Origin: Mesorhizobium sp. Root102
Lineage (GTDB): Bacteria; Pseudomonadota; Alphaproteobacteria; Rhizobiales; Rhizobiaceae
Assembly: GCF_001425625.1 (NCBI RefSeq)
Contig: NZ_LMCP01000045.1
Coordinates: 317,263-381,262 of the forward strand
Length of the DNA: 64,000 nt
Reading direction: 5' to 3'
Shown: piece after piece, positions 1 through 64,000 of the stretch
Position numbering within the stretch: the stretch's first letter is position 1
Layout: the number at the start of each line of letters is the position of its first letter
The notes under the pieces: model-generated
The model's database searches: none
The model's input: the letters and a program-made list of their open reading frames with translations, nothing else
Told to the model about the DNA's origin: nothing
Program-made: the position numbers and the translations under genes

Positions 1-653
1 TGCTGATCGGCTGGCTGCTGACATTGCCGCCGCAGGAGGCGAATGCGCCGCTCAGGCGCTGGCAGGATTGGTTGTGGTGGTCGACCGCATTCGGTCTGGC
101 CGTGGTCAGCCTCGGCCTGGCGTCGGTCTGCGTTGGAGCGCCGATCTACCTCACCGGCACCTTCTCCTGGTGGAGCGTACCGGCGGCCGCGGCGGCACTG
201 GGGGCGGGCTACCTCGCTTTTTCCAGAGAGCTGCAAGTGCCGCTGCGCCGCATCGGCGCCATCGCGGTCTGCGCGGGCATCACCTATGGGCTGTTGTTCG
301 GCGTCATCGCGCCGTCGCTGAAGCCGATCTGGCTGAGCCCGGCCATCGAGGCGGCGGTCCGCGCCAACAGGCCTTGCGACACCACGGTGCTCGCCTCGGC
401 GGAATATCACGAGCCGAGCCTGGTGTTCCTGGTGGGCACCAAGACCTTGCTGACCGATGTCGATGGCGTCGCCAGACATCTGCTTGGCGATCCGGCCTGC
501 GCGCTGGCGCTGGCACAAATCGGGGACGAGCAGAAACTGAATGGGCTGCTGGCGGCGCAAGGCAAGTCGGCGACCCGCGTTGCCGAAGTCGACGGCCTCA
601 ACTATTCGTCGGGAGACAAACTGTCGCTCGGCCTTTATCGTGTGGCCCCATGA
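1..653 (+). CDS. ArnT-like family 39 glycosyltransferase, C-terminal part (5' end outside window)
   Basis: The open frame (codons starting at base 3) runs in from the left edge, so only about the last 216 residues are visible. Hydrophobic segments in the first third match the end of a polytopic membrane domain. They are followed by a soluble tail with a HEPSLVFLVGT segment typical of bacterial PMT/ArnT-type lipid-linked sugar transferases. Such enzymes move a sugar from polyprenyl phosphate to lipid A or another envelope acceptor at the inner membrane. A PAP2 phosphatase follows 30 nt downstream, which fits envelope lipid modification. The exact sugar and acceptor cannot be told from this fragment. 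Confidence 0.7.
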   Translation, partial: LIGWLLTLPPQEANAPLRRWQDWLWWSTAFGLAVVSLGLASVCVGAPIYLTGTFSWWSVPAAAAALGAGYLAFSRELQVPLRRIGAIAVCAGITYGLLFGVIAPSLKPIWLSPAIEAAVRANRPCDTTVLASAEYHEPSLVFLVGTKTLLTDVDGVARHLLGDPACALALAQIGDEQKLNGLLAAQGKSATRVAEVDGLNYSSGDKLSLGLYRVAP

Positions 654-683
654 CGGCTCGTCGATGACAGGGTCGAATTTCAA

Positions 684-1514
684 ATGCTGGTGAAATCGCG
701 CCCTTCCGTTTCCGCTATGCTCCTTGGAGTGGGGCGCCGATCGGTCGACAATTTTCGCGATACGATGCGGATCGCAAGAAAGCGCTTTGCCGCTCGCCCC
801 GTCAGATACCCGAACATTTTGTGGTCGGTCTGGGTGCTGGTGTGGGTTTTGCTGACGGCGGCAGCATTTGTTCGCCTCGACACCCCGGCTGGAATGCTTC
901 GCGACCAATGGTCGCCGGGATTCGTCCATCTGGCCGATTTTTTCACGCAGTTCGGCTTGGGTGGCTGGTATCTCATTCCGTCAGTGCTTCTGCTCGTTGC
1001 CGCGAACCTGACGGACTGGCGAAGCCTTTCAAGGCGTTCGCTGATGCTCGCCTACAACTGGACCTGCCTGGCTTTTCTGGTGCTGGGCGCCGCCGGCCTG
1101 TCGGGCCTCGCCGTCAATGTGCTAAAATACGCGATTGGCCGGGCTCGTCCGATGTATTTCAATGAGTTCGGGGTGTTGTCGCTGCATCCGTTCGCTTTTG
1201 ATGCGCGCTTCGCCGGCTTCCCGTCGGGCCACGCCACGACCATGGGCGCCGTGTTCGGGGTCGCCCTGCTGTTGTTTCCAAGGCGCTGGTACATCGCCCT
1301 GGCGGTCACCGCATGCATCGCCTCGACGCGGGTCTTCGTGGGCGCGCACTATCCCAGCGACACCGTCGCCGGCTTCGGCCTCGGCTGCGCATTCGCGCTT
1401 GCCTGCGGGCTGGTCTTTGCCCGGCTCGGCTTCATCTTTCGGCCGATGCCGTCGGGATTGCCGGTCCGCAAGAGGACGTTTCGGCTGATTGGACCGACAA
1501 GGAAGACTCCCTGA
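684..1514 (+). CDS. PAP2-family membrane phosphatase
   Basis: The 276-residue protein has the three PAP2 phosphatase motifs: KYAIGRARP (148-156), PSGH (180-183), and STRVFVGAHYPSD (214-226), which supplies Arg216, His222 and Asp226. Several membrane helices surround them. The family removes phosphate from lipids such as undecaprenyl pyrophosphate, phosphatidate or lipid A, usually on the periplasmic face. The upstream ArnT-like transferase is consistent with lipid A or undecaprenyl carrier metabolism. An internal ATG at residue 28 (base 765) may be the true start, because the first 27 residues are basic and poorly structured. Substrate is unknown. Confidence 0.85.
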   Translation: MLVKSRPSVSAMLLGVGRRSVDNFRDTMRIARKRFAARPVRYPNILWSVWVLVWVLLTAAAFVRLDTPAGMLRDQWSPGFVHLADFFTQFGLGGWYLIPSVLLLVAANLTDWRSLSRRSLMLAYNWTCLAFLVLGAAGLSGLAVNVLKYAIGRARPMYFNEFGVLSLHPFAFDARFAGFPSGHATTMGAVFGVALLLFPRRWYIALAVTACIASTRVFVGAHYPSDTVAGFGLGCAFALACGLVFARLGFIFRPMPSGLPVRKRTFRLIGPTRKTP

Positions 1515-1534
1515 TCGCTCGGCGTTGCCGCAGC

Positions 1535-2185
1535 TTAGTTGCCGTCCAGCCCGCCATAGGATCTGACCAGGCCAGCCATGCCGGGCGACGAATGGTCCTC
1601 GCTTTCGAGCCCCTGCGCAACGCCGGCGCGGTCGGCCACGGGCCGGTTCTGGCTGACCTTCCACTTGCCGTGGATTTCGCTGATCTCGATTTCCAGCCCG
1701 ATAATGCCCTTGATCTGCGACTGGATGAAGGGCGCCGGCGCATCGGTCACCGCCCAGGGTGCCTCGCGAGCGCCTTCCTGGGATATGGTCAGATCGGCGA
1801 TCTGCTGCGCCAGCCAGTCCTGGTCATCCATCACCTTGACGGTGCCGCGAACCTGCACGATGGCATAATTCCAGGTCGGCACCACCTTGCCGGTCTCGCG
1901 TTTGGTCTCGTACCAGGACGGCGTCACATAGGCGTCGCTGCCCTGGAAGACGATCAGCACGGGCGAAGCCGGATTGTCGGCCAGCAGGCGCCATTGCGGA
2001 TTGGCCCGCGCCAGATGGGCGCGCAGTCGGCCGTTCGGCTCGACGTCGGCGTCAAGCAGGAACGGGATGGCGTTGGCGATCGGCCCCTCGGGCCCGTTGG
2101 AAATCAACAGGCCCAGCGGATGCGCCCGGATCAACCCGTGCATGATCTCCGGCCGCGTTTCCCTGAAATGAGGAGGCTCGTACAT
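1535..2185 (-). CDS. PaiB-family FMN-binding protein
   Basis: The 216-residue protein begins MYEPPHF and carries the PaiB hallmarks: a split-barrel FMN-binding fold with the YVTPSWYETK segment and a W-N-Y-A-I-V strand. PaiB of Bacillus was described as a negative regulator of sporulation and protease genes. Most homologues are annotated 'FMN-binding negative transcriptional regulator', but flavin or heme-related redox functions are equally possible. The last 25 residues are low in recognisable structure. It is transcribed toward the PAP2 gene and may be co-transcribed with the hydrolase upstream of it (21 nt gap). Confidence 0.85.
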   Translation of the reverse strand: MYEPPHFRETRPEIMHGLIRAHPLGLLISNGPEGPIANAIPFLLDADVEPNGRLRAHLARANPQWRLLADNPASPVLIVFQGSDAYVTPSWYETKRETGKVVPTWNYAIVQVRGTVKVMDDQDWLAQQIADLTISQEGAREAPWAVTDAPAPFIQSQIKGIIGLEIEISEIHGKWKVSQNRPVADRAGVAQGLESEDHSSPGMAGLVRSYGGLDGN

Positions 2186-2206
2186 AGCCGCCGCTTCGTC
2201 CTTGGC

Positions 2207-2881
2207 TTATCTCAACCGCTTCGGGCGCGGATCCGACAATTCGCCGGCCAGCCGGCGGTCGAGATAATCAGCGCATTCCTCGAGCAGCAGGTCGGCGTCG
2301 TTGGAGAAGAAATGGTTGGCGCCAGGCAAGGTCTTCTGCGTGATGGTGATGCCCTTTTGCGTGTGCAGCTTGTCGACCAGGCCTTGCACATCCTTTGGCG
2401 GCGCCACCTTGTCGGCATCGCCGTGGATGATCAGACCCGACGACGGGCAGGGAGCCAGGAACGAGAAATCATAGGTGTTGGGCTGCGGCGCGATCGAGAT
2501 GAAGCCTTCGATCTCCGGCCGGCGCATCAGAAGCTGCATGCCGATCCAGGACCCGAAGGAGTAACCGGCGACCCAGCAGCTCTTGGAATCCGGATGCAGC
2601 GACTGCACCCAATCCAGCGCTGCCGCGGCATCCGACAGCTCGCCGGTGCCGTGATCGAACTCGCCCTGGCTGCGGCCGATGCCGCGAAAATTGAAGCGAA
2701 GCGTGGTGAAATCCCGCTTCTGGAACATGTAGAAGAGGTCGTAGACGATCTTGTTGTTCATCGTGCCGCCGAACTGGGGGTGCGGGTGCAGGACGATGGC
2801 AATCGGCGCGCTCTTTTCCTTGGAAGGCTGGTAGCGACCCTCCAGGCGGCCGGCAGGACCGGTGAAAATGACCTCAGGCAT
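2207..2881 (-). CDS. Alpha/beta hydrolase (COG2945-like)
   Basis: This 224-residue alpha/beta hydrolase has a nucleophile elbow GYSFGS (Ser108), an acid in HGDAD (about Asp155) and a histidine in GANHFF (about His190), so the triad looks intact. The HPHP motif near residue 32-35 forms the usual oxyanion loop of this subfamily. I chose the ATG at 2881 because a GGAG Shine-Dalgarno lies six bases before it. The upstream GTG would place the GGAG inside the gene. The gene is divergent from the SUF operon and shares its upstream region. Substrate is unknown. Confidence 0.85.
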   Translation of the reverse strand: MPEVIFTGPAGRLEGRYQPSKEKSAPIAIVLHPHPQFGGTMNNKIVYDLFYMFQKRDFTTLRFNFRGIGRSQGEFDHGTGELSDAAAALDWVQSLHPDSKSCWVAGYSFGSWIGMQLLMRRPEIEGFISIAPQPNTYDFSFLAPCPSSGLIIHGDADKVAPPKDVQGLVDKLHTQKGITITQKTLPGANHFFSNDADLLLEECADYLDRRLAGELSDPRPKRLR

Positions 2882-2972
2882 GAAATACTCCACTTGGGTA
2901 TACGAATGCGCGGCGCCCGGAACGTGTCTTCCTCTGGCCTTGACGCAGGGCGAGCGTCTTCTTAGAAGCTAG

Positions 2973-2989
2973 TTTAGAATTGTTCAAAA
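2973..2989. promoter_or_regulatory. Irr-type iron control element (ICE-like box) upstream of the SUF operon
   Basis: The sequence TTTAGAA-TTG-TTCAAAA is a near-perfect palindrome, with one mismatch to TTTAGAA-N3-TTCTAAA, the ICE/Irr-box consensus of Hyphomicrobiales. It lies about 130 nt before the cysteine desulfurase start. In rhizobia, Irr binds such boxes and controls iron-using genes, including suf operons, according to heme and iron status. A second partial palindrome, CTTCTTAGAAG, lies just upstream. The motif is seen directly; Irr binding is inferred. Confidence 0.6.
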
Positions 2990-3119
2990 CTGAGTGGCAA
3001 GACATGAGCCCGGCCACCCGCGCCGCAAGCCGCGTAAATAGGACGGCTCGCCTTGGAATTTCAAGGAAATAACGCGATACGTCAGCGGAATGGCTTCTAA
3101 CGGGACCAACTGGACGAAA

Positions 3120-4283
3120 ATGGCCGCAATACGCGCCTATCTCGACTACAATGCCAGTGCGCCGCTGCTTGCCGCGGCCCGCGAGGCTGTGGTCGCGGCC
3201 CTTGATGTCGCCGCCAACCCGTCATCGGTCCACGCCGAAGGGCGCGCCGCTCGGCGCCTGATCGAAACCGCCAGGCGTGACGTCGCGGCACTGGTCAACG
3301 CCAAATCAGAGCATGTCGTGTTCACCTCCGGCGCGACGGAAGCCGCCTCGACGCTGCTGACATCAGACTGGCAGATGGGGCGCGGCAGCGTGCGCACGAG
3401 CCGGCTTTACGTGTCCGAGGCCGACCACCCCTGCCTGTTGAACGGCGGCCGTTTCCCGGCAGCACAGGTGACGCGGATCGGCGTCGACGCCAACGGCATC
3501 GTCGATCTCGACGCCTTGGCGGTGGCGCTCGGCCATCATGACAAGGCCGATGGCCTGCCGCTGGTCGCCATCCATGCCGCCAACAACGAGACCGGCGTCA
3601 TCCAGCCGATCGATCGCATCGCCGGGATCGTCAAAGCGGCGGGCGGCATCCTCGTCGTCGACGCGGTCCAGGCCGCGGGGCGCGTTTCGATCGACATTTC
3701 AGCGGGCTATGCCGATTATCTGATTCTGTCCTCGCACAAGATCGGCGGTCCCAAGGGCGTCGGCGCCATCGTCGCCGCTTCCGATCTGATGATGCCGAGG
3801 CCGCTGATCAATGGCGGTGGCCAGGAAAAGGGCCATCGCGGTGGTACGGAAAATCTCGCCGCCATTGCTGGCTTCGGTGCCGCCGCACGCGAGGCGCTTG
3901 TCGGATTGCCGGCCATCGATACCGTGCGCCAACGCCGCGACGAGATCGAGGCCATCGTGAAATTGCTGGTGCCGGACGCGGAAATCTTTGGAACCGGCGC
4001 GCCAAGGCTTGCCAACACGACATTCTTCGCTATTGCGGGCGTCAAAGCCGAAACCGCGCAGATCGCCTTCGATCTGGCCGGTGTGGCGCTGTCGGCCGGC
4101 TCCGCCTGCTCGTCGGGCAAGGTCGGGCCGAGCCATGTGCTGAAAGCCATGGGCTACGGTGACAGTCTTGGCGCCTTGCGCGTGTCGATCGGTGCGACGA
4201 CCGGCGCGCAGGAGATCGAATTGTTCCGCACAGCGCTGGCGGGTATCGCCGCGCGTCGGGCAAGTAGAAAGAAAGCCGCGTGA
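3120..4283 (+). CDS. Cysteine desulfurase, NifS/IscS type (first gene of SUF operon)
   Basis: The 387-residue PLP enzyme has a group I (IscS/NifS-like) layout: His104, the PLP lysine in SSHKIGG (Lys207), and the catalytic cysteine in SAGSACSSG (Cys330). It removes sulfur from cysteine to give a protein persulfide for Fe-S cluster assembly. I chose the ATG beginning MAAIRAYLDYN because homologues start there; an in-frame ATG 30 nt earlier (base 3090) is possible. It lies 187 nt before sufB. With sufS downstream, the operon carries two desulfurases of different classes, as in other Hyphomicrobiales. No iscR-like regulator gene is next to it. Confidence 0.9.
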   Translation: MAAIRAYLDYNASAPLLAAAREAVVAALDVAANPSSVHAEGRAARRLIETARRDVAALVNAKSEHVVFTSGATEAASTLLTSDWQMGRGSVRTSRLYVSEADHPCLLNGGRFPAAQVTRIGVDANGIVDLDALAVALGHHDKADGLPLVAIHAANNETGVIQPIDRIAGIVKAAGGILVVDAVQAAGRVSIDISAGYADYLILSSHKIGGPKGVGAIVAASDLMMPRPLINGGGQEKGHRGGTENLAAIAGFGAAAREALVGLPAIDTVRQRRDEIEAIVKLLVPDAEIFGTGAPRLANTTFFAIAGVKAETAQIAFDLAGVALSAGSACSSGKVGPSHVLKAMGYGDSLGALRVSIGATTGAQEIELFRTALAGIAARRASRKKAA

Positions 4284-4470
4284 GCGGTTGGACATTTTTG
4301 GGCCTTTCGGCCTGGTAGAGCCGTGCGTCTCATGTTGGCCGGGTGAATTTCCGGTCGGGGCGCACTATATGGAACTTACGCTGCCGCGAGCGCTTCTTTG
4401 GCGTTCATTTCGGCGGTGCCATAGTTTGAAAACTGTCGGGCCTTGACCCCGGCGTGGATGGAGAACGCTG

Positions 4471-5988
<1,518 letters not shown>

Positions 5989-5994
5989 GTGACC

Positions 5995-6282
5995 ATGGCG
6001 ACGCAGCTGCCGAGAGAGGACATCTGGTTTGCCGTCCGCTGGCGGCGGCTGCGGGCTGTCCGCCGCGAGGGCAAGATCGCCATGACCAAATTTGCCGCCG
6101 CGACAATTATCTCGGCATTTGCCGGCTTCCTGCTCATTGCCTTCGTCAATGTGTTCCTCGGCATCGCCGTCTTCTCGGCCAGTTTTGGCCTGTCCCTATC
6201 GTGGTTCATGGCCCTGCAGCGCCGGCACACCGACTACTCCATCACTTACGACGATTATTTCAGAGAAAAGAACAATGCTTGA
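5995..6282 (+). CDS. Small membrane protein inside the SUF operon, function unknown
   Basis: The 95-residue protein has a basic N-terminus, then about 42 hydrophobic residues (roughly 33-75) long enough for two transmembrane helices, and a polar tail ending in a Tyr/Asp-rich stretch. I recognise no domain. It starts six bases after the sufB stop and overlaps the sufC start by 8 nt, so translational coupling is likely. A GTG at 5989 is an alternative start. It is not one of the classical Suf proteins; a membrane tether or accessory role for the Suf complex is only speculation. Confidence 0.75.
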   Translation: MATQLPREDIWFAVRWRRLRAVRREGKIAMTKFAAATIISAFAGFLLIAFVNVFLGIAVFSASFGLSLSWFMALQRRHTDYSITYDDYFREKNNA

Positions 6283-7030
6283 AATCAGAAACCTGCACGC
6301 CCGCATCGTCGATGACGGCACCGAAATCATCCGCGGCTTGAACCTGACGGTGAAAGCCGGCGAGGTCGCCGCGATCATGGGGCCTAACGGCTCGGGCAAA
6401 TCGACGCTGTCCTACATCCTCGCCGGCCGCGAGGACTATGAGGTGACCGAGGGCGACATCCTCTACAACGGCCAGTCGATCCTCGAAATGGATCCGGCTG
6501 AGCGCGCAACGTCAGGCATCTTCCTTGCCTTCCAGTATCCGATGGAGATACCCGGCGTCGCCACCATGGAATTCCTGAAGGTGGCGATGAACGAGCAGCG
6601 CAAGGCGCGTGGCGAAGAGCCGCTGAAGATCCCGGAATTCCTCAAGCGGGTGAAGGAAGCAGCCGCCTCGCTCAGCATGGACATGGCGATGCTGAAGCGG
6701 CCGCTCAATGTCGGCTTCTCCGGCGGCGAGAAGAAGCGCGCCGAGATCCTGCAGATGAAGCTGCTTGAGCCCAAACTCTGCGTGCTCGACGAAACCGATT
6801 CCGGCCTCGACATCGATGCGCTGAAGATCGTCTCGGACGGCGTCAACGCGCTGCGCGCGCCGGACCGGTCGTTCCTGGTCATCACCCACTACCAGCGCCT
6901 GCTCGAACACATCGTGCCCGACACCGTGCACGTGCTCTACAAGGGCCAGGTCATCAAGTCGGGCGACAAGTCGCTGGCGCTTGACCTGGAAGCCAATGGC
7001 TATGCCGGCGTGATCGGCGAAGCCGCGTGA
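6275..7030 (+). CDS. sufC: Fe-S cluster assembly ATPase SufC
   Basis: This 251-residue soluble ABC ATPase has Walker A GPNGSGKST (36-44), the SufC-type signature FSGGEKKR (148-155), and Walker B ending in VLDETDSGLD (Asp172, Glu173). SufC powers the SufBC2D scaffold and has no membrane partner of the transporter kind. The start is the ATG beginning MLEIRNLHA, which overlaps the preceding small membrane gene. Reading further upstream in frame gives only antisense-like sequence. sufD follows after 25 nt, or 1 nt if an earlier sufD ATG is used. Confidence 0.97.
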   Translation: MLEIRNLHARIVDDGTEIIRGLNLTVKAGEVAAIMGPNGSGKSTLSYILAGREDYEVTEGDILYNGQSILEMDPAERATSGIFLAFQYPMEIPGVATMEFLKVAMNEQRKARGEEPLKIPEFLKRVKEAAASLSMDMAMLKRPLNVGFSGGEKKRAEILQMKLLEPKLCVLDETDSGLDIDALKIVSDGVNALRAPDRSFLVITHYQRLLEHIVPDTVHVLYKGQVIKSGDKSLALDLEANGYAGVIGEAA

Positions 7031-7055
7031 GATGCCAGAAGGCAAGGCGAAACTG

Positions 7056-8324
7056 ATGAATATGCACTTACAGCCCCAGAGAACCTCCGCCGAGACGGCG
7101 CTGATCGACGCCTTTGGCGAACGGCTGTCGCTGCTGCCCGGCGACGGCGCGGTGATGCTGAAGCGCGACGACGCAATCGAAACGATCAAGCATGGCCTGC
7201 CGACGCGGCGCGTCGAATCCTGGCATTACACCGACCTGCGCCGGCTCTTGAATGCGGTGCCGGACTTCGACTCGGCCGCCATGGCCAAAGCCATTGCACC
7301 GATCGTCGACGGTTCCACTGTGGTGTCGATCCTGAACGGCAAGTCCGACGCGAAGGTGCCAGTCCTTGAAGGCGTCACTTTCCAGCGCCTGTCGGAAAAG
7401 CTGACCGACGGCAGCATCGCACCGGGGCTCGATTCCTACGGCAGCGACGACGCCATCGGCGCGCTGAACACGGCGTTCGTGGCCGACGGTTATTTCGTCG
7501 ATATCGCCGATGGTGCGGAACTGGAAAAGCCGATCGAACTGCAGAACCTGCAGGCCGGTGGCCAGACCCATGTGCGCTTGGCCGTTCGTGTCGGCGCTGG
7601 CGCCAAGGCCGTTATCGTCGAGCGCCAGACGGGTGATGGGCCTGCTCTGGTCAGCTCGGTCAGCCAGCTCGTGCTGGGCGAGGGCGCCGAGGTGACGTGG
7701 CTGATCGTCCAGGAACAGCCGGAGACGGCAACGCATCTGGCTCAGTTCAAGGCGCATCTCGGCAAGAATTCGAAGCTGACGGTGTTCTTCATGAATGCCG
7801 GCGGCAAGCTTGTGCGCCAGGAAATCGTGGTCAGGACGACAGGCGAAGGCGCCGATTTCAAACTGCGCGGCATCAACCTTCTGGCCGGCGACACCCATAC
7901 CGATGTGACCATGGTGCTCGACCATGCCGTGCCGCACACGACCTCGACGGAGGTCATCCGCAACGTGGTGACGGGCAAGGCGCGCGGCGTCTTCCAGGGC
8001 CGCATCAACGTCCATCAATATGCGCAGAAGACCAACGCCAAGATGGCCTGCAACACGCTGCTGCTGTCGGATGACGGCGAGTTCTCGACCAAGCCGGAGC
8101 TTGAGATCTTCGCCGACGACGTCGTCTGCGGCCATGGCGCGACGGTCACCGAAATCGACCACGACCATCTGTTCTACCTGATGGCGCGCGGCGTCGACGA
8201 GAAGACCGCGCGGGGCCTACTCGTGAAGGCCTTCGTTGCCGAGGTGATCGAGGAACTGGACGACGAGTCGATCGTCGAGGCGCTGGAAGCGCGGCTCGAC
8301 GACTGGTTCGTGACACACGGGTGA
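7056..8324 (+). CDS. sufD: Fe-S cluster assembly protein SufD
   Basis: The protein (about 422 residues) has the SufD core, including RRVESWHYTDLRRLL near the N-terminus, a beta-helix region, and the conserved C-terminal GHGATVTEIDHDHLFYLMARG segment. SufD pairs with SufB in the SufBC2D complex and is needed for iron delivery to the scaffold. Three ATGs (7032, 7056 and 7062) are possible starts. I prefer 7056 for its purine-rich AAGGCGA leader, but 7032 would lie directly after the sufC stop. A strong stem-loop separates the gene from sufS. Confidence 0.95.
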   Translation: MNMHLQPQRTSAETALIDAFGERLSLLPGDGAVMLKRDDAIETIKHGLPTRRVESWHYTDLRRLLNAVPDFDSAAMAKAIAPIVDGSTVVSILNGKSDAKVPVLEGVTFQRLSEKLTDGSIAPGLDSYGSDDAIGALNTAFVADGYFVDIADGAELEKPIELQNLQAGGQTHVRLAVRVGAGAKAVIVERQTGDGPALVSSVSQLVLGEGAEVTWLIVQEQPETATHLAQFKAHLGKNSKLTVFFMNAGGKLVRQEIVVRTTGEGADFKLRGINLLAGDTHTDVTMVLDHAVPHTTSTEVIRNVVTGKARGVFQGRINVHQYAQKTNAKMACNTLLLSDDGEFSTKPELEIFADDVVCGHGATVTEIDHDHLFYLMARGVDEKTARGLLVKAFVAEVIEELDDESIVEALEARLDDWFVTHG

Positions 8325-8344
8325 GGAGGGGTCGGCGTAGCCGG

Positions 8345-8370
8345 CAAAAAGCCAACGATTTGGCTTTTTG
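8345..8370. other. Stem-loop between sufD and sufS
   Basis: An 11-bp perfect inverted repeat, CAAAAAGCCAA / TTGGCTTTTTG, closes a four-base loop. It sits in the only sizeable gap (115 nt) between sufD and sufS. The T-rich right arm resembles an intrinsic terminator. It could instead attenuate transcription or act as an RNA processing and stability site that sets different levels of SufBCD and SufS. Only the structure is visible; function is inferred. Confidence 0.55.
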
Positions 8371-8439
8371 AGCGACGAACGCCCGGAACCATAGCGAAGG
8401 GCCGGATGACGGTGAAGCCCGGGTATTGAAAGACAGACG

Positions 8440-9681
8440 ATGGACCAGAAACTCGAAAACATCCCGTACGACGTCGAAGCGATCCGCCGCGATTTCCCGA
8501 TCCTGTCGCGGGAAGTCTACGGAAAACCGCTTGTCTATCTCGACAATGGCGCCTCGGCACAGAAACCGCAGGTGGTGCTGGATACGATCCAGCACGCCTA
8601 TTCCCAGGAATACGCCAACGTCCATCGCGGCCTGCATTTCCTCTCCAATGCCGCGACCGATGCCTATGAAAAGGCGCGTGAGACGGTGCGCCGTTTTCTC
8701 AATGCGCCAAGCACCGACAACATCGTCTTCACGTCGAACACGACCTCGGCCATCAACACGGTCGCCTATGGCTATGGCATGCCCAACATCGGCGAGGGCG
8801 ACGAGATCGTGCTGTCGATCATGGAGCACCACTCCAACATCGTGCCGTGGCATTTCATCCGCGAGCGGCAGGGCGCCAAGCTGGTCTGGGTGCCGGTCGA
8901 CGATCTCGGTGTCTTCCACATCGAGGAATTCGAGAAGCGGCTGACCAGCAAGACAAAGCTCGTTGCCATCACACAGATGTCGAACGCGCTTGGCACGGTG
9001 ACGCCGATCAAGGAAATCGTGCGCATCGCGCATGCGAAAAACATTCCGGTGCTGGTCGACGGCAGCCAGAGCGCCGTGCATATGCCGATCGACGTGCAGG
9101 ATCTCGACTGCGACTTCTTCGTCTTCACCGGCCACAAGGTCTACGGCCCCTCGGGCATCGGGGTGCTCTACGGCAAGAAGGACATTCTGTCGGGCATGCG
9201 CCCCTTCATGGGCGGTGGCGAGATGATCGAGGAGGTGACGGAAGACATCGTCACCTACAACGAGCCGCCGCACCGCTTCGAGGCCGGTACGCCGCCGATC
9301 GTGCAGGCGATCGGGCTCGGTGCTGCGCTCGACTATATGGAATCGGTCGGCCGCGAGCGCATCGCCGCGCATGAAGAAGACCTCAAGACATACGCGCATG
9401 AGCGGCTGCGCGCCATCAATTCGCTGCGCATCTTCGGCGATGCGCCCGGCAAAGGCGCCATCATCTCGTTCGAGCTGCAAGGAATTCATGCGCACGACGT
9501 GTCGATGGTGATAGACAGGCAAGGCGTTGCAGTGCGTGCGGGCACCCATTGCGCCCAGCCGCTGTTGAAACGCTTCGGCGTAACCTCCACATGCAGGGCG
9601 TCGTTCGGCATGTATAATACCAGGGCCGAAGTCGATGCTTTGGCCGAGGCGCTTGAAAAAGCGCGCAAGTTCTTCGGGTGA
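8440..9681 (+). CDS. sufS: Cysteine desulfurase SufS
   Basis: The 413-residue enzyme is a group II cysteine desulfurase/selenocysteine lyase. The PLP lysine is in TGHKVYGPSG (Lys233) and the catalytic cysteine in RAGTHCAQP (Cys371) lies on the short loop typical of SufS. It supplies persulfide sulfur to SufB, usually with SufE or SufU as acceptor; no sufE is present in this window. It is followed closely by sufT and sufA. Confidence 0.95.
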   Translation: MDQKLENIPYDVEAIRRDFPILSREVYGKPLVYLDNGASAQKPQVVLDTIQHAYSQEYANVHRGLHFLSNAATDAYEKARETVRRFLNAPSTDNIVFTSNTTSAINTVAYGYGMPNIGEGDEIVLSIMEHHSNIVPWHFIRERQGAKLVWVPVDDLGVFHIEEFEKRLTSKTKLVAITQMSNALGTVTPIKEIVRIAHAKNIPVLVDGSQSAVHMPIDVQDLDCDFFVFTGHKVYGPSGIGVLYGKKDILSGMRPFMGGGEMIEEVTEDIVTYNEPPHRFEAGTPPIVQAIGLGAALDYMESVGRERIAAHEEDLKTYAHERLRAINSLRIFGDAPGKGAIISFELQGIHAHDVSMVIDRQGVAVRAGTHCAQPLLKRFGVTSTCRASFGMYNTRAEVDALAEALEKARKFFG

Positions 9682-9702
9682 AGATTTTTTTGGGTGACGA
9701 CC

Positions 9703-10095
9703 ATGGATGATGCAAGCATCGCTGCCGAGACCACTCAGGAAACCGCGCCCAATGCGCTGGTTTCGGGATCGGCCATTCCAGCTGATGAACTGGCACGACT
9801 GACCGACGACATCGTCTCGGCCCTGAAGACCGTCTACGATCCGGAAATCCCGGCCGATATCTACGAGCTTGGCCTGATCTACAAGATCGACATCGAGGAC
9901 AATCGCTCGGTTAAGATCGACATGACGCTGACCGCCCCCGGCTGCCCGGTCGCCGGCGAAATGCCCGGCTGGGTGGAAAATGCCGTCGGCGCCGTCGAAG
10001 GCGTTTCCGGCGTCGAAGTGAACATGACCTTCGACCCGCCCTGGTCGCCCGACCGCATGTCGGAAGAGGCGCAGGTCGCGGTGGGCTGGTACTAG
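9703..10095 (+). CDS. sufT: SufT-type protein (DUF59/MIP18 family)
   Basis: The 130-residue protein carries the DUF59/MIP18 domain: VYDPEIPADIYELGLIY around residues 43-59, LTAPGCPVAGEMP with the conserved cysteine, and FDPPWSPDRMSEEA near the end. This family helps Fe-S cluster maturation or transfer to target proteins. It lies 21 nt after sufS in the same direction. I chose ATG at 9703; a GTG nine bases earlier is in frame. The first 35 residues are variable. Confidence 0.9.
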   Translation: MDDASIAAETTQETAPNALVSGSAIPADELARLTDDIVSALKTVYDPEIPADIYELGLIYKIDIEDNRSVKIDMTLTAPGCPVAGEMPGWVENAVGAVEGVSGVEVNMTFDPPWSPDRMSEEAQVAVGWY

Positions 10096-10204
10096 CGTTG
10101 GGCCCGACAGGGTTGGCACACTTGCGCCAGTCATAAAACTTCACCATTTTAGGTGAGGAATCATTCGGCAGGCCTTGAACCTGCATGGAATGGAAGGAAA
10201 AAGA

Positions 10205-10585
10205 ATGGGACGCTTCGCCGTCATCACGATGACCGAAAAGGCCGCTGACCGGGTGCGCGAGATTGTCGCCACTCGCGACAACGCGCATGGCATTCGGCTC
10301 GGCATCAAGAAGGGCGGCTGCGCCGGCATGGAATACACGGTCGATCTGGTGACCGAGCCCAACACCAAGGACGACCATATCGAGCGCGATGGCGCGCATG
10401 TCTATATCGCGCCGGAAGCGGCCCTTTTCCTGTTCGGCACCGAGATGGATTTCGAACAGACGACGCTGCGCACCGGCTTCACCTTCCACAATCCGAACCA
10501 GAGTTCGGCCTGTGGATGCGGCGAATCCGTCGAACTGAAGCCGGCCGATCTCAAGGCGCTGGCGGAAGCACGCGCCTCGGCCTGA
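10205..10585 (+). CDS. sufA: A-type Fe-S carrier protein SufA/IscA
   Basis: The 126-residue protein belongs to the HesB/IscA/SufA family. It has the first conserved cysteine in KKGGCAGMEY and the C-terminal pair in SSACGCGES. A-type carriers accept Fe-S clusters from the SufBC2D scaffold and pass them to apo-enzymes. I chose the ATG beginning MGRFAVITM, preceded by GGAAGGAAA. The 109-nt gap to sufT leaves room for a separate promoter, but the gene still reads as the last of the SUF operon. A palindromic terminator follows. Confidence 0.93.
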   Translation: MGRFAVITMTEKAADRVREIVATRDNAHGIRLGIKKGGCAGMEYTVDLVTEPNTKDDHIERDGAHVYIAPEAALFLFGTEMDFEQTTLRTGFTFHNPNQSSACGCGESVELKPADLKALAEARASA

Positions 10586-10590
10586 TCTTC

Positions 10591-10612
10591 CTTCGCCCGT
10601 CGACGGGCGAAG
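10591..10612. terminator. Palindromic terminator between convergent sufA and GFA genes
   Basis: A perfect inverted repeat, CTTCGCCCG-TCGA-CGGGCGAAG, fills the 31-nt gap between two convergent genes. No long T-run follows on either strand, so it is a hairpin of terminator type rather than a textbook intrinsic terminator. Confidence 0.5.
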
Positions 10613-10616
10613 AAGG

Positions 10617-11114
10617 CTACTCCACCCACATGCCCGTCCGCTTGTGCCAGTCGGCGATCGATTCCTCGGGATAGATGTCGAACGCGTTGTCTCTTTTGCC
10701 GATATCGGGTTCGACCCAGTTCGCCTTGTATTTCAGCATCAGGTGCACCTTGCTTGGCGGAATGGGGAGGTCGCTGTCGATCGCCGACGCGAAAGGATGC
10801 ACGAGCTCCGGCCAGGTCGGGTCGTAGAGCCAAAGGGCTGATCCACATTTCTTGCAGAAATTGCGCTCCCCGGTCGAGATCTCGCACTGCGGATGTTCGT
10901 CATCCTCGATCTTGGCCCGGTAGACGCCAAGGCTCCTTTTGCCTCTGATGTTCAACGTCTCACTGTCGGCGCCGAGATTGATGGCAAAACCGCCGCCGCC
11001 CTGTTGTTTGCGGCAGATCGAGCAATAGCACAGCATGAATGGCGCCGGCGTGTGGCTCTCCACCTCGAAACGCACGGCATTGCAGCGGCAGGACCCTTTG
11101 AGCAGAAGCGGCAT
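10617..11114 (-). CDS. GFA-family zinc-binding protein
   Basis: The 165-residue protein has the GFA (glutathione-dependent formaldehyde-activating enzyme-like) cysteine pattern: GSCRCNAV, then CYCSICRKQQGG, and FCKKCGSALW. These cysteines bind structural and catalytic zinc in family members. The founding enzyme was proposed to promote addition of formaldehyde to glutathione, but most homologues have no assigned substrate. It is convergent with sufA and divergent from a TfoX-domain gene. Confidence 0.85.
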   Translation of the reverse strand: MPLLLKGSCRCNAVRFEVESHTPAPFMLCYCSICRKQQGGGGFAINLGADSETLNIRGKRSLGVYRAKIEDDEHPQCEISTGERNFCKKCGSALWLYDPTWPELVHPFASAIDSDLPIPPSKVHLMLKYKANWVEPDIGKRDNAFDIYPEESIADWHKRTGMWVE

Positions 11115-11204
11115 GACAAAAACTCCGATAGATGGCTCTCAACCTGTCAGCATGATTTTGGTTGCGGCGATGACAAGGCCAAATGCCGGTGGCATGATCG
11201 CGGC

Positions 11205-11528
11205 ATGGACAATGAACGCATCGCCGAACTGTTAGAAGGCCTTGGTCCGGTCAGCATCCGAAAACTGTTCGGCGGCAAGGGCATCTATTTCGACGGCGTC
11301 ATCGTTGCCATCGTGCTACGCGGTGAATTGATGCTGAAGGCCGACGAGCAAAGCGCGCCCGACTTCGAAGCCGCCGGTTGCCGGCAGTGGACCTATACCG
11401 GCTCGCGTCACGGCAAGCTGGTCTCCATGCCCTACTGGAGCATTCCCGACAGCGCTTTCGATGACCCCGACGAGATGACTGTCTGGGCGCGCCGGGCCTA
11501 TGAGGCGGGGCGGCGCGCGGGGAAGTGA
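11205..11528 (+). CDS. TfoX N-terminal domain protein
   Basis: The 107-residue protein is a stand-alone TfoX_N domain, recognised by the LGPVSIRKLFGGKGIYFDGVIVA start and the central LMLKAD strand. In Gammaproteobacteria the full-length TfoX/Sxy protein induces competence genes. Single-domain versions are widespread in rhizobia and have no established role. The ATG at 11205 (MDNERIAELL) is the sensible start; the upstream open frame lies over the GFA gene. It ends shortly before the convergent psuG gene. Confidence 0.8.
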   Translation: MDNERIAELLEGLGPVSIRKLFGGKGIYFDGVIVAIVLRGELMLKADEQSAPDFEAAGCRQWTYTGSRHGKLVSMPYWSIPDSAFDDPDEMTVWARRAYEAGRRAGK

Positions 11529-11584
11529 CGGGCAATTCGGAACGGTCGAGGGACAGCACCCCCGCCGACCTTGGCGGCAGCACC

Positions 11585-12502
11585 CTACAGCGCCTTCGCG
11601 ATCCTCGCCGCCAGCCGCGCATTGTTTTCGACCAGCGCGATGTTGGTCTTAAGGCTCCTGCCACCGGACAGTTCGAGGATTTTCGACAGCAGGAAGGGCG
11701 TCACCGCCTTGCCGGTCACGTTGAGCGCCTCGGCGGCCTTCTGCGCGGCTTCGATATAGGAGGCCATCTCTTCAGCGGGAATTTCGTGGTTCTCAGGCAC
11801 CGGATTGGCGATCAGCATGCCGCCGGCGAGCCCCAGCGCTGCCCTCGTCTGGTAGAAATGCGCGATCTCTTCCGGTCCGTGCAAGGTCAGCGGCGCGCGG
11901 AACGGCGAATGCCGCGACCAGAAGGCCGGCATCGTCTCGCAGCCATGGCCGATCACCGGCACGCCGCGCGTCTCCAGCACCTCCAGCGTCTTTTCGATGT
12001 CGAGGATAGCCTTGGCGCCGGCCGACACGACGATGACCGGCGTGCGCGCCAACTCGTCGAGATCGGCGGAAATATCAAAGCTCTTTTCCGCACCCTTGTG
12101 CACGCCTCCAATGCCGCCGGTGGCGAACACTTTTATGCCGACCATATGCGCCGCGATCATCGTGGCGGCGACCGTGGTGCCGCCGGTGCGCCCTTGCGCT
12201 ACCGCAAAACCGAGGTCGGCGCGCGACAGCTTCATGGCGTCGCCCGTCATCGCCAGCGATTCGCGCTCGCCGTCCGAAAGTCCGATCTTGATGCGGCCGC
12301 CGACGACAGCGATCGTCGCCGGCACGGCGCCGCCATCGGTGATGATCTTTTCGACATCGGCCGCCATGGCGCCATTGTCGGGGTAGGGCATGCCATGGGT
12401 GATGATGGTGCTTTCCAGCGCCACCACCGGCCGCCCAGTGGCCAGGGCTTGCGCCACCGGCGCGTGGATGTCGATGAAGGGGCGGGCGGTCTCTGGGGTC
12501 AT
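11585..12502 (-). CDS. psuG: Pseudouridine-5'-phosphate glycosidase
   Basis: The 305-residue protein matches PsuG (YeiN/indigoidine synthase A family), with VALESTIITHGMPYP, GRTGGTTVAATM, FATGGIGGVH and VSAGAKAILD all conserved. PsuG cleaves the C-C glycosidic bond of pseudouridine 5'-phosphate to uracil and ribose 5-phosphate. I chose the internal ATG (MTPETARPF); the ORF extends 17 residues upstream without family similarity. It lies 75 nt downstream of the kinase gene on the same strand, so the two-step pathway is probably one transcript. Confidence 0.92.
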   Translation of the reverse strand: MTPETARPFIDIHAPVAQALATGRPVVALESTIITHGMPYPDNGAMAADVEKIITDGGAVPATIAVVGGRIKIGLSDGERESLAMTGDAMKLSRADLGFAVAQGRTGGTTVAATMIAAHMVGIKVFATGGIGGVHKGAEKSFDISADLDELARTPVIVVSAGAKAILDIEKTLEVLETRGVPVIGHGCETMPAFWSRHSPFRAPLTLHGPEEIAHFYQTRAALGLAGGMLIANPVPENHEIPAEEMASYIEAAQKAAEALNVTGKAVTPFLLSKILELSGGRSLKTNIALVENNARLAARIAKAL

Positions 12503-12577
12503 CTCGGTCTCCAATCCGGAGTGCGGCGCGTCCATCGGGACCCTTGGCAACACTGCGGCACTAAGAATTTGCCGGTC

Positions 12578-13522
12578 TCATGCCACTTCCTGCGCTTCCG
12601 GCACAAGAGCCAGCGCGTCCGCGAAGCTTGCCTTGGTGAATTCGGGAACGGCGTTGGAGCTTTCGATGGCAAGCGTCGCCGCGGCAATGCCTTCGCGCAG
12701 GGCCACCCGCAACGGCAGGCCGCGCAGCAAGGCGGCGACCGTTGCGCCCGCCAGCGCATCGCCGGCGCCGGTGACGTCAGCGACCTTTCTTGGCGGCGGC
12801 GGCAGGATCGAGAAGGCGCCGGCCTCATCGAAGCCCAGCATGGGGCCGCCGCCCGCCGTCACCACGCCGCTCTTGAGCCCCGCGCGTCTCAGCCCGTCGA
12901 CGATGTCTTGCGGGGAAGTCGTGGCGTCCAGGGCTGCCAGTGCGACCGCTTCGCGCCGGTTCATGAAGACGACGGCCAGATTGCCGAGCACCGGCTTCAA
13001 GCGCACGATCTTGGCCGGCGAAACGGCAATGGCGAAGACGGGTTTTCCGGCGGCAAGCTGAATCAGCCGTTCCAGTGCCGCCGTCGGCAGGTTGGCGTCG
13101 CAGAAGACGGCATCGGCGGCAGCGATCACCTCCCGGACTTTGGAGCGCCTGATCTGCTTGGGAAAGGTCAGGTCATAGAGCGCCATGTCGGCAAAGCCGA
13201 CGATCAGCTCCCCCTCGCGGTCGATCAGCGCCGTATAGCTCGGCGTGGGGCGGTCAAGGAACACGGCCGACAGGTCCGCAATGCCTGCCTCGGCGATGGC
13301 TCGCGAAACAGTGTCGGCAGCGGCATCGCCGCCACGCACCGACATGAGCGACGCTGAGACGCCGCGGAGCACGGCACTGCGCAGCGCGTTGAAGACGCCG
13401 CCACCGACATCCTCGCGCATCGTGCCGGGATTGGAGGCGCCAGGCACGTAAGCGCCGGACACCTTGCCGCGCCGGTCGATATGGGCGCCGCCTATAGCCA
13501 GTATTTTCGCGGATTTCAGCAT
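12578..13522 (-). CDS. psuK: Pseudouridine kinase (PfkB family)
   Basis: This 314-residue PfkB-type sugar kinase starts MLKSAKILAIGGAHIDRRG and has the C-terminal signature DVTGAGDALAGA, whose aspartate is the catalytic base. Position next to psuG makes pseudouridine kinase the likely activity: pseudouridine plus ATP gives the 5'-phosphate. The PfkB family alone would not fix the substrate. No nucleoside transporter is visible beside the pair, unlike in some bacteria. The gene is divergent from recA, with about 280 nt between them. Confidence 0.85.
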   Translation of the reverse strand: MLKSAKILAIGGAHIDRRGKVSGAYVPGASNPGTMREDVGGGVFNALRSAVLRGVSASLMSVRGGDAAADTVSRAIAEAGIADLSAVFLDRPTPSYTALIDREGELIVGFADMALYDLTFPKQIRRSKVREVIAAADAVFCDANLPTAALERLIQLAAGKPVFAIAVSPAKIVRLKPVLGNLAVVFMNRREAVALAALDATTSPQDIVDGLRRAGLKSGVVTAGGGPMLGFDEAGAFSILPPPPRKVADVTGAGDALAGATVAALLRGLPLRVALREGIAAATLAIESSNAVPEFTKASFADALALVPEAQEVA

Positions 13523-13719
13523 GCCGGCGATATGACCTTTGTTATTCCAGCCGCACAAGCGCTAGGCTGCTTGGCGAAGCTTCGCATGCAAGGCAGCGAT
13601 TCGGCAGATCGAAACATCCGAGCCGTCTGGCCCAATGCGGGATGCATCGTGGAGCGAGATCGTGAGACAAAAAAAGAACAAATCCGGATAGTGATTGTTT
13701 TTCAGATATTTGATCCCTC

Positions 13720-13748
13720 TTGCCAAACGAGAACAAAAAAGGTACAAA
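13720..13748 (+). promoter_or_regulatory. recA promoter with overlapping LexA (SOS) box
   Basis: TTGCCA, a 17-nt spacer and TACAAA form a good sigma-70-type promoter 56 nt before the recA ATG. Inside the spacer and overlapping the -10 lies GAAC-N7-GTAC (13731-13745), one base from the alphaproteobacterial LexA consensus GAAC-N7-GAAC. LexA bound here would block RNA polymerase until DNA damage activates RecA. A weaker copy, AGAC-N7-GAAC, lies at 13665-13679. The positions are read directly; regulation is inferred. Confidence 0.7.
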
Positions 13749-13803
13749 TTGGCAGGGATTACGGATTGTCCGGCCTTCATTGACGACCAAGGGGTGATGT
13801 ATC

Positions 13804-14901
<1,098 letters not shown>

Positions 14902-14991
14902 CAGCCTCGCGCGATGTCGGCCGGAGTTCGGCCATAATCGCATTCTATTATCTCGGGCTTATGTAATCGAGTTCCGCGTTATTGCGTTTTG

Positions 14992-15018
14992 AAACCGCCG
15001 GCCCTGGGCCGGCGGTTT
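14992..15018 (+). terminator. Intrinsic terminator of recA
   Basis: A 12-bp GC-rich perfect stem, AAACCGCCGGCC / GGCCGGCGGTTT, with a CTG loop is followed by a T-rich run (TTTTGCGTTTT). It lies 90 nt after the recA stop and is a textbook rho-independent terminator. Confidence 0.85.
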
Positions 15019-15155
15019 TGCGTTTTGGCGGCGAAACCGGGCGGGTTCGAACAGCTGGCAAAGGCTGCGGATTGGACCACTTCCGTGTTTCTGGACAGGG
15101 TGAAGCGCGGCGGCTAAAAGGCCAAGTCCTATCTTCTAAAACGCAGAGCCCATTT

Positions 15156-15173
15156 CCGCCGGTTCGCCGGCGG
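15156..15173 (+). other. UUCG-tetraloop hairpin in the alaS leader
   Basis: CCGCCGG-TTCG-CCGGCGG is a 7-bp GC stem capped by a UUCG tetraloop, about 23 nt before the alaS ATG. Flanking GAGCC and GGCTC arms (15146-15150 and 15172-15176) offer a partly competing longer pairing. Such an exceptionally stable hairpin this close to the start could affect ribosome access or mRNA stability. The rest of the recA-alaS gap shows only the recA terminator and no gene. Confidence 0.45.
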
Positions 15174-15195
15174 CTCTTCCGAAAAGGCATCATTC

Positions 15196-17862
15196 ATGAG
15201 TGGCGTGAACGAAATCCGGTCGACATTTCTCGACTACTTCCGCAAGGAGGGTCACGAGATCGTCGCGTCGAGCCCGCTGGTGCCGCGCAACGATCCGACG
15301 CTGATGTTTACCAACGCCGGCATGGTGCAGTTCAAGAACGTCTTCACCGGCCTTGAGAAGCGGCCCTATTCGCGTGCCTCGACCGCCCAGAAGAGCGTTC
15401 GCGCCGGCGGCAAGCACAACGACCTCGACAATGTCGGCTACACAGCGCGCCACCTGACCTTCTTCGAGATGCTCGGCAATTTCTCCTTTGGCGACTATTT
15501 CAAGGAGCGCGCCATCGAGCTTGCCTGGGACCTGATCACCAAGGAATTCGGGCTGAACAAGGACAAGTTGCTGGTCACCGTCTATCACACGGACGACGAG
15601 GCTGCCGGCTTCTGGAAGAAGATCGCCGGCTTTTCCGACGACCGCATCATTCGCATCGCGACCTCGGACAATTTCTGGGCGATGGGCGACACCGGACCTT
15701 GCGGGCCGTGCTCGGAGATCTTCATCGACCGCGGCGAACACATCTGGGGCGGCCCTCCCGGCAGCCCGGAAGAGGACGGCGACCGTTTCCTCGAATTCTG
15801 GAACCTGGTGTTCATGCAGTATGAACAGGTGACGAAGGACGAGCGCATCGACCTGCCGCGCCCGTCGATCGACACCGGCATGGGCCTGGAGCGTATGGCG
15901 TCCATCCTGCAGGGGGTGGAAAGCGTCTTCGAAACCGATCTGTTCCGTCATCTGATCGACGCCGCCTCGTCCGCCATCGGGCATGGTCCCGACAAGGAGA
16001 CGGTCGCGTCCTACCGCGTCATTGCCGATCATCTGCGCTCGTCCTCCTTCCTGGTGGCCGATGGCGTGCTGCCTTCGAACGAAGGTCGGGGCTACGTCCT
16101 GCGCCGCATCATGCGCCGCGCCATGCGTCATGCCCAGTTGCTCGGTGCCAACGAACCGCTGATGTGGAAGCTGGTGCCGGCGCTGGTGCGAGAGATGGGC
16201 CAGGCCTATCCGGAACTGCTGCGCGGCGAACAGTTGATCACCGAGACCCTGAAGCTCGAGGAGACCAGGTTTCGCAAGACGCTGGTGCGTGGCCTCGGCC
16301 TGCTCTCCGAGGCGACGGAAACGTTGCATGCCGGCGACATGCTGGACGGCGAAACGGCTTTCAAGCTCTACGACACCTACGGCTTCCCGCTCGATCTGAC
16401 GCAGGACGCGCTGCGCCAGCGCAGCATTTCGGTCGATCTTGCCGGCTTCACCAATGCGATGGAGCAGCAGAAGGCCGAGGCGCGCAAGCATTGGGCTGGG
16501 TCTGGCGACGCGGCCACCGAGACCATCTGGTTCTCCGTGCGCGAGAAGGCGGGCGCCACCGAATTCCTCGGCTACGAGACTGAAGCTGCCGAAGGCATCA
16601 TCCAGGCGCTTGTCCGGGACGGCAAGACCGTCGACAGCGCCGGCAAGGACGATGCGGTGGCGATCGTCGTGAACCAGACGCCGTTCTATGCCGAGTCCGG
16701 CGGCCAGATGGGCGATACGGGCGTTATCTCGGGCGAAGGGTTCTCGATCGAGGTCTCCGATACGCAGAAGAAGGCTGATGGGCTGTTCGTCCATGTCGGC
16801 AAGGTGGCCAGCGGCACCGTCAAGACGGGCGCTGCCGTCGAGCTGAAGGTCGACCATGCCAGGCGCTCCAGGCTGCGCGCGAACCATTCCGCGACGCATC
16901 TGATCCATGAGGCGTTGCGCGAGGTGCTGGGCAGCCACGTTGCGCAGAAGGGCTCGCTGGTGGCGCCTGAGCGCCTGCGCTTCGACATCTCGCACAACAA
17001 ACCCATTTCACCGGAGGATCTCGAAGAGGTCGAGCGCATGGCCAACGAGATCGTCGTGCAGAACAGCCCGGTGTCCACGCGTCTGATGTCCGTCGACGAT
17101 GCCATCGCCGAAGGCGCCATGGCGCTGTTTGGCGAGAAGTATGGCGACGAAGTGCGTGTCGTTTCGATGGGCACCGGCGTGCACGGCGGCAAGGCCAACC
17201 GGCCCTATTCGGTCGAGCTCTGCGGCGGCACCCATGTCAGGGCGACCGGCGATATCGGTCTGGTGCGCGTCGTGTCGGACAGCGCGGTCGCCGCCGGCGT
17301 GCGGCGCATCGAGGCGCTGACCGGCGAAGCGGCGCGCAAACATCTCGACGAGCAGGACAGGCGTCTAAAGGCGGCCGCAGCCGTGCTGAAGATTTCGCCG
17401 GCCGACGTGCCTGCGCGTGTCGAAGCGCTGCTCGATGAGCGCAAGAAGCTCGAAAAGGAGCTGACCGAGGCGCGCAAGAAGCTGGCGCTGGGCGGCGGTG
17501 CAGGGGCGGGTGTGCCGTCGGAGAACGAGACCGTGGCGGGTGTCGGCTTCCTCGGCAAGGCGGTTTCCGGTGTCTCGCCGAAGGACCTGAAGCCGCTGGC
17601 CGATGCCGGCAAGACCTCGCTCGGTTCCGGCGTCGTCGTCTTCGTCGGCGCCGGTGAGGACAACAAGGCCAGCGTCGTGGTCGCCGTCACCGATGATCTC
17701 GTCGGCCGCTTCAGCGCCGTCGACCTGGTGCGCGTCGCCTCCGCCGCATTGGGCGGGCAGGGCGGCGGCGGTCGACCTGACATGGCGCAGGCCGGTGGCC
17801 CCGACGCTTCCAAGGCCAATGATGCGATCGCTGCCGTAAGGGCGGCGCTGGAGGCAGCCTGA
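15196..17862 (+). CDS. alaS: Alanyl-tRNA synthetase
   Basis: The 888-residue protein has the full AlaRS architecture. It begins with a class II catalytic core ([14 protein letters not shown], then [12 protein letters not shown]). An editing domain with the HXXXH zinc motif [12 protein letters not shown] and the distal CGGTHV follows, then a coiled coil and the C-terminal DHHA1-type C-Ala domain with the [13 protein letters not shown] glycine loop. It charges tRNA-Ala and edits Ser/Gly mischarging. Length is normal. An SDR gene follows after 10 nt, so transcription may continue into the next three genes. Confidence 0.99.
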
Positions 17863-17872
17863 AAGTCACTGC

Positions 17873-19165
17873 ATGAACGTTCTTGTTCTCGGCGGCTATG
17901 GTTTGATCGGGGAAGCCGTCGTCGGACGTTTGTTGCGCGACGGTCATCAGGTGACCGGCCTTGGTCGTGATGTTCAGGATGCGGAGCGACGTAGGCCGGC
18001 GGTGCGCTGGATCGCCGCCGACATGTCGCGACTGCTTGCCGCTGAGGACTGGCTGCCGGTGGTCGCCGGTATGGATGCTATCGTCAATGCGGCAGGCGCC
18101 TTGCAGGACGGCCCGCGCGATCGCCTTGACGCCATATACCGGCACTCGGTGGTGGCGCTGGTGACGGCATGTGAACAGGTCGGCGTGCGCCGTTTTGCGC
18201 AAATTTCCGCGATCGGCGCCGACCTCTCCTCTGCCGACGCTTTCTTCAACACCAAGGCGCAAGGCGACAAGGCTGTCGCAAGCTCTTCGCTGGAGTGGAC
18301 AATCCTGCGCCCGGGGTTGGTAATCGCGCCCGCCGCCTATGGCGGGACAGCACTTTTGCGCGCCCTTGCAGCGTTTCCCGGTTTCATTCCGGCCGTCATG
18401 TCGCGCCAGCCGATCCAGACCGTGGCGGTCACCGACGTTGCTGAAGCGGTCTCGCGCGCGGTCGCCGGATCTTTGCCGCCCCACTCTGCCGTCGACCTCG
18501 TCGAAGCCGAGGCCAGACCGCTCGCCGATGTTCTCTCGGCCTTTCGGGCATGGCTTGGCCTGCCGCAGGCGAAGGTCGTGCCGATACCGGCCATTGTCGG
18601 CCGGCTTGCGGCCGCCGTTGCCGATGGCCTTGGCCTCCTTGGCTGGCGGTCGCCTCTGCGCAGCGCGGCTCTTGCCGCGCTGGCACGTGGCGTGACGGGC
18701 AATGCCGAGCCCTGGAACCAAATTTGCGGGCATCCGCTGCAGCCGCTGGAAGCAACGCTGGCCGCCATGCCGGCCCATGTTCAGGAGCGATGGTTCGCGC
18801 GCCTCTGGCTGGTGAAGCCTGTCATCCTTGCCTGCCTGTCCCTGTTCTGGCTTGTCTCAGGCATCATCGGCCTGATCCGGCAGGAGGACGCGGCGGATAT
18901 TCTTATTGCGCAGGGTGTACCGGGTAGTTTTGCCCATATATCGGTTCTTGCCGGCAGTGCAGCGGATATCCTTGCTGGCGCGGCGGTCTTGGTCCGATCC
19001 TTGGCCAAGCAAGCGCTCAAGGCGATGATCGCGATCACTGTGTTTTATCTGGCTGCGGCACTTCTCGTTCCCGAGCTTTGGCTCGCTCCGCTGGGGCCGT
19101 TGATCAAGACAATCCCGGCGCTTTGTCTGGTGCTTGTGGCGCTTACGGTGCTCGACGAGCGATGA
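17873..19165 (+). CDS. SDR-family NAD(P)-binding protein fused to a DoxX-like membrane domain
   Basis: The 430-residue protein starts with an atypical SDR Rossmann domain (VLVLGGYGLIGEAVVGRLLRD; LRPGLVIAP around residue 145). The C-terminal third, after about residue 310, has several hydrophobic helices of the DoxX-like type. The fusion suggests a membrane-anchored oxidoreductase or a lipid or quinone-linked enzyme. It starts 10 nt after alaS and overlaps the following membrane gene by 4 nt (ATGA), so it is part of a small operon. The SDR assignment is firm; the role is unknown. Confidence 0.8.
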   Translation: MNVLVLGGYGLIGEAVVGRLLRDGHQVTGLGRDVQDAERRRPAVRWIAADMSRLLAAEDWLPVVAGMDAIVNAAGALQDGPRDRLDAIYRHSVVALVTACEQVGVRRFAQISAIGADLSSADAFFNTKAQGDKAVASSSLEWTILRPGLVIAPAAYGGTALLRALAAFPGFIPAVMSRQPIQTVAVTDVAEAVSRAVAGSLPPHSAVDLVEAEARPLADVLSAFRAWLGLPQAKVVPIPAIVGRLAAAVADGLGLLGWRSPLRSAALAALARGVTGNAEPWNQICGHPLQPLEATLAAMPAHVQERWFARLWLVKPVILACLSLFWLVSGIIGLIRQEDAADILIAQGVPGSFAHISVLAGSAADILAGAAVLVRSLAKQALKAMIAITVFYLAAALLVPELWLAPLGPLIKTIPALCLVLVALTVLDER

Positions 19166-19650
19166 ACCTCTGGGTCGACATACTGCGCTGGGTGCATGTC
19201 GTCGGTGCCACGGTTCTGTTCGGCACCGGCGCCGGGATCGCCTTCTTCATGCTCATGGCGCAGCGTACCGCCCGTGCCGATCTCGTCGCCCATGTCGCGG
19301 GCACGGTCGTCATCGCCGACACCATATTCACGGCAACGGCCGTCGTGGTGCAGCCGATATCAGGTGTGTTACTGGCCCGCGTATCGGGGTGGCCGCTGTC
19401 CGAGGGCTGGATTGTGCTTTCCTTGCTGCTTTATGTCGTGACAGGTTTGTTTTGGCTGCCGGTGGTCTGGATTCAGATCCAGATACGAAATCTGGCGCGA
19501 CAGGCGGCCACCGAAAATCGACCGTTGCCTGCCGAGGAAAAGCGTCTGTTTCGTATCTGGTTTGCGTGCGGCTTTCCGGCTTTCTCCGCCGTCCTTGCCA
19601 TTCTGTGGCTGATGGTCACCCGGCCGGCAATCAGCCTTTTCGGAGGATAA
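19162..19650 (+). CDS. DUF2269-family integral membrane protein
   Basis: The 162-residue protein has four predicted membrane helices and the N-terminal HVVGATVLFGTGAG motif of DUF2269. Its ATG overlaps the stop of the SDR-DoxX gene, and the PhzF gene starts 1 nt after its stop, so all three are almost certainly co-transcribed. Histidines in the first helices suggest a possible heme or metal site, but no biochemical function is known for the family. Confidence 0.8.
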   Translation: MNLWVDILRWVHVVGATVLFGTGAGIAFFMLMAQRTARADLVAHVAGTVVIADTIFTATAVVVQPISGVLLARVSGWPLSEGWIVLSLLLYVVTGLFWLPVVWIQIQIRNLARQAATENRPLPAEEKRLFRIWFACGFPAFSAVLAILWLMVTRPAISLFGG

Positions 19651-19651
19651 C

Positions 19652-20446
19652 GTGCCCACGCTGACCATGTATCAGGTCGACGCCTTTGCCGACCGGGCCT
19701 TTCAGGGCAATCCTGCCGCCGTCCTCATTTTGACGGACTGGCTGGCGGACGACGTCATGCAGGCCATCGCAAACGAGAACAATCTTGCCGAAACCGCCTT
19801 TGCGCGACCGAACGGCAAAGGTTGGGATCTGCGCTGGTTCACGCCGGTTCATGAAGTCGATTTCTGTGGCCATGCCACCCTGGCGGCCGCCCATGTGTTG
19901 GCCTCTGAGCACAATGTGGCCGATGAGATGGCCTTTGCCACGCGGGTGGGCGAGTTGCGGGTTTCGCAGCAGCAAGGCGCCTATCAGCTCGATCTGCCCT
20001 GTTTTCCGCCGCAACCCGTCGATGGCGAAACCATGCTGGCGCTGCGGGAGATTTTATCCCCGCATCCGGTTGCGGGCTTTCGTAATTTTGAGAACCTGTT
20101 CGTCGAGCTTGCCGACGAGCAATCCGTGCGATCCTTCGTTCCCGATTTGCTCAGGATCGGCGCCTTCCATCCGCTTGGGCTGGTCATCACCGCGCGCGGG
20201 CGAACGCATGATTTCGTCTCCCGGTATTTCGTTCAGGGAGCAGGCATCCCCGAGGATCCGGTGACCGGCTCCATCCATGCGACGCTGGTGCCGTACTGCG
20301 CTGAAAAGCTTGGCAAGACGCATCTGTCGGCATTCCAGTGCTCGCCGCGCGGCGGGCACCTGCTGTGTGATCTGGCCGGAGATCGCGTACTCATCCTGGG
20401 GCGCGCCAAGACCTTCATGAAGGCGGAAATCTATCTTCCCGAATGA
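19652..20446 (+). CDS. PhzF-family isomerase-like protein
   Basis: The 264-residue protein has the PhzF/diaminopimelate-epimerase fold signatures: VDAFADRAFQGNPAAV at the start, the acid residue in NENNLAETAF (catalytic Glu in PhzF), DFCGHATLAAAH, and the C-terminal EDPVTGSIHATL. PhzF isomerises an intermediate in phenazine synthesis, but most proteobacterial homologues stand outside phenazine clusters, as here. It has a GTG start one base after the DUF2269 stop. The real substrate is unknown. Confidence 0.85.
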   Translation: MPTLTMYQVDAFADRAFQGNPAAVLILTDWLADDVMQAIANENNLAETAFARPNGKGWDLRWFTPVHEVDFCGHATLAAAHVLASEHNVADEMAFATRVGELRVSQQQGAYQLDLPCFPPQPVDGETMLALREILSPHPVAGFRNFENLFVELADEQSVRSFVPDLLRIGAFHPLGLVITARGRTHDFVSRYFVQGAGIPEDPVTGSIHATLVPYCAEKLGKTHLSAFQCSPRGGHLLCDLAGDRVLILGRAKTFMKAEIYLPE

Positions 20447-20463
20447 AGATGGGCGCAGGCTGA

Positions 20464-21090
20464 TCAGGTCGCCGGAGCGCTCGCGGCAAAGCTTGGGCGG
20501 GCTGAGATCCGGTCCCACCAAGCCTGGATCTCGGGAAATTCGGCCAGCAGGCCTTGTCCCTCGGCGACCTTGACGAAATAAGCGATGATCGGCGCTGCAT
20601 GCAGATCGGCCAGTGTCAGTTGGTCGCCCAGCAACCACGGCCCCGGCGCTTTCAGCGAGGAGAGCGTCTGAAGCGCTTTGCTTGCCTGCGAAAGCCCGCT
20701 GGCGATCAGCCTCTCGTCGGGCGCCTCCTTCTCCAGCCGTTCGACGGAGACATCCCAGACCATCGACCTGTAGGCATAGGCGTCGAGCATGCCGATGATC
20801 TGGTTCATTCTTGCGCGGCCGCGAGGCTCCGTCGCTTGCAGGGTTGGCCCGTCAAACGCCTCGTCGACATATCTGGCAATCGCGCTCGTCTCGAAGAGTC
20901 GAAACCCGTCATGCTCGAAGGCCGGGATGCGACCGAACGGATGGTGCTGGAAATACCAGGCGGGAATGCCCTCAGTGGCAAAGACATCGACCGGCACAAG
21001 CTCGTAGTCGATGCCTTTCTCCGCGAGCACGAGGCGGACGATGCGCACATAGACGCTGTAGTTCGCCCCGTAGACGATGGGCCTGCCCAT
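20464..21090 (-). CDS. Glutathione S-transferase family protein
   Basis: The 208-residue protein has an N-terminal thioredoxin-like domain (YGANYSVYVRIVRLVLAEKG, then PFGRIPAFEHDGFRLFETSAIARYV) and an all-helical C-terminal domain (WLLGDQLTLADLHAAPIIAY). The fold is that of a cytosolic GST that conjugates or reduces substrates with glutathione. It lies 12 nt downstream of icd on the same strand and may be co-transcribed with it. Confidence 0.87.
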   Translation of the reverse strand: MGRPIVYGANYSVYVRIVRLVLAEKGIDYELVPVDVFATEGIPAWYFQHHPFGRIPAFEHDGFRLFETSAIARYVDEAFDGPTLQATEPRGRARMNQIIGMLDAYAYRSMVWDVSVERLEKEAPDERLIASGLSQASKALQTLSSLKAPGPWLLGDQLTLADLHAAPIIAYFVKVAEGQGLLAEFPEIQAWWDRISARPSFAASAPAT

Positions 21091-21102
21091 CTTGCTTGCC
21101 TG

Positions 21103-22314
21103 TTACGCCATCGCCTTCTGCAGGTTCTCGTCGATCTTGTCGAGGAAACCGGAGGTCGAAAGCCAGGGCTGGTCGGGGCCGATCAGCAGCGACAGATCCT
21201 TGGTCATGAAGCCGGACTCGACGGTCTGGATGCAGACCTTTTCCAGCGTCTCGGCAAAGCGCTTCAACTCGGCATTGTCGTCGAGCTTGGCGCGGTGCGC
21301 GAGGCCACGCGTCCAGGCGAAGATCGATGCGATCGAATTGGTCGAGGTTTCCTCGCCCTTCTGGTGCTGGCGGTAATGGCGGGTGACGGTGCCGTGCGCG
21401 GCTTCCGCTTCCACCGTCTTGCCGTCCGGCGTCATCAGCACCGAGGTCATCAGGCCGAGCGAACCAAAACCCTGTGCCACCGTGTCGGACTGGACGTCGC
21501 CGTCATAGTTCTTGCAGGCCCAGACATAGCCACCCGACCATTTCAGGCTGGAGGCCACCATGTCGTCGATCAGGCGGTGCTCGTACCACAGCTTCTTCGA
21601 CTTGAACTCGGCCTCGAACTCGGCCTCGTAGACCTCCTGGAAGATGTCCTTGAAGCGGCCGTCATAGGCTTTGAGGATGGTGTTCTTGGTCGACAGATAG
21701 ACCGGATAGTTGCGCAGCAGGCCGTAGTTCAGCGAGGCGCGGGCGAATTCGCGGATCGAGTCGTCGAGATTGTACATGGCCATGGCGACACCGGCTCCCG
21801 GCGCGTCGTAGACGTCATGCTCGATCACCTTGCCGTCCTCGCCGACGAACTTGATCGTCAGCTTGCCCTTGCCGGGAAAGCGGAAATCGGTGGCGCGGTA
21901 CTGATCGCCGAAGGCGTGACGGCCGACGATGATCGGCTTGGTCCAGCCGGGCACCAGGCGCGGCACGTTCTTCATGATGATCGGCTCGCGGAAGATCGTG
22001 CCGCCGAGGATGTTGCGGATTGTGCCGTTCGGCGACTTCCACATCTTCTTCAGCTTGAATTCCTCGACGCGCTGCTCGTCGGGGGTGATCGTCGCGCATT
22101 TCACGCCGACGCCGTATTTCTTGATGGCGTTGGCCGAATCGATGGTCACCTGGTCGTTGGTGGCATCACGATGCTCGATGCCGAGGTCGTAATATTCGAG
22201 CTTGAGGTCGAGATAAGGGTGGATCAGCTTGTCCTTGATGAACTGCCAGATGATGCGGGTCATCTCGTCGCCGTCGAGTTCGACGACCGGGTTCGCCACC
22301 TTGATCTTCGCCAT
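21103..22314 (-). CDS. icd: NADP-dependent isocitrate dehydrogenase
   Basis: The 403-residue protein matches the eukaryote-like subfamily II IDH found in rhizobia: [23 protein letters not shown] at the N-terminus, [19 protein letters not shown], and the NADP-binding region [14 protein letters not shown]. It oxidatively decarboxylates isocitrate to 2-oxoglutarate in the TCA cycle and supplies NADPH. Length is normal. The upstream 206-nt region is shared with the divergent trmJ gene and holds both promoters. Confidence 0.97.
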
Positions 22315-22550
22315 GGAAAGAATGCCTCGTTGCTGGAAAATGGGACGGCCTTGCCCGCGTGGCGTTGGGCCGGGGATGCCGCCCGTATATCAAAGCGTTT
22401 TTGGCCACGCAAACGGCGATCGGTCACGAACGCGAGGCGATAACCTTTGTCATTTGCGAATGCTTCATTTTCGCGGCCGAATATGGCAGGGGACGCTGAA
22501 ATGCCGCAAACAGCAGTTCATTGACAATCATGCCAGCCACTGAAGACGCC

Positions 22551-23453
22551 ATGACCATTCCAGCCACCGGCCCGGCGATCATTCTGGTAGAGCCGCAGCT
22601 CGGCGAGAACATCGGCATGGTCGCTCGCGCCATGGCCAATTTCGGCCTGTCGGAGCTGCGTCTCGTCAACCCTCGAGACGGTTGGCCGAGCGAGAAGGCG
22701 CGCGCGGCGGCCAGCCGCGCCGATCATGTCATCGACGCTGTCACCGTCTTCGACGATCTGGCTTCGGCGCTCGCCGACCTGAACTTCGTTTTCGCCACCA
22801 CGGCCAGGCAGCGCGACGGCTTCAAATCCGTGCGCGGGCCGGTGGAAGCGGGCAGGGTGCTGAGGACCCGTCACGCAATGGGCCAACGCACCGGCATCCT
22901 GTTCGGACGCGAGCGCTTCGGCCTCTACAATGACGAGGTCGGGCTTGCCGACGAGATCGTGACCTTCCCGGTAGATCCTGATTTCTCCTCGCTCAACATC
23001 GCCCAGGCCGCGCTGCTGATGTCCTACGAGTGGATGAAGTCCGGCCTCGAGGATGAGACCAAGACCAATTTTTCCGGTCCGGACATGAAGCCGGCAAGCA
23101 AGGAGGAACTGCACGGTCTGTTCGCCTATCTGGAAGGCGCTTTGGAAGCACGCGGCTATTTCCGGCCGGCACCGAAGAAGCCGAAGATGATCGACAATCT
23201 GCGCGCGGTGCTGACGCGCGCCGGTTTTGCCGAACCGGAGCTGAAGGTGCTGCGCGGCATCATCTCGTCGCTCGACCGATTTTCGCCGGCGATGCCGCGC
23301 GGCGATGGCTCCCCTGGCGATGATCCACGGCGCCTGCCCGCGGCCGCCGCGCGTGCCCGCAAGGCGGAAGTGGTGGATCGCCAGCCGCCCGATGCCAATG
23401 GTGACGACAATGACACGCCGCCGCTGGGTGGCAAGGGACCTGACAATGACTGA
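22551..23453 (+). CDS. tRNA/rRNA methyltransferase, TrmJ-like (SpoU/SPOUT family)
   Basis: The roughly 300-residue protein has a SPOUT domain ([24 protein letters not shown], then [16 protein letters not shown] and [17 protein letters not shown]), the pattern of TrmJ, which 2'-O-methylates position 32 of certain tRNAs. An extra C-terminal helical region contains a second conserved segment, [13 protein letters not shown]. An unconserved polar tail follows. The start is uncertain among 22521 (TTG), 22530 and 22551. The stop overlaps murI, so the two genes are probably coupled. Confidence 0.87.
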
Positions 23454-24246
23454 GCGGCCGATCCTGATGTTCGATTCAGGCATCGGCGGGCTTACCGTGC
23501 TGCGCGAGGCGCGCGTGCTGATGCCCGACCGCCGCTTCATCTATGTCGCCGACGACGCCGCGTTTCCCTATGGCGCTTGGGAGGAGCCAGCGCTGAGGGC
23601 ACATATACTCGACTTGTTCGGCAAGTTCCTTGACCGGTTTGCGCCAGCCATTTCGGTCATCGCCTGCAACACCGCCTCGACGCTGGTGATCGATGCGCTG
23701 CGCGAAAGATTTCCCGGGCATCCTTTCGTCGGCATGGTGCCGGCGATCAAGCCGGCGGCGGAACGCACGCGTTCAGGACTGGTTTCGGTGCTGGCGACGC
23801 CTGGCACCGTCAAACGCCAGTACACCCGCGACCTGATCAGCAAATGGGCGCAGAAGTGTCATGTCCGGCTGGTCGGCAGCGACAGGCTGGCGGGGCTTGC
23901 CGAAGTCTATATGCGCGAGGGCTTCGTCGACGAAGAGGCCGTCCGCGCCGAGATTGCGCCGTGCTTCGTCGAACATGATGCATTGCGTACGGATATCGTG
24001 GTGCTCGCCTGCACACACTACCCCTTTCTCGCCAATCGCATGCGCAAGACGGCGCCTTGGCCGGTCGATTGGCTCGACCCCGCTGAAGCGATTGCGCGTC
24101 GGGCACTTTCGCTTCTTGCGGATATTGATCCGACCGGCCGTGGCGAGAAACTGCCGGAAGGCCCCGACCTTGCTGTCTTCACATCGAACAGAGCCGATTT
24201 CCCTACCCGCCGCCTGATACAGGGGTTCGGGCTGGCAATGTCCTGA
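23446..24246 (+). CDS. murI: Glutamate racemase
   Basis: The 266-residue protein has the two catalytic cysteines of the Asp/Glu racemase family, in IACNTAST (Cys74) and LACTHYPF (Cys189), and the DSGIGGL start motif (Asp10, Ser11). It makes D-glutamate for peptidoglycan synthesis. The ATG ([10 protein letters not shown]) overlaps the last codons of trmJ, which favours translational coupling. A conserved stress-type promoter begins 15 nt after the stop. Confidence 0.95.
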
Positions 24247-24261
24247 TATTCGGAAGTATCG

Positions 24262-24286
24262 GGAACATCACCGCGGTCGCTACGTT
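24262..24286 (+). promoter_or_regulatory. EcfG (general stress sigma factor) promoter
   Basis: GGAAC, a 16-nt spacer and CGTT match the consensus of alphaproteobacterial general stress response promoters (GGAAC-N16/17-CGTT) recognised by EcfG/RpoE2. The motif ends 29 nt before the start of the small DUF3008 gene, an ideal distance. The motif is directly visible; control by the PhyR-NepR-EcfG pathway is inferred. Confidence 0.8.
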
Positions 24287-24315
24287 TTTCTCCTGATGCA
24301 ACGGGAGAAGCGATC

Positions 24316-24504
24316 ATGCCTGCCACCTCAAAAGCCCAGCAAATGGCCGCCGGTGCGGCGCTTTCCGCCAAGCGCGGCGAGACCAGGAAGGGCGAACTCA
24401 AGGGTGCTTCCAAGGAAATGTACGAATCGATGAGCGAAAAACAGCTCGAGGAATTCGCCGAGACGAAGCGCAAGGGCCTGCCGGAAAAGAAATCGAAAGA
24501 CTAG
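24316..24504 (+). CDS. DUF3008-family small stress protein
   Basis: The 62-residue, highly charged, Lys/Glu/Ala-rich protein (MPATSKAQQMAAGAAL, then MYESMSEKQLEEFAETKRKGLP) belongs to DUF3008. It is hydrophilic and probably disordered or helical, with no catalytic residues. A GGGAGA Shine-Dalgarno and an EcfG-type promoter precede it, so it is probably induced by general stress. A bidirectional hairpin terminator follows. Confidence 0.85.
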   Translation: MPATSKAQQMAAGAALSAKRGETRKGELKGASKEMYESMSEKQLEEFAETKRKGLPEKKSKD

Positions 24505-24526
24505 GGTTAAGCATCCGGAATCAAAT

Positions 24527-24550
24527 AGCCCGCAGCCAAAACCGCGGGCT
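24527..24550. terminator. Bidirectional terminator between convergent genes
   Basis: AGCCCGC and GCGGGCT pair across a 10-nt loop. T-rich sequence flanks the stem on both strands (TTTG on plus; ATTTGA on minus). The hairpin lies between the convergent DUF3008 gene and the small secreted-protein gene. Confidence 0.65.
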
Positions 24551-24589
24551 TTGAAATGATCTGTCGACCGCCTGAGACCGAACCGGAGC

Positions 24590-24805
24590 TTACCAACGCG
24601 CCCAGCAGCGCCTGACCTTGTAGCGGATGACCTTCTTGTGGCCGTGCCGCCAGACAACCTTCTTCTTGACCACGATGCGGCAGACCTCGTGATGCCGGTG
24701 GCCATGCCAATGCCGCGCCATTGCCGGCTCCGGCGTTATGACCGCCATGGATCCCGCCAACACCGCGGCTCCCGTCAGGGTAAGGAAGAACTTCTTCATG
24801 TTCAT
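24590..24805 (-). CDS. Small secreted His/Lys/Arg-rich protein, function unknown
   Basis: The 71-residue protein begins with a clear signal peptide (MNMKKFFLTLTGAAVLAGSM, cut probably after AMA). The mature part of about 45 residues is rich in His, Lys, Arg and Trp (HWHGHRHHEVC, then KKKVVWRHGHKKV) and has two cysteines that could form a disulfide. Similar short basic exported proteins are common in rhizobia. The histidine-rich stretch could bind metal, but no function is known. The start is at the MNMKKF or the MKKFF methionine. Confidence 0.7.
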   Translation of the reverse strand: MNMKKFFLTLTGAAVLAGSMAVITPEPAMARHWHGHRHHEVCRIVVKKKVVWRHGHKKVIRYKVRRCWARW

Positions 24806-25180
24806 GCGAATTGTGGCTCCTCTGCTCCAGTCCCTTCCCAATGCCGTGGCGCAACCTCCCGCCACTTCCGGCACCGCCCTTAACCCCCAAACGCTATATC
24901 GTCGCCATCGCCAAGGCCAGCCGCCAAGCTTGACACCGGTTAAATCTCCGTTTAATCAGCGCGCCAACACCGGGCCGCAATGCCCGGTGGTTTTCTTTAT
25001 GTGCGCAAGATGCGTGGAACTCAATTCTACTATCTTGTTTGAACTGACGTGTCCCGTGGGTTTTCCGCCGCGTTGTGTGGGAAAACCCTGTCAGGTCTCG
25101 AAAACGGAGGCCAGAGGAGGGCGCGTTTCCTTCACCCGGACCATGAGGTTCCGGGTGTATTGTTTTGAAAAGGGAATGCG
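24806..25180 (+). promoter_or_regulatory. rpsD upstream region: possible promoter and three leader hairpins
   Basis: I see no gene in this 375-nt gap. It contains TTGACA (24930-24935) with a weak -10 about 17 nt on. Three hairpins follow: CACCGGGC/GCCCGGTG (24968-24989, then GTTTTCTTT), GGGTTTTCC/GGAAAACCC (25058-25088), and CACCCGGA/TCCGGGTG (25133-25157, then a T-rich run). The last ends just before the rpsD ribosome-binding site. The set looks like a structured ribosomal-protein leader, possibly for S4 autoregulation; that function is inferred. Confidence 0.5.
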
Positions 25181-25798
25181 ATGAGCAAGCGCGAATCCGC
25201 GAAGTACAAGATCGACCGTCGTCTTGGCGAAAACATCTGGGGCCGCCCGAAGTCCCCGGTCAACAAGCGTGAATACGGCCCCGGCCAGCATGGCCAGCGC
25301 CGCAAGGGCAAGCTTTCCGATTTCGGCCTGCAGCTGCGCGCGAAGCAGAAGCTGAAGGGTCACTATGGCGACGTTTCGGAAAAGCAGTTCCGCAAGGTCT
25401 ATGAGGAGGCTGACCGCCGCAAGGGCGACACCTCGGAGAACCTGATCGGCCTGCTCGAGTCGCGTCTCGACGCGGTCGTCTACCGCGCCAAGTTCGTGCC
25501 GACCATTTTCGCCGCCCGTCAGTTCGTCAACCACGGCCACGTCAACGTCAACGGCAAGCGCGTCAACATCGGCTCGTATCGCTGCAAGCCGGGCGATGTC
25601 GTCGAAGTGCGCGAAAAGTCGAAGCAGCTGGTCATCGTTCTCGAAGCGGTCGGCCTGGCCGAACGCGACGTGCCGGATTACATCGAAGCCGATCACAACA
25701 AGATGGTCGCGACCTTCTCGCGCATCCCCGGCCTGGCGGATGTTCCGTTCGCCGTGCAGATGGAACCGAACCTGGTCGTCGAATTCTATTCGCGCTAA
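25181..25798 (+). CDS. rpsD: 30S ribosomal protein S4
   Basis: The 205-residue protein is S4, with [21 protein letters not shown] at the start and the S4 RNA-binding domain ([17 protein letters not shown], then [17 protein letters not shown]). It nucleates 30S assembly by binding 16S rRNA and in some bacteria represses its own operon. As in other Alphaproteobacteria it stands alone rather than in the alpha operon. A structured leader precedes it and an intrinsic terminator follows. Confidence 0.99.
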
Positions 25799-25823
25799 GC
25801 GAACGCGTTTTGCGATACCAAGC

Positions 25824-25849
25824 AAAGGCCGCCCGTCGAGGCGGCCTTT
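25824..25849 (+). terminator. Intrinsic terminator of rpsD
   Basis: A 10-bp stem, AAAGGCCGCC / GGCGGCCTTT, with a six-base loop is followed by TTCTTT, 25 nt after the rpsD stop. This is a standard rho-independent terminator. Confidence 0.85.
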
Positions 25850-25944
25850 TCTTTGTCTGCCTTTTCTTTGTCGGCCATCTCCGCTAATTCCGGGCGCAAC
25901 GAAGCGCCGGACAGTCGTTGCTCCCGGATTTTGGAACTGACGCC

Positions 25945-26838
25945 ATGAACATGCTGCCAGACGCCGAATCGCTTGAACCAGCCAGCGACATCGAGGGCGG
26001 CTTCCATCCGCTGTTTGCCGATGTGCCGTCCTCGGTCGAGTTCAACAAATTGCGCAAGCGGCTGCTGCGGCTGACCCGACAGGCGATCGAGGATTTCTCG
26101 ATGGTGAAGCCCGGCCAGCGCTGGCTCGTAGCCCTCTCGGGCGGCAAGGATTCCTACGGCCTGCTCGCCGTGCTGCTCGACCTAAAATGGCGCGGGCTGC
26201 TGCCGGTCGACCTGCTGGCCTGCAATCTCGATCAGGGCCAGCCGAATTTCCCCAAACATATCCTGCCCAACTATCTCGACAGATACGCCATCCCGCATCG
26301 CATCGAATATCAAGACACCTATTCCGTCGTCACCGACAAGCTGCCGCAGGGCAGCACCTATTGCTCGCTCTGCTCGCGCCTCAGGCGCGGCCATCTCTAC
26401 CGCATCGCGCGCGAGGAGGGGTGCGCGACGCTGGTGCTCGGTCACCATCGCGAGGATATTCTCGAAACCTTCTTCATGAACCTCTTCCATGGCGGTCGTC
26501 TCGCAGCGATGCCGCCAAAACTGCTTAATGACGAGGGCGACGTCATGGTGCTACGGCCGCTGAGCTACTGCGCCGAGGTTGATCTGGAAAAATTCGCTGC
26601 CGCGATGCAATTCCCGATCATTCCCTGCGATCTTTGCGGCAGCCAGGAAGGTCTTCAGCGCAACGCCATGAAGGCGATGCTCGAGGACATCGAAAAGCGC
26701 ATGCCCGGCCGCAAAGATACGATGCTGCGCGCACTGTCCAACAGCAGGCCCTCGCATCTGCTCGACAGAAAGCTGTTCGATTTCGCGGCGCTCAACGAGA
26801 CCCTCAGCACAAGGCTAGACATATCCCATGACATTTGA
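25945..26838 (+). CDS. ttcA: tRNA 2-thiocytidine synthetase TtcA
   Basis: The 297-residue protein has the PP-loop ATP pyrophosphatase motif SGGKDS (65-70) and the CxxC pairs of Ttc[13 protein letters not shown] in the middle and [11 protein letters not shown] further on. TtcA binds a 4Fe-4S cluster through these cysteines and thiolates C32 of certain tRNAs. It thus depends on the SUF pathway encoded earlier in this window. I chose the ATG beginning MNMLPDAE. Its end overlaps the next gene by 11 nt. Confidence 0.95.
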
Positions 26839-27655
26839 CGACACCGCGATCGACTGGCTCGCTGGCCTTCTGTCCGACGCCGCAATGGCCGAGATCATGC
26901 CGCGCTTTCGCCGGCTGGGCGACGGCGATATCAGGCAGAAGACCTCGGCCGCGGATCTGGTGACCGAGGCCGATGTCAACGCCGAGCGGCTCATCACCGC
27001 CAGGCTGCGCGAGCGTTACCCCTCGGCGATGGTCGTCGGCGAGGAGGCCTGTTCCGACAATCCAGCGCTGTTAAACGGGTTGGGCGATGCCGATCTGGCT
27101 TTCGTCATCGACCCGGTGGACGGCACTTTCAACTTCGCCTCCGGCGTGCCCTTGTTCGGTGTCATGCTGGCGGTCGTGATCAAGGGCGAGACCGTTGCCG
27201 GCATCATCCACGATCCGGTCGGCAAGGACTGGCTGATCGGCGCCAAGGGCGCCGGCAGCCATATCAGGCATGCGCATGGCAGCATCGAGAGGGTGCAGGT
27301 CACGGCACCTGCACCGATTTCGGAGATGACCGGCTCGGTCTCCTGGCAATATATGCCCGAGCCGGAGCGGTCGCGGCTGGCGCGCAACCAGACGAAGATC
27401 CTGTCGCAATTCGCTTATCGCTGCGCGGCGCACGAATACCGCCTGTTGGCGAGCGGCCATGCCCACTTCGTCGTCTACAACAAGCTGATGCCGTGGGACC
27501 ATCTGGCCGGCGTGCTGATTCATGCCGAGGCTGGCGGCCATGCCGCGCGCTTCGACGGCAGCGCCTATCTGCCCTCGCATCTCGGCGGCGGCCTGATTGT
27601 CGCGCCTGATCGGGAAAGCTGGCACGAATTGCGCCGCGAACTCTGGGCGAAATAG
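26828..27655 (+). CDS. Inositol monophosphatase family protein
   Basis: The 275-residue protein has the Li-sensitive phosphatase motifs: [23 protein letters not shown] (metal ligands) and a C-terminal [17 protein letters not shown]. The family includes inositol monophosphatase, CysQ and fructose-1,6-bisphosphatase-like enzymes. The C-terminal WDHLAG pattern is typical of the broad proteobacterial IMPase group. It starts inside the end of ttcA, so the two genes are likely coupled. Confidence 0.9.
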
Positions 27656-27717
27656 GATCAATTTCCGCGATCAGCTGAAAGAGCGATGCAATCTCACGCA
27701 AATCCGGAGGCTCTCGA

Positions 27718-28122
27718 ATGAAACCTCGATTCGCAGTCGTCGCAGCGGCTCTTGCCGCCCTGTTTGCCAGCTCCTACGAAGCAAGCTCGCTAGAGCGCAC
27801 CTGTCGCAGTCCCGATCCCGTCGACACGATAAAGGAGATGTCGGACGCTATCTATGCTTGTTGGAAGCCGCCGCCCGGAACCGCCGGCATGTCCCTAACG
27901 CTGCGGTTCTCGCTTCGCCGCAACGGCACACTGATTGGCAAGCCTCGCGCCACATATTCCGATCTGCGGAGCGATGCCCAGCTCAGCCGGGCATTCGTGG
28001 CTTCAATCCTCAGGGCACTCGATGAAGCCCTGCCATTGCCCTTTTCGGACAGCATGGGCGAAGCAATCGCGGGGCGTATGCTTGCCCCTCGCTTCACGGC
28101 GGCCCTTGAAGGTGCGTCCTGA
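27718..28122 (+). CDS. Secreted hypothetical protein with TonB-C-like domain
   Basis: The 134-residue protein has a signal peptide (MKPRFAVVAAALAALFASS) and a mature domain of about 110 residues with a CWKPP motif and a beta pattern (SLTLRFSLRRNGTLIGKPR). These resemble the TonB C-terminal-like proteins found singly in rhizobia. Two cysteines (in ERTCRS and IYACWK) may form a disulfide. A GGAGG Shine-Dalgarno precedes the ATG. Function is unknown. Confidence 0.65.
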   Translation: MKPRFAVVAAALAALFASSYEASSLERTCRSPDPVDTIKEMSDAIYACWKPPPGTAGMSLTLRFSLRRNGTLIGKPRATYSDLRSDAQLSRAFVASILRALDEALPLPFSDSMGEAIAGRMLAPRFTAALEGAS

Positions 28123-28123
28123 T

Positions 28124-28163
28124 GCGTGTCGCCTAAAAGTGGCCCCGGGACAACGACACGTGC
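28124..28163. repeat. Degenerate rhizobial palindromic intergenic repeat
   Basis: CGTGTCG (28125-28131) and CGACACG (28154-28160) enclose CCTAAAAGTGGCCCCGGGACAA. The whole unit resembles a common Mesorhizobium-type intergenic palindrome of the form GTGTCG-CCCAAAAGTG...GGACAA-CGACAC. It lies between convergent genes. The match is by recall of the pattern; copies elsewhere in the genome cannot be counted here. Confidence 0.45.
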
Positions 28164-28175
28164 AAAAACAACAAT

Positions 28176-29444
28176 TCAGTGCAAGTCGGTAATGTGTCCT
28201 AGAACGGGTGGGTTCTGCGGCTGGAACATCTTGCCGCGCTCGGCGATGAAGATCATCAGCAGCGCTGCGACCGAGACGCTGCAGAAGCCGGCCGCCAGCG
28301 GCGTCACCGTGCCGTTGAAAGCCTGACCGATCAGTGTGCCGAGAATGCCGCCGAGAAACGTCTGCATGAAACCCAGTATGGACGATGCCGTGCCGGCCAG
28401 TTGGCCGAGCGGCTCCATGGCCAATGCATTGAAATTTGCGCCGAGCGCACCGAACGGAAGCATGGCGCTGGCAAAGAAGGTGATGAACAGCCAGAGAGGC
28501 ATCTTCATTTCTAGCGAAACGACCAGCCAGGCAAGGCTGATGACCAGGAACAGCAGCAGCGCGCTCTGCGAGAGGCGGCGCATGCCGATACGGCCGACAA
28601 GGCGGGAGTTCAGAAAGTTGGAGAAAGCAAGCACGCCGGCAACTCCGGCGAAGATGACCGGGAACATTTCGCCGACGTTGAAGATGTCGACGTAGATCTG
28701 CTGCGCCGAGGCGATGAAGCCGAACATGGCGCCGAAAATAAAGGTGCTGGCGAAGGCATAGCAGATCGCAATGCGGTTGGTGAGCACGATGCGAAACCCA
28801 CCGACAATGGAATTCAGGGTCAGCGGCCGGCGATGTTCGGGATGCAATGTCTCAGGCAGGCGCAGCAGCGACCAGGCCGAGACAATGAGCGCACCGAAGG
28901 CCATGGTGACGAAGATCCAATGCCAGGTCGCAAGCAGCATGATGAACTGGCCGATGCCGGGAGCAATGACCGGTATCGCCATGAACACCATGAAGATCAG
29001 CGACATCACCTCGGCCATGCGCCGGCCGTCAAACGTATCGCGCACGATCGAGACGGCGATGACGCGGGTGGCGGCCGCACCGATGCCTTGCACGGCACGG
29101 CACAGCAGAAGTGTTTCGAAGCTTGGTGCAATGGCCGCCGCCGCGGCCGCGGCGACATAGATCACCAGCCCTGCGACCAGCGGTGCGCGACGGCCGAAGC
29201 GATCCGAGATCGGCCCGAAGAACAGCTGTCCGCCGCCGAAGCCCAGAATATAGGCGGTGATCACATATTGCCGGTGGTTCTCATTTTCGACGCCAAGCGA
29301 GGCGCCGATCTGCTGCAAAGCCGGCAGCATGATATCGATGGCCAGCGAGTTCAGCGCCATCAGCGCGGCGCACAAGGCGATGAATTCCCAGCGTGGAATG
29401 GGTAGTTTGCTTGCCGATTGCGGCGCTGATTTTGGCTGGTCCAC
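28176..29444 (-). CDS. MFS multidrug efflux transporter, Bcr/CflA family
   Basis: The 422-residue protein has twelve predicted helices and the Bcr/CflA motifs: LNSLAIDIMLPALQQIG in helix 1, the loop motif GPISDRFGRRAPL between helices 2 and 3, and RAVQGIGAAATRVIAVSIVRD in helix 4. It is probably a proton-coupled exporter of drugs such as bicyclomycin or sulfonamides, but substrates cannot be read from sequence. It lies downstream of the glutaredoxin gene on the same strand, separated by a terminator. Confidence 0.9.
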   Translation of the reverse strand: MDQPKSAPQSASKLPIPRWEFIALCAALMALNSLAIDIMLPALQQIGASLGVENENHRQYVITAYILGFGGGQLFFGPISDRFGRRAPLVAGLVIYVAAAAAAAIAPSFETLLLCRAVQGIGAAATRVIAVSIVRDTFDGRRMAEVMSLIFMVFMAIPVIAPGIGQFIMLLATWHWIFVTMAFGALIVSAWSLLRLPETLHPEHRRPLTLNSIVGGFRIVLTNRIAICYAFASTFIFGAMFGFIASAQQIYVDIFNVGEMFPVIFAGVAGVLAFSNFLNSRLVGRIGMRRLSQSALLLFLVISLAWLVVSLEMKMPLWLFITFFASAMLPFGALGANFNALAMEPLGQLAGTASSILGFMQTFLGGILGTLIGQAFNGTVTPLAAGFCSVSVAALLMIFIAERGKMFQPQNPPVLGHITDLH

Positions 29445-29467
29445 GGCAAGTCCGATCTTTCAAACGA

Positions 29468-29493
29468 AAATGCGCCGGCGGGCCGGCGCATTT
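29468..29493 (-). terminator. Intrinsic terminator after the glutaredoxin gene
   Basis: A perfect 12-bp inverted repeat, AAATGCGCCGGC / GCCGGCGCATTT, with a two-base centre is followed on the minus strand by TTCGTTTG. It lies between the glutaredoxin stop and the MFS start, both on the minus strand. Confidence 0.75.
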
Positions 29494-29615
29494 GGCTCGT
29501 CTTGGTCCTGGGGGCAGGACATAAAATTGCCGAGGTGGCGCTGCCCTGGCGTTTGGTGCACGTGACCCGAAACCGTACGGCGGCTTCAGGCGGACGACAT
29601 GCACGAAAACAGGAA

Positions 29616-29951
29616 TCAGGCGGCGCCTTTGACGCCGACGCCCTTCTCGACAAGGAATGTCTGGAGTTCGCCCGCCTGGAACATCTCGCGGATGATGTCG
29701 CATCCGCCGACGAATTCGCCCTTGACGTAGAGCTGCGGGATCGTCGGCCAGTTGGAATATTCCTTGATGCCCTGGCGCAGTTCGGCGGAGTCCAGAACGT
29801 TCACGCCTTTGTAGTCGGCGCCGATATAGTCGAGGATCTGGACGACCTGGCCGGAAAATCCGCATTGCGGGAAACCGGGCGTGCCCTTCATGAAAAGGAC
29901 GACGTCGTTGCCCTTCACTTCGTTGTCGATGTAGTCGTTGATACCGCTCAT
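29616..29951 (-). CDS. grxD: Monothiol CGFS glutaredoxin (Grx4/GrxD type)
   Basis: The 111-residue protein has the CGFS active site (30-33) in the context [14 protein letters not shown], plus [19 protein letters not shown], which binds glutathione. Such proteins hold a bridging 2Fe-2S cluster and pass it to targets, often as a heterodimer with BolA. The bolA gene lies just upstream on the same strand with 183 nt between, and purL lies beyond. This order is typical of Alphaproteobacteria. Confidence 0.95.
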
Positions 29952-30134
29952 GGAATATCCTTTCCCGCCTGTGGGAGTCAGGCTCGAAACATATCCTTCA
30001 AATAAACCCAACGATTGCTCGAAACAAGACGTTAGCCGCGCCGTGGCTGAAATGGCGCAAAGGATGGGCCGTGTTGGGCCAAGCGGCTGTCGCAACACTG
30101 ATTCGGGTGGTTGCGGTCTATGTTCCGATGCGGG

Positions 30135-30368
30135 TCAGTCAGGAACGCTGGTCTGCAAGGCGAGTGCGTGCAACACCCCGCCCATGTTGCCCTTCAGCGC
30201 GTCATAGACCATCTGGTGCTGCTGGACGCGGCTTTTTCCCCGAAAGCTCTCGGCCACCACCTCGGCCGCATAGTGGTCGCCGTCGCCGGCGAGATCGCGA
30301 ATCGTCACCTTGGCGTCCGGAATGCCGTCCTTGATCAGTTTTTCGATGTCGTGGGCGTCCATTGCCAT
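30135..30368 (-). CDS. bolA: BolA-family protein
   Basis: The 77-residue protein is a BolA/IbaG-type protein, with DGDHYAAEVVAESFRGKSRVQQHQMVYDAL containing the conserved H-R-H pattern used for cluster binding with CGFS glutaredoxins. It probably forms a 2Fe-2S complex with the neighbouring glutaredoxin and takes part in iron sensing or cluster trafficking. A short GGCCGG/CCGGCC hairpin (30389-30403) lies just before its start. Confidence 0.92.
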   Translation of the reverse strand: MAMDAHDIEKLIKDGIPDAKVTIRDLAGDGDHYAAEVVAESFRGKSRVQQHQMVYDALKGNMGGVLHALALQTSVPD

Positions 30369-30493
30369 GGCAAAATCCTGTTTCGAGCGGCCGGTAGCCG
30401 GCCATAAGATGAGAGTCGGACGAGCCTAAGGCCTTTCCGGTCCGGATTGAAGCCGTTCTGTCCCGCCAACAGCCAGACGTTTCGGAGAAAGAT

Positions 30494-31006
30494 CTAGGCC
30501 GGTGGGCTTGCTTCATCCTCGACAACGTCCTCGCGCGTCGAAAACGAGCGGCCAAGGCTGAAGGCCAGCACATAGAGCGGCACGTTGAGCACGAGGCTGA
30601 CGATGGGGAGATAGCTCGTCATTTGCCAGAACGGCGAGAAGTACGGTTGTCCGTAGCCGTCGCAGACAAGCGAGGAGCCATACTCCCACAACGCCCCTAC
30701 AACCACCGCGCTGGCAAAAAGCTTGATGCAGGTGAGGATATGCCTTGCCCGTGCCGGATCCGGCGCCAGGCGGCCCCACAGCACCAGGCAGACGATCGGG
30801 ACCGCGTAGGTGAGGGTCTGCAGCGCCAGCATCGGGATGGCGCTGTTGGCCGCGGCAAGGAACTGCGCGCGCGTTTCCAGCCGGGCGCAAACCTCGCTCG
30901 AGGTCGTCGACAGCAGGAAAAAAACGAACGGCCCGAGGAACCAGAAGAAGAACAGCGACGGCCAGAAGACAACTGCAAGCAGTGCCCGAGCAGCCAGTGT
31001 GGTCAA
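30494..31006 (-). CDS. Hypothetical membrane protein downstream of purL
   Basis: The 170-residue protein has about four hydrophobic helices ([73 protein letters not shown]). I recognise no family. Its likely start is a TTG that overlaps the purL stop (TTGA), since no ATG occurs early in the frame outside purL. This predicts translational coupling to purL. The start assignment is the least certain part. Confidence 0.6.
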
Positions 31007-33234
31007 CTGGCCTGATCCATGAAGCGGGGGAACCAGCCTTCGTGGGCCGTGGTCAATTCGCTGACCGGGATTGCCCGCGCCTCGCCAAGCTTCAGCACGC
31101 TGCCGCCGGTCGAGCCGATCCACGGCGCGAAGATGCCGAGTTCGCTCTGCTGCTTGCGAATGGTGTCCCATTCATCGCCATGCGGATCGATCGACAGCGT
31201 CAGGAGATAGCGGCCCTGGTCCTCGCCGAACCAGACCGGGATGGGGTCTGTGCCGATAAGCCCGGGAACGGTGGCGCCGAGGCCGGACGCCATCGCCATT
31301 TCGGCCAAAGCCACGGCGATGCCACCATCGGAAACGTCATGCGCCGCCGTGACGATGCCGGATGCGATGAGAGCGCGCACATGGTCGCCGACGCGCTTTT
31401 CATGCTCGAGGTCGACCGGCGGCGGCGGGCCGTCCGTGCGGCCATGGATGTCACGCATATAGACCGACTGGCCAAGATGCGTACCCCAGGAGGCAGGCGC
31501 GCCGACCAGCAGGATCATCTGGCCCTCGGCCGCAAAGCCGGTTCGCACCATCTTGGACCAGTCGGCGATCAAGCCGACGCCGCCGATTGTCGGTGTCGGC
31601 AGAATGCCCTGGCCGTTGGTCTCGTTGTAGAGAGAGACGTTGCCGGAGACGATCGGGAAGCCAAGCGCGCGGCAGGCATCGCCGATGCCTTTCACCGCTC
31701 CGACCAACTGGCCCATGATCTCGGGCCGTTCCGGATTGCCGAAATTGAGGTTGTCGGTGGCGGCCAGCGGCAGCGCGCCGGTGGCGGTCAAATTGCGCCA
31801 GCATTCGGCCACCGCCTGCTTGCCGCCCTCATAGGGGTCAGCCTCGCAATAGCGCGGAGTCACGTCGGAGGAGAAGGCGAGCGCCTTGGTCGGATGACCT
31901 TCGACGCGGACCACGCCGGCATCGCCGCCGGGAAGCTGCAGCGAATTGCCCTGGATCAGCGTGTCATACTGCTCCCAGACCCAACGGCGCGAGGAGAGAT
32001 CCGGACCGCCGAGCAGCTTCAGCAGCGCATCGGCAACATCGGCCTGCGGAACGTCATTGGCGGCCAGCGGCGTCGGCTTGTTCGGCTCGACCCATGGGCG
32101 GTCATATTCCGGAGCCTTGTCGCCGAGATCCTTGATCGGCAGGTTGGCGACCTCGTCGCCCTGGTGCAGCACGCGGAAGCGCAGATCGTCGGTGGTCTTG
32201 CCGACGATGGCGAAGTCGAGCCCCCATTTGTGGAAGATCGCCTCGGCTTCCTTTTCCTTTTCCGGGCGCAGCACCATCAGCATGCGCTCCTGGCTTTCCG
32301 AAAGCATCATTTCGTAGGCGCTCATGCGCTCTTCGCGCACCGGCACCTTGTCGAGATCGAGCTCGATGCCGAGGTCGCCCTTGGCGCCCATTTCGACCGC
32401 CGAGCAGGTGAGTCCGGCCGCACCCATGTCCTGGATGGCGATGACGGCACCCGAGGCCATCAGTTCGAGGCAGGCTTCCAGCAGGCACTTTTCGGTGAAG
32501 GGGTCGCCGACTTGCACGGTTGGGCGCTTTTCGTCGATCTTGTCGTCGAATTCGGCCGACGCCATGGTGGCGCCGCCGACGCCATCGCGGCCGGTCTTGG
32601 CGCCGAGGTAGACAACCGGCAGGCCGACGCCCTTGGCTTCCGACAGGAAGATCGCATCGGTCTTGGCAAGGCCCGCCGCAAAAGCATTGACCAGGATGTT
32701 GCCGTTGTAGCGAGCGTCGAAATTGACCTCGCCGCCGACCGTCGGCACGCCGAAGGCGTTGCCATAGCCGCCGACGCCGGAAACCACGCCTGAAACGAGG
32801 TGTCTGGTCTTGGGATGGTCAGGTGCGCCAAAGCGCAGCGCATTCATCGCCGCGATCGGCCGCGCGCCCATGGTGAAGACGTCGCGCAATATGCCGCCGA
32901 CGCCGGTCGCCGCACCCTGGTAGGGCTCGATGTAGGACGGGTGGTTGTGGCTCTCCATCTTGAAGACGACGCAGTCGCCGTCGCCGATGTCGACCACACC
33001 GGCATTCTCGCCCGGTCCCTGGATAACCCGCGGACCGGTGGTAGGCAGCGTGCGCAGCCACTTCTTCGAGGATTTGTAGGAACAGTGCTCATTCCACATC
33101 GCCGAGAAGATGCCGAGTTCGGTGAAGCTCGGCTCGCGCCCGACAAGGTCGAGAATGCGCTGGTACTCGTCGGGCTTCAGCCCGTGCGCGGCAATGAGCT
33201 CGGGGGTGATCGGCACGGAATTGGAAATGGTCAT
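31003..33234 (-). CDS. purL: Phosphoribosylformylglycinamidine synthase subunit PurL
   Basis: The 743-residue protein is the short-form PurL used with separate PurQ and PurS subunits, both encoded about 4-7 kb away. Key segments include [21 protein letters not shown] (catalytic His region), the ATP-binding [19 protein letters not shown], and [16 protein letters not shown]. It converts FGAR to FGAM in purine synthesis. I chose the ATG beginning MTISNSVPI; 25 upstream in-frame residues lack similarity. It is followed by a membrane protein gene, bolA and grxD on the same strand. Confidence 0.97.
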
Positions 33235-33353
33235 GGGCGGCGATTTATATCCTGGGGCGTTGGGATTTGAGTCCCGTCTTATCGCAAGCTTTGAGGCCGA
33301 TACACCCATGGATTGACGAAAACCGACCGAAAACCGGACATAGCCACAGTGAG

Positions 33354-34772
33354 TCAGGAGAAGCTGTCGTAGCCGGCACGGCCTTCATCGAGAAGTCGCC
33401 GGATCACCGCAACGCCTTCGGCGATATCCTTGCGTTGTCTTGGCTGCGAAACGCCGAAGCGGACGCCATGGAAAACCTGCTCGGAACGGCCGGCCTTGAA
33501 CTCGTCCTCGTCGTCGATCAGCACGCCATGCTCGAGGCAGGCTTTCTTGAAGGTGCCGGAAAGCCAGGGGTCGGGCAGAGTCAGCCAGACAAAGGGCACC
33601 CTGTCATGTGACTTGAACGCGAAGCCGGCCAAAGTCTCGCGAACGATGGCGACGCGGGCGTTGATTTCGGCGATGCTGCGCTTGCGTATCTCATCGGCCT
33701 GGCCCGACAGCACCAGCCTTGTATTCACCTCCGCCAGCAGGAAGGGCATGCCGCCGGTCATCATCTTGTGGGCGACGCGGATGCGGTGGCGGTAGGCGGG
33801 CGGGCAGGAAAGCCAGCCGCCGCGTACACCGGCTGCGACCGACTTCGACAGGCCGCCTGCGACAATGGTTCTCTCAGGGGCATATTCGGCCAGCAACGGC
33901 GTCGGATCATCGGTCAGATTGCCGTAGAGGTCGTCCTCGATGAGGACGACATTGTATTCGCGCGCGACACGCGCGATCGCCTCGCGGCGCGCCGCCGACA
34001 AGGTCACCAGCGTGGGATTCTGAGCCGTCGGCATCAGGAAGATCATCTTCGGATGCTTTTGCGCGCAGACGCGCTCGAAATCCTGGGGATCGATGCCTTC
34101 GTCGTTTGACGCCACCAGCGCGGTGCGGCGGCCAATCAGTCCGGCGCTGCGGGAAATCTGCGAGTAGGTGAGGTGTTCGAAGGCAACATAATCGCCAGGG
34201 GTGGTGAGCGCCGCGATCGCCGCCATCACCGCGGCATGCGTGCCGAGCGTGGGGACAATGGTGTCGGCATTCGGGCGAAACGAATTGCGCGCCAGCCAGC
34301 GGGCGCCAGCTTCGTACCAGCGGTCGGGAAAATCCCGCGTGTAGCTTGAAATCTCATGCGGATGGTCTTGTGCCGTGCGCGACAGGACATCGGCGACGAT
34401 GGCGCCCTGGCCAATATCGGGAGCGGCCGTGCTGTCGAAACGCAGTTTGCCTCTAGGCGCGTCGATATAGCGTGTGCCTTCCGCGCTGACGTCCGGAGCC
34501 AGCAGGTCCGGTTTCGCCCCATCGGCGCGCTGGCCGAGCACATAGGTTCCACGCCCGACTTCGCCGCTCACCAGCCCACGCTCGCGCAGCAATTGATAGG
34601 CCCGGCCGACCGTGCCGACGGTGGTGCCGATGTCGTAGGCGAGGTCGCGTTGCGGCGGCAGCTTTGCGCCGACGTCGATCACGCCCCGGTCGATGTCCGT
34701 TTCGATGGAAGCCGCCAACCGCTGATACAGCGGGCCGGAGCCGGCGGTGAGATCGGGGAGCCAATTTGTCAT
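33354..34772 (-). CDS. MocR-type regulator (GntR winged helix + aminotransferase domain)
   Basis: The 472-residue protein joins an N-terminal GntR winged helix ([26 protein letters not shown] near residues 38-63) to a class I aminotransferase domain with the PLP lysine in [10 protein letters not shown]. This is the MocR/PdxR architecture. Such regulators sense PLP or amino acids and usually act on the divergent neighbour. Here the neighbour is a DUF1127 gene, and the shared spacer has repeated GCACCC/GGGTGC-like sites. Confidence 0.9.
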
Positions 34773-34788
34773 GGTGACAATTTTCTAT

Positions 34789-34843
34789 ATTGCACCCGTA
34801 TATGAGTCAATACATATCAGTTGGGTGCCAAAAAGGGTACAAT
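34789..34843. promoter_or_regulatory. Candidate MocR operator sites in the divergent spacer
   Basis: Three related half-sites occur in 55 nt: ATTGCACCC (34789-34797), GGGTGCCA in the opposite direction (34823-34830), and GGGTACAAT also opposite (34835-34843). MocR regulators bind repeated half-sites of this sort between themselves and divergent genes. The repeats are visible; binding is inferred. Confidence 0.5.
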
Positions 34844-34864
34844 TTGAAATTCTGGTAGAAGAAA

Positions 34865-35116
34865 ATGAATACAATCGTGACAATCCGTCATTCGAGAGCC
34901 GAGTTAACAGGCCAATTGACACGTCCATCGGGCCGGAGCGGCTTTGTCAGCCGTCTGGTGCGCCTGGTCAGGTCGCTGGCGAGATGGATCGACCATCTGC
35001 TGGAGCGCCGCCGCAGCCGGCTGGCGCTGCTGGAAATGACCGATGATCAGCTCAAGGATATCGGCGTCTCGCGCTGCGATGCCCACCGCGAGGGCATCAG
35101 GCCGTTCTGGGACTGA
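34865..35116 (+). CDS. DUF1127 (YjiS-like) small protein
   Basis: The 83-residue, arginine-rich protein ends with the DUF1127 motif LALLEMTDDQLKDIGVSRCDAHREG. In Agrobacterium and other bacteria, small DUF1127 proteins affect RNA turnover and phosphate or carbon metabolism, probably by interacting with RNA-processing factors. It is divergent from the MocR regulator, which may control it. A RIME-like palindromic repeat follows immediately. Confidence 0.85.
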   Translation: MNTIVTIRHSRAELTGQLTRPSGRSGFVSRLVRLVRSLARWIDHLLERRRSRLALLEMTDDQLKDIGVSRCDAHREGIRPFWD

Positions 35117-35124
35117 AAGCCAAA

Positions 35125-35242
35125 GCAATTCCAGGAAAAGTGTGAAACGGTTTTCCCGGGAAAAGCGCGTAGCGCTTGGGAATTGCGCCAAAACAAAGAG
35201 TTAGAGCGGTTCGCCGTTTCCTTGAAACGGTGAACTGTTCTA
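35125..35242. repeat. RIME-like rhizobial mosaic repeat (two palindromes)
   Basis: Two adjacent imperfect palindromes make up this unit. The first (35125-35186) is bounded by GCAATTCC and GGAATTGC and contains a perfect 14-bp palindrome TTTTCCCGGGAAAA and an AAGCGC/GCGCTT hairpin. The second (35202-35242) pairs TAGAGCGGTTCGCCGTTTC with GAAACGGTGAACTGTTCTA, where all three mismatches are G-U-type. This fits the rhizobial RIME family. It lies between convergent genes and overlaps the last bases of the downstream gene. Confidence 0.75.
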
Positions 35243-35881
35243 GCGGAGTGTTGATGCCCTGCTGCGTGCAACGCCATGGTCCGCAAGGACGGCGACCACG
35301 CACAGCGCGAGAAAAAGTCCGGTGATGGCCGCAGCCGAGATCGCGACGCTGGTCCAGCCATTCTTGGCGACGTCCAGGAACGGGTAGGGCACCTCGCCGG
35401 CAAGCGGTGCCCGCGCCAGCGCATAGACCAGATAGGCGACGGGATAGAGCACCCACCAGGAGATGTCGCTCCAGCGCGTCCGGCCGTCGGCGCCTGATAT
35501 CAGCCACCACAGAACGAACAGCACCGGCGTCACATAATGCAGCAGGACGTCGCAGAGCAGGAACAGCCCCTGTGGCTGCCAGAGCCGTGCCAGGACCGTG
35601 GCATAGACAATGAAGACCAGCGCTATCGAAACGGCGACGCCTGCCCGCATCCGCGACCCGGCGAAGGCCGGCAGCCACGCATAGCCGGAGGGCGACAGCA
35701 GCGACGTGTACACCAGCACCGCGCCGATGTTGGTCAGGATGGTGAAGAAGCTGAAGAGGAAAATGATGGAGCCGAGCAGGCTGCGGCCGGCTTCCATCGA
35801 TGCCGGAATGCTGATGCAGAACTGCAGGACGAGTCCGGCCAGACCGATGACCAGACCGGCGATCTGCAGGAACCGGCCCAT
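35240..35881 (-). CDS. Pr6Pr-family integral membrane protein
   Basis: The 213-residue protein has six predicted helices and resembles the Pr6Pr membrane family (IFLFSFFTILTNIGAVLVYTS near the N-terminus; LHYVTPVLFVLWWLI in the middle). Function is unknown. Its ATG is 2 nt after the stop of a lipoprotein gene, and its last three bases fall in a RIME-like repeat. Confidence 0.75.
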   Translation of the reverse strand: MGRFLQIAGLVIGLAGLVLQFCISIPASMEAGRSLLGSIIFLFSFFTILTNIGAVLVYTSLLSPSGYAWLPAFAGSRMRAGVAVSIALVFIVYATVLARLWQPQGLFLLCDVLLHYVTPVLFVLWWLISGADGRTRWSDISWWVLYPVAYLVYALARAPLAGEVPYPFLDVAKNGWTSVAISAAAITGLFLALCVVAVLADHGVARSRASTLR

Positions 35882-35883
35882 GG

Positions 35884-36291
35884 CTAGGCCGTCGCGGCGC
35901 AGGCCGGATTGCCGGTCTGCCAGCGGGCAATGTCGGAGCCGATGCGGGCGCCGAGCGGATCGTTCATCAGCGGTCCGAACGCGTCGACGCGGCTTGAATT
36001 GCCTTGCGCCTGCACGACCAGCAGTGGTTTGCCGCCATAGTGCTTGGCCGGCACCAGCAGGAAACGCGGCGTGCCGCTGAACGAATTCAGTTCGTTGGCC
36101 ATCTGATACTGTTTGAAGGCCGGATCCTTGCTGGCTATCCAGCATTTGTGGGCCGCTATCGCCACTTGTTCCATGGCCAGAAGCGCTGCACTCTTGCCTG
36201 ACGGGACTGGCGTGCTCTTGGGGGTCGATTGGCAGGACACCAAGGCGAAACCCGCTGCGGCGACCAGCGCGATCGTCTTGCTCCTGATCAA
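35884..36291 (-). CDS. Hypothetical lipoprotein
   Basis: The 135-residue protein has a lipoprotein signal peptide with lipobox ALVSC (Cys20), followed by a Ser/Thr/Pro linker and a mature domain of about 105 residues with no recognised family. It contains KCW and PAC cysteines. It starts in an ATGA overlap with the GST stop and ends 2 nt before the Pr6Pr gene, forming a three-gene unit. Confidence 0.7.
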   Translation of the reverse strand: MIRSKTIALVAAAGFALVSCQSTPKSTPVPSGKSAALLAMEQVAIAAHKCWIASKDPAFKQYQMANELNSFSGTPRFLLVPAKHYGGKPLLVVQAQGNSSRVDAFGPLMNDPLGARIGSDIARWQTGNPACAATA

Positions 36292-36953
36292 GCGGCACCC
36301 ATCTCAAGTTCGGATAGAAAGATCTTCAAGCCGTCGGTCATCTCGCCCCACACCCGCGACAATGCCGGGTGCTGCGAGGCGATCTGCTCATAGGCATCGA
36401 ATTTGGGATAGGCGTCGAGCAGGTCGTGGCGTCCCGTCATGGCGCGGAAATTGTTGAAGATGAACCGCGTCGGCGTCAGCCAGGCATCGGCGAAGCTGAT
36501 GTCGTCACCGAGCGCGAAAGGCCCTTGCGCCATACGCGCCTCGATCGCAGCCAGTCCGTGATGCAGGCGCGCGAATTGGGCGTCGATCTCGGCAGTGTTT
36601 CGCTTCGGCCCGAAATGAAGCTCGAAAAGCTTCATCATCGGGGTCAGCACATCGAGATCGGTTATGCGGGCGAACATGCGCACCAGCGCGCGGTCCTTGG
36701 AATCAGGCGGCAGCAACGCCGGTTCAGGGAACCGTTCCTCGAGATATTCCGCGATGACCACCGATTCGACGATGGTTTCGCCCGAGCCGGTGATCAGCAC
36801 CGGAATCCGGTTCATCGGTGAGATGGCGCGAAACGCTTCCGGGATCGGAAAACCCGGTGGCGGCGCGATGATCTTGAGCGGAACGTCCTTGATATAGGCC
36901 AGCGCTCGCACGATCGACGAGTAGGGCGACAACGGCCGCGAATAGAGTTTCAT
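36288..36953 (-). CDS. Glutathione S-transferase family protein
   Basis: The 221-residue protein has the GST thioredoxin-like N-domain (MKLYSRPLSPYSSIVRALAY, then SPMNRIPVLITGSGETIVESVVIAEYLE) and a helical C-domain with FALGDDISFADAWLTP. Ser10 or Ser13 could be the activating residue. It is the first gene of a unit with a lipoprotein and a Pr6Pr membrane protein, and it differs clearly from the other GST near icd. Confidence 0.85.
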   Translation of the reverse strand: MKLYSRPLSPYSSIVRALAYIKDVPLKIIAPPPGFPIPEAFRAISPMNRIPVLITGSGETIVESVVIAEYLEERFPEPALLPPDSKDRALVRMFARITDLDVLTPMMKLFELHFGPKRNTAEIDAQFARLHHGLAAIEARMAQGPFALGDDISFADAWLTPTRFIFNNFRAMTGRHDLLDAYPKFDAYEQIASQHPALSRVWGEMTDGLKIFLSELEMGAA

Positions 36954-37040
36954 GACCGTCTCTCTCCCCAATGAATCGGACTTGCCCTGACAAAGAGACA
37001 GGAATGTCCGGCTGTTTTCAAGCTGTTCGCTTCGATGACG

Positions 37041-37709
37041 TCAGGCGGCGATGCCGAGGGCACTTTCGAACAATCCACGGCCGTCGGTACCGCCATGGGC
37101 TGCTTCGATCAGGTTTTCCGGATGCGGCATCAGGCCGAGCACATTGCCTTGGCTGTTGATGATGCCGGCAATGTCGTTGATCGAGCCATTGGGGTTGGTG
37201 CCCTCGGCATAGCGGAACACCACCTGGCCTTCGCCTTCGAGGCGGGCAAGCGTGTCGGCGTCGGCGAAATAATTGCCGTCATGATGCGCCACTGGCGAGC
37301 GGATGATCTGACCCGGCTGATAGCGGCGGGTGAACATGGTGTTGGCGTTGGTGATCTCGAGCTTCACCTGCCGGCAGACGAATTTCAGCGAGGTGTTGCG
37401 CATCAAGGCGCCCGGCAGCAGGCCGGCCTCGACCAGGATCTGGAAACCGTTGCAGACGCCGATGACCGTGACGCCCGCGGCAGCCTTTTCAGCGACCGCC
37501 CGCATGACCGGCATACGCGCGGCGATCGCGCCGCAGCGCAGATAGTCGCCGAAGGAGAAACCGCCCGGAATGGCGATCAGGTCGACATCGGGGATTTCTG
37601 TGTCGGTCTGCCAGACGGTGACCGGCGGCTTTCCGGAAATCTTGGTCAGCGCCGCAATCATGTCGCGGTCGCGGTTGAGGCCAGGCAGAAGGACGACGGC
37701 TGATTTCAT
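37041..37709 (-). CDS. purQ: FGAM synthase glutaminase subunit PurQ
   Basis: The 222-residue class I glutamine amidotransferase has the nucleophile cysteine in [15 protein letters not shown] and the His-Glu pair in [12 protein letters not shown]. PurQ supplies ammonia to PurL. Its ATG overlaps the stop of an 84-residue coiled-coil gene, which follows purS, so the order is purC-purS-orf84-purQ on one strand. Confidence 0.97.
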
Positions 37710-37960
37710 TTTGGTTCGTAAGGCCTCTGGGCTTCGGCGAGTTCGCGCAGGTCGAGACGGCGGTCTATACGTTCAAGGCGCTCATCCTGGCGGGCGAGAA
37801 CGCCGTAGATGTTGTGGATATCGCTTTGCGTTGCCACCATGTGACCCCGCATCACATTCAACTCCCGTTTCGTCTCGGAAACATCCTGACGAAGCTCAGC
37901 GATTTCGTGATGCACGCGCTTCATAAGCTCGAACATCAATTCATTCGTGACTTCCGGCAT
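37706..37960 (-). CDS. Small coiled-coil protein between purS and purQ
   Basis: The 84-residue, highly charged protein is predicted almost entirely helical, with heptad-like spacing from about residue 10 to 70 ([18 protein letters not shown], then [16 protein letters not shown]). I recognise no domain. It sits 18 nt after purS and overlaps purQ by 4 nt, so it is made with the FGAM synthase subunits. It could be an assembly partner, or an insertion into the operon of an unrelated gene. Confidence 0.7.
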
Positions 37961-37978
37961 AGTGCCTCCGACACAACC

Positions 37979-38230
37979 TCAGGTAAGTGTCACACTATAA
38001 TTCTCAATCACCGTATTCGCCAGCAGCTTGTCGCACATGGCTTTCAGATCGGCTTCGGCCTTGGCCTTGTCGCTTTCCGCCAGTTCGACGTCGAATACCT
38101 TGCCCTGCCGCACCGCGCCGACGCCGCCGAAGCCCAGGCCGGACAGCGCGTGTTCGATCGCCTTGCCTTGCGGGTCGAGCACGCCGTTCTTGAGGGTGAC
38201 GGTAATGCGGGCCTTGATCACGCTGGACAT
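37979..38230 (-). CDS. purS: FGAM synthase subunit PurS
   Basis: The 83-residue protein is PurS: KARITVTLKNGVLDPQGKAIEHALSGLG is the family signature. PurS dimers bridge PurL and PurQ and help channel ammonia. I chose MSSVIKARI as the start; the frame is open 25 residues upstream without similarity. purC precedes it by 34 nt. Confidence 0.95.
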   Translation of the reverse strand: MSSVIKARITVTLKNGVLDPQGKAIEHALSGLGFGGVGAVRQGKVFDVELAESDKAKAEADLKAMCDKLLANTVIENYSVTLT

Positions 38231-38264
38231 GCTCCTGTTCTGACTATCGGGTTGCAAGCCGCGA

Positions 38265-39059
38265 TCAGTGCGGCTTGCCTTTGATGCCTTCGGTCGAGGC
38301 GACAAGCACCGGGCCGGTCGGGCGCGGCGGCTCGTTCTCGTTCATGATGCCGAGGCGGCGGGCAACTTCCTGGTAGGCTTCGACGAGGCCGCCCATATCG
38401 CGGCGGAAACGGTCCTTGTCGAGCTTGTCCTGCGTCGCCACGTCCCACAGCCGGCACGAATCCGGCGAAATCTCGTCGGCAACGACGATGCGCATCATGT
38501 CACCCTCGAACAGGCGGCCGCATTCGATCTTGAAGTCGACGAGCTGGATGCCGACGCCCATGAACAGGCCGGAGAGGAAGTCGTTGACGCGGATGGCCAG
38601 CGCCATGACGTCGTCAATCTCCTGCGGGCTCGCCCAGCCGAACGCGGTGATGTGCTCTTCCGACACCATCGGATCGTCGAGCGCGTCGGCCTTGTAATAG
38701 AATTCGATGATCGAGCGAGGCAAAACCGTGCCTTCCTCGATGCCGAGACGCTTGGACAGCGAACCCGCGGCGACATTGCGCACCACCACTTCAAGTGGAA
38801 TGATCTCGACTTCCTTGATCAGCTGCTCGCGCATGTTCAGCCGGCGGATGAAATGGGTCGGAATGCCCATGCGGTTCAAATGGTTGAAAATGTATTCGGA
38901 AATGCGGTTGTTGAGCACACCCTTGCCGTCGATGACTTCATGCTTCTTCTTGTTGAACGCGGTTGCATCATCCTTGAAGAACTGGATAAGCGTGCCCGGC
39001 TCCGGTCCTTCATAGAGGATCTTGGCCTTGCCTTCATAAATGCGGCGGCGATTTTTCAT
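38265..39059 (-). CDS. purC: SAICAR synthetase PurC
   Basis: The 264-residue protein has PurC motifs: [19 protein letters not shown] (ATP loop), [17 protein letters not shown] and [30 protein letters not shown]. It joins aspartate to CAIR in purine synthesis. It heads the purC-purS-orf84-purQ set. The roughly 270-nt region upstream, shared with the divergent DUF1476 gene, carries the promoters; I see a weak 7-bp GGACAGG/CCTGTCC repeat there but no clear operator. Confidence 0.97.
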
Positions 39060-39333
39060 CTGATTTTTCTCTGGGGTTCCGGACAGGCGGTATCAGACCA
39101 TTTCCTGTCCGTCTGCCTGAAATAGTGCGGCTACGGTAGGGTTCAATGCCGGGTCTATCCCAATCACATCGTTTGCTCAATCGTCAAATCCTTCCAATCA
39201 ACCGCTTTCGGGACTGAAATGCCGCAGCGCAGCATGCGATGAAGCGTATTGACCGGCCCGCGACCTTTTGGTTTGTGCTTTGGCAACGCACATATTCACC
39301 GCCAACGAATCGAATTTGACCCGGAGGGATGCC

Positions 39334-39654
39334 ATGAGCAGCATGAAAGACCGCGAAGAGGGCTTCGAGCGCAAATTTGCTTTCGACGAGGAACTTCGGT
39401 TCAAGGCCGCTGCGCGCCGCAACAAGGCGCTCGGCCTGTGGGCCGCCGAAAAGCTCGGAAAGTCGGGCGCCGACGCCGACGCCTATGCCAAGGAAGTGGT
39501 TGTTTCCGACATCGAGGAAGCCGGCGACCATGACGTGTTCCGCAAGATCCGCAAGGATTTCGATGCGGCCGGCGTCGACCAGTCGGACCATCAGATCCGT
39601 CGCACCATGGACGAGTTGATGGCGCAGGCGATCGAGCAGATCAAGAACACCTGA
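39334..39654 (+). CDS. F1-ATPase inhibitor zeta subunit (DUF1476)
   Basis: The 106-residue, highly charged helical protein (MSSMKDREEGFERKFAFDEE, then DDxDAAGVDQSDHQIRRTMDEL region) is DUF1476. In Paracoccus denitrificans, this family is the zeta subunit that blocks ATP hydrolysis by F1Fo-ATPase under low-energy conditions. Its location next to purC recurs in rhizobia. An intrinsic terminator follows about 90 nt downstream, after a palindromic repeat. Confidence 0.88.
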   Translation: MSSMKDREEGFERKFAFDEELRFKAAARRNKALGLWAAEKLGKSGADADAYAKEVVVSDIEEAGDHDVFRKIRKDFDAAGVDQSDHQIRRTMDELMAQAIEQIKNT

Positions 39655-39664
39655 TCCGGCCGAA

Positions 39665-39710
39665 GCAGGTTCCGCAAAAGTGTCCCACGGTTTTGCGACA
39701 GAGAACCTGC
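39665..39710. repeat. RIME-like palindromic repeat
   Basis: GCAGGTTC (39665-39672) and GAACCTGC (39703-39710) pair, with inner arms CGCAAAA and TTTTGCG around GTGTCCCACGG. This is the typical layout of rhizobial intergenic palindromes and resembles the one after the DUF1127 gene in the AAAAGTGT-N-ACGGTTTT core. It lies just downstream of the zeta-subunit gene. Confidence 0.65.
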
Positions 39711-39740
39711 GACAGGCCAAAGAATGACTGGACCAATCGA

Positions 39741-39761
39741 CCGCCCGGCCTATCCGGGCGG
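39741..39761 (+). terminator. Intrinsic terminator after the zeta-subunit gene
   Basis: CCGCCCGG and CCGGGCGG form an 8-bp GC stem with a five-base loop, followed by TTTTTCTTT. It ends 62 nt before the start of the HpcH aldolase gene on the same strand. Confidence 0.8.
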
Positions 39762-39822
39762 TTTTTCTTTGCCTTTGCCGCGGTTTCCGGCTGAACTGCG
39801 ATCGTTAACAAGGAAAGAGTCC

Positions 39823-40596
39823 ATGTCCCTGAAGTCCCGCCTGGCGGCCGATGAAACGCTGTTCACCGCATGGTCCGGCGTGCCGGATGCCTTGAGTGTC
39901 GAGATCGTCGCCAAGCAGGGGTTTGATGCCGTCACGCTCGATATGCAGCATGGTGGCCATCACGAAGACAGCGTCTTGCGCGGCCTGGTGCCGGTGCTCG
40001 CTGCCGGCAAGCCGGCGCTGGTGCGCATTCCTGTCGGCCGTTTCGACATGGCAAGCCGCGCGCTCGACTTCGGCGCCGAGGCTGTCATCGCGCCGATGGT
40101 GAACTCGGTTGCCGACGCAAAACTGTTCGCCGCCGCGATGAAATATCCACCGCTCGGCGAGCGCTCCTGGGGTCCGACCTACGCTTTTCCGCGCCACGGC
40201 AAGGGCGACCAGGCCGACTGGCTGCGTGACAGCAACCAGCGCACCATGGCTTTCGCCATGGTCGAGACGCGTGCGGCCCTTGATGCGCTCGATGGCATTC
40301 TCGACACGCCGGGCATCGACGGCATATTCCTTGGCCCGTCGGATTTCTCGATCGCCTGGAGCAACGGCGCCACGGTCAATTCGACGCTGGAAAGCATGAT
40401 GGAGACGGTGGCGTTGGTCGCCGAGCGTACCCGCAAGGCCGGCAGGTATGCGGCGATCTATGTTGTCGAGCCGGCAATTGCCGGCCGTGTCGTGTCGATG
40501 GGCTACCGGCTACTGGCCATGGGCTCGGAACACGCGCTGATCGGGCTCGGCGCAAGAACCCTGATCAAGAGCGTCAGGGATTCGATCGGCTCCTGA
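39823..40596 (+). CDS. HpcH/HpaI-type class II aldolase
   Basis: The 257-residue protein matches the HpcH/HpaI aldolase family: FDAVTLDMQHGGHHEDSV, then PVGRFDMASRALDFGAEAVIAPMV, and the metal/substrate region IDGIFLGPSDFSIA. These metal-dependent enzymes split 4-hydroxy-2-oxo acids to pyruvate and an aldehyde. I chose the ATG beginning MSLKSRLAAD; upstream lies the terminator of the previous gene, so this gene must have its own promoter in the short interval. The true substrate is not clear. Confidence 0.88.
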   Translation: MSLKSRLAADETLFTAWSGVPDALSVEIVAKQGFDAVTLDMQHGGHHEDSVLRGLVPVLAAGKPALVRIPVGRFDMASRALDFGAEAVIAPMVNSVADAKLFAAAMKYPPLGERSWGPTYAFPRHGKGDQADWLRDSNQRTMAFAMVETRAALDALDGILDTPGIDGIFLGPSDFSIAWSNGATVNSTLESMMETVALVAERTRKAGRYAAIYVVEPAIAGRVVSMGYRLLAMGSEHALIGLGARTLIKSVRDSIGS

Positions 40597-40602
40597 AGAC
40601 GC

Positions 40603-41157
40603 TCAGGCCTTCAGATCCGTCAGGAATTTGGCGAAGGTCATCGAACCTTCGGGCCACGGCCCGAAGCCCGAATCCGCGTTGAGGTGACCGGTCTCGCCGG
40701 CATCGATGAACAGCGAACCCCATGCGCCCGCAATATCCTCGGCCACATCGAAGGCGCAGAACGGATCGTTGCGGCTGGCGATCACGATGGACGGGAAGGG
40801 CAGCGGCTCGCGCGGGTAGGGGCCGAAGGTCATCAGATGCCTCGGCTTGATCTTGGGATTGGCGACATCGGGCGGCGCCACGAAGAAAGCCCCGGCAACC
40901 GGCTTGCGGAACTGCGGAATGGCTTGCACCGCCGTGGCGACACCGAGCGAGTGCGCGACCAGGACGACCGGCCTGTCGGCCTCGTTAACGGCCTTGGCCA
41001 CGCTCGCCGTCCAGTCCTCGCGCACCGGCTTCGACCATTCCGTTTGCTCGACGCGGCGCGCCGTCGACAGCTTCGACTGCCAGCGGCTTTGCCAATGATC
41101 GGGGCCGGAATTGGTGTAGCCCGGCACGATGAGAATATCTGCTTCCTTGACCTTCAT
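40603..41157 (-). CDS. RBBP9/YdeN-family alpha/beta hydrolase
   Basis: The 184-residue protein is a small serine hydrolase of the RBBP9/YdeN family: ILIVPGYTNSGPDHWQSRW at the start, the nucleophile in VAHSLGVATA, the acid in SRNDPFC and a histidine in GETGHLNADSGFG. It is convergent with the aldolase gene (6 nt apart). Natural substrates for bacterial members are unknown. Confidence 0.87.
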   Translation of the reverse strand: MKVKEADILIVPGYTNSGPDHWQSRWQSKLSTARRVEQTEWSKPVREDWTASVAKAVNEADRPVVLVAHSLGVATAVQAIPQFRKPVAGAFFVAPPDVANPKIKPRHLMTFGPYPREPLPFPSIVIASRNDPFCAFDVAEDIAGAWGSLFIDAGETGHLNADSGFGPWPEGSMTFAKFLTDLKA

Positions 41158-41399
41158 GGCGCTGAGATAGCGAGCGGCGTCGCTTCGTGCAACGGTCATC
41201 AACGGCACTCTTGATCACAATAGTGAACACGATGTTCGCTTCTTCGCGTCTTGTGTGAACGATGCCTATGGACGATTTGTGGTGGGAACAGAAACAGCCG
41301 TGTGCGGGAACCCGGATATTGGAACTGACACGACGTATGATGATCGGCAGCGCGGCGCTTCTTGCCTTTTCACCGCAGGCTGGTCGAACGGAGCATCTG

Positions 41400-42212
41400 A
41401 TGAGTGAACTGCCTTTTGCCGCCACCACCCCGGTCAGCGTTGCCCGCGTCGGGTTGAAGGCGCGCGACGCCGAAAGTCTTGCCGCATATTATCGCCGGGT
41501 CGTCGGTCTGCAGGAGTTGAGCCGTGCCGACGGTGCGATTACGCTGGGCGCCGCCAACCGTCCGTTGCTGGTCATCGAGGGTGATCCTTCGGCCAAGCCG
41601 GACGATCCGCGCAGCGCCGGCCTGTTCCACACAGCCTTCCTGCTGCCCAGCCGCGCCGATCTCGGCCGCTGGATCAACCACGCCATATCCGACAAGATCG
41701 CCATCGAGGGGGCTTCCGACCATCTGGTCAGCGAAGCGCTGTACCTCACCGATCCAGAAGGCAACGGTATCGAGATCTATGCCGATCGCCTTCCCAAGGA
41801 CTGGAAGTGGAATGGCGACAAGATCGCCATGGCGACGGAGCGGCTGAACATCCCGTCCGTCGTTGCCGAGGTGCCGGCAGGTGACGCCGGTTGGCAGGGC
41901 GCGCCGGAAGACAGCATTGTCGGCCATGTCCATCTGCGCGTCGGCAGGCCGGAAGACGCCGAAGCCTGGTGGAACCAGGAATTCGGCTTCGACACGGTGG
42001 CGAAATATGGCGGCCAGGCGGTGTTCCTGTCGTCGGGCGGCTATCACCACCACATCGGCGCCAACGCCTGGCAGAGTTCGGGCGCCGGCCGCCGCGATTC
42101 CACCCGGTCTGGTCTGGCCTGGGTCGAAATGCGTTCGGACAATGTGACGAGCCCGATAACCCGCGAAGATCCCTGGGGCACGGTGATCAGGGCTGTTCCC
42201 GGCAAGGCCTGA
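41400..42212 (+). CDS. VOC-family (glyoxalase/extradiol dioxygenase-like) protein
   Basis: The 270-residue protein contains two vicinal-oxygen-chelate modules. The first starts VSVARVGLKARDAESLAAYYRR, with LFHTAFLLP and YLTDPEGNGIEIYADR. The second starts VGHVHLRVGRPEDAEAWW, with HHHIGANAW. Candidate metal ligands are the His in the FHTAF and HVHLR strands and the Glu in the GIEIY strand. This is the CatE-like layout, but ring cleavage has not been shown. The ORF is open 46 residues upstream; MSELPFAATTP is the sensible start. Confidence 0.82.
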   Translation: MSELPFAATTPVSVARVGLKARDAESLAAYYRRVVGLQELSRADGAITLGAANRPLLVIEGDPSAKPDDPRSAGLFHTAFLLPSRADLGRWINHAISDKIAIEGASDHLVSEALYLTDPEGNGIEIYADRLPKDWKWNGDKIAMATERLNIPSVVAEVPAGDAGWQGAPEDSIVGHVHLRVGRPEDAEAWWNQEFGFDTVAKYGGQAVFLSSGGYHHHIGANAWQSSGAGRRDSTRSGLAWVEMRSDNVTSPITREDPWGTVIRAVPGKA

Positions 42213-42239
42213 CCGTCCTCCGGACACCAAAACAAACAA

Positions 42240-42263
42240 GTCCGCCGGCAATGGCCTGCGGAC
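42240..42263. terminator. Bidirectional terminator between VOC gene and purB
   Basis: GTCCGC pairs with GCGGAC, and the inner GGC with GCC, leaving a single mismatch. TATTTTTGTTT follows on the plus strand and TTGTTTGTTTTGG on the minus strand. Convergent genes flank it. Confidence 0.75.
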
Positions 42264-42285
42264 CTATTTTTGTTTCGGACGGGTC

Positions 42286-43593
42286 TCAGGCTTCCCCGAA
42301 CACCCGCTTGAAGATCGTGTCGACATGCTTGGTGTGATAGCCCAGGTCAAATTTCTCGCGGATTTCGGCTTCCGGCAGCGCTGCGGTCACTTCCTTGTCG
42401 GCCAAAAGTTCCTCAAGAAAATCAGCGCCTTGCTCCCAAACTTTCATGGCGTTGCGCTGCACCAGCCGGTAGGAGTCTTCGCGCGACAGGCCCGCCTGCG
42501 TCAGCGCCAGCATGACGCGTTGCGAATGCACGAGGCCGCGGAACTTGTTCATGTTCTTCAGCATGTTCTCGGGATAGACGAGCAGCTTGTCGATGACGCC
42601 GGTCAGCCGTGACAGCGCGAAATCCAGCGTCACCGTGGCGTCCGGTCCGATCATGCGCTCCACCGAGGAGTGCGAGATGTCGCGTTCGTGCCAGAGCGCC
42701 ACATTCTCCATAGCTGGCAGCGCCATGGATCGCACCATGCGGGCAAGCCCGGTGAGGTTTTCGGTCAGCACCGGGTTGCGCTTGTGCGGCATTGCCGAGG
42801 AGCCTTTCTGGCCCGGCGAAAAATACTCTTCCGCCTCAAGCACTTCGGTACGCTGCAAATGCCGGATTTCGATCGACAGCCGCTCGACCGACGAGGCGAT
42901 GACGCCGAGCGTGGCAAAGAACATCGCGTGGCGGTCGCGCGGGATCACTTGCGTCGACACCGGCTCGGGCTTCAGGCCGAGCTTTGCCGCCACATGTTCC
43001 TCGACATAGGGGTCGATGTTGGCGAAGGTGCCGACCGCGCCCGAAATGGCGCAGGTGGCGATGTCTTCCCGCGCATGCACCAGGCGCTCGCGGCAGCGCG
43101 AGAACTCGGCATATGCCTGCGCCAGCTTGACGCCGAAGGTTGTCGGCTCGGCATGGATGCCGTGGCTGCGGCCGATGGTGACGGTGTCCTTGTGCTCGAA
43201 GGCACGGCGCTTGAGTGCCGCAAGCAGGCCGTCGATGTCGGCGAGCAGGATGTCGCTGGCCCGGGTAAGCTGCACGGCAAAGCAGGTGTCGAGAACATCT
43301 GACGAGGTCATGCCCTGGTGGATAAAGCGGGCGTCGGGCCCGACGAATTCGGCAAGATGGGTGAGGAAGGCGATGACGTCGTGCTTGGTGACGCGCTCGA
43401 TCTCGTCGATCGCCTCGACATCGAATTTTGCAGCACTGCCCTTTTCCCAGATGGTTTTTGCCGCTTGCCTGGGGATCACGCCGAGTTCGGCCAGTGCGTC
43501 GCACGCATAGGCTTCGATCTCGAACCAGATGCGGAACCGGGTTTCGGGCGACCAGATGGCGACCATTTCCGGCCGGGAATAGCGAGGGATCAT
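42286..43593 (-). CDS. purB: Adenylosuccinate lyase
   Basis: The 435-residue protein belongs to the fumarase/aspartase superfamily and has the signature GSSAMPHKRNPVLTENLTG, whose serine is catalytic, and MIPRYSRPEMVAIWSPETR at the start. It catalyses two purine steps: SAICAR to AICAR and adenylosuccinate to AMP. With purC, purS, purQ and purL nearby, much of the pathway lies within 13 kb on one strand, although not in one operon. Confidence 0.97.
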   Translation of the reverse strand: MIPRYSRPEMVAIWSPETRFRIWFEIEAYACDALAELGVIPRQAAKTIWEKGSAAKFDVEAIDEIERVTKHDVIAFLTHLAEFVGPDARFIHQGMTSSDVLDTCFAVQLTRASDILLADIDGLLAALKRRAFEHKDTVTIGRSHGIHAEPTTFGVKLAQAYAEFSRCRERLVHAREDIATCAISGAVGTFANIDPYVEEHVAAKLGLKPEPVSTQVIPRDRHAMFFATLGVIASSVERLSIEIRHLQRTEVLEAEEYFSPGQKGSSAMPHKRNPVLTENLTGLARMVRSMALPAMENVALWHERDISHSSVERMIGPDATVTLDFALSRLTGVIDKLLVYPENMLKNMNKFRGLVHSQRVMLALTQAGLSREDSYRLVQRNAMKVWEQGADFLEELLADKEVTAALPEAEIREKFDLGYHTKHVDTIFKRVFGEA

Positions 43594-43652
43594 CGGTCAG
43601 TCCTGACGTATCGAGAAGTTTGCCCGCGTCCTAACAGAGGCGGGCAAAATGC

Positions 43653-44153
43653 TCAACGCTGCTGGCGGGCAAACCAGACACCCGCGGCAAACAGGGCGAC
43701 GAAACCCAGTGGAAAATAGAGCCGGATGCCCAGCACGACGAACTGATAGAGCGCAATCAACGTCGTGAAGACGAACTGGAGGGCCCAGGTGTGGGTGAAA
43801 GCAGGTGCATGCCACGCGGCGTAATAGGAGCGGTACTGCAAGGCAAACAGCCCGCCGGTCAGGCCGATCGTTGCTGCAGTGAGGCACACGAACGCCGCCG
43901 CGAAGGCGACTTCCCAGCGCCTTCCCTGCGAAACCAGTCGCGCCGCAAACAGGCCAATCGGAAAGGCCAGCGCAGCCCCCAACGCGAACAGCACGGTGAC
44001 GATGCGGATTTTCGCCGGCGTCTCCCAGTCGTCCAAAAACAGGGTGACGAGTGCACTGGCACCCATCGTCACCGCCCACAGCAAGGCGCCGAAAAGCGCT
44101 GTGCGCGGCGTCGGTATCGCGCGGCGAAGGCGGTTCAGCGCACGATAGCGCAT
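43653..44153 (-). CDS. Hypothetical four-helix membrane protein
   Basis: The 166-residue protein has four hydrophobic segments (FGALLWAVTMGASALVTLFL; TVLFALGAALAFPIGLFAARL; FVCLTAATIGLTGGLFAL; LGIRLYFPLGFVALFAAGV) and a basic N-terminus. I recognise no characterised family. It lies between the DUF2259 gene and purB on the same strand with short gaps. Confidence 0.65.
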   Translation of the reverse strand: MRYRALNRLRRAIPTPRTALFGALLWAVTMGASALVTLFLDDWETPAKIRIVTVLFALGAALAFPIGLFAARLVSQGRRWEVAFAAAFVCLTAATIGLTGGLFALQYRSYYAAWHAPAFTHTWALQFVFTTLIALYQFVVLGIRLYFPLGFVALFAAGVWFARQQR

Positions 44154-44173
44154 GGCGGGTCGAACAAGCGGTG

Positions 44174-44899
44174 TCACAGCCGGCCGGTCACCGCTATCCA
44201 GCGAAAGTCCGGCCCCTCGAAGCCGTATTGGCGCACCGCGATCAGCACCGCATAGGCGCTCAGACTGTCCATTGAAAAGGTCTGCACGGCGCCGATGCGA
44301 TAGCCGTTCGGACAACCCCGGCTTTTCGGGATCGCCTTGTCCTCGTGCAGCAGCTTGGTGGTGCCGCCATCCTGCGCCTCGATGCGCAGCAGCCGGAAGC
44401 CGTTGATCTCGCCCTGGGTCTCGCAGCCCTCGGTGTTGTTCATGCCCAACTCGTCGAGGCGGAACTCGAGCGGTGGGTCGACCGGCGAAAAGATCGGGCG
44501 CGGGTTGACCGCCATCCGGTGCGGATCGGCCGAAAGTTCGGTTACAGGGTTGAAACCGGCGGTGATGCCGCGGTTGGCGCTCAGCTCGGCCTGACTGACA
44601 ATGGCTTCGCCTTTTTGCCGGGCCTGAAGGCGCGCCGCGTCGAGTTTGGCATTCTCGTCCTCGAGCCGGACCCGGATCGGTGTGCCCTTGAGGAAGCTGT
44701 CGGTGCTGGTGTCGATGTAGTAGCGGTTGGCATAGGGAAAGCCCGATCCATCCTGCACGCCATATTCCTCGAAAGCGAAGACGCCGCCGTCCTTGTTGAA
44801 GCCGAGGATTTCAAGCTCGGCGACATCGCCGGCACGTGCGCCGATCGAAGTCGCAAACTGTGCAAGCAGGCCAACGGCAAAGAGAAAGAGCATTCGCAT
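44174..44899 (-). CDS. DUF2259-family secreted protein
   Basis: The 241-residue protein has a signal peptide (MRMLFLFAVGLLAQFATSI, cut after ARA) and the DUF2259 pattern LEILGFNKDGGVFAFEEYGVQDGSGFPYA, plus the C-terminal YAVLIAVRQYGFEGPDFRWIAV. The family is predicted to be periplasmic and is often annotated as such. No biochemical role is known. It is divergent from a DUF2171 gene, with an 8-bp inverted repeat between them. Confidence 0.85.
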   Translation of the reverse strand: MRMLFLFAVGLLAQFATSIGARAGDVAELEILGFNKDGGVFAFEEYGVQDGSGFPYANRYYIDTSTDSFLKGTPIRVRLEDENAKLDAARLQARQKGEAIVSQAELSANRGITAGFNPVTELSADPHRMAVNPRPIFSPVDPPLEFRLDELGMNNTEGCETQGEINGFRLLRIEAQDGGTTKLLHEDKAIPKSRGCPNGYRIGAVQTFSMDSLSAYAVLIAVRQYGFEGPDFRWIAVTGRL

Positions 44900-44933
44900 C
44901 GGTCTTCACCCCCGTGATCGTTTCAATCCCCTA

Positions 44934-44958
44934 GCACGACGAAATCAAAACGTCGTGC
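44934..44958. promoter_or_regulatory. Perfect inverted repeat in the DUF2259/DUF2171 divergent spacer
   Basis: GCACGACG and CGTCGTGC form a perfect 8-bp inverted repeat around AAATCAAAA. It lies 35 nt upstream of the minus-strand start and 70 nt upstream of the plus-strand start. Its place suggests an operator shared by the divergent genes, but a hairpin role is also possible. No regulator is encoded beside it. Confidence 0.45.
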
Positions 44959-45027
44959 AATGCGAAAGCCGATGCATCCAATCGGCCCGTCATTTGTTAA
45001 TGTCGGCAGTCCCAATGGAGAACCACC

Positions 45028-45282
45028 ATGACCGACACCAGCAAAATTCGTGAGCATATGGAAGTCGTCGGCGCCGATGGCGTGCATGTCGGTACCGTCG
45101 ACAAAGTCGACGGCCAGCGCATCAAGCTGACCAAGGCCGATAGCGGCGAGGGCGCTCACAAGGGCCATCACCATTACATTCCCCTGAGCCTGATTGCCGA
45201 GGTCGATGGTAGGAAGGTGTGGCTGTCGGCGAATTCCGATGTCGCGGTGACGTTCGAGGAAGAAAAGTCCGATCCGGTCTGA
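45028..45282 (+). CDS. DUF2171-family small protein
   Basis: The 84-residue protein is a PRC-barrel-like DUF2171 protein: IREHMEVVGADGVHVGTVDKVDG at the start, HKGHHHYIPLSLIAEVDGRKVWL in the middle, and an acidic tail. Small proteins of this family often accumulate under stress in rhizobia, but I see no EcfG motif here. A GGAGAACC Shine-Dalgarno precedes the ATG. It is convergent with the P1 peptidase gene (15 nt apart). Confidence 0.8.
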   Translation: MTDTSKIREHMEVVGADGVHVGTVDKVDGQRIKLTKADSGEGAHKGHHHYIPLSLIAEVDGRKVWLSANSDVAVTFEEEKSDPV

Positions 45283-45297
45283 TTGAAGCCTTCCGCC

Positions 45298-46323
45298 TCA
45301 TCCCAAGCGTGACGACCAGACCGGAAACAGATCGTTTTCGTTAGGCGTCGCGGCAAACACGCCGCGGCTGATGGCACGTGCCATGGTGGCACCGGCAGCG
45401 GCGTAGAGGTCAATTGCCGCGTCGGCGGCGAGTTCGATGCCGCTGGTGCCGGTCGCCAGAGCGAACACAAGGTCGCCATCGGCCGGCGTGTGCGTCGGCC
45501 AGATGGCGCGCACGAATCCGTCATGCGCCGATATCGCCAGCCGTTTTGCCGCGGCCTTGGTGAGGACCGCATCGGTGGCAATGACGGCGATGGTGGTGTT
45601 GCCGCCGGTCTCCGTCTGCCTCCGGACATGTTTGTCGCGGTATTTCAGCAGGATATCTTTCGCGTCGTCCGGCATCGGCGAGGGATAGCCAAGACCGCCG
45701 AATTCGTAGCCGATTTCGAATGGTGCTGCCCAGAAATGGCGGGTGCGGCCTGTTGTCACCGAGCCAGTCGGATTGACGGCGGCCAGCGCGCCGACGGTGA
45801 CGCCGCTGTCCAGCAGCGTCGAGGCGGAGCCGAGGCCGCCCTTCAGCCCCGAGGTCAGCGCGCCTGTGCCGGCGCCGATGGTGCCGAGTTGGAAGTCGGC
45901 GGTGGCGGTTTGCGCTGATTCATAGCCAAGCTCGCGGTAAGGCGGATAACGGCCCCAATCCTTGTCGCCGCCATTGCGCAGGTCGAACAGGATCGCCGAC
46001 GGCACGATCGGCACACGAAAGCCGCCGACCTCGAAGCCGATGCCGCGTTCACGCAGCGCCGCCTGCACGCCGGATGCCGCGTCGAGGCCGAAAGCCGAAC
46101 CGCCCGAAAGCACCACGGCGTGGACCGCCTCGACTGAATTGTGCGGTTCGAGCAGGTCGGTCTCCCGGGTGCCCGGCGCACCGCCCAGGATCTGAACGCC
46201 GGCCACCGTGGGCGCATCGCAAAGCACGGTCGTGACGCCGGATTTCAGCCTGGCGTCGGACGCGTTGCCGACGCGCAGGCCGGCAACGTCGGTGATCAGG
46301 TTGCGCGGGCCGGTGCGAAACAT
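45298..46323 (-). CDS. P1-family (DmpA/NylC-type) self-processing peptidase
   Basis: The 341-residue protein belongs to the P1/DmpA Ntn-hydrolase family: NLITDVAGLRVGNASD at the start, LSGGSAFGLDAASGV (oxyanion region), and TGGNTTIAVIATDA. The Asn242-Thr243 bond there is the expected autocleavage site, with Thr243 becoming the nucleophile as in nylon hydrolase NylC. Members cleave D- or L-aminopeptides, beta-peptides or amide oligomers. Its ATG overlaps the stop of a substrate-binding-protein gene by one base (TGATG), so the two are co-translated. Confidence 0.88.
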   Translation of the reverse strand: MFRTGPRNLITDVAGLRVGNASDARLKSGVTTVLCDAPTVAGVQILGGAPGTRETDLLEPHNSVEAVHAVVLSGGSAFGLDAASGVQAALRERGIGFEVGGFRVPIVPSAILFDLRNGGDKDWGRYPPYRELGYESAQTATADFQLGTIGAGTGALTSGLKGGLGSASTLLDSGVTVGALAAVNPTGSVTTGRTRHFWAAPFEIGYEFGGLGYPSPMPDDAKDILLKYRDKHVRRQTETGGNTTIAVIATDAVLTKAAAKRLAISAHDGFVRAIWPTHTPADGDLVFALATGTSGIELAADAAIDLYAAAGATMARAISRGVFAATPNENDLFPVWSSRLG

Positions 46324-47396
46324 CAGTTGCTTTCCAAAGGCGCAAAGCGCGTGCCGTCGAAGCGGAAGACGCGGTAGGGGCTTTGGCTGAGATCTCCTTT
46401 TGCATCAAAGCGGATCGGCCCGATCGCGGTGGTGAAATCCTGTCCGGTCAGGGCTTCAGTCAGCGGCTTGCCCAAGCTTTCGGACAAACCTGACGCCGCC
46501 TTGGCGATTTCGACCGCCGCAAAGGCCGGCAGCGCATAACCTTCCGGCACGATCTTTTGCGTGGCAAAGGCCGCCAGCACTTTTGGGTCGGCGACATCAG
46601 CCCATTCCGGGGGTGCGATCATCAGTGTGCCCGTCGCATAGGGCACGTCGCCCGGCGGTGCGCGGAGATTTTCGCCGCCGGCAAAGACAATACCCGCCTG
46701 GAGCTGTGCGGCATCGCGGCCCATGATGGCGATGTCTTCGCCGTCGCCGCCGGCAAAGACATGCGTGGCGCCGGCCTTCTTCAGCCGGCCGATCATGCCG
46801 ATCTGATTGTCGAGCTGTGGCCGGAACGTGTCGACGAACACCGGTTTCAGCGCCGCCTGCTCGGCCGCTGCCCGCAGCGTCTCGGCGATCTCACGGCCAT
46901 AGATGGTGCCGTCGTCGATAATGGCGAACAGCTCGTTCTGCCACAGATGGGTGAGGACAGAGGCGACGGTGTTGCGCTCATCGTCGCCGCGTGGCCCGAG
47001 GCGATAGACCGGCCAGCCGGTCTTGGCGCGGCGGTCGGTCAGGCTTTCGGTTCTCACGCCAACGGTGATGACCGGAATGTTGGCGTCCTTGAGAATCGGC
47101 ATCGCCGCCTCGATCGCCTCGGTGCAGAGAAAGCCGACCACGATATTGACCTTGGCCGTAACGAACTCCCTGGCCGCCGCGGCGCCGCCGTCGGCGGTAC
47201 AGGCGTCATCCACGGTCTTGAGTTCTATGCCGTTCGCTTCGGTCGCCAGACCGGTGCCGGCCTCGATCTGCTTGCCGAGAATGGCCGATGGTCCCGACAG
47301 GGGCGCGGCGACGCCGACCAGCAGCGTCTGGGCGCTGGTGGCGCTGGCCATGAAAAGCCAGACCAATGCGGCCGTTGTCGTTGTCCTGGGTCGCAT
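46323..47396 (-). CDS. Branched-chain-amino-acid-type ABC substrate-binding protein
   Basis: The 357-residue protein has a signal peptide (MRPRTTTTAALVWLFMASATS, cut at AQ-TLLVG) and the type I periplasmic binding fold of the LivJ group: VGVAAPLSGPSAILGKQIEAG and IPVITVGVRTESLTDR. It binds an amino acid, peptide or amide in the periplasm. No ABC permease or ATPase is nearby, and it is coupled to a peptidase gene, so it may feed a distant transporter or act as a sensor. Confidence 0.87.
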   Translation of the reverse strand: MRPRTTTTAALVWLFMASATSAQTLLVGVAAPLSGPSAILGKQIEAGTGLATEANGIELKTVDDACTADGGAAAAREFVTAKVNIVVGFLCTEAIEAAMPILKDANIPVITVGVRTESLTDRRAKTGWPVYRLGPRGDDERNTVASVLTHLWQNELFAIIDDGTIYGREIAETLRAAAEQAALKPVFVDTFRPQLDNQIGMIGRLKKAGATHVFAGGDGEDIAIMGRDAAQLQAGIVFAGGENLRAPPGDVPYATGTLMIAPPEWADVADPKVLAAFATQKIVPEGYALPAFAAVEIAKAASGLSESLGKPLTEALTGQDFTTAIGPIRFDAKGDLSQSPYRVFRFDGTRFAPLESN

Positions 47397-47425
47397 CCTG
47401 GTGAAGATTTCCTCCAAGCTGGCGA

Positions 47426-47485
47426 CATGTTGCAGGCGCCAATTCCCGCCAAGACCTAAAGGCTGCCCGGCCTTGGTGCAACATG
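47426..47485. promoter_or_regulatory. Spaced inverted repeat between divergent genes
   Basis: CATGTTGCA (47426-47434) and TGCAACATG (47477-47485) form a perfect 9-bp inverted repeat with a 42-nt spacer, in the region shared by the binding-protein gene and the flavin-reductase operon. The wide spacing would suit a looped or dimer-of-dimers regulator. No cognate regulator is visible. Confidence 0.4.
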
Positions 47486-47586
47486 CGAATTCAAGGAGAT
47501 GAGCCGAGGTCCAGCCGTCGCCTCGCTTGTGGCATGTCGTATGTCGCCATATATAGCGATAGGGTCATGACCATGGAAAATTTCCA

Positions 47587-48114
47587 GTGCTGAAGAAGAA
47601 CGACATTGGGCCGCAGGCCTATCGCGACGCGATGAGCCACTTTGCCGGCCACGTCCATGTGGTCACCACCGACGGGCCGGCGGGCAAGCGCGGTGCGACA
47701 GTGATCGCGGCCTGTTCGGTATCGGATACCCCGCCGACCGTTCTGGTCTGTCTCAACCGCGAAAATCTCAAGAACGAGCCGTTCGTGAAAAACGGCAAAT
47801 TTGCCTTGAACACGCTGGCTTCGCACCAGGAGCCGCTGTCGGTCGGCTTTTCCGGCATCACCGGCCTGCCGGTCGAGGAGCGTTTCGCGCTCGGCGAATG
47901 GGACGTGATCTCCACCGGCGCGCCGACGCTGAAGGGCGCGCTCGCCGTGTTCGACTGCGAATTGATCGACACCAAGGATCTGGCGACGCATCGTGTGCTT
48001 TTTGGCAAGGTGACAGGCCTGCGGATGGGCGATAATTTGCGGCCGCTGATCTACCACGCCCGCGGCTACCACGTTCTGGAGAGCGGAGCGGCGGCGTTCA
48101 CGGAGAAAGAATGA
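47587..48114 (+). CDS. Flavin reductase family protein (head of Cox-type maturation operon)
   Basis: The 175-residue protein has the flavin-reductase FMN fold: AMSHFAGHVHVVTTDGPAGKRGATVIAACSVSDTPPTVLVCLNR. Members reduce FMN/FAD for monooxygenases. It probably starts with a GTG at 47587; an ATG at codon 16 is possible. Its stop overlaps the CoxD-like gene (ATGA), so it belongs to the same operon, an unusual partner for molybdenum-enzyme maturation genes. Confidence 0.8.
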   Translation: MLKKNDIGPQAYRDAMSHFAGHVHVVTTDGPAGKRGATVIAACSVSDTPPTVLVCLNRENLKNEPFVKNGKFALNTLASHQEPLSVGFSGITGLPVEERFALGEWDVISTGAPTLKGALAVFDCELIDTKDLATHRVLFGKVTGLRMGDNLRPLIYHARGYHVLESGAAAFTEKE

Positions 48115-49040
48115 CCGAGCTGAAACCGCGCGCCGCGCCGCGGACGATCGACGAGACGCTCGATCTCCTGACCGGCGCGGACTATGTGGCGGACCGATCG
48201 CTGGCGACCGTGCTGTTCCTGTCGCTGCGCATGAAGCGGCCGCTGTTCCTCGAGGGTGAGGCCGGTGTCGGCAAGACCGAGATCGCCAAGGTGTTGGCGC
48301 AGGCGCTCGGCCGCCGGCTCATCCGCTTGCAATGCTATGAAGGCCTCGACGTCTCGTCCGCCGTCTATGAGTGGAACTACGCCGCGCAGATGATCGAGAT
48401 CCGCATGGAGGAGGCGGCCGGCAAGGTCGAGCGCTCCGCCATGGAGCGCAACGTCTTCTCCGAGAAATACCTGATCCGCCGCCCGGTGCTCGATGCGCTG
48501 ACCGGCAAGGCGGGCGCTGCTCCGGTCTTCCTGATCGATGAGCTCGACCGCACCGACGAGGCGTTCGAAGCTTTCCTGCTCGAAATCCTGTCCGACTTCC
48601 AGGTGACGGTGCCCGAACTCGGCACCATCAAGGCGGAGGAACCGCCGATCGTCATCATCACCACCAACCGCACCCGTGAGATCCACGATGCGCTCAAGCG
48701 GCGCTGCCTCTATCACTGGGTCGACTATCCAAACGCCGAGCGCGAACTGGAGATCGTGCGCCGCAAGGTGCCGCAGGCCAACCAGCGGCTTTCGGCCGAA
48801 GTGGTCTCCTTCATCCAGAAGCTGCGTCAGATCGAGCTGTTCAAGGTGCCCGGCGTCGCCGAAACCATCGACTGGGCCGGCGCGCTGACCGAGCTTGACA
48901 AAGTGGCGCTCGATCCGGAAACCGTCTCCGACACGATCGGCGTGCTGTTGAAATACCAGGACGACATTGCCCGCATCGAACAGGGCGAAGGCCGGCGCAT
49001 CCTCAACGAGGTGAAGGCCGAGCTTTCGGCTGCGGAGTAG
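48111..49040 (+). CDS. MoxR/CoxD-like AAA+ ATPase
   Basis: The 309-residue protein is a MoxR-family AAA+ ATPase: Walker A GEAGVGKTE (49-57), Walker B VFLIDELDR, and sensor 1 IITTNRTREIHDALKRR. CoxD is the Oligotropha CO dehydrogenase counterpart, needed to assemble the copper-sulfur-molybdenum centre. Such ATPases act with a VWA partner, encoded 3 nt downstream. The operon context fits maturation of a xanthine-oxidase-family molybdoenzyme. Confidence 0.9.
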   Translation: MTELKPRAAPRTIDETLDLLTGADYVADRSLATVLFLSLRMKRPLFLEGEAGVGKTEIAKVLAQALGRRLIRLQCYEGLDVSSAVYEWNYAAQMIEIRMEEAAGKVERSAMERNVFSEKYLIRRPVLDALTGKAGAAPVFLIDELDRTDEAFEAFLLEILSDFQVTVPELGTIKAEEPPIVIITTNRTREIHDALKRRCLYHWVDYPNAERELEIVRRKVPQANQRLSAEVVSFIQKLRQIELFKVPGVAETIDWAGALTELDKVALDPETVSDTIGVLLKYQDDIARIEQGEGRRILNEVKAELSAAE

Positions 49041-49043
49041 GCG

Positions 49044-50288
49044 ATGTCGCGCCCCGAACCGAAAGAAGCGACGGCGGACGGGCGGATCGCCGACAACATC
49101 GTCTATTTCGCCCGCACCTTGCGAAAGGCCGGCATGCGGGTCGGGCCGGCCTCGGTCAAGGATGCCATCGAAGCGGTGCTGGTCGCCGGCATCGGTTCGC
49201 GCGACGATTTCTACTGGACGCTGCACGCCGTGCTGGTGTCCAGGCATGAGGATCACGCCACTTTCGACGAGGCCTTCCGGCTGTTCTGGAAGTCGCGCGA
49301 ACTGATCGAGAAGATGCTGGCGATGTTTTCGCCGGTGGCGCCTGATGTCAGGGAAAAGCAAAAACCCCGCGCGGCCGAAAACCGCGTCAGCCAGGCGATG
49401 TTCGAGGGCCACCAGAAGAATCAGCCGCGCCAAGAAATTCCCGAGATCGAGGTCGACGCCCGCTTCACCTTCTCCGGCAACGAGGTGTTGCGGGCTAAGG
49501 ATTTTGCCCAGATGAACGCCGCAGAGATGGCCGACGCCAAGAAGGCGATCGCGCAGTTGCGGCTGCCTTTCGACATGGTGCGGACCCGGCGCTACAAGGC
49601 CGATGCGCATGGGCGCCGCATCGATCCGCGCGCCATGATGCGTTCGGCCGCGCGCACCGGCGGCGAACTGATCCTGCCGAAATTCCGATCACCGCGCGAG
49701 GTTCATCCGCCGCTGGTGGTGCTGGCCGACATTTCCGGCTCGATGAGCCAGTACACACGCATTTTCCTGCACTTCCTGCATGCGCTGACGGAAAAGCGCC
49801 GGCGCGTGCACACTTTCGTCTTCGGCACCCGGCTCACCAACCTGACGCGGCAGATGCGCCATCGCGATCCCGATGCCGCACTTGCCGACTGTTCGGCGGC
49901 GGTCAAGGATTGGTCGGGCGGCACCCGCATCGGCGATACTTTGGCCGAGTTCAACCTGATATGGTCGCGACGCGTGCTGGGGCAGGGCGCGGTCGTGCTT
50001 TTGATCACCGACGGGCTGGAGCGCGACGATGTCGCCGGCCTGTCGGAGGAAATGGAGCGCCTGCACAAGTCCTGCCGGCGGCTGATCTGGTTGAACCCGT
50101 TGCTGCGTTACGACGGCTTCCAGGCGCGCGCCCGCGGCGTCATGGCGATGCTGCCGCATGTCGACGAGTTCCGTTCGGTGCACAATCTCGATGCGCTCGC
50201 CGATCTCTGCGCGTCGCTGGACAAGAAGTCGGCACAATCCGTCGATCCGCGCCGATGGCTGGACGCTGGCGCGAGGCACGCCGCATAA
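49044..50288 (+). CDS. VWA-domain protein, CoxE-like
   Basis: The 414-residue protein has a C-terminal von Willebrand A domain with an intact MIDAS motif in LADISGSMSQYTR (around 228-240), preceded by a helical region rich in charged residues. CoxE works with the CoxD ATPase in inserting metal into CO dehydrogenase. The gene follows the MoxR ATPase by 3 nt. The same pairing occurs with other metalloenzyme chaperones, so the target need not be CO dehydrogenase. Confidence 0.88.
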   Translation: MSRPEPKEATADGRIADNIVYFARTLRKAGMRVGPASVKDAIEAVLVAGIGSRDDFYWTLHAVLVSRHEDHATFDEAFRLFWKSRELIEKMLAMFSPVAPDVREKQKPRAAENRVSQAMFEGHQKNQPRQEIPEIEVDARFTFSGNEVLRAKDFAQMNAAEMADAKKAIAQLRLPFDMVRTRRYKADAHGRRIDPRAMMRSAARTGGELILPKFRSPREVHPPLVVLADISGSMSQYTRIFLHFLHALTEKRRRVHTFVFGTRLTNLTRQMRHRDPDAALADCSAAVKDWSGGTRIGDTLAEFNLIWSRRVLGQGAVVLLITDGLERDDVAGLSEEMERLHKSCRRLIWLNPLLRYDGFQARARGVMAMLPHVDEFRSVHNLDALADLCASLDKKSAQSVDPRRWLDAGARHAA

Positions 50289-50349
50289 CCATATCTTTCC
50301 CATCCGAAAAACAGATCCTCGAGAAAAACAGACTTCTGGAGAAATGGTC

Positions 50350-50688
50350 ATGGAAAACAGCATTTATCTGGATGAAGCTCGCGATCCCCTGATCATCGCG
50401 GAGGGGTGGATGAAGGACGGCAAGGACGTGGCCATCGCGACAGTGGTCGAGACCTGGGGGTCGGCGCCCCGACCCGTAGGCAGCCATCTGGTCATCGATG
50501 CGGACGGCAATTTCCACGGCTCTGTTTCTGGCGGCTGCGTCGAAGGCGCGGTGGTGACGGAAGCCATTGACGTCATCGACAGCGGCAAGGCCAGGATGCT
50601 GGAGTTTGGGGTTGCGGATGAAACCGCCTGGCAGGTCGGCCTGTCCTGTGGTGGCCGCATCAAGGTGTACGTGGAAAGGCTCGGCTGA
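50350..50688 (+). CDS. XdhC/CoxI N-terminal-domain protein
   Basis: The 112-residue protein equals only the N-terminal XdhC/CoxI domain, with VVETWGSAPRPVGSHLVIDADG, SVSGGCVEGAVV and VGLSCGGRIKVYVERL. The two cysteines in SGGCVEG and LSCGG are conserved in XdhC proteins, which bind molybdenum cofactor and aid its sulfuration. I chose the second ATG because GGAG lies eight bases before it. The next gene encodes the missing Rossmann part. Confidence 0.87.
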   Translation: MENSIYLDEARDPLIIAEGWMKDGKDVAIATVVETWGSAPRPVGSHLVIDADGNFHGSVSGGCVEGAVVTEAIDVIDSGKARMLEFGVADETAWQVGLSCGGRIKVYVERLG

Positions 50689-50694
50689 TCTCTG

Positions 50695-51399
50695 ATGGAT
50701 CCCTATGCACTGAAAACTCTGAACGCCGAACGCCGCGCCCGCCGCGCGGCGATTCTTGTCACCGACCTTGGTGACGGCCGCGACCGCATCGTGCGCGAGG
50801 GCGATCAGGTCGCCGGCGATCTGGGAGCCGCGATCGCCAAGGCCTTTCGATCAGGCAATTCCGGTTCGGTCGAAGCAGAGGGTCGAACCTTCTTTCTCAA
50901 CGCGCATCTGCCGCAGCCGCGTCTGGTGGTGATTGGCGCTGTCCATATCAGCCAGGCGCTGGCGCCGATGGCGAAAATCGCCGGCTACCCCGTAGAGATC
51001 ATCGACCCTCGTACCGCTTTCGCCACGCCGGACCGCTTCCCTGACGTGGCGCTTCATGCCGAATGGCCGGAGGATGTGCTGAAGCGTCTGCCGCTCGACA
51101 GCTACACCGCACTTGCCGCCGTCACCCATGACCCGAAGGTCGATGATTTCGCCCTGAAGGCGGCTCTCGACGCCAACTGTTTCTATGTCGGAGCGCTTGG
51201 CAGCAGGAAGACGCATGCCAAGCGCGTCGAACGCTTGCTGGCGCTGGGCGCGAGCGCCGAGCAGATCGCGCGTATCCATGCGCCGATCGGGCTCGATATC
51301 GGTGCGGCCAGCCCGGCCGAGATCGCCGTTGCGGTGCTGGCGCAAGCGATCCACGCGTTCCGCTCGCGCGGTATGGATGCAAAGGGCGCGGCGGCGTGA
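50695..51399 (+). CDS. XdhC Rossmann-domain protein (CoxF-like)
   Basis: The 234-residue protein holds the C-terminal XdhC Rossmann domain (PRLVVIGAVHISQALAPMAKIAGY, then FYVGALGSRKTHAKR and IGLDIGAASPAEIAVAVLAQ), preceded by about 75 linker residues. Together with the preceding protein it makes up a split XdhC. It binds Mo-cofactor and nucleotide for molybdoenzyme maturation. It starts 6 nt after the N-domain gene and overlaps the next by 4 nt (GTGA). Confidence 0.88.
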   Translation: MDPYALKTLNAERRARRAAILVTDLGDGRDRIVREGDQVAGDLGAAIAKAFRSGNSGSVEAEGRTFFLNAHLPQPRLVVIGAVHISQALAPMAKIAGYPVEIIDPRTAFATPDRFPDVALHAEWPEDVLKRLPLDSYTALAAVTHDPKVDDFALKAALDANCFYVGALGSRKTHAKRVERLLALGASAEQIARIHAPIGLDIGAASPAEIAVAVLAQAIHAFRSRGMDAKGAAA

Positions 51400-53006
51400 A
51401 ATTCGGCCCGATCCCGATTGAAACGGCGGAAGGTGCGGTGCTGGCGCACGCCACCACCGCCGGCGAGCGCCGCTTCCGCAAGGCGCACAGGCTGAGCGCC
51501 GGAGATTTGGCGCTGCTGCGGGCCGCCGGCATTTCTGAGGTTGTTGCAGCCGTGCTGGCCGCCGACGACCTCGGCGAGGATGCCGCCGCGCAGACGATCG
51601 CCGAGAGCATGGCTTTTCGCGGCATCGAGGCCAGGTCGGCTGCGACCGGGCGGGTCAATCTCCATGCCAGAGCGTCGGGCATCTTTACGGTCGATGCCGC
51701 TATGATCGATGCCATCAATGCCATCGATCCGGCCATCACCATCGCCACGCTGGCGCAGCATGCGCCGGTCGAGAGAGGCCAGATGGTCGCGACCGTGAAG
51801 ATCATTCCCTTCGCGGTCAGTTCGGCGCTGGTCGACGCCGCGACAAAGATCTGCGCCGGTGGCGAGATATTTGCCGTCAATGCCTACCGGCCCGTGCGTG
51901 TCGGCGTCATCCAGACGGTTCTGCCGGGCATCAAGCCAAGTGTGCTGGACAAGACGCTGCGCGTCACCGAAGCGCGGCTGGCGCGCACGGGCGGCAGGCT
52001 GACGGCAGAGCGCCGCACGCCGCATGAGATCGCACCGGTGGCGGAAGCCGCGGCCTCCCTGGCGCGTGACAACGACATGGTGGTGATCTTCGGCGCCTCC
52101 GCGATGAGCGATTTCGCCGATGTCGTTCCTGCAGCGATCGAGAGGGCGGGTGGTACCGTCATCCGGGCGGGCATGCCGGTCGATCCCGGCAATCTGCTGG
52201 TGTTGGGCATGCTTGACGGCAAGCGCGTCATCGGCGCGCCCGGCTGCGCCCGCAGCCCCAAGGAAAACGGCTTCGACTGGGTGTTGGATCGGTTGATCGC
52301 TGGCCTTGACGTGACCGCCAAGGATATTGCCGGCATGGGGGTCGGCGGGCTGTTGATGGAAATCCCGACGCGGCCGCAGCCGCGCGAACCGCTCCCGGCC
52401 AAAAGCCAGCTCAAGGTCGGCATCGTGCTGCTGGCGGCCGGCCGGTCGAGCCGCATGGGTGGACCGAACAAGCTTTTGGCGCTGTTCGACGGCAAGCCGC
52501 TGGTGCGCCGCACCGCCGAGCGGGCGCTAGGCTCGAAGGCGTCTGGCACGATTGTCGTCACCGGCCATCAACGAGAGCGGGTGCGCACGGCGCTGGCAGG
52601 CCTCGACGTGACCTTCGCCGACAATCCCGATTTTGCCGAGGGCCTGTCTACGTCGCTGAAGGCCGGCATTGCCTATCTGCCGGAAGGTTGCGCCGGCGTG
52701 ATGATCGTTCTCGGCGACATGCCTGATATCACGTCCGACGACCTCGACAGGTTGGTCGATACATTCCGCAAGGCCGGCGGCAATGCGGTGGTCCGCGCCT
52801 CGCATGACGGCAAGCGCGGCAACCCGGTGCTGTTGCCGCGTTCGCTGTTTCCGGCGATCGCCCATCTCGAAGGCGACGCCGGCGCACGCCATCTGGTTGA
52901 GGCCGAAGGGCTCGATGTCATCGATGTCGAGATCGGCGCGGCGGCGTCTGTCGATGTCGACACACGCGAGGCACTGGAATGTGCCGGCGGCGTGCTGCAG
53001 GATTGA
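51396..53006 (+). CDS. Molybdopterin-binding / NTP-transferase fusion (MocA-like)
   Basis: The 536-residue protein joins a MoeA/MogA-type molybdopterin-binding domain (VVIFGASAMSDFADVVPAAIERAGG near 225-250) to a C-terminal MobA-like nucleotidyltransferase (GIVLLAAGRSSRMGGPNKLLAL from about 341). The C-domain probably makes molybdopterin cytosine dinucleotide, the form used by xanthine-oxidase and CO-dehydrogenase families. A GTG start overlaps the preceding stop. It is the last gene of the operon. Confidence 0.9.
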   Translation: MKFGPIPIETAEGAVLAHATTAGERRFRKAHRLSAGDLALLRAAGISEVVAAVLAADDLGEDAAAQTIAESMAFRGIEARSAATGRVNLHARASGIFTVDAAMIDAINAIDPAITIATLAQHAPVERGQMVATVKIIPFAVSSALVDAATKICAGGEIFAVNAYRPVRVGVIQTVLPGIKPSVLDKTLRVTEARLARTGGRLTAERRTPHEIAPVAEAAASLARDNDMVVIFGASAMSDFADVVPAAIERAGGTVIRAGMPVDPGNLLVLGMLDGKRVIGAPGCARSPKENGFDWVLDRLIAGLDVTAKDIAGMGVGGLLMEIPTRPQPREPLPAKSQLKVGIVLLAAGRSSRMGGPNKLLALFDGKPLVRRTAERALGSKASGTIVVTGHQRERVRTALAGLDVTFADNPDFAEGLSTSLKAGIAYLPEGCAGVMIVLGDMPDITSDDLDRLVDTFRKAGGNAVVRASHDGKRGNPVLLPRSLFPAIAHLEGDAGARHLVEAEGLDVIDVEIGAAASVDVDTREALECAGGVLQD

Positions 53007-53038
53007 CAAACCCAGACCGAATTACGCATGCCTGAGGG

Positions 53039-53938
53039 ATGGCTATTCGTACCGTCGCATTCGTAAAGCTCCACGCCTTCCTGGCGGCAACATTTGTTTT
53101 TTGTGTCGCCGCCCCCGCTGCCGCTCTCGAACTAAAACCCTTCAAGGACGATCTCTTCGCCTATCCGGCCACACTGTCGTCCAACACCAGCGGTGCCTAC
53201 ACGGTCATCGACTACCGCGAGATGCGCGATATCAACCAGCGTGACCAGGTGCCGGAGCGCCGGGTGAACGCCCAATACACCGACACCAGCGTTCGCAAGG
53301 CGCAGCAGGATCTGTTGCTGAAAACCGATGCCGGCGATGTCAGGCATGTCGCCGTCGGCAAGACCGAGGGCGCCGGCATTATCGTGCTTTACCTGCACGG
53401 GCAGGGCGGCAGCCGCAAGCAAGGTGTCGACGACTTCACCTTTGGCGGCAATTTCAACCGGCTCAAGAATCTGATGGCCGGCAATGGTGGCCTCTATCTC
53501 AGTCCGGATTTTACCGAGTTCGGCGACAAGGGAGCGGCGCAGGTGGCGGCGCTGATCGGTCACTATGCCGAACAGTCGCCCGGCGCGAAAATCTTCGTCG
53601 CCTGCGGCTCGATGGGCGGAGCGCTTTGCTGGAAGCTGGCCGCGCGCAAGGATACGGGCGGCCGCATCGACGGCCTGCTGCTGCTCGGCTCGCTATGGGA
53701 TGAGAGCTTTTTCACCAGCCCCGCCTTCAAGCGCCGCGTGCCGGTCTTTTTTGGCCAAGGCAGCCACGACGTGGTCTTCCCGGTGGCAAATCAGGAGGCG
53801 TTCTTTCGCTCGATCCTGGCCAAATCGAAGACCTATCCGACCCGCTTCGTCCGTTTCGAGACAGGCACCCACGGTACGCCGATCCGCATGACCGACTGGC
53901 GCGGCACGCTCAACTGGATGCTGTCGAAGGCGCCCTGA
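53039..53938 (+). CDS. Secreted alpha/beta hydrolase
   Basis: The 299-residue protein has a signal peptide (FLAATFVFCVAAPAAA-LE), a LYLHGQGGSRKQG oxyanion segment, a nucleophile elbow in ACGSMGGAL that deviates from GxSxG (the first glycine is cysteine), and a GQGSHDVVFP acid region. It may be a periplasmic esterase or amidase; the altered elbow is unusual. It follows the molybdenum operon by 32 nt but probably has its own function. Confidence 0.75.
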   Translation: MAIRTVAFVKLHAFLAATFVFCVAAPAAALELKPFKDDLFAYPATLSSNTSGAYTVIDYREMRDINQRDQVPERRVNAQYTDTSVRKAQQDLLLKTDAGDVRHVAVGKTEGAGIIVLYLHGQGGSRKQGVDDFTFGGNFNRLKNLMAGNGGLYLSPDFTEFGDKGAAQVAALIGHYAEQSPGAKIFVACGSMGGALCWKLAARKDTGGRIDGLLLLGSLWDESFFTSPAFKRRVPVFFGQGSHDVVFPVANQEAFFRSILAKSKTYPTRFVRFETGTHGTPIRMTDWRGTLNWMLSKAP

Positions 53939-53967
53939 TCTGTGCTGCCGGCAAGCCCGTGTGACGC

Positions 53968-55020
53968 TCAAGGCGCGGTGTTGTAGTCGACAACCGTCTG
54001 CGGATTTTGCTCGCCGTCATAGGACGCATCGACATCGTACTGGACCAGCGAGAAATTGCCATTGCGGAACAGATACGTCCCCGCGTCGGAAGCATCGCCG
54101 ACCCCTCGCCACTTGTTGAAGGTGGCGATCGTGTGGGCGTTCTCGTCATAGTCGGAATTGACCGCCCAGCCGGTCGTCTGGAAACCGACGATGGTCATGC
54201 CCAGCAATTTGCCGTCGCTGTTATTGTTCTCGTAGCGGATGTCCATCTTGGGTTCGGCGAACTGCAATTGCTGCACGCCCGAGACCTCGTCGGTCATGTA
54301 GTAGATCGAGCTCTCATTGTACGCTGCGGCCGAGCAGGAAAAATGGAACAGCCGTGTTTCCTTGTCGGGATCGCCAGGCTGCGCATCGTTGTCCTTATAT
54401 TTGATCGAAAAAACGGTCGGCGCATCGGCGAGGAACTGCTTGTCGCACTGGTCGCCATAGGTCGCCAGAAAGGCTTTCTTGGCCTGCTCCAGTGCCGCGT
54501 CCTTCTTCGGTGGCGGCGGCCCATCGCCGCAGCTTGGCGGCAGCGCCTCCTCGAAGTCGGCGGTGGAGGGTTTCAGCACGCCTTTTTCGATATGGATCGG
54601 ATCGAAGGGGGGCGCCGCCTGGATCTGGGCATTCACTTGGCGCAGCGTGTAGCAGCCGGCAAAAACCTTTTCGCCGCCACTCTTGTCCGTCGCGCGGATG
54701 GCAACGGGGACGTTGTAGAAAATGCTGCCGGCGGCACCTTCGTCGGAGACACCTCCGGTGGCAACCTCGACCTTGTCGGTGCCGTCATAGCCTTTGACGA
54801 AACTGTCGAAATTCTTTGCCGGCTTTGTATCGCCGAAATACCCCCAGGCACGGGCGAATTCGTGCCGGCTGATGGCACTGTAGAGCGAGCGGACAACCGC
54901 ATCGGCGCTCGACCGGTCGTCGACGTAGGGCGCTTCGGGGGCATCTTCAGCGGCCAATGCCGTCTGGCCGATCGGGGCAAGGGAGAGAAAGGCAGTCGCT
55001 GCGAAAAGGGCGCGTCTCAT
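53968..55020 (-). CDS. DUF1176-containing secreted protein
   Basis: The 350-residue protein begins with a signal peptide (MRRALFAATAFLSLAPIGQ, cut after ALA). The C-terminal half (WRGVGDASDAGTYLFRNGNFSLVQYDVDASYDGE) matches DUF1176, a periplasmic family of unknown role. The N-terminal half carries paired cysteines. I chose the start MRRALF, with the frame open 21 residues further upstream. Confidence 0.75.
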   Translation of the reverse strand: MRRALFAATAFLSLAPIGQTALAAEDAPEAPYVDDRSSADAVVRSLYSAISRHEFARAWGYFGDTKPAKNFDSFVKGYDGTDKVEVATGGVSDEGAAGSIFYNVPVAIRATDKSGGEKVFAGCYTLRQVNAQIQAAPPFDPIHIEKGVLKPSTADFEEALPPSCGDGPPPPKKDAALEQAKKAFLATYGDQCDKQFLADAPTVFSIKYKDNDAQPGDPDKETRLFHFSCSAAAYNESSIYYMTDEVSGVQQLQFAEPKMDIRYENNNSDGKLLGMTIVGFQTTGWAVNSDYDENAHTIATFNKWRGVGDASDAGTYLFRNGNFSLVQYDVDASYDGEQNPQTVVDYNTAP

Positions 55021-55157
55021 CGGAATCTCCGCTCGATATGCAGATTCTACTCTGGCGATTGCGGCAACGTGGTGACGCAGCATCGGCGGTCTTGAAGAAT
55101 CGTGCGCGAAGGCGCTACGTCGCGTCCGCCGGCGTTCGGCCGGGCAGGAGATTTGAC

Positions 55158-55664
55158 ATGACGATATCGATGTATGAGGCCTCCGTGCCTGTGTTCTCAG
55201 CTAGGCTAAAAGCGCTGTCCAATGTGCTGGCGACCGCCGAACAGAATGCGCTTGACCGCAAGATCGATCCGCAGGTGTTCTTGACCGCTCGGCTGGCGCC
55301 CGACATGTACGCTCTGACCCGGCAGGTGCAGATCGCCACCGATCACGCCAAGGGCGCACCGTCCCGACTCGCCGGGCGCGAGGTGCCGAGATACGAGGAC
55401 AATGAGGCGAGTTTTGCCGATGTCCAGGCACGCATCGCCAAGACCCTGGAGCTTCTGACGACATTTTCGGCTGCCGAGTTCGACGGCTCCGACGACAAGA
55501 TCATCGAGCTGAAGCTTGGCGGACGCGAAAGTTCGATGCCCGGCATGCAGTACCTGCTGCATGTGGCCATGCCCAACTTCTATTTCCACCTCACCACGGC
55601 TTACGACATCCTTCGCCACAATGGCGTGCCGTTGGGCAAGGCGACGTTCCTGGGTGCGCGCTAA
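55158..55664 (+). CDS. DUF1993-family protein
   Basis: The 168-residue protein has the DUF1993 pattern: YEASVPVFSARLKALSNVL at the start, LAPDMYALTRQVQIATDHAKGA in the middle, and HVAMPNFYFHLTTAYDILRHNGV near the end. This four-helix bundle resembles DinB-like folds, with histidines in positions that could bind metal. Function is unknown. A perfect palindrome follows the stop. Confidence 0.85.
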   Translation: MTISMYEASVPVFSARLKALSNVLATAEQNALDRKIDPQVFLTARLAPDMYALTRQVQIATDHAKGAPSRLAGREVPRYEDNEASFADVQARIAKTLELLTTFSAAEFDGSDDKIIELKLGGRESSMPGMQYLLHVAMPNFYFHLTTAYDILRHNGVPLGKATFLGAR

Positions 55665-55680
55665 GAAATTGGGGTTTTGG

Positions 55681-55708
55681 AGATGTCCCGGACCGATCCG
55701 GGACATCT
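55681..55708. terminator. Perfect palindrome at the convergent end of the DUF1993 gene
   Basis: AGATGTCCCGG and CCGGGACATCT form an 11-bp perfect stem with the six-base loop ACCGAT, between convergent genes. No clear T-run follows on either strand, so it is a hairpin-type stop of weaker certainty than the other terminators here. Confidence 0.55.
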
Positions 55709-55723
55709 CGCGATCGGCCGCAT

Positions 55724-55888
55724 CTAGCGAATGGCCATTTCGCGGGCGATGCGTGGAAAGTCGGCGGGCTTGATACCGATGTCGGCGCGGTCGGCATTGC
55801 TCATCGAATGGAGCAGCGCGAGCGCCGAGCGGTATCTCAGATGTTCCTGCGGGCGCGGCCGGGCGAACATTTCAGTGAAGAAACCCAT
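55724..55888 (-). CDS. 54-residue DUF1127-like small protein
   Basis: The short frame encodes MGFFTEMFARPRPQEHLRYR at its start and the DUF1127-like end LHSMSNADRADIGIKPADFP, matching the D-I-G-I core of the family. It reads from an ATG at 55888 to a TAG. GGAG lies at 13-16 nt upstream, a little far. I judge it real because the motif is family-typical and the gap otherwise has no gene. It is too short for standard ORF cutoffs. Small DUF1127 proteins affect RNA turnover in Agrobacterium. Confidence 0.65.
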   Translation of the reverse strand: MGFFTEMFARPRPQEHLRYRSALALLHSMSNADRADIGIKPADFPRIAREMAIR

Positions 55889-56286
55889 AATTCAGGCTCC
55901 AGGTTAGTCCTCCACGTCAGCCAATATAGGTGAATCGTGACAATTGTGCAGCGCAGCATTTGCATGCCTGCCATGTCTTGACGATTTTCCTTGGCCATTT
56001 TTCCGCAACTAGGTGAAACTTTTGCCCGCCGCGCATCGTAGCCTCGAATGCTGGCTACATGGCCGGTTTTTCCTCGCCACTCCTGGCGAATTCCGGAGTG
56101 CATGAAAGTGCAGTCCGGCTTTTTGTTTTGAGGTGAGGAGTTGAAGCGGCGACCGCGTGCGACGGCTAAATTCGTTAAGATCGATGGCATGCATTTTTAA
56201 CGAGCCGGTTCTATGCTCTGAAGCTTGCACGGTCGGGCAAGGAGGAGGCTGACATCGCTGCTGGCGCCAAGCGTGATTTCGCTTCG
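55889..56286. other. Intergenic region without a confident gene
   Basis: This 398-nt gap holds the upstream region of the small DUF1127-like gene on the minus strand. On the plus strand, an open frame from 56179 leads without a stop into the next gene but lacks an ATG, GTG or TTG before 56287. A very strong AAGGAGGAGG (56239-56248) lies seven bases before an in-frame ATC codon. Otherwise I see no repeat, RNA gene or clear promoter. Confidence 0.5.
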
Positions 56287-56760
56287 TTGCTCGACGACCT
56301 CTTCGTTGCCTCCGACAAGGGCGACGGGATCGAGGGCGAAGAGGCCGGCGCTCGTCCATCTATCCCGTTCGACTATCTCTCGGTGGCCGATGAACTCCAT
56401 TCCGGCCGCATCAAGGTTTCGGGCAGCGGCTTTGCCACCGAATATCGCGAGGCGGGTGCTGATCTGGCGACCGAGTTCGCCGCATTGCTCGATCATGCCA
56501 AACTGGCTCTGGCTGGCGAAGAACCAAAGCCCGAGGAAAAGCTGCCGCCGATCGATCCCGAATCCATCGCGGTCGAACTTGGCCTGAACCAGCCCAAGCA
56601 GGTCGCCGACTTCAGCCGCATGCGCCGCAGCTTTGCCTTTGCCAACCATCCCGACCGTGTCGCCCCGCATCTGCGCCAGCGCGCCATGATCCGCATGCAG
56701 GTGGCCAACATGCTGATCGACGAGGCCAAGCGCCGCGCGCTGGCCGGCGCTCGCCGCTAA
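56287..56760 (+). CDS. Hypothetical helical protein, uncertain start
   Basis: The protein has at least 157 residues: an acidic Asp/Glu-rich N-terminal part (FDYLSVADELHSGRIKVSG) and a helical C-terminal part (NQPKQVADFSRMRRSFAFAN, then RQRAMIRMQVANMLIDEAKRR) that faintly recalls a J-domain-like arrangement. The only standard start is a TTG at 56287, yet the coding pattern looks continuous upstream to about 56221. The real start may be a rare ATC at 56254 after a perfect Shine-Dalgarno, or a frameshift may have removed the original 5' end. Confidence 0.55.
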   Translation: MLDDLFVASDKGDGIEGEEAGARPSIPFDYLSVADELHSGRIKVSGSGFATEYREAGADLATEFAALLDHAKLALAGEEPKPEEKLPPIDPESIAVELGLNQPKQVADFSRMRRSFAFANHPDRVAPHLRQRAMIRMQVANMLIDEAKRRALAGARR

Positions 56761-56878
56761 ACTTTTCCGGTTCACGCAAAAGTCGGTCTGCCGAGGCTTG
56801 GAGAGCGGCTCTGCTTTCCTGTAGGATGCGGCTTCCTCCCGCGCTACCGCGCACGCTTTCCCTCCGGAGCAGAATTCC

Positions 56879-57946
56879 ATGCACAAACGCCGTCTCGGTC
56901 GGACCGATCTTCTTGTTACCCAAATCTGCCTGGGCTCCATGACCTGGGGCCAGCAGAACACCGAGGCCGAGGGTCACGCCCAGATGGACCTGGCCTTTTC
57001 ACGCGGCGTCAATTTTATCGACACCGCCGAACTCTATCCGATCCCGCCCAAGGCGGAGACGCAAGGACGGACCGAAAAGATCATCGGCAGCTGGATGGAG
57101 GCCAACCGCAACCGCGACAAGGTGATCCTGGCCTCCAAGGTCGTCGGCCGCACGGCCAACAGCTGGTTTCGCGGCTGCAGGCCATCGCAACTGGTGCGCG
57201 CCGATATTTTTGACGCCATCGACAAGTCGCTGGCCAAGCTCGGCACCGACTATATCGACCTCTACCAGATCCATTGGCCGGAACGGGACATCCCCTGGGG
57301 CGCCAACCCGACGCGCGTCGGCGCCGTATCGCCGCGCGCCGATTCTGTCGGCGCGCCGGCCGACGAAACGCCGATCGCCGAGACGCTTGCCGTGTTCGAC
57401 GAGCTGGTGAAGGCAGGAAAGATCCGCCATTTCGGCCTGTCGAACGAGAGTTCCTGGGGCGTGATGCGGTTCCTTGCTGAGGCTGACAAAGGGATCGGAC
57501 CCCGTGTCGCGTCGATCCAGAACGCCTACAATCTCGTCAACCGCACTTTCGAGGTGAATCTCGCCGAGGTCTGCGAGCGCGAGCAGGTGTCGCTGCTCCC
57601 CTATTCGCCTCTGGCTCAAGGCTATCTGACTGGCAAATACGACCATGGCGCGCGCCCGCAAGGGTCGCGCTCGCAGCTGTTCAATCGCGGCCAGCGCTAC
57701 GAGACGCCCAATGCCGCCGAAGCACAGCTCGAGTACAATGAGCTGGCGCGCTCCTTTGGCCTGGAGCCTGCGCTGTTTGCCAATGCCTACGTGTCAAGCC
57801 GGCCGTTCGTGACCTCGAACATCATCGGCGCCACCACCATTTCGCAGCTCGACATGGCGCTGTCTTCCGTCAATGTCGTCTGGACCGAAGAGATGCAGAA
57901 GGCGGTGGATGCGATCCATCAGCGGGTCGGCAATCCCTGCCCTTGA
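56879..57946 (+). CDS. Aldo/keto reductase, Tas-like
   Basis: The 355-residue protein is an AKR of the Tas type: LGRTDLLVTQICLGSMTWGQQNTEAEG at the start, NFIDTAELYPIPPK (catalytic Tyr), VILASKVVG (Lys) and DLYQIHWPER (His). It reduces aldehydes or ketones with NADPH. E. coli Tas can complement a tyrosine auxotroph, but physiological substrates are unclear. A GGAGCAGAATTCC leader precedes the ATG. It lies 49 nt before the PLP enzyme gene and may share its transcript. Confidence 0.92.
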   Translation: MHKRRLGRTDLLVTQICLGSMTWGQQNTEAEGHAQMDLAFSRGVNFIDTAELYPIPPKAETQGRTEKIIGSWMEANRNRDKVILASKVVGRTANSWFRGCRPSQLVRADIFDAIDKSLAKLGTDYIDLYQIHWPERDIPWGANPTRVGAVSPRADSVGAPADETPIAETLAVFDELVKAGKIRHFGLSNESSWGVMRFLAEADKGIGPRVASIQNAYNLVNRTFEVNLAEVCEREQVSLLPYSPLAQGYLTGKYDHGARPQGSRSQLFNRGQRYETPNAAEAQLEYNELARSFGLEPALFANAYVSSRPFVTSNIIGATTISQLDMALSSVNVVWTEEMQKAVDAIHQRVGNPCP

Positions 57947-57995
57947 TTGGCTCCGGTGGTAGAATTTATCCAGGAATAACAGGGGGGTGTAAGCG

Positions 57996-59264
57996 ATGGT
58001 GGATTTTCCGATCGAGGCAGTGCGTGGAAGGTTTCCCGCTCTCTCCCTGACCGACAAGGGCCGCCGCCGCGTCTATCTCGACAATCCGGCCGGCACGCAG
58101 GTGCCGCAAGCTGTCGCGGACGCCGTGTCGCGCTGCCTCTTGACCACCAACGCCAACCTTGGCGGCTATTTCGAAACGACGATTGCCGCGCAAGCTGTCG
58201 TCGACCAGGCGCATCAAGCAATGGCGGATTTCCTTGGCGCCGCAAGCCCCGAGGAAATCATCATCGGCGCCAACATGACGACGCTGACCTATCACATGTC
58301 GCGCACGCTCGGCCGCACGATGCAGCCCGGCGACGAGATCATCCTCACCCGCATGGACCATGAGGGCAACGTATCGCCCTGGCTGCAGCTTGCCGAGGAC
58401 CTAGGCCTTGTCGTGCGCTGGCTGCCGTTCGACGAAAAGAGCTGGCAGGTTGAAGAAGCAACGCTGGCTGGTCTGCTTTCGCAGAAGACACGGCTGGTCG
58501 CGTTGAACTATGCCAGCAACCTGACCGGCTCGATCAACCGGGTGAAGGCGCTGACCGCCATCGCCAGGAACGCCGGCGCGCTTGTCTATGTCGATGCCGT
58601 GCAATTCGCGCCACACGGCCTGATCGACGTGCAGGAGCTCGGCTGCGATTTCCTGATCTGCTCGGCCTACAAATTCTTCGGCCCGCATATGGGCATATTG
58701 TGGGGCCGGCGTGATGTCATCGACGACCTGAAACCCTACAAATGCCGCTGCTCGTCGAACGGTTTGCCGGAGCGGTTCGAACTCGGCACACCGCAGATCG
58801 AGCTGATGGCCGGTCTCACCGCCGCGGTCGACTACTTTGCCGACCTTGGTGCGGCGGCGGGCGGGGACGGTTCAAGAACGCAGAAGATTGCCAAGGCGTT
58901 TGCGGTTTCGGTTGCGTATGAAAACCCGCTGGCGCAACAGCTGATCGACGGCCTCTCCGACATTTCAGGTCTGACGATCCACGGCATCACCGATCCGAAG
59001 CGACTTGGCGAGCGCGTTCCGACGGTTTCCTTCACCGTCGATGGCATCGTGCCCGAAACGATCGTGCGGCAGATGAATGCCGAAAATATCTTCCTGTGGT
59101 CCGGCCATAACTACGCCTGGGAGATCGTCCACCAGTTGGGCATTCCGGCCGAGCATGGCGTCGTGCGCATCGGCATTGCCCACTACAACACTACAGCCGA
59201 AATCGACGAGACGCTGGAGAGCGTGCATCGGGTCATTGCCATGCTCAGGCAGCAGCGATCCTGA
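57996..59264 (+). CDS. Cysteine-desulfurase-like PLP enzyme lacking the catalytic cysteine
   Basis: The 422-residue protein is a class V aminotransferase-fold enzyme of the cysteine-desulfurase-like group (TIGR01976 type): RVYLDNPAGTQVPQAV at the start and the PLP lysine in CSAYKFFGPHMG (Lys226). At the place where SufS has RAGTHC, it has FLWSGHNYAWEIV, with no cysteine, so it is unlikely to be a desulfurase. It may be a lyase or a related PLP enzyme acting on an amino acid. It faces the amide/amine catabolic operon. Confidence 0.87.
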   Translation: MVDFPIEAVRGRFPALSLTDKGRRRVYLDNPAGTQVPQAVADAVSRCLLTTNANLGGYFETTIAAQAVVDQAHQAMADFLGAASPEEIIIGANMTTLTYHMSRTLGRTMQPGDEIILTRMDHEGNVSPWLQLAEDLGLVVRWLPFDEKSWQVEEATLAGLLSQKTRLVALNYASNLTGSINRVKALTAIARNAGALVYVDAVQFAPHGLIDVQELGCDFLICSAYKFFGPHMGILWGRRDVIDDLKPYKCRCSSNGLPERFELGTPQIELMAGLTAAVDYFADLGAAAGGDGSRTQKIAKAFAVSVAYENPLAQQLIDGLSDISGLTIHGITDPKRLGERVPTVSFTVDGIVPETIVRQMNAENIFLWSGHNYAWEIVHQLGIPAEHGVVRIGIAHYNTTAEIDETLESVHRVIAMLRQQRS

Positions 59265-59279
59265 CGATCGCTTCGATCT

Positions 59280-60308
59280 TCATCGCGCCTTGCCGCCGAA
59301 ACCGGTGAGGAACGCGGTGAGATTGTCGCTGAGTTCGTCGCAGAGGTAGCCGCCCTCCTGGACGATGACCGTCGGCAGGCCGAGCTTTGCGATGGCCTCG
59401 CCGATGCGCGAGAACCCCGGCGTCGTCACTGAAAGTCCGCCGAACGGATCGCCCTCGAACGCGTCGAGGCCAAGCGCCACGACCAGCGCATCCGGCGAAA
59501 AGGCACGGATGCGCTGGAACGCCACCGCGAGCGCTTCGAGAAACGCCGCGTCGGCGGATTTGCGCGGCAGCGGCAGGTTGAAATTGTAGCCGAGGCCAGG
59601 CCCTTCGCCGCGCTCGTCGGCATGGCCCCAGAAGAACGGATAGAAACGCACCGGATCGGCATGCAGCGAGACGGTCAGCACATCCGGCCGTGCATAGAAG
59701 ATGCCTTGCGTGCCGTTGCCGTGATGCAGGTCGACATCGAGGATCGCCACGCGCGACGCCGTCCTCCGCAAGACCTGCGCGGCGACGGCGGAGTTGTTGA
59801 TGAAACAAAAGCCGCCGGCGACATCGGCAAAGGCATGGTGGCCGGGCGGACGGCACAGCGCGTAGGCGGCCGGTGCGCCTGATATCACAGCCTCGGCCGC
59901 ATCGACCGCGCTCCAGGCGCTCCACAGCGCGCTCTGCCAAGTCTCGCCCGAGATCGGGCAAGCCGTATCGGCCATGTGATAGCCGGCCTGGCCGACCGCC
60001 GAGGCCGGATAGGAGCCGTTGCGCGCAATCGGATGGATGTTGGGAATCACCTCAGCCGACGCGCCGTCGATGCGCTGCCAGCGCGTGTAGATATGCTCGA
60101 GGAAGTCGAGATATTCCGGCGTGTGCACCGCCGAGACAGGACCGAGCCCATGATTGCGCGGCCGCTCGATCGTGAAACCCGCGGATAATGCGCCAGCTAA
60201 CAATCTCTCGACGCGCTCCGGCTTTTCCGGATTGGGCTGCGCCGCACCGCTCGAAAGAAAGGCCTTGGGGTCGTGGCGCTTCTGTTCCTCGGCATAGAAG
60301 GCTTTCAT
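59280..60308 (-). CDS. Acetylpolyamine amidohydrolase-like (histone deacetylase family) enzyme
   Basis: The 342-residue zinc hydrolase has the deacetylase core: His157-His158 in CRPPGHHAF, zinc ligands Asp193 and His195 in DVDLHHGNG and Asp282 in GLDAFEGDP, and Tyr321 in EGGYL. The FFWGHADERGEG loop and overall length match acetylpolyamine amidohydrolases, which remove acetyl groups from polyamines or other primary amines. It is the last gene of a five-gene operon and overlaps the acetyltransferase gene by 4 nt. Confidence 0.92.
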   Translation of the reverse strand: MKAFYAEEQKRHDPKAFLSSGAAQPNPEKPERVERLLAGALSAGFTIERPRNHGLGPVSAVHTPEYLDFLEHIYTRWQRIDGASAEVIPNIHPIARNGSYPASAVGQAGYHMADTACPISGETWQSALWSAWSAVDAAEAVISGAPAAYALCRPPGHHAFADVAGGFCFINNSAVAAQVLRRTASRVAILDVDLHHGNGTQGIFYARPDVLTVSLHADPVRFYPFFWGHADERGEGPGLGYNFNLPLPRKSADAAFLEALAVAFQRIRAFSPDALVVALGLDAFEGDPFGGLSVTTPGFSRIGEAIAKLGLPTVIVQEGGYLCDELSDNLTAFLTGFGGKAR

Positions 60309-60823
60309 TCCTGATCCCCATTTTCGGCCGCGTCGGCGAAGGCAAAGAAGGCCTCGCCGATGATCTTCTGTGTCTGCTCATAGCTTGACCAGGCGATTCC
60401 CAGCCTTTCGTAGAAGGCCTTGGCGCCTTCATTGTCGGTGTCGACGGACAGTCGGAGATAGACGCCGCCTTCTTTCCGGCACTGCGCCGCAACGTGCCGC
60501 AGCAGCCGTTCGCCGATCTTGCGGCCGCGAAACCGATCTTCGACATAGAGGTCCTGCACATAGACGCCAGGCCGCCCCATCCAGGTCGAAAACATCGGGA
60601 AATGCAGGCAAAGGCCGGCGAATTCGCCGTCCACTTCCGCGATCAGTGTGGAGAAAGCGGGTTTTTCGCCAAAGCCGTAAGTTCTAAGATCCTCCGGTGT
60701 CGAGATGATTTCCTCGGGCGCACCAATATGGGTGCCGAGTTTCAGGATCGCGGCGTGGATGCTTTCGACGTCTTCCACTCGACCGGGGCGTATGAGAACG
60801 TCATTGGATGTTAGATTGATCAC
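60305..60823 (-). CDS. GNAT acetyltransferase, SSAT-like
   Basis: The 172-residue GNAT protein has the segment FSTWMGRPGVYVQDLYVEDRFRGRKIGERLL, which resembles spermidine/spermine N-acetyltransferase (SSAT) and contains the acetyl-CoA loop RGRKIGERL. RLSVDTDNEGAKAFYERLG follows. It probably acetylates an amine. The opposite activity, deacetylation, is encoded by the overlapping next gene, so both could act on the same amine pool. The SSAT likeness is by motif only. Confidence 0.8.
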   Translation of the reverse strand: MINLTSNDVLIRPGRVEDVESIHAAILKLGTHIGAPEEIISTPEDLRTYGFGEKPAFSTLIAEVDGEFAGLCLHFPMFSTWMGRPGVYVQDLYVEDRFRGRKIGERLLRHVAAQCRKEGGVYLRLSVDTDNEGAKAFYERLGIAWSSYEQTQKIIGEAFFAFADAAENGDQE

Positions 60824-60832
60824 TGTCGTCTT

Positions 60833-61762
60833 TCAAAACGCCACCCGGTCGCCGCCCTTGAGTGCCAGCATGTCGCGCGCTTCGGTGGGCGTGGCAACCT
60901 CCAGCGACAGCCCATCGAGAATGCCACGGATGCGACGCACCTGATCGGCGTTGGATTTCGCCAGCTGGCGGCCGTCATAAAGACTGTCCTCCATCCCGAC
61001 ACGGACATTGCCGCCCATCGCCGCCGCGATGGAAATCAGCGGCATCTGCTGGCGGCCGGCAGCCAGCACCGAGAACTGGTAGCTGTCACCGAACAATTTG
61101 TCGGCGATCCGCTTCATGTGGACGAGATTGTCCGGATCGGCGCCGATGCCGCCCAATATGCCCAGAACGAACTGGATGAACAGCGGTCCCGACACCAGAC
61201 CCCGGTCGCGGAAATGCGCCAGCGAATAGAGATGGCCGACATCGTAGCATTCGAATTCGAAGCGCGTGCCGCAGCCCATGCCCAGCCTCTCAAGCACGCC
61301 TTCCATATCGGCGAAGGTGTTCTTGAAGATGGTGTCGCGGGTGGCTTCCAGCAGCTTTGGTTCCCATTCGTGCTGCCATTCCCGTGGCTTGTCGAGCATC
61401 GGGAACAGCGCGAAATTCATCGAACCCATGTTGAGCGAGCACATTTCGGGTTCGGCCCGCAGCGGCGCAGCCAGCCGCTGGTCCAGCGTCATCAGCGACG
61501 AGCCGCCGGTGGTGATGTTGATCACCGCATCGGTCGCCTGCTTGATGCGTGGCAGGAACTGCATGTAGACGTCCGGATCGGCGGTCGGGCGGCCATCCCT
61601 GGGGTCGCGGGCGTGCAGATGCAGGATCGAGGCGCCTGCTTCCGCGGCTGCGATCGCATCGGCGGCGATCTGGTCCGGCGTCACCGGCAGATAGGGCGAC
61701 ATCGACGGCGTGTGCACCGAGCCGGTGACGGCGCAGGTGATGATGACTTTTCGCGGCGCCAT
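60833..61762 (-). CDS. BKACE-family beta-keto acid cleavage enzyme (DUF849)
   Basis: The 309-residue protein belongs to the 3-keto-5-aminohexanoate cleavage enzyme (Kce/BKACE) family: zinc ligands His48 and His50 in ILHLHARD and Glu258 in VRVGMEDSL. It condenses a beta-keto acid with acetyl-CoA, giving acetoacetate and a new CoA ester. The substrate depends on subfamily residues that I cannot rank here. In this operon it lies after a transaminase, which could make an amino-keto or keto acid. Confidence 0.92.
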   Translation of the reverse strand: MAPRKVIITCAVTGSVHTPSMSPYLPVTPDQIAADAIAAAEAGASILHLHARDPRDGRPTADPDVYMQFLPRIKQATDAVINITTGGSSLMTLDQRLAAPLRAEPEMCSLNMGSMNFALFPMLDKPREWQHEWEPKLLEATRDTIFKNTFADMEGVLERLGMGCGTRFEFECYDVGHLYSLAHFRDRGLVSGPLFIQFVLGILGGIGADPDNLVHMKRIADKLFGDSYQFSVLAAGRQQMPLISIAAAMGGNVRVGMEDSLYDGRQLAKSNADQVRRIRGILDGLSLEVATPTEARDMLALKGGDRVAF

Positions 61763-61766
61763 GCGT

Positions 61767-63146
61767 TTACCCTTCGACCGGCAGGTCGAGCTCGGAGGCC
61801 AGAACCTCCAGCGAGTCGCCGATGATGGAGACGATCTCGCCGACCTGCTCCCTGGTGACGATCATCGGCGGCGCGACCATGAAATTGTCGCCGTCGACGC
61901 CGCCCTTGACCCTGCGGCCATAGATGATCAACCCGCGCTCATAGGCGAGGTCGAGCAGCCGCTGCGTGGCTTTCTTGTTCTGGTCGATCGGCCTCAGCGT
62001 CTCGGGATCGGCGACCATCTGGGCGCCGGTGAGCAGGCCCTTGCCGCGTACGTCGGCAATGAACGGAAACCGCTTCGCCAGACCCTTCAGTCCGTCCATC
62101 AGCACATCGCCCATGGCAGCCGCATTGGCGATCAGATCGAGCCGATCCATTTCACCGAGCACCGCAAGCCCGGCGGCGCAGGCCAGCGGGTTGCCGGCGT
62201 AGGTGTGGCCATGCTGAAAACCGCCCGAGTCGAGCAGCGGCTGCACCAGCCGCATCGGGGCGGCCAGTGCGCCAAGCGGCGCATAGCCCGAGCCCAGCCC
62301 CTTGGACAGCGCGACGATGTCGGGCTTGCAGTTCCAGTGGTCGCCGCCGAGAAACTTGCCGGTGCGGCCGGCACCGCTCATCACTTCGTCGTGGATGAGC
62401 AGGATGCCGTAGCGGTCGCAGATCTCGCGGATGCGCGGATAATAGCTGTCGGGAGCGACAAGGGCTGATGTCGCAGCACCGCCAATCGGCTCCATGATGA
62501 AGGCGACCACGCTGTCCGGGCCTTCGGCCAGGATCTTCTCTTCCAGCATGTCGGCATAGCGGATACCGCGCTGTTCCATCGAGAGATTGTCGCGGTCGCG
62601 CCAGGCATTCGGCGCCGGCACGGTCGGCATCACCCGCATCATCGGCTCGAACGTTTCGGCCAGCGCATCGTCGCCAGTAATCGAGAGCGAACCCAACGTG
62701 CCGCCATGATAGGAGGGGAAGCGCGTGATCACCTTCCAGCGGCTGGCCTGGCCGGTGGCGACGGCCCATTGCCGCGCCAGCTTGATGCAGGATTCGGTCG
62801 CTTCCGAGCCGCCCGAGACGAAGAAGATACGGTCCATGCCTTCCGGCAGTTTGCCGGCGAGTTCCCGCGCCAGCTCCTCCGCCGGCTCGTTCTCGAAATG
62901 CAGCCGATAGGCGAAGGTGGCGCGGTCCATCTGCCGCTTCATGGCATCCAGCACATTGCGGTTGGAATGGCCGATATTGGCGACCATCGGGCCGCTAGAG
63001 CCGTCGATGAAGCGGCGGCCGTCCTGCGTCCACATGTAGATGCCTTCGGCGCGGTCGATCAGCGGCCGGCGCAGGCTGGACAGATAGAACAGATGCGATT
63101 GGCGCCGGGCGTCAGTGTCTTGCGTGGCGGATTGGACTTTCGACAT
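61767..63146 (-). CDS. Class III (omega) aminotransferase
   Basis: The 459-residue PLP enzyme has the class III signature LLIHDEVMSGAGRTG (Asp253) and the PLP lysine in VALSKGLGSGY (Lys282). Members move amino groups from beta- or omega-amines (for example beta-alanine, putrescine, GABA) to pyruvate or 2-oxoglutarate. I chose the MSKVQSATQ start, 1 nt after the upstream stop. It is tightly linked to the BKACE gene (4 nt). Confidence 0.92.
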   Translation of the reverse strand: MSKVQSATQDTDARRQSHLFYLSSLRRPLIDRAEGIYMWTQDGRRFIDGSSGPMVANIGHSNRNVLDAMKRQMDRATFAYRLHFENEPAEELARELAGKLPEGMDRIFFVSGGSEATESCIKLARQWAVATGQASRWKVITRFPSYHGGTLGSLSITGDDALAETFEPMMRVMPTVPAPNAWRDRDNLSMEQRGIRYADMLEEKILAEGPDSVVAFIMEPIGGAATSALVAPDSYYPRIREICDRYGILLIHDEVMSGAGRTGKFLGGDHWNCKPDIVALSKGLGSGYAPLGALAAPMRLVQPLLDSGGFQHGHTYAGNPLACAAGLAVLGEMDRLDLIANAAAMGDVLMDGLKGLAKRFPFIADVRGKGLLTGAQMVADPETLRPIDQNKKATQRLLDLAYERGLIIYGRRVKGGVDGDNFMVAPPMIVTREQVGEIVSIIGDSLEVLASELDLPVEG

Positions 63147-63147
63147 G

Positions 63148-64000
63148 TCAGGACTTTCCGAGGTAACGATCGAGAACATTGCGGGTAACGCGTTCGACCA
63201 TCGGGTCTTTTCTTAGCAGGCCGGCCACCCATTCACAGCTTCCGGCGTGGAACACCTCGCCCTTGCCGCGCGGGAAATTGACGATCATGCCATTGCCGCG
63301 TTTGACTTTTTCCAGGTTGGCGTCGGTCGCCTCGCCGAACAGCGTTTCTGCGTTGAAGCGGCCATCCTCGTCGGTGAGGAACTGATCCTCGATCGGGATA
63401 TCGGCGCTTTCCTCGACCTGGCTCGCCATGCCGACGGCGAGAACCTGCAGGCCATCAGGCGCGCCGCTGGTCGCTGCGGGGTAGGGCAGGCCGCCGCGTA
63501 TCTCGAACTCGAGCCCGTCGACCTCATAGCCATAGACATGGCTGTCGGCGCCCAGCAGGTCGCCGTAGTAGATGCCAGTGCCGGCGAAGGCCCAGTGCTC
63601 GGGCCGGTAAACCGGGAAGCCACGCGCGCCGCGCGGCGCGCAGCCGCCCCAACCGGCATAGAGGCCGCGGGTCGCATTGAGCCCGAAGGTCGCCGATCCC
63701 GGCCGGCCGATTTCCGGCGCTTCCCAGGAATTGGTGGCGCGGGTGACGTCGCTGCCCGGGAGATAGGCCGGGTCTTCGGCACGCGAACGATATTTGTAGC
63801 AAACCTGCCGGCGGCCCTCGTCTTCCAGCCGCGTCTGCCACATGAAATTGCCGGCAAAGCGCGCCGCATGGCCGCCGCGCTCGACATAGGCGTCGACGGC
63901 ATCGCGCATCTCCCAGGTCCAATATTCGTCATGGCCGACGAAGACGGCACAGTCATAGCCGTCGAGTATGTCCGGCGAAAAATGCAGATCATGCTGGCTG
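63148..64000 (-). CDS. N,N-dimethylformamidase large-subunit-like protein (5' end outside window)
   Basis: The frame runs off the right edge; about 283 C-terminal residues are visible. GHDEYWTWEMRDAV, then GGHAARFAGNFMWQTR, and the end VFHAGSCEWVAGL are typical of the C-terminal domain of N,N-dimethylformamidase beta subunits and related proteins. DMFase hydrolyses small amides, but most homologues are uncharacterised. It is the first visible gene of the operon, ending 1 nt before the aminotransferase gene. Confidence 0.8.
   Translation of the reverse strand, partial: SQHDLHFSPDILDGYDCAVFVGHDEYWTWEMRDAVDAYVERGGHAARFAGNFMWQTRLEDEGRRQVCYKYRSRAEDPAYLPGSDVTRATNSWEAPEIGRPGSATFGLNATRGLYAGWGGCAPRGARGFPVYRPEHWAFAGTGIYYGDLLGADSHVYGYEVDGLEFEIRGGLPYPAATSGAPDGLQVLAVGMASQVEESADIPIEDQFLTDEDGRFNAETLFGEATDANLEKVKRGNGMIVNFPRGKGEVFHAGSCEWVAGLLRKDPMVERVTRNVLDRYLGKS

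Follow-up and report, generated by a model that had tools for sequence, protein, structure and literature searches.

The window, the whole stretch of 64,000 nucleotides that was analyzed, ends within a group of closely packed genes on the minus strand. In the direction of transcription, these encode the 3′ part of a DMFase-like amide hydrolase (63148..64000, running on to a would-be 64797; PF20254, DMFA2_C, 228 bits for the full protein of 549 aa, L009:4411-6060 in the window's own locus, L009), a class III aminotransferase whose putative target is a beta-amine (61767..63146, with an alternative open start at 63179; PF00202, Aminotran_3, 303 bits), a BKACE beta-keto acid cleavage enzyme (60833..61762; PF05853, BKACE, 354 bits), a GNAT N-acetyltransferase akin to omega-N-acetyltransferases for thialysine, diamines and ornithine (60305..60823; PF00583, Acetyltransf_1, 61 bits) and an HDAC-superfamily deacetylase of the small-molecule, acetylpolyamine-amidohydrolase type (59280..60308; PF00850, Hist_deacetyl, 252 bits). 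All five are thereby assigned to Pfam families, and the coordinates confirm the place, the strand and the junctions (gaps of 1, 4 and 9 nt and one overlap of 4 nt) given in the initial annotation. That annotation had treated the five genes as a unit and had advised looking past 64 kb for transporters and regulators. The contig continues for approximately 13 kb beyond the window, and there a transporter is encoded by four genes and a LysR gene runs divergently. The five genes thus stand as described but are the 3′ end of a minus-strand operon of nine, which encode a binding protein, two permeases, an ATPase, the DMFase-like protein, the aminotransferase, BKACE, GNAT and, last, the HDAC-type deacetylase. 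The added junctions on the transporter side are a 2 nt gap, a 4 nt overlap, a 12 nt gap and a 20 nt overlap, and Pfam and NCBIfam profiles identify the importer as an amino-acid type (SBP_bac_3). The initial annotation's reading of the genes as a catabolic operon is borne out.

Among the ten proteins of the operon and its regulator, we detected neither CoA-transferase A/B nor an ectoine hydrolase (M24, DoeA/EutD-type). A search for a LysR operator in 14 intergenic stretches (one of them empty and one with a truncated gene call) returned no T-N11-A palindrome that passed the filter. In a survey of 244 loci, L009 and its close relative L040 carry an AATGAT-N12-ATCATT repeat, and L109 carries it twice, with a spacer of like length.

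Family assignments of the five enzymes

The profile of the DMFase-like protein finds as its best PDB matches N-acetyl-(R)-beta-phenylalanine acylase (8I5A/8HUY) and then N,N-dimethylformamidase (DMFase, 6LVB), although the acylase match, at 61 bits versus 59, is hardly the better one. A common domain and a His-x-Glu-Tyr motif link the protein to both enzymes, but the similarity is remote (∼60 bits) and its 549 aa compare with 772 to 776 for the solved chains. Residues H289 and E291 correspond in the alignment to H519 and E521 of 6LVB and do not vary across 18 sequences drawn from several contexts; we take this His-x-Glu pair to be metal-binding. N,N-dimethylformamidase has a separate small-subunit gene beside the large one; the junctions of 2 and 1 nt on either side of the DMFase-like gene leave no room for a small-subunit gene here. 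Homologs of the protein are found in other gene contexts as well, and eight that are 42 to 46% identical (L080-L087) have no aminotransferase, BKACE, GNAT or HDAC neighbor. The AlphaFold model of the ortholog at L126 has a mean pLDDT of 46 and is unusable.

The claim that catalytic residues are intact holds for the HDAC-type enzyme, whose HH, DxH, D and Y signature is readable in an alignment to solved acetylpolyamine amidohydrolases (best relatives 3MEN, 9GKZ, 6PHR and 3Q9B), and for the aminotransferase, in which K293 and D264, presumably the catalytic residues, are invariant. The usual acetyl-CoA loop of the GNAT family is R/Q-x-x-G-x-G/A; the loop here reads RGRKIG, with R99 and G104 invariant in 11 relatives, so the first Gly of the motif is a Lys. 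The best PDB matches of the GNAT profile are thialysine acetyltransferase (12JC, 2FE7) and diamine acetyltransferase 2 (2BEI), with NATA1-type enzymes lower in the list, a family-level match that suggests acetylation of a basic amino acid at its terminal amine.

Placement in subfamilies, which the initial annotation had proposed, succeeded for BKACE but not for the aminotransferase, whose best NCBIfam models (PRK07483 and PRK06917) both score below cut-off and whose best PDB relative is 3I4J. BKACE matches PF05853 over the full-length domain (354 bits versus a cut-off of 24.8) and scores above the threshold for the 3,5-dioxohexanoate model (NF053538, 518.8 versus 430) and under that for the Kce model (222.5 versus 382). 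Membership of this family predicts that the enzyme uses acetyl-CoA to cleave a beta-keto acid. The confirmed substrates of the solved relative BKACE15 are neutral C5-C6 beta-keto acids (PMC11961710), as would be expected if the amine of the substrate were capped.

Conservation and exchange of modules

For the initial annotation, finding these genes apart in other genomes would have counted as a refutation; they lie side by side in dozens of species, and their adjacency is far beyond chance. Relatives of the cassette occur in soil and marine Alphaproteobacteria, and on plasmids as well. We compiled two sets of loci. Set A comprises 41 loci of the window's family anchored on the DMFase-like gene: 59 such places were listed, 48 plus the window's own were taken, and the set leaves out the other ten as well as L080-L087. 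Set B comprises the best 80 of at least 586 confirmed aminotransferase matches, many of them near relatives, so that counts from it are non-independent. In set A, GNAT is present at 36 of the 41 loci, the aminotransferase and HDAC at 35 each and BKACE at 22; aminotransferase, GNAT, HDAC and the DMFase-like gene occur without BKACE and without CoA-transferase at 12 of the 41. In 16 BKACE-less genomes searched, the best homolog elsewhere is 57 to 68% identical. HDAC and GNAT occur without the aminotransferase at L048, L060 and L071, and in many relatives GNAT, BKACE or the DMFase-like gene is missing.

Set B (the best 80 of at least 586) reveals an exchange of modules. BKACE is found at 45 of the 80 loci and CoA-transferase at 19, and the two never occur together (0/80). 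HDAC accompanies BKACE at 40 of 45 loci; the CoA-transferase loci have ArgE/DapE at 19 of 19, HDAC at 0 of 19 and a detected thiolase at 11 of 19. Two roseobacter plasmids provide an example, sharing importer, aminotransferase, amidohydrolase and racemase, and carrying at the same place BKACE-HDAC in one and CoA-transferase A/B-ArgE-thiolase in the other. A quick tree of the aminotransferases has at least three switches of the cleavage module. Over 200 random pairings of three independent pairs, the deacylase followed the module in an average of 2.9 and ran counter to it in none; this co-switch rests on three pairs, with a median p of 0.25 in the sign test. A ligase match at four loci of one genus (L054-L057), with thiolase at three of them, was considered as a third replacement for BKACE, namely acyl-CoA ligase plus thiolase, and was rejected, as the ligase of L054, which lies ∼300 nt off, scores as a malonyl-CoA synthase (753.6 bits, cut-off 558).

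Since BKACE and CoA-transferase modules both break beta-keto acids, the product of the aminotransferase should be a beta-keto acid; 3-oxoacid CoA-transferase and thiolase in the place of BKACE thus point to a beta-amino acid as its substrate. A cluster in S. medicae, next to a DMFase-like gene that is 74% identical, contains an aminotransferase nearest to beta-transaminases, beta-phenylalanine aminotransferase included, with CoA-transferase, thiolase, ArgE and GNAT. In this cluster, the DMFase-like gene, the importer and the M20 gene are 69 to 87% identical to those of L107, a locus of other context, so the cluster may be two units.

GNAT is less constant. It is absent from 29 of the 80 set B loci (best 80 of at least 586), including 18 of 19 with CoA-transferase and 6 of 45 with BKACE, and is present at all 33 set B loci with a DMFase-like gene above threshold. 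At L159, also in set B, GNAT is absent and a DMFase-like piece of 62 residues scores 75.5 bits, below threshold. Of 15 GNAT-less genomes searched (ten CoA-transferase, four BKACE/HDAC and one with neither), only three have a strong match elsewhere. In lineages without GNAT, the imported compound must already be acetylated, another GNAT must do the work or the substrate must differ.

A proposed pathway and its alternatives

The operon probably serves to import an amino-acid-like compound and degrade a beta-amino acid that bears a second, terminal amine. From the observed gene content, conservation, module exchange and family assignments, we infer each reaction, its order and its substrate as follows. 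The ABC transporter would import the substrate, from which the DMFase-like enzyme would hydrolyze an amide bond to free a beta-diamino acid. GNAT would then acetylate the terminal amine; such capping, we propose, would leave the later keto acid unable to cyclize, and the earlier suggestion that acetylation protects an intermediate is upheld as probable. The aminotransferase would convert the beta-amine to a beta-keto group, and BKACE, with acetyl-CoA, would split the keto acid to leave acetoacetate and, shorter by two carbons, an acetamidoacyl-CoA, which the HDAC-type enzyme may strip of its acetyl group to give a GABA-type product. The idea that amide splitting, transamination and acetyl-CoA-dependent cleavage can form a line survives. 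As the best single substrate candidate, we tentatively put forward beta-lysine or a beta-lysine-containing amide, for which the BKACE product would be 4-acetamidobutyryl-CoA.

Degradation of L-beta-lysine in a Pseudomonas was reportedly worked out by Barker's group (Bozler et al. 1979; Ohsugi et al. 1981). In that route, beta-lysine is N6-acetylated, transaminated to 3-keto-6-acetamidohexanoate and converted to 4-acetamidobutyryl-CoA, from which a deacetylase-thiolesterase gives 4-aminobutyrate; EC 2.6.1.65 and EC 3.5.1.51 are presumably orphan numbers for its activities. The order of steps is the same as that proposed here, but the Pseudomonas pathway is known from enzymology in another organism and has no amide hydrolase step. 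Its steps are not known to have been assigned to genes, and the open-access literature, among the matches listed, has nothing on this gene set or on genes of an acetylated beta-lysine route. The initial annotation's statement that no described pathway has this set thus stands for the genes, going by open-access listings, but not for the steps. It is possible, if somewhat doubtful, that this operon and those related to it supply the genes of a beta-lysine-type pathway that is not known beyond its enzyme activities. Two enzyme functions would then be new: release of a beta-diamino acid from its amide by a DMFase-family hydrolase, and deacetylation of an acetamidoacyl-CoA by a member of the HDAC family. 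On the same reading, the deacylase family would change along with the cleavage module because the product of BKACE is a CoA ester, for HDAC, and that of CoA-transferase a free acid, for ArgE.

The kamA-yod region of Bacillus subtilis groups GNAT, an ArgE/DapE-type deacylase, CoA-transferase A/B and a class III aminotransferase. The window aminotransferase and YodT (PMC6522883) share 3I4J as closest solved structure. In B. subtilis, KamA (lysine 2,3-aminomutase) makes beta-lysine inside the cell, whereas the operon here has an importer, with BKACE and HDAC instead of CoA-transferase and ArgE. No KamA-like gene was found at 153 loci at E 1e-6, with queries that do find their own KamA-family loci, or at eight plasmid loci (L245-L252); a lysine-to-beta-lysine step beside these genes is therefore unsupported, and we rejected internal synthesis by KamA. 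The window aminotransferase had no match at E 1e-60 in 24 genomes chosen from KamA-family-positive ones, a search that, without a positive control, shows little. The Kce branch of lysine fermentation and other BKACE pathways share the acetyl-CoA-dependent cleavage to acetoacetate and an acyl-CoA, but the window enzyme falls below the Kce cut-off and above that for 3,5-dioxohexanoate.

A beta-amino acid without a second amine, of the N-acylated beta-phenylalanine type, is an unlikely substrate, with GNAT and HDAC as accessories for detoxification or timing. It would fit the acylase match of the DMFase-like protein, the beta-transaminase kinship in S. medicae and the absence of GNAT from 18 of 19 CoA-transferase loci (best 80 of at least 586); a BKACE group accepts benzoylacetate (PMC4922564) and the genetic context of BKACE15 is said to suggest aromatic degradation (PMC11961710). 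However, a small-molecule deacylase, HDAC or ArgE, is kept through the family swap, the GNAT relatives by name act on basic amino acids and diamines, and GNAT accompanies the DMFase-like gene at 33 of 33 loci in set B (best 80 of at least 586) and 36 of 41 in set A.

The initial annotation suggested a polyamine derivative, and catabolism of acetylpolyamines or acyl-diamines by deacetylation and then transamination to an aminoaldehyde now seems rather improbable, despite the acetylpolyamine amidohydrolases nearest to HDAC, the diamine acetyltransferases akin to GNAT and a PotD/PotA-like ABC importer in some relatives. The PotD-like match is weak (34.9 bits versus a cut-off of 582), the window importer is of the amino-acid and not the polyamine type, and such chemistry gives no role to BKACE or to the CoA-transferase and thiolase that replace it; on the importer type and the beta-keto-acid modules, a polyamine pathway was rejected as first choice. 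The module swaps and the nearest solved relatives of the DMFase-like protein and GNAT likewise lead away from polyamines, towards an imported beta-amino acid with a second amine.

That the operon serves to use an osmolyte, ectoine-like or an N-acetyl-diaminobutyrate, is very unlikely. Ectoine degradation (eut/doe) also proceeds by import, amide-type hydrolysis, deacetylation and class III transamination, transporter subunits are close to the EhuA and EhuC models (below cut-off), and a DMFase-like gene adjoins an M24 peptidase on two Rhizobium plasmids, the one scanned being nearest to ectoine hydrolase DoeA, again below cut-off. Yet ectoine degradation uses other enzymes and neither includes nor needs beta-keto acid cleavage, and the operon proteins scanned lack a DoeA/EutD-type member. 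Control of enzyme activity by protein acetylation, as with AcuA/AcuC in Bacillus, is least probable of all, for although GNAT and HDAC families can both act on proteins, HDAC here is of the small-molecule acetylpolyamine type and is replaced by the small-molecule deacylases ArgE/DapE at 19 of 19 CoA-transferase loci (best 80 of at least 586).

If the favored scheme of an imported beta-amino acid with a terminal amine is true, these are genes for a pathway whose enzymes were reportedly described decades ago without sequences, and four families now annotated only generally (DMFase-like, BKACE, GNAT and HDAC-like) would gain roles. The cassette would also exemplify how, in nature, two modules of unrelated enzymes substitute for each other, and their interchange would allow the intermediate, a beta-keto acid, to be read from the swaps ahead of any experiment. 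Related bacteria would then keep the logic of the pathway while exchanging the enzymes of its middle steps for unrelated ones.

Extent and enzyme families of the operon

The window (G000:C45:317263-381262, in a genome of 6.76 Mb and 48 contigs) is followed by ∼13 kb of contig in L009, the stretch running on past the window end, with L009 position p corresponding to window position p + 58737. Gene calls and family profiles confirmed the five minus-strand genes of the initial annotation, and the transporters and regulator sought past 64 kb were located there as four ABC importer genes and a divergent LysR gene. The complete DMFase-like gene (L009:4411-6060, minus strand, 549 aa) is preceded by an ABC ATPase gene (L009:6063-6827), upstream of which lie, in turn, permease 1 (L009:6824-7483), permease 2 (L009:7496-8200) and a solute-binding protein (L009:8181-8963), these four importer genes being tightly packed and all on the minus strand. 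The LysR gene (L009:9091-10059) diverges from the operon, 127 nt away from the solute-binding protein gene. At the other end, 15 nt separate the HDAC gene from a class V aminotransferase gene that converges on it (window 57996-59264, plus strand; Aminotran_5, 233 bits), which places the operon end inside the window. Close to the Alisedimentitalea cassette lies a gene with a class V annotation, but it obtains a higher score as a pyridoxal-dependent decarboxylase, so the evidence does not equate it with the class V gene of the window.

Assignment with Pfam and NCBIfam profiles placed the operon enzymes in the Hist_deacetyl, GNAT, BKACE, class III aminotransferase and DMFA2_C families and identified the importer as of the amino-acid type, the top models of its binding protein (cystine and lysine/arginine/ornithine) scoring below cut-off. 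Solved relatives were taken from PDB entries. The HDAC-type protein is related to acetylpolyamine amidohydrolases. Among solved proteins, the GNAT profile matches thialysine acetyltransferase, the unassigned 2FE7 and diamine acetyltransferase 2 best; ornithine acetyltransferases of the NATA1 type rank lower. The aminotransferase has PRK07483 and PRK06917 as top models, both under cut-off, and 3I4J as a solved relative, an entry also given for B. subtilis YodT in one account (PMC6522883); among the matches listed in the GTDB scan, its best named relatives are from Mesorhizobium. The BKACE enzyme scores above the cut-off of NF053538 (3,5-dioxohexanoate:acetyl-CoA acetone transferase) and is related to 3E49, 3E02 and BKACE15 (8RIO), for which one account names β-ketohexanoate, 3,5-dioxohexanoate, 5-hydroxy-β-ketohexanoate and β-ketopentanoate as confirmed substrates and gives the physiological role as not known (PMC11961710). 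Nine BKACE matches lie at eight sites in the genome (contigs C1, C7, C11, C23, C28, C34 and C45); seven, including that of the window, are close to full length. A single-sequence PDB search with the DMFase-like protein gave no match; a profile of 14 orthologues matched N-acetyl-(R)-β-phenylalanine acylase at 61 bits (E 6.9e-16) and, at 58.7 bits, DMFase. Its His-Asp-Glu-Tyr aligns with His519-Pro-Glu521-Tyr522 of 6LVB, and H289, E291 and Y292 are invariant across 18 sequences from several contexts.

Conservation and exchange of modules

A DMFase-like match occurs in 56 of 297 genomes of the family sample, and stretches of up to 20 kb were taken around 48 of the 59 DMFase-like places, plus the window's own. 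In set A (41 DMFase-anchored loci within the window's family, L009 and L040-L079) we found the aminotransferase in 35, HDAC in 35, GNAT in 36, BKACE in 22 and an amino-acid importer in 14. Set B comprises the best 80 loci of the 586 confirmed matches listed in a scan of GTDB genomes with an aminotransferase alignment, from rhizobia, roseobacters, Kordiimonas and others; these hold BKACE (45), HDAC (49), GNAT (51), DMFase-like (33), CoA-transferase (19) and ArgE/DapE (20) genes, many of the loci being near relatives, so that the counts are not independent. The co-location elsewhere that the initial annotation looked for was thus observed, the partners recurring beside each other in set A and in the best 80 loci that form set B. 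DMFase-like and GNAT genes occur together in all 33 set B loci with a DMFase-like gene above threshold and in 36/41 of set A, a pairing to be expected if the freed compound needs capping.

Within set B (the best 80 loci), BKACE and CoA-transferase never share a locus (0/80). The BKACE loci carry HDAC (40/45), ArgE (1/45) or neither (4/45), whereas the CoA-transferase loci carry ArgE (19/19), never HDAC (0/19), and thiolase in 11/19; GNAT is present in 39/45 of the former versus 1/19 of the latter. The window-type importer occurs with both. The swap is seen most plainly in two roseobacter plasmids: that of Parasedimentitalea encodes importer, aminotransferase, BKACE, HDAC, amidohydrolase and alanine racemase with a LysR gene within, and that of Alisedimentitalea encodes importer, aminotransferase, CoA-transferase A and B, ArgE/DapE, thiolase, amidohydrolase and alanine racemase with an adjoining LysR gene. 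Neither plasmid cassette has a GNAT annotation. On a quick aminotransferase tree the cleavage label changes at least three times and the deacylase label four times; L181 and L183 (BKACE/HDAC/GNAT) occupy starred branches within the CoA-transferase clade, and the rhizobial BKACE clade includes L139 (CoA-transferase/ArgE). The linked change gives three independent pairs (sign test, median p 0.25), too few for this test to reach significance.

Exceptions and related gene contexts

GNAT is absent from 29 of the 80 set B loci, which needs another account: the compound may be imported with its acetyl group in place, a GNAT of another kind may act, or the substrate may differ. A search of 15 genomes with GNAT-less loci (10 CoA-transferase, 4 BKACE/HDAC, 1 with neither) gave a strong match elsewhere in the genome in only 3 (L155, L161, L179). 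Five set A loci are also GNAT-less: L040 ends at a contig end, L045, L077 and L078 are also without the other partners, and the fifth is L068. HDAC is missing from L046 and L049, and the aminotransferase from L048, L060 and L071. Twelve rhizobial set A loci have the other four genes without BKACE; the best homologue in 16 BKACE-less genomes searched is 57-68% identical, the values in two control genomes with the gene in the operon being 95% and 86%. The amide hydrolase is not universal: 47 of the 80 set B loci have no DMFase-like gene above threshold, and some of these cassettes instead contain an M20 amidohydrolase or, in a cluster of six loci, a gene of the creatininase family. In Dinoroseobacter and Shinella the partner of the DMFase-like gene is a CoA transferase, and further partner genes were seen at other loci. 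KamA queries found no such gene beside the operon relatives searched.

The Sinorhizobium medicae cluster has an importer and a DMFase-like gene of 74% identity, which adjoin LysR, CoA-transferase A/B, ArgE/DapE, thiolase, GNAT and aminotransferase genes, the best solved relatives of the last being β-transaminases and β-phenylalanine aminotransferase. Because its DMFase-like, importer and M20 genes are nearest to the context of L107 (69-87%), this cluster may comprise two neighboring units. L107 and L108 (Rhizobium plasmids) show this second context of closely related DMFase-like genes: at ∼4100-14000 they encode an amino-acid importer, DMFase-like protein, M24 peptidase and Lrp regulator, with an M20 family hydrolase further on and an aminotransferase and carboxymuconolactone decarboxylase family gene upstream. 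The M24 peptidase of L107 is most similar to ectoine hydrolase, at a score below cut-off.

Other arrangements were also noted. In L163, L180 and L189 (Kordiimonas and uncultured relatives), GNAT and BKACE diverge from aminotransferase and HDAC; they adjoin a protein of ∼840 aa, for which the one member scanned gave beta-propeller (PD40) matches. L151 and L153 have a TRAP-type importer downstream of aminotransferase and HDAC in place of the ABC importer (DctP in both, DctQ in the one scanned). L251 (Roseomonas marmotae plasmid) carries consecutive genes for an aminotransferase (52%), ABC binding protein, longer DMFase-like protein (726 aa; DMFA2_C, 328 bits), metal-dependent hydrolase and GNAT, which may represent a remote form of the pathway; KamA queries do not recover a nearby radical SAM gene, which matches SPASM. 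In L247 (Phaeobacter inhibens plasmid), two class III aminotransferases adjoin thiolase-domain and AMP-binding proteins, next to pca genes and a BKACE.

Proposed pathway

We found no description of this gene set in the open-access literature searched. β-Keto acids are broken in two known ways, by BKACE or by CoA-transferase plus thiolase, and because both modules break such a compound, the preceding step that they have in common, transamination, should yield a β-keto acid, made from a β-amino acid. The joint occurrence of a terminal-amine acetyltransferase and a small-molecule deacetylase suggests a second amine that is acetylated ahead of keto acid formation and freed again once cleavage has taken place, and the neutral β-keto acid substrates of the nearest BKACE model and relative fit a capped amine. 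Release of the β-diamino acid from an amide would fall to the DMFase-like enzyme. BKACE would leave the shortened product as a CoA ester, which its deacylase would have to take, and CoA-transferase could pass the CoA on, leaving a free acid for the ArgE-type enzyme; this difference in product would account for the linked change of deacylase and cleavage module.

The polyamine pathway of the initial annotation is not supported by the present evidence. β-Lysine fits best, since the steps match those reportedly used on it by a Pseudomonas, and is the leading candidate, with the GNAT, BKACE and DMFase-like exceptions and the lack of a KamA match at the loci searched counting against it. Derivatives of β-lysine occur naturally; streptothricins contain β-lysine. 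Its N-epsilon-acetyl derivative is described in one account as an osmolyte of methanogens (PMC1224877). The catabolic operon is real and conserved, and most likely encodes a β-amino acid pathway in which acetylation serves as protection.
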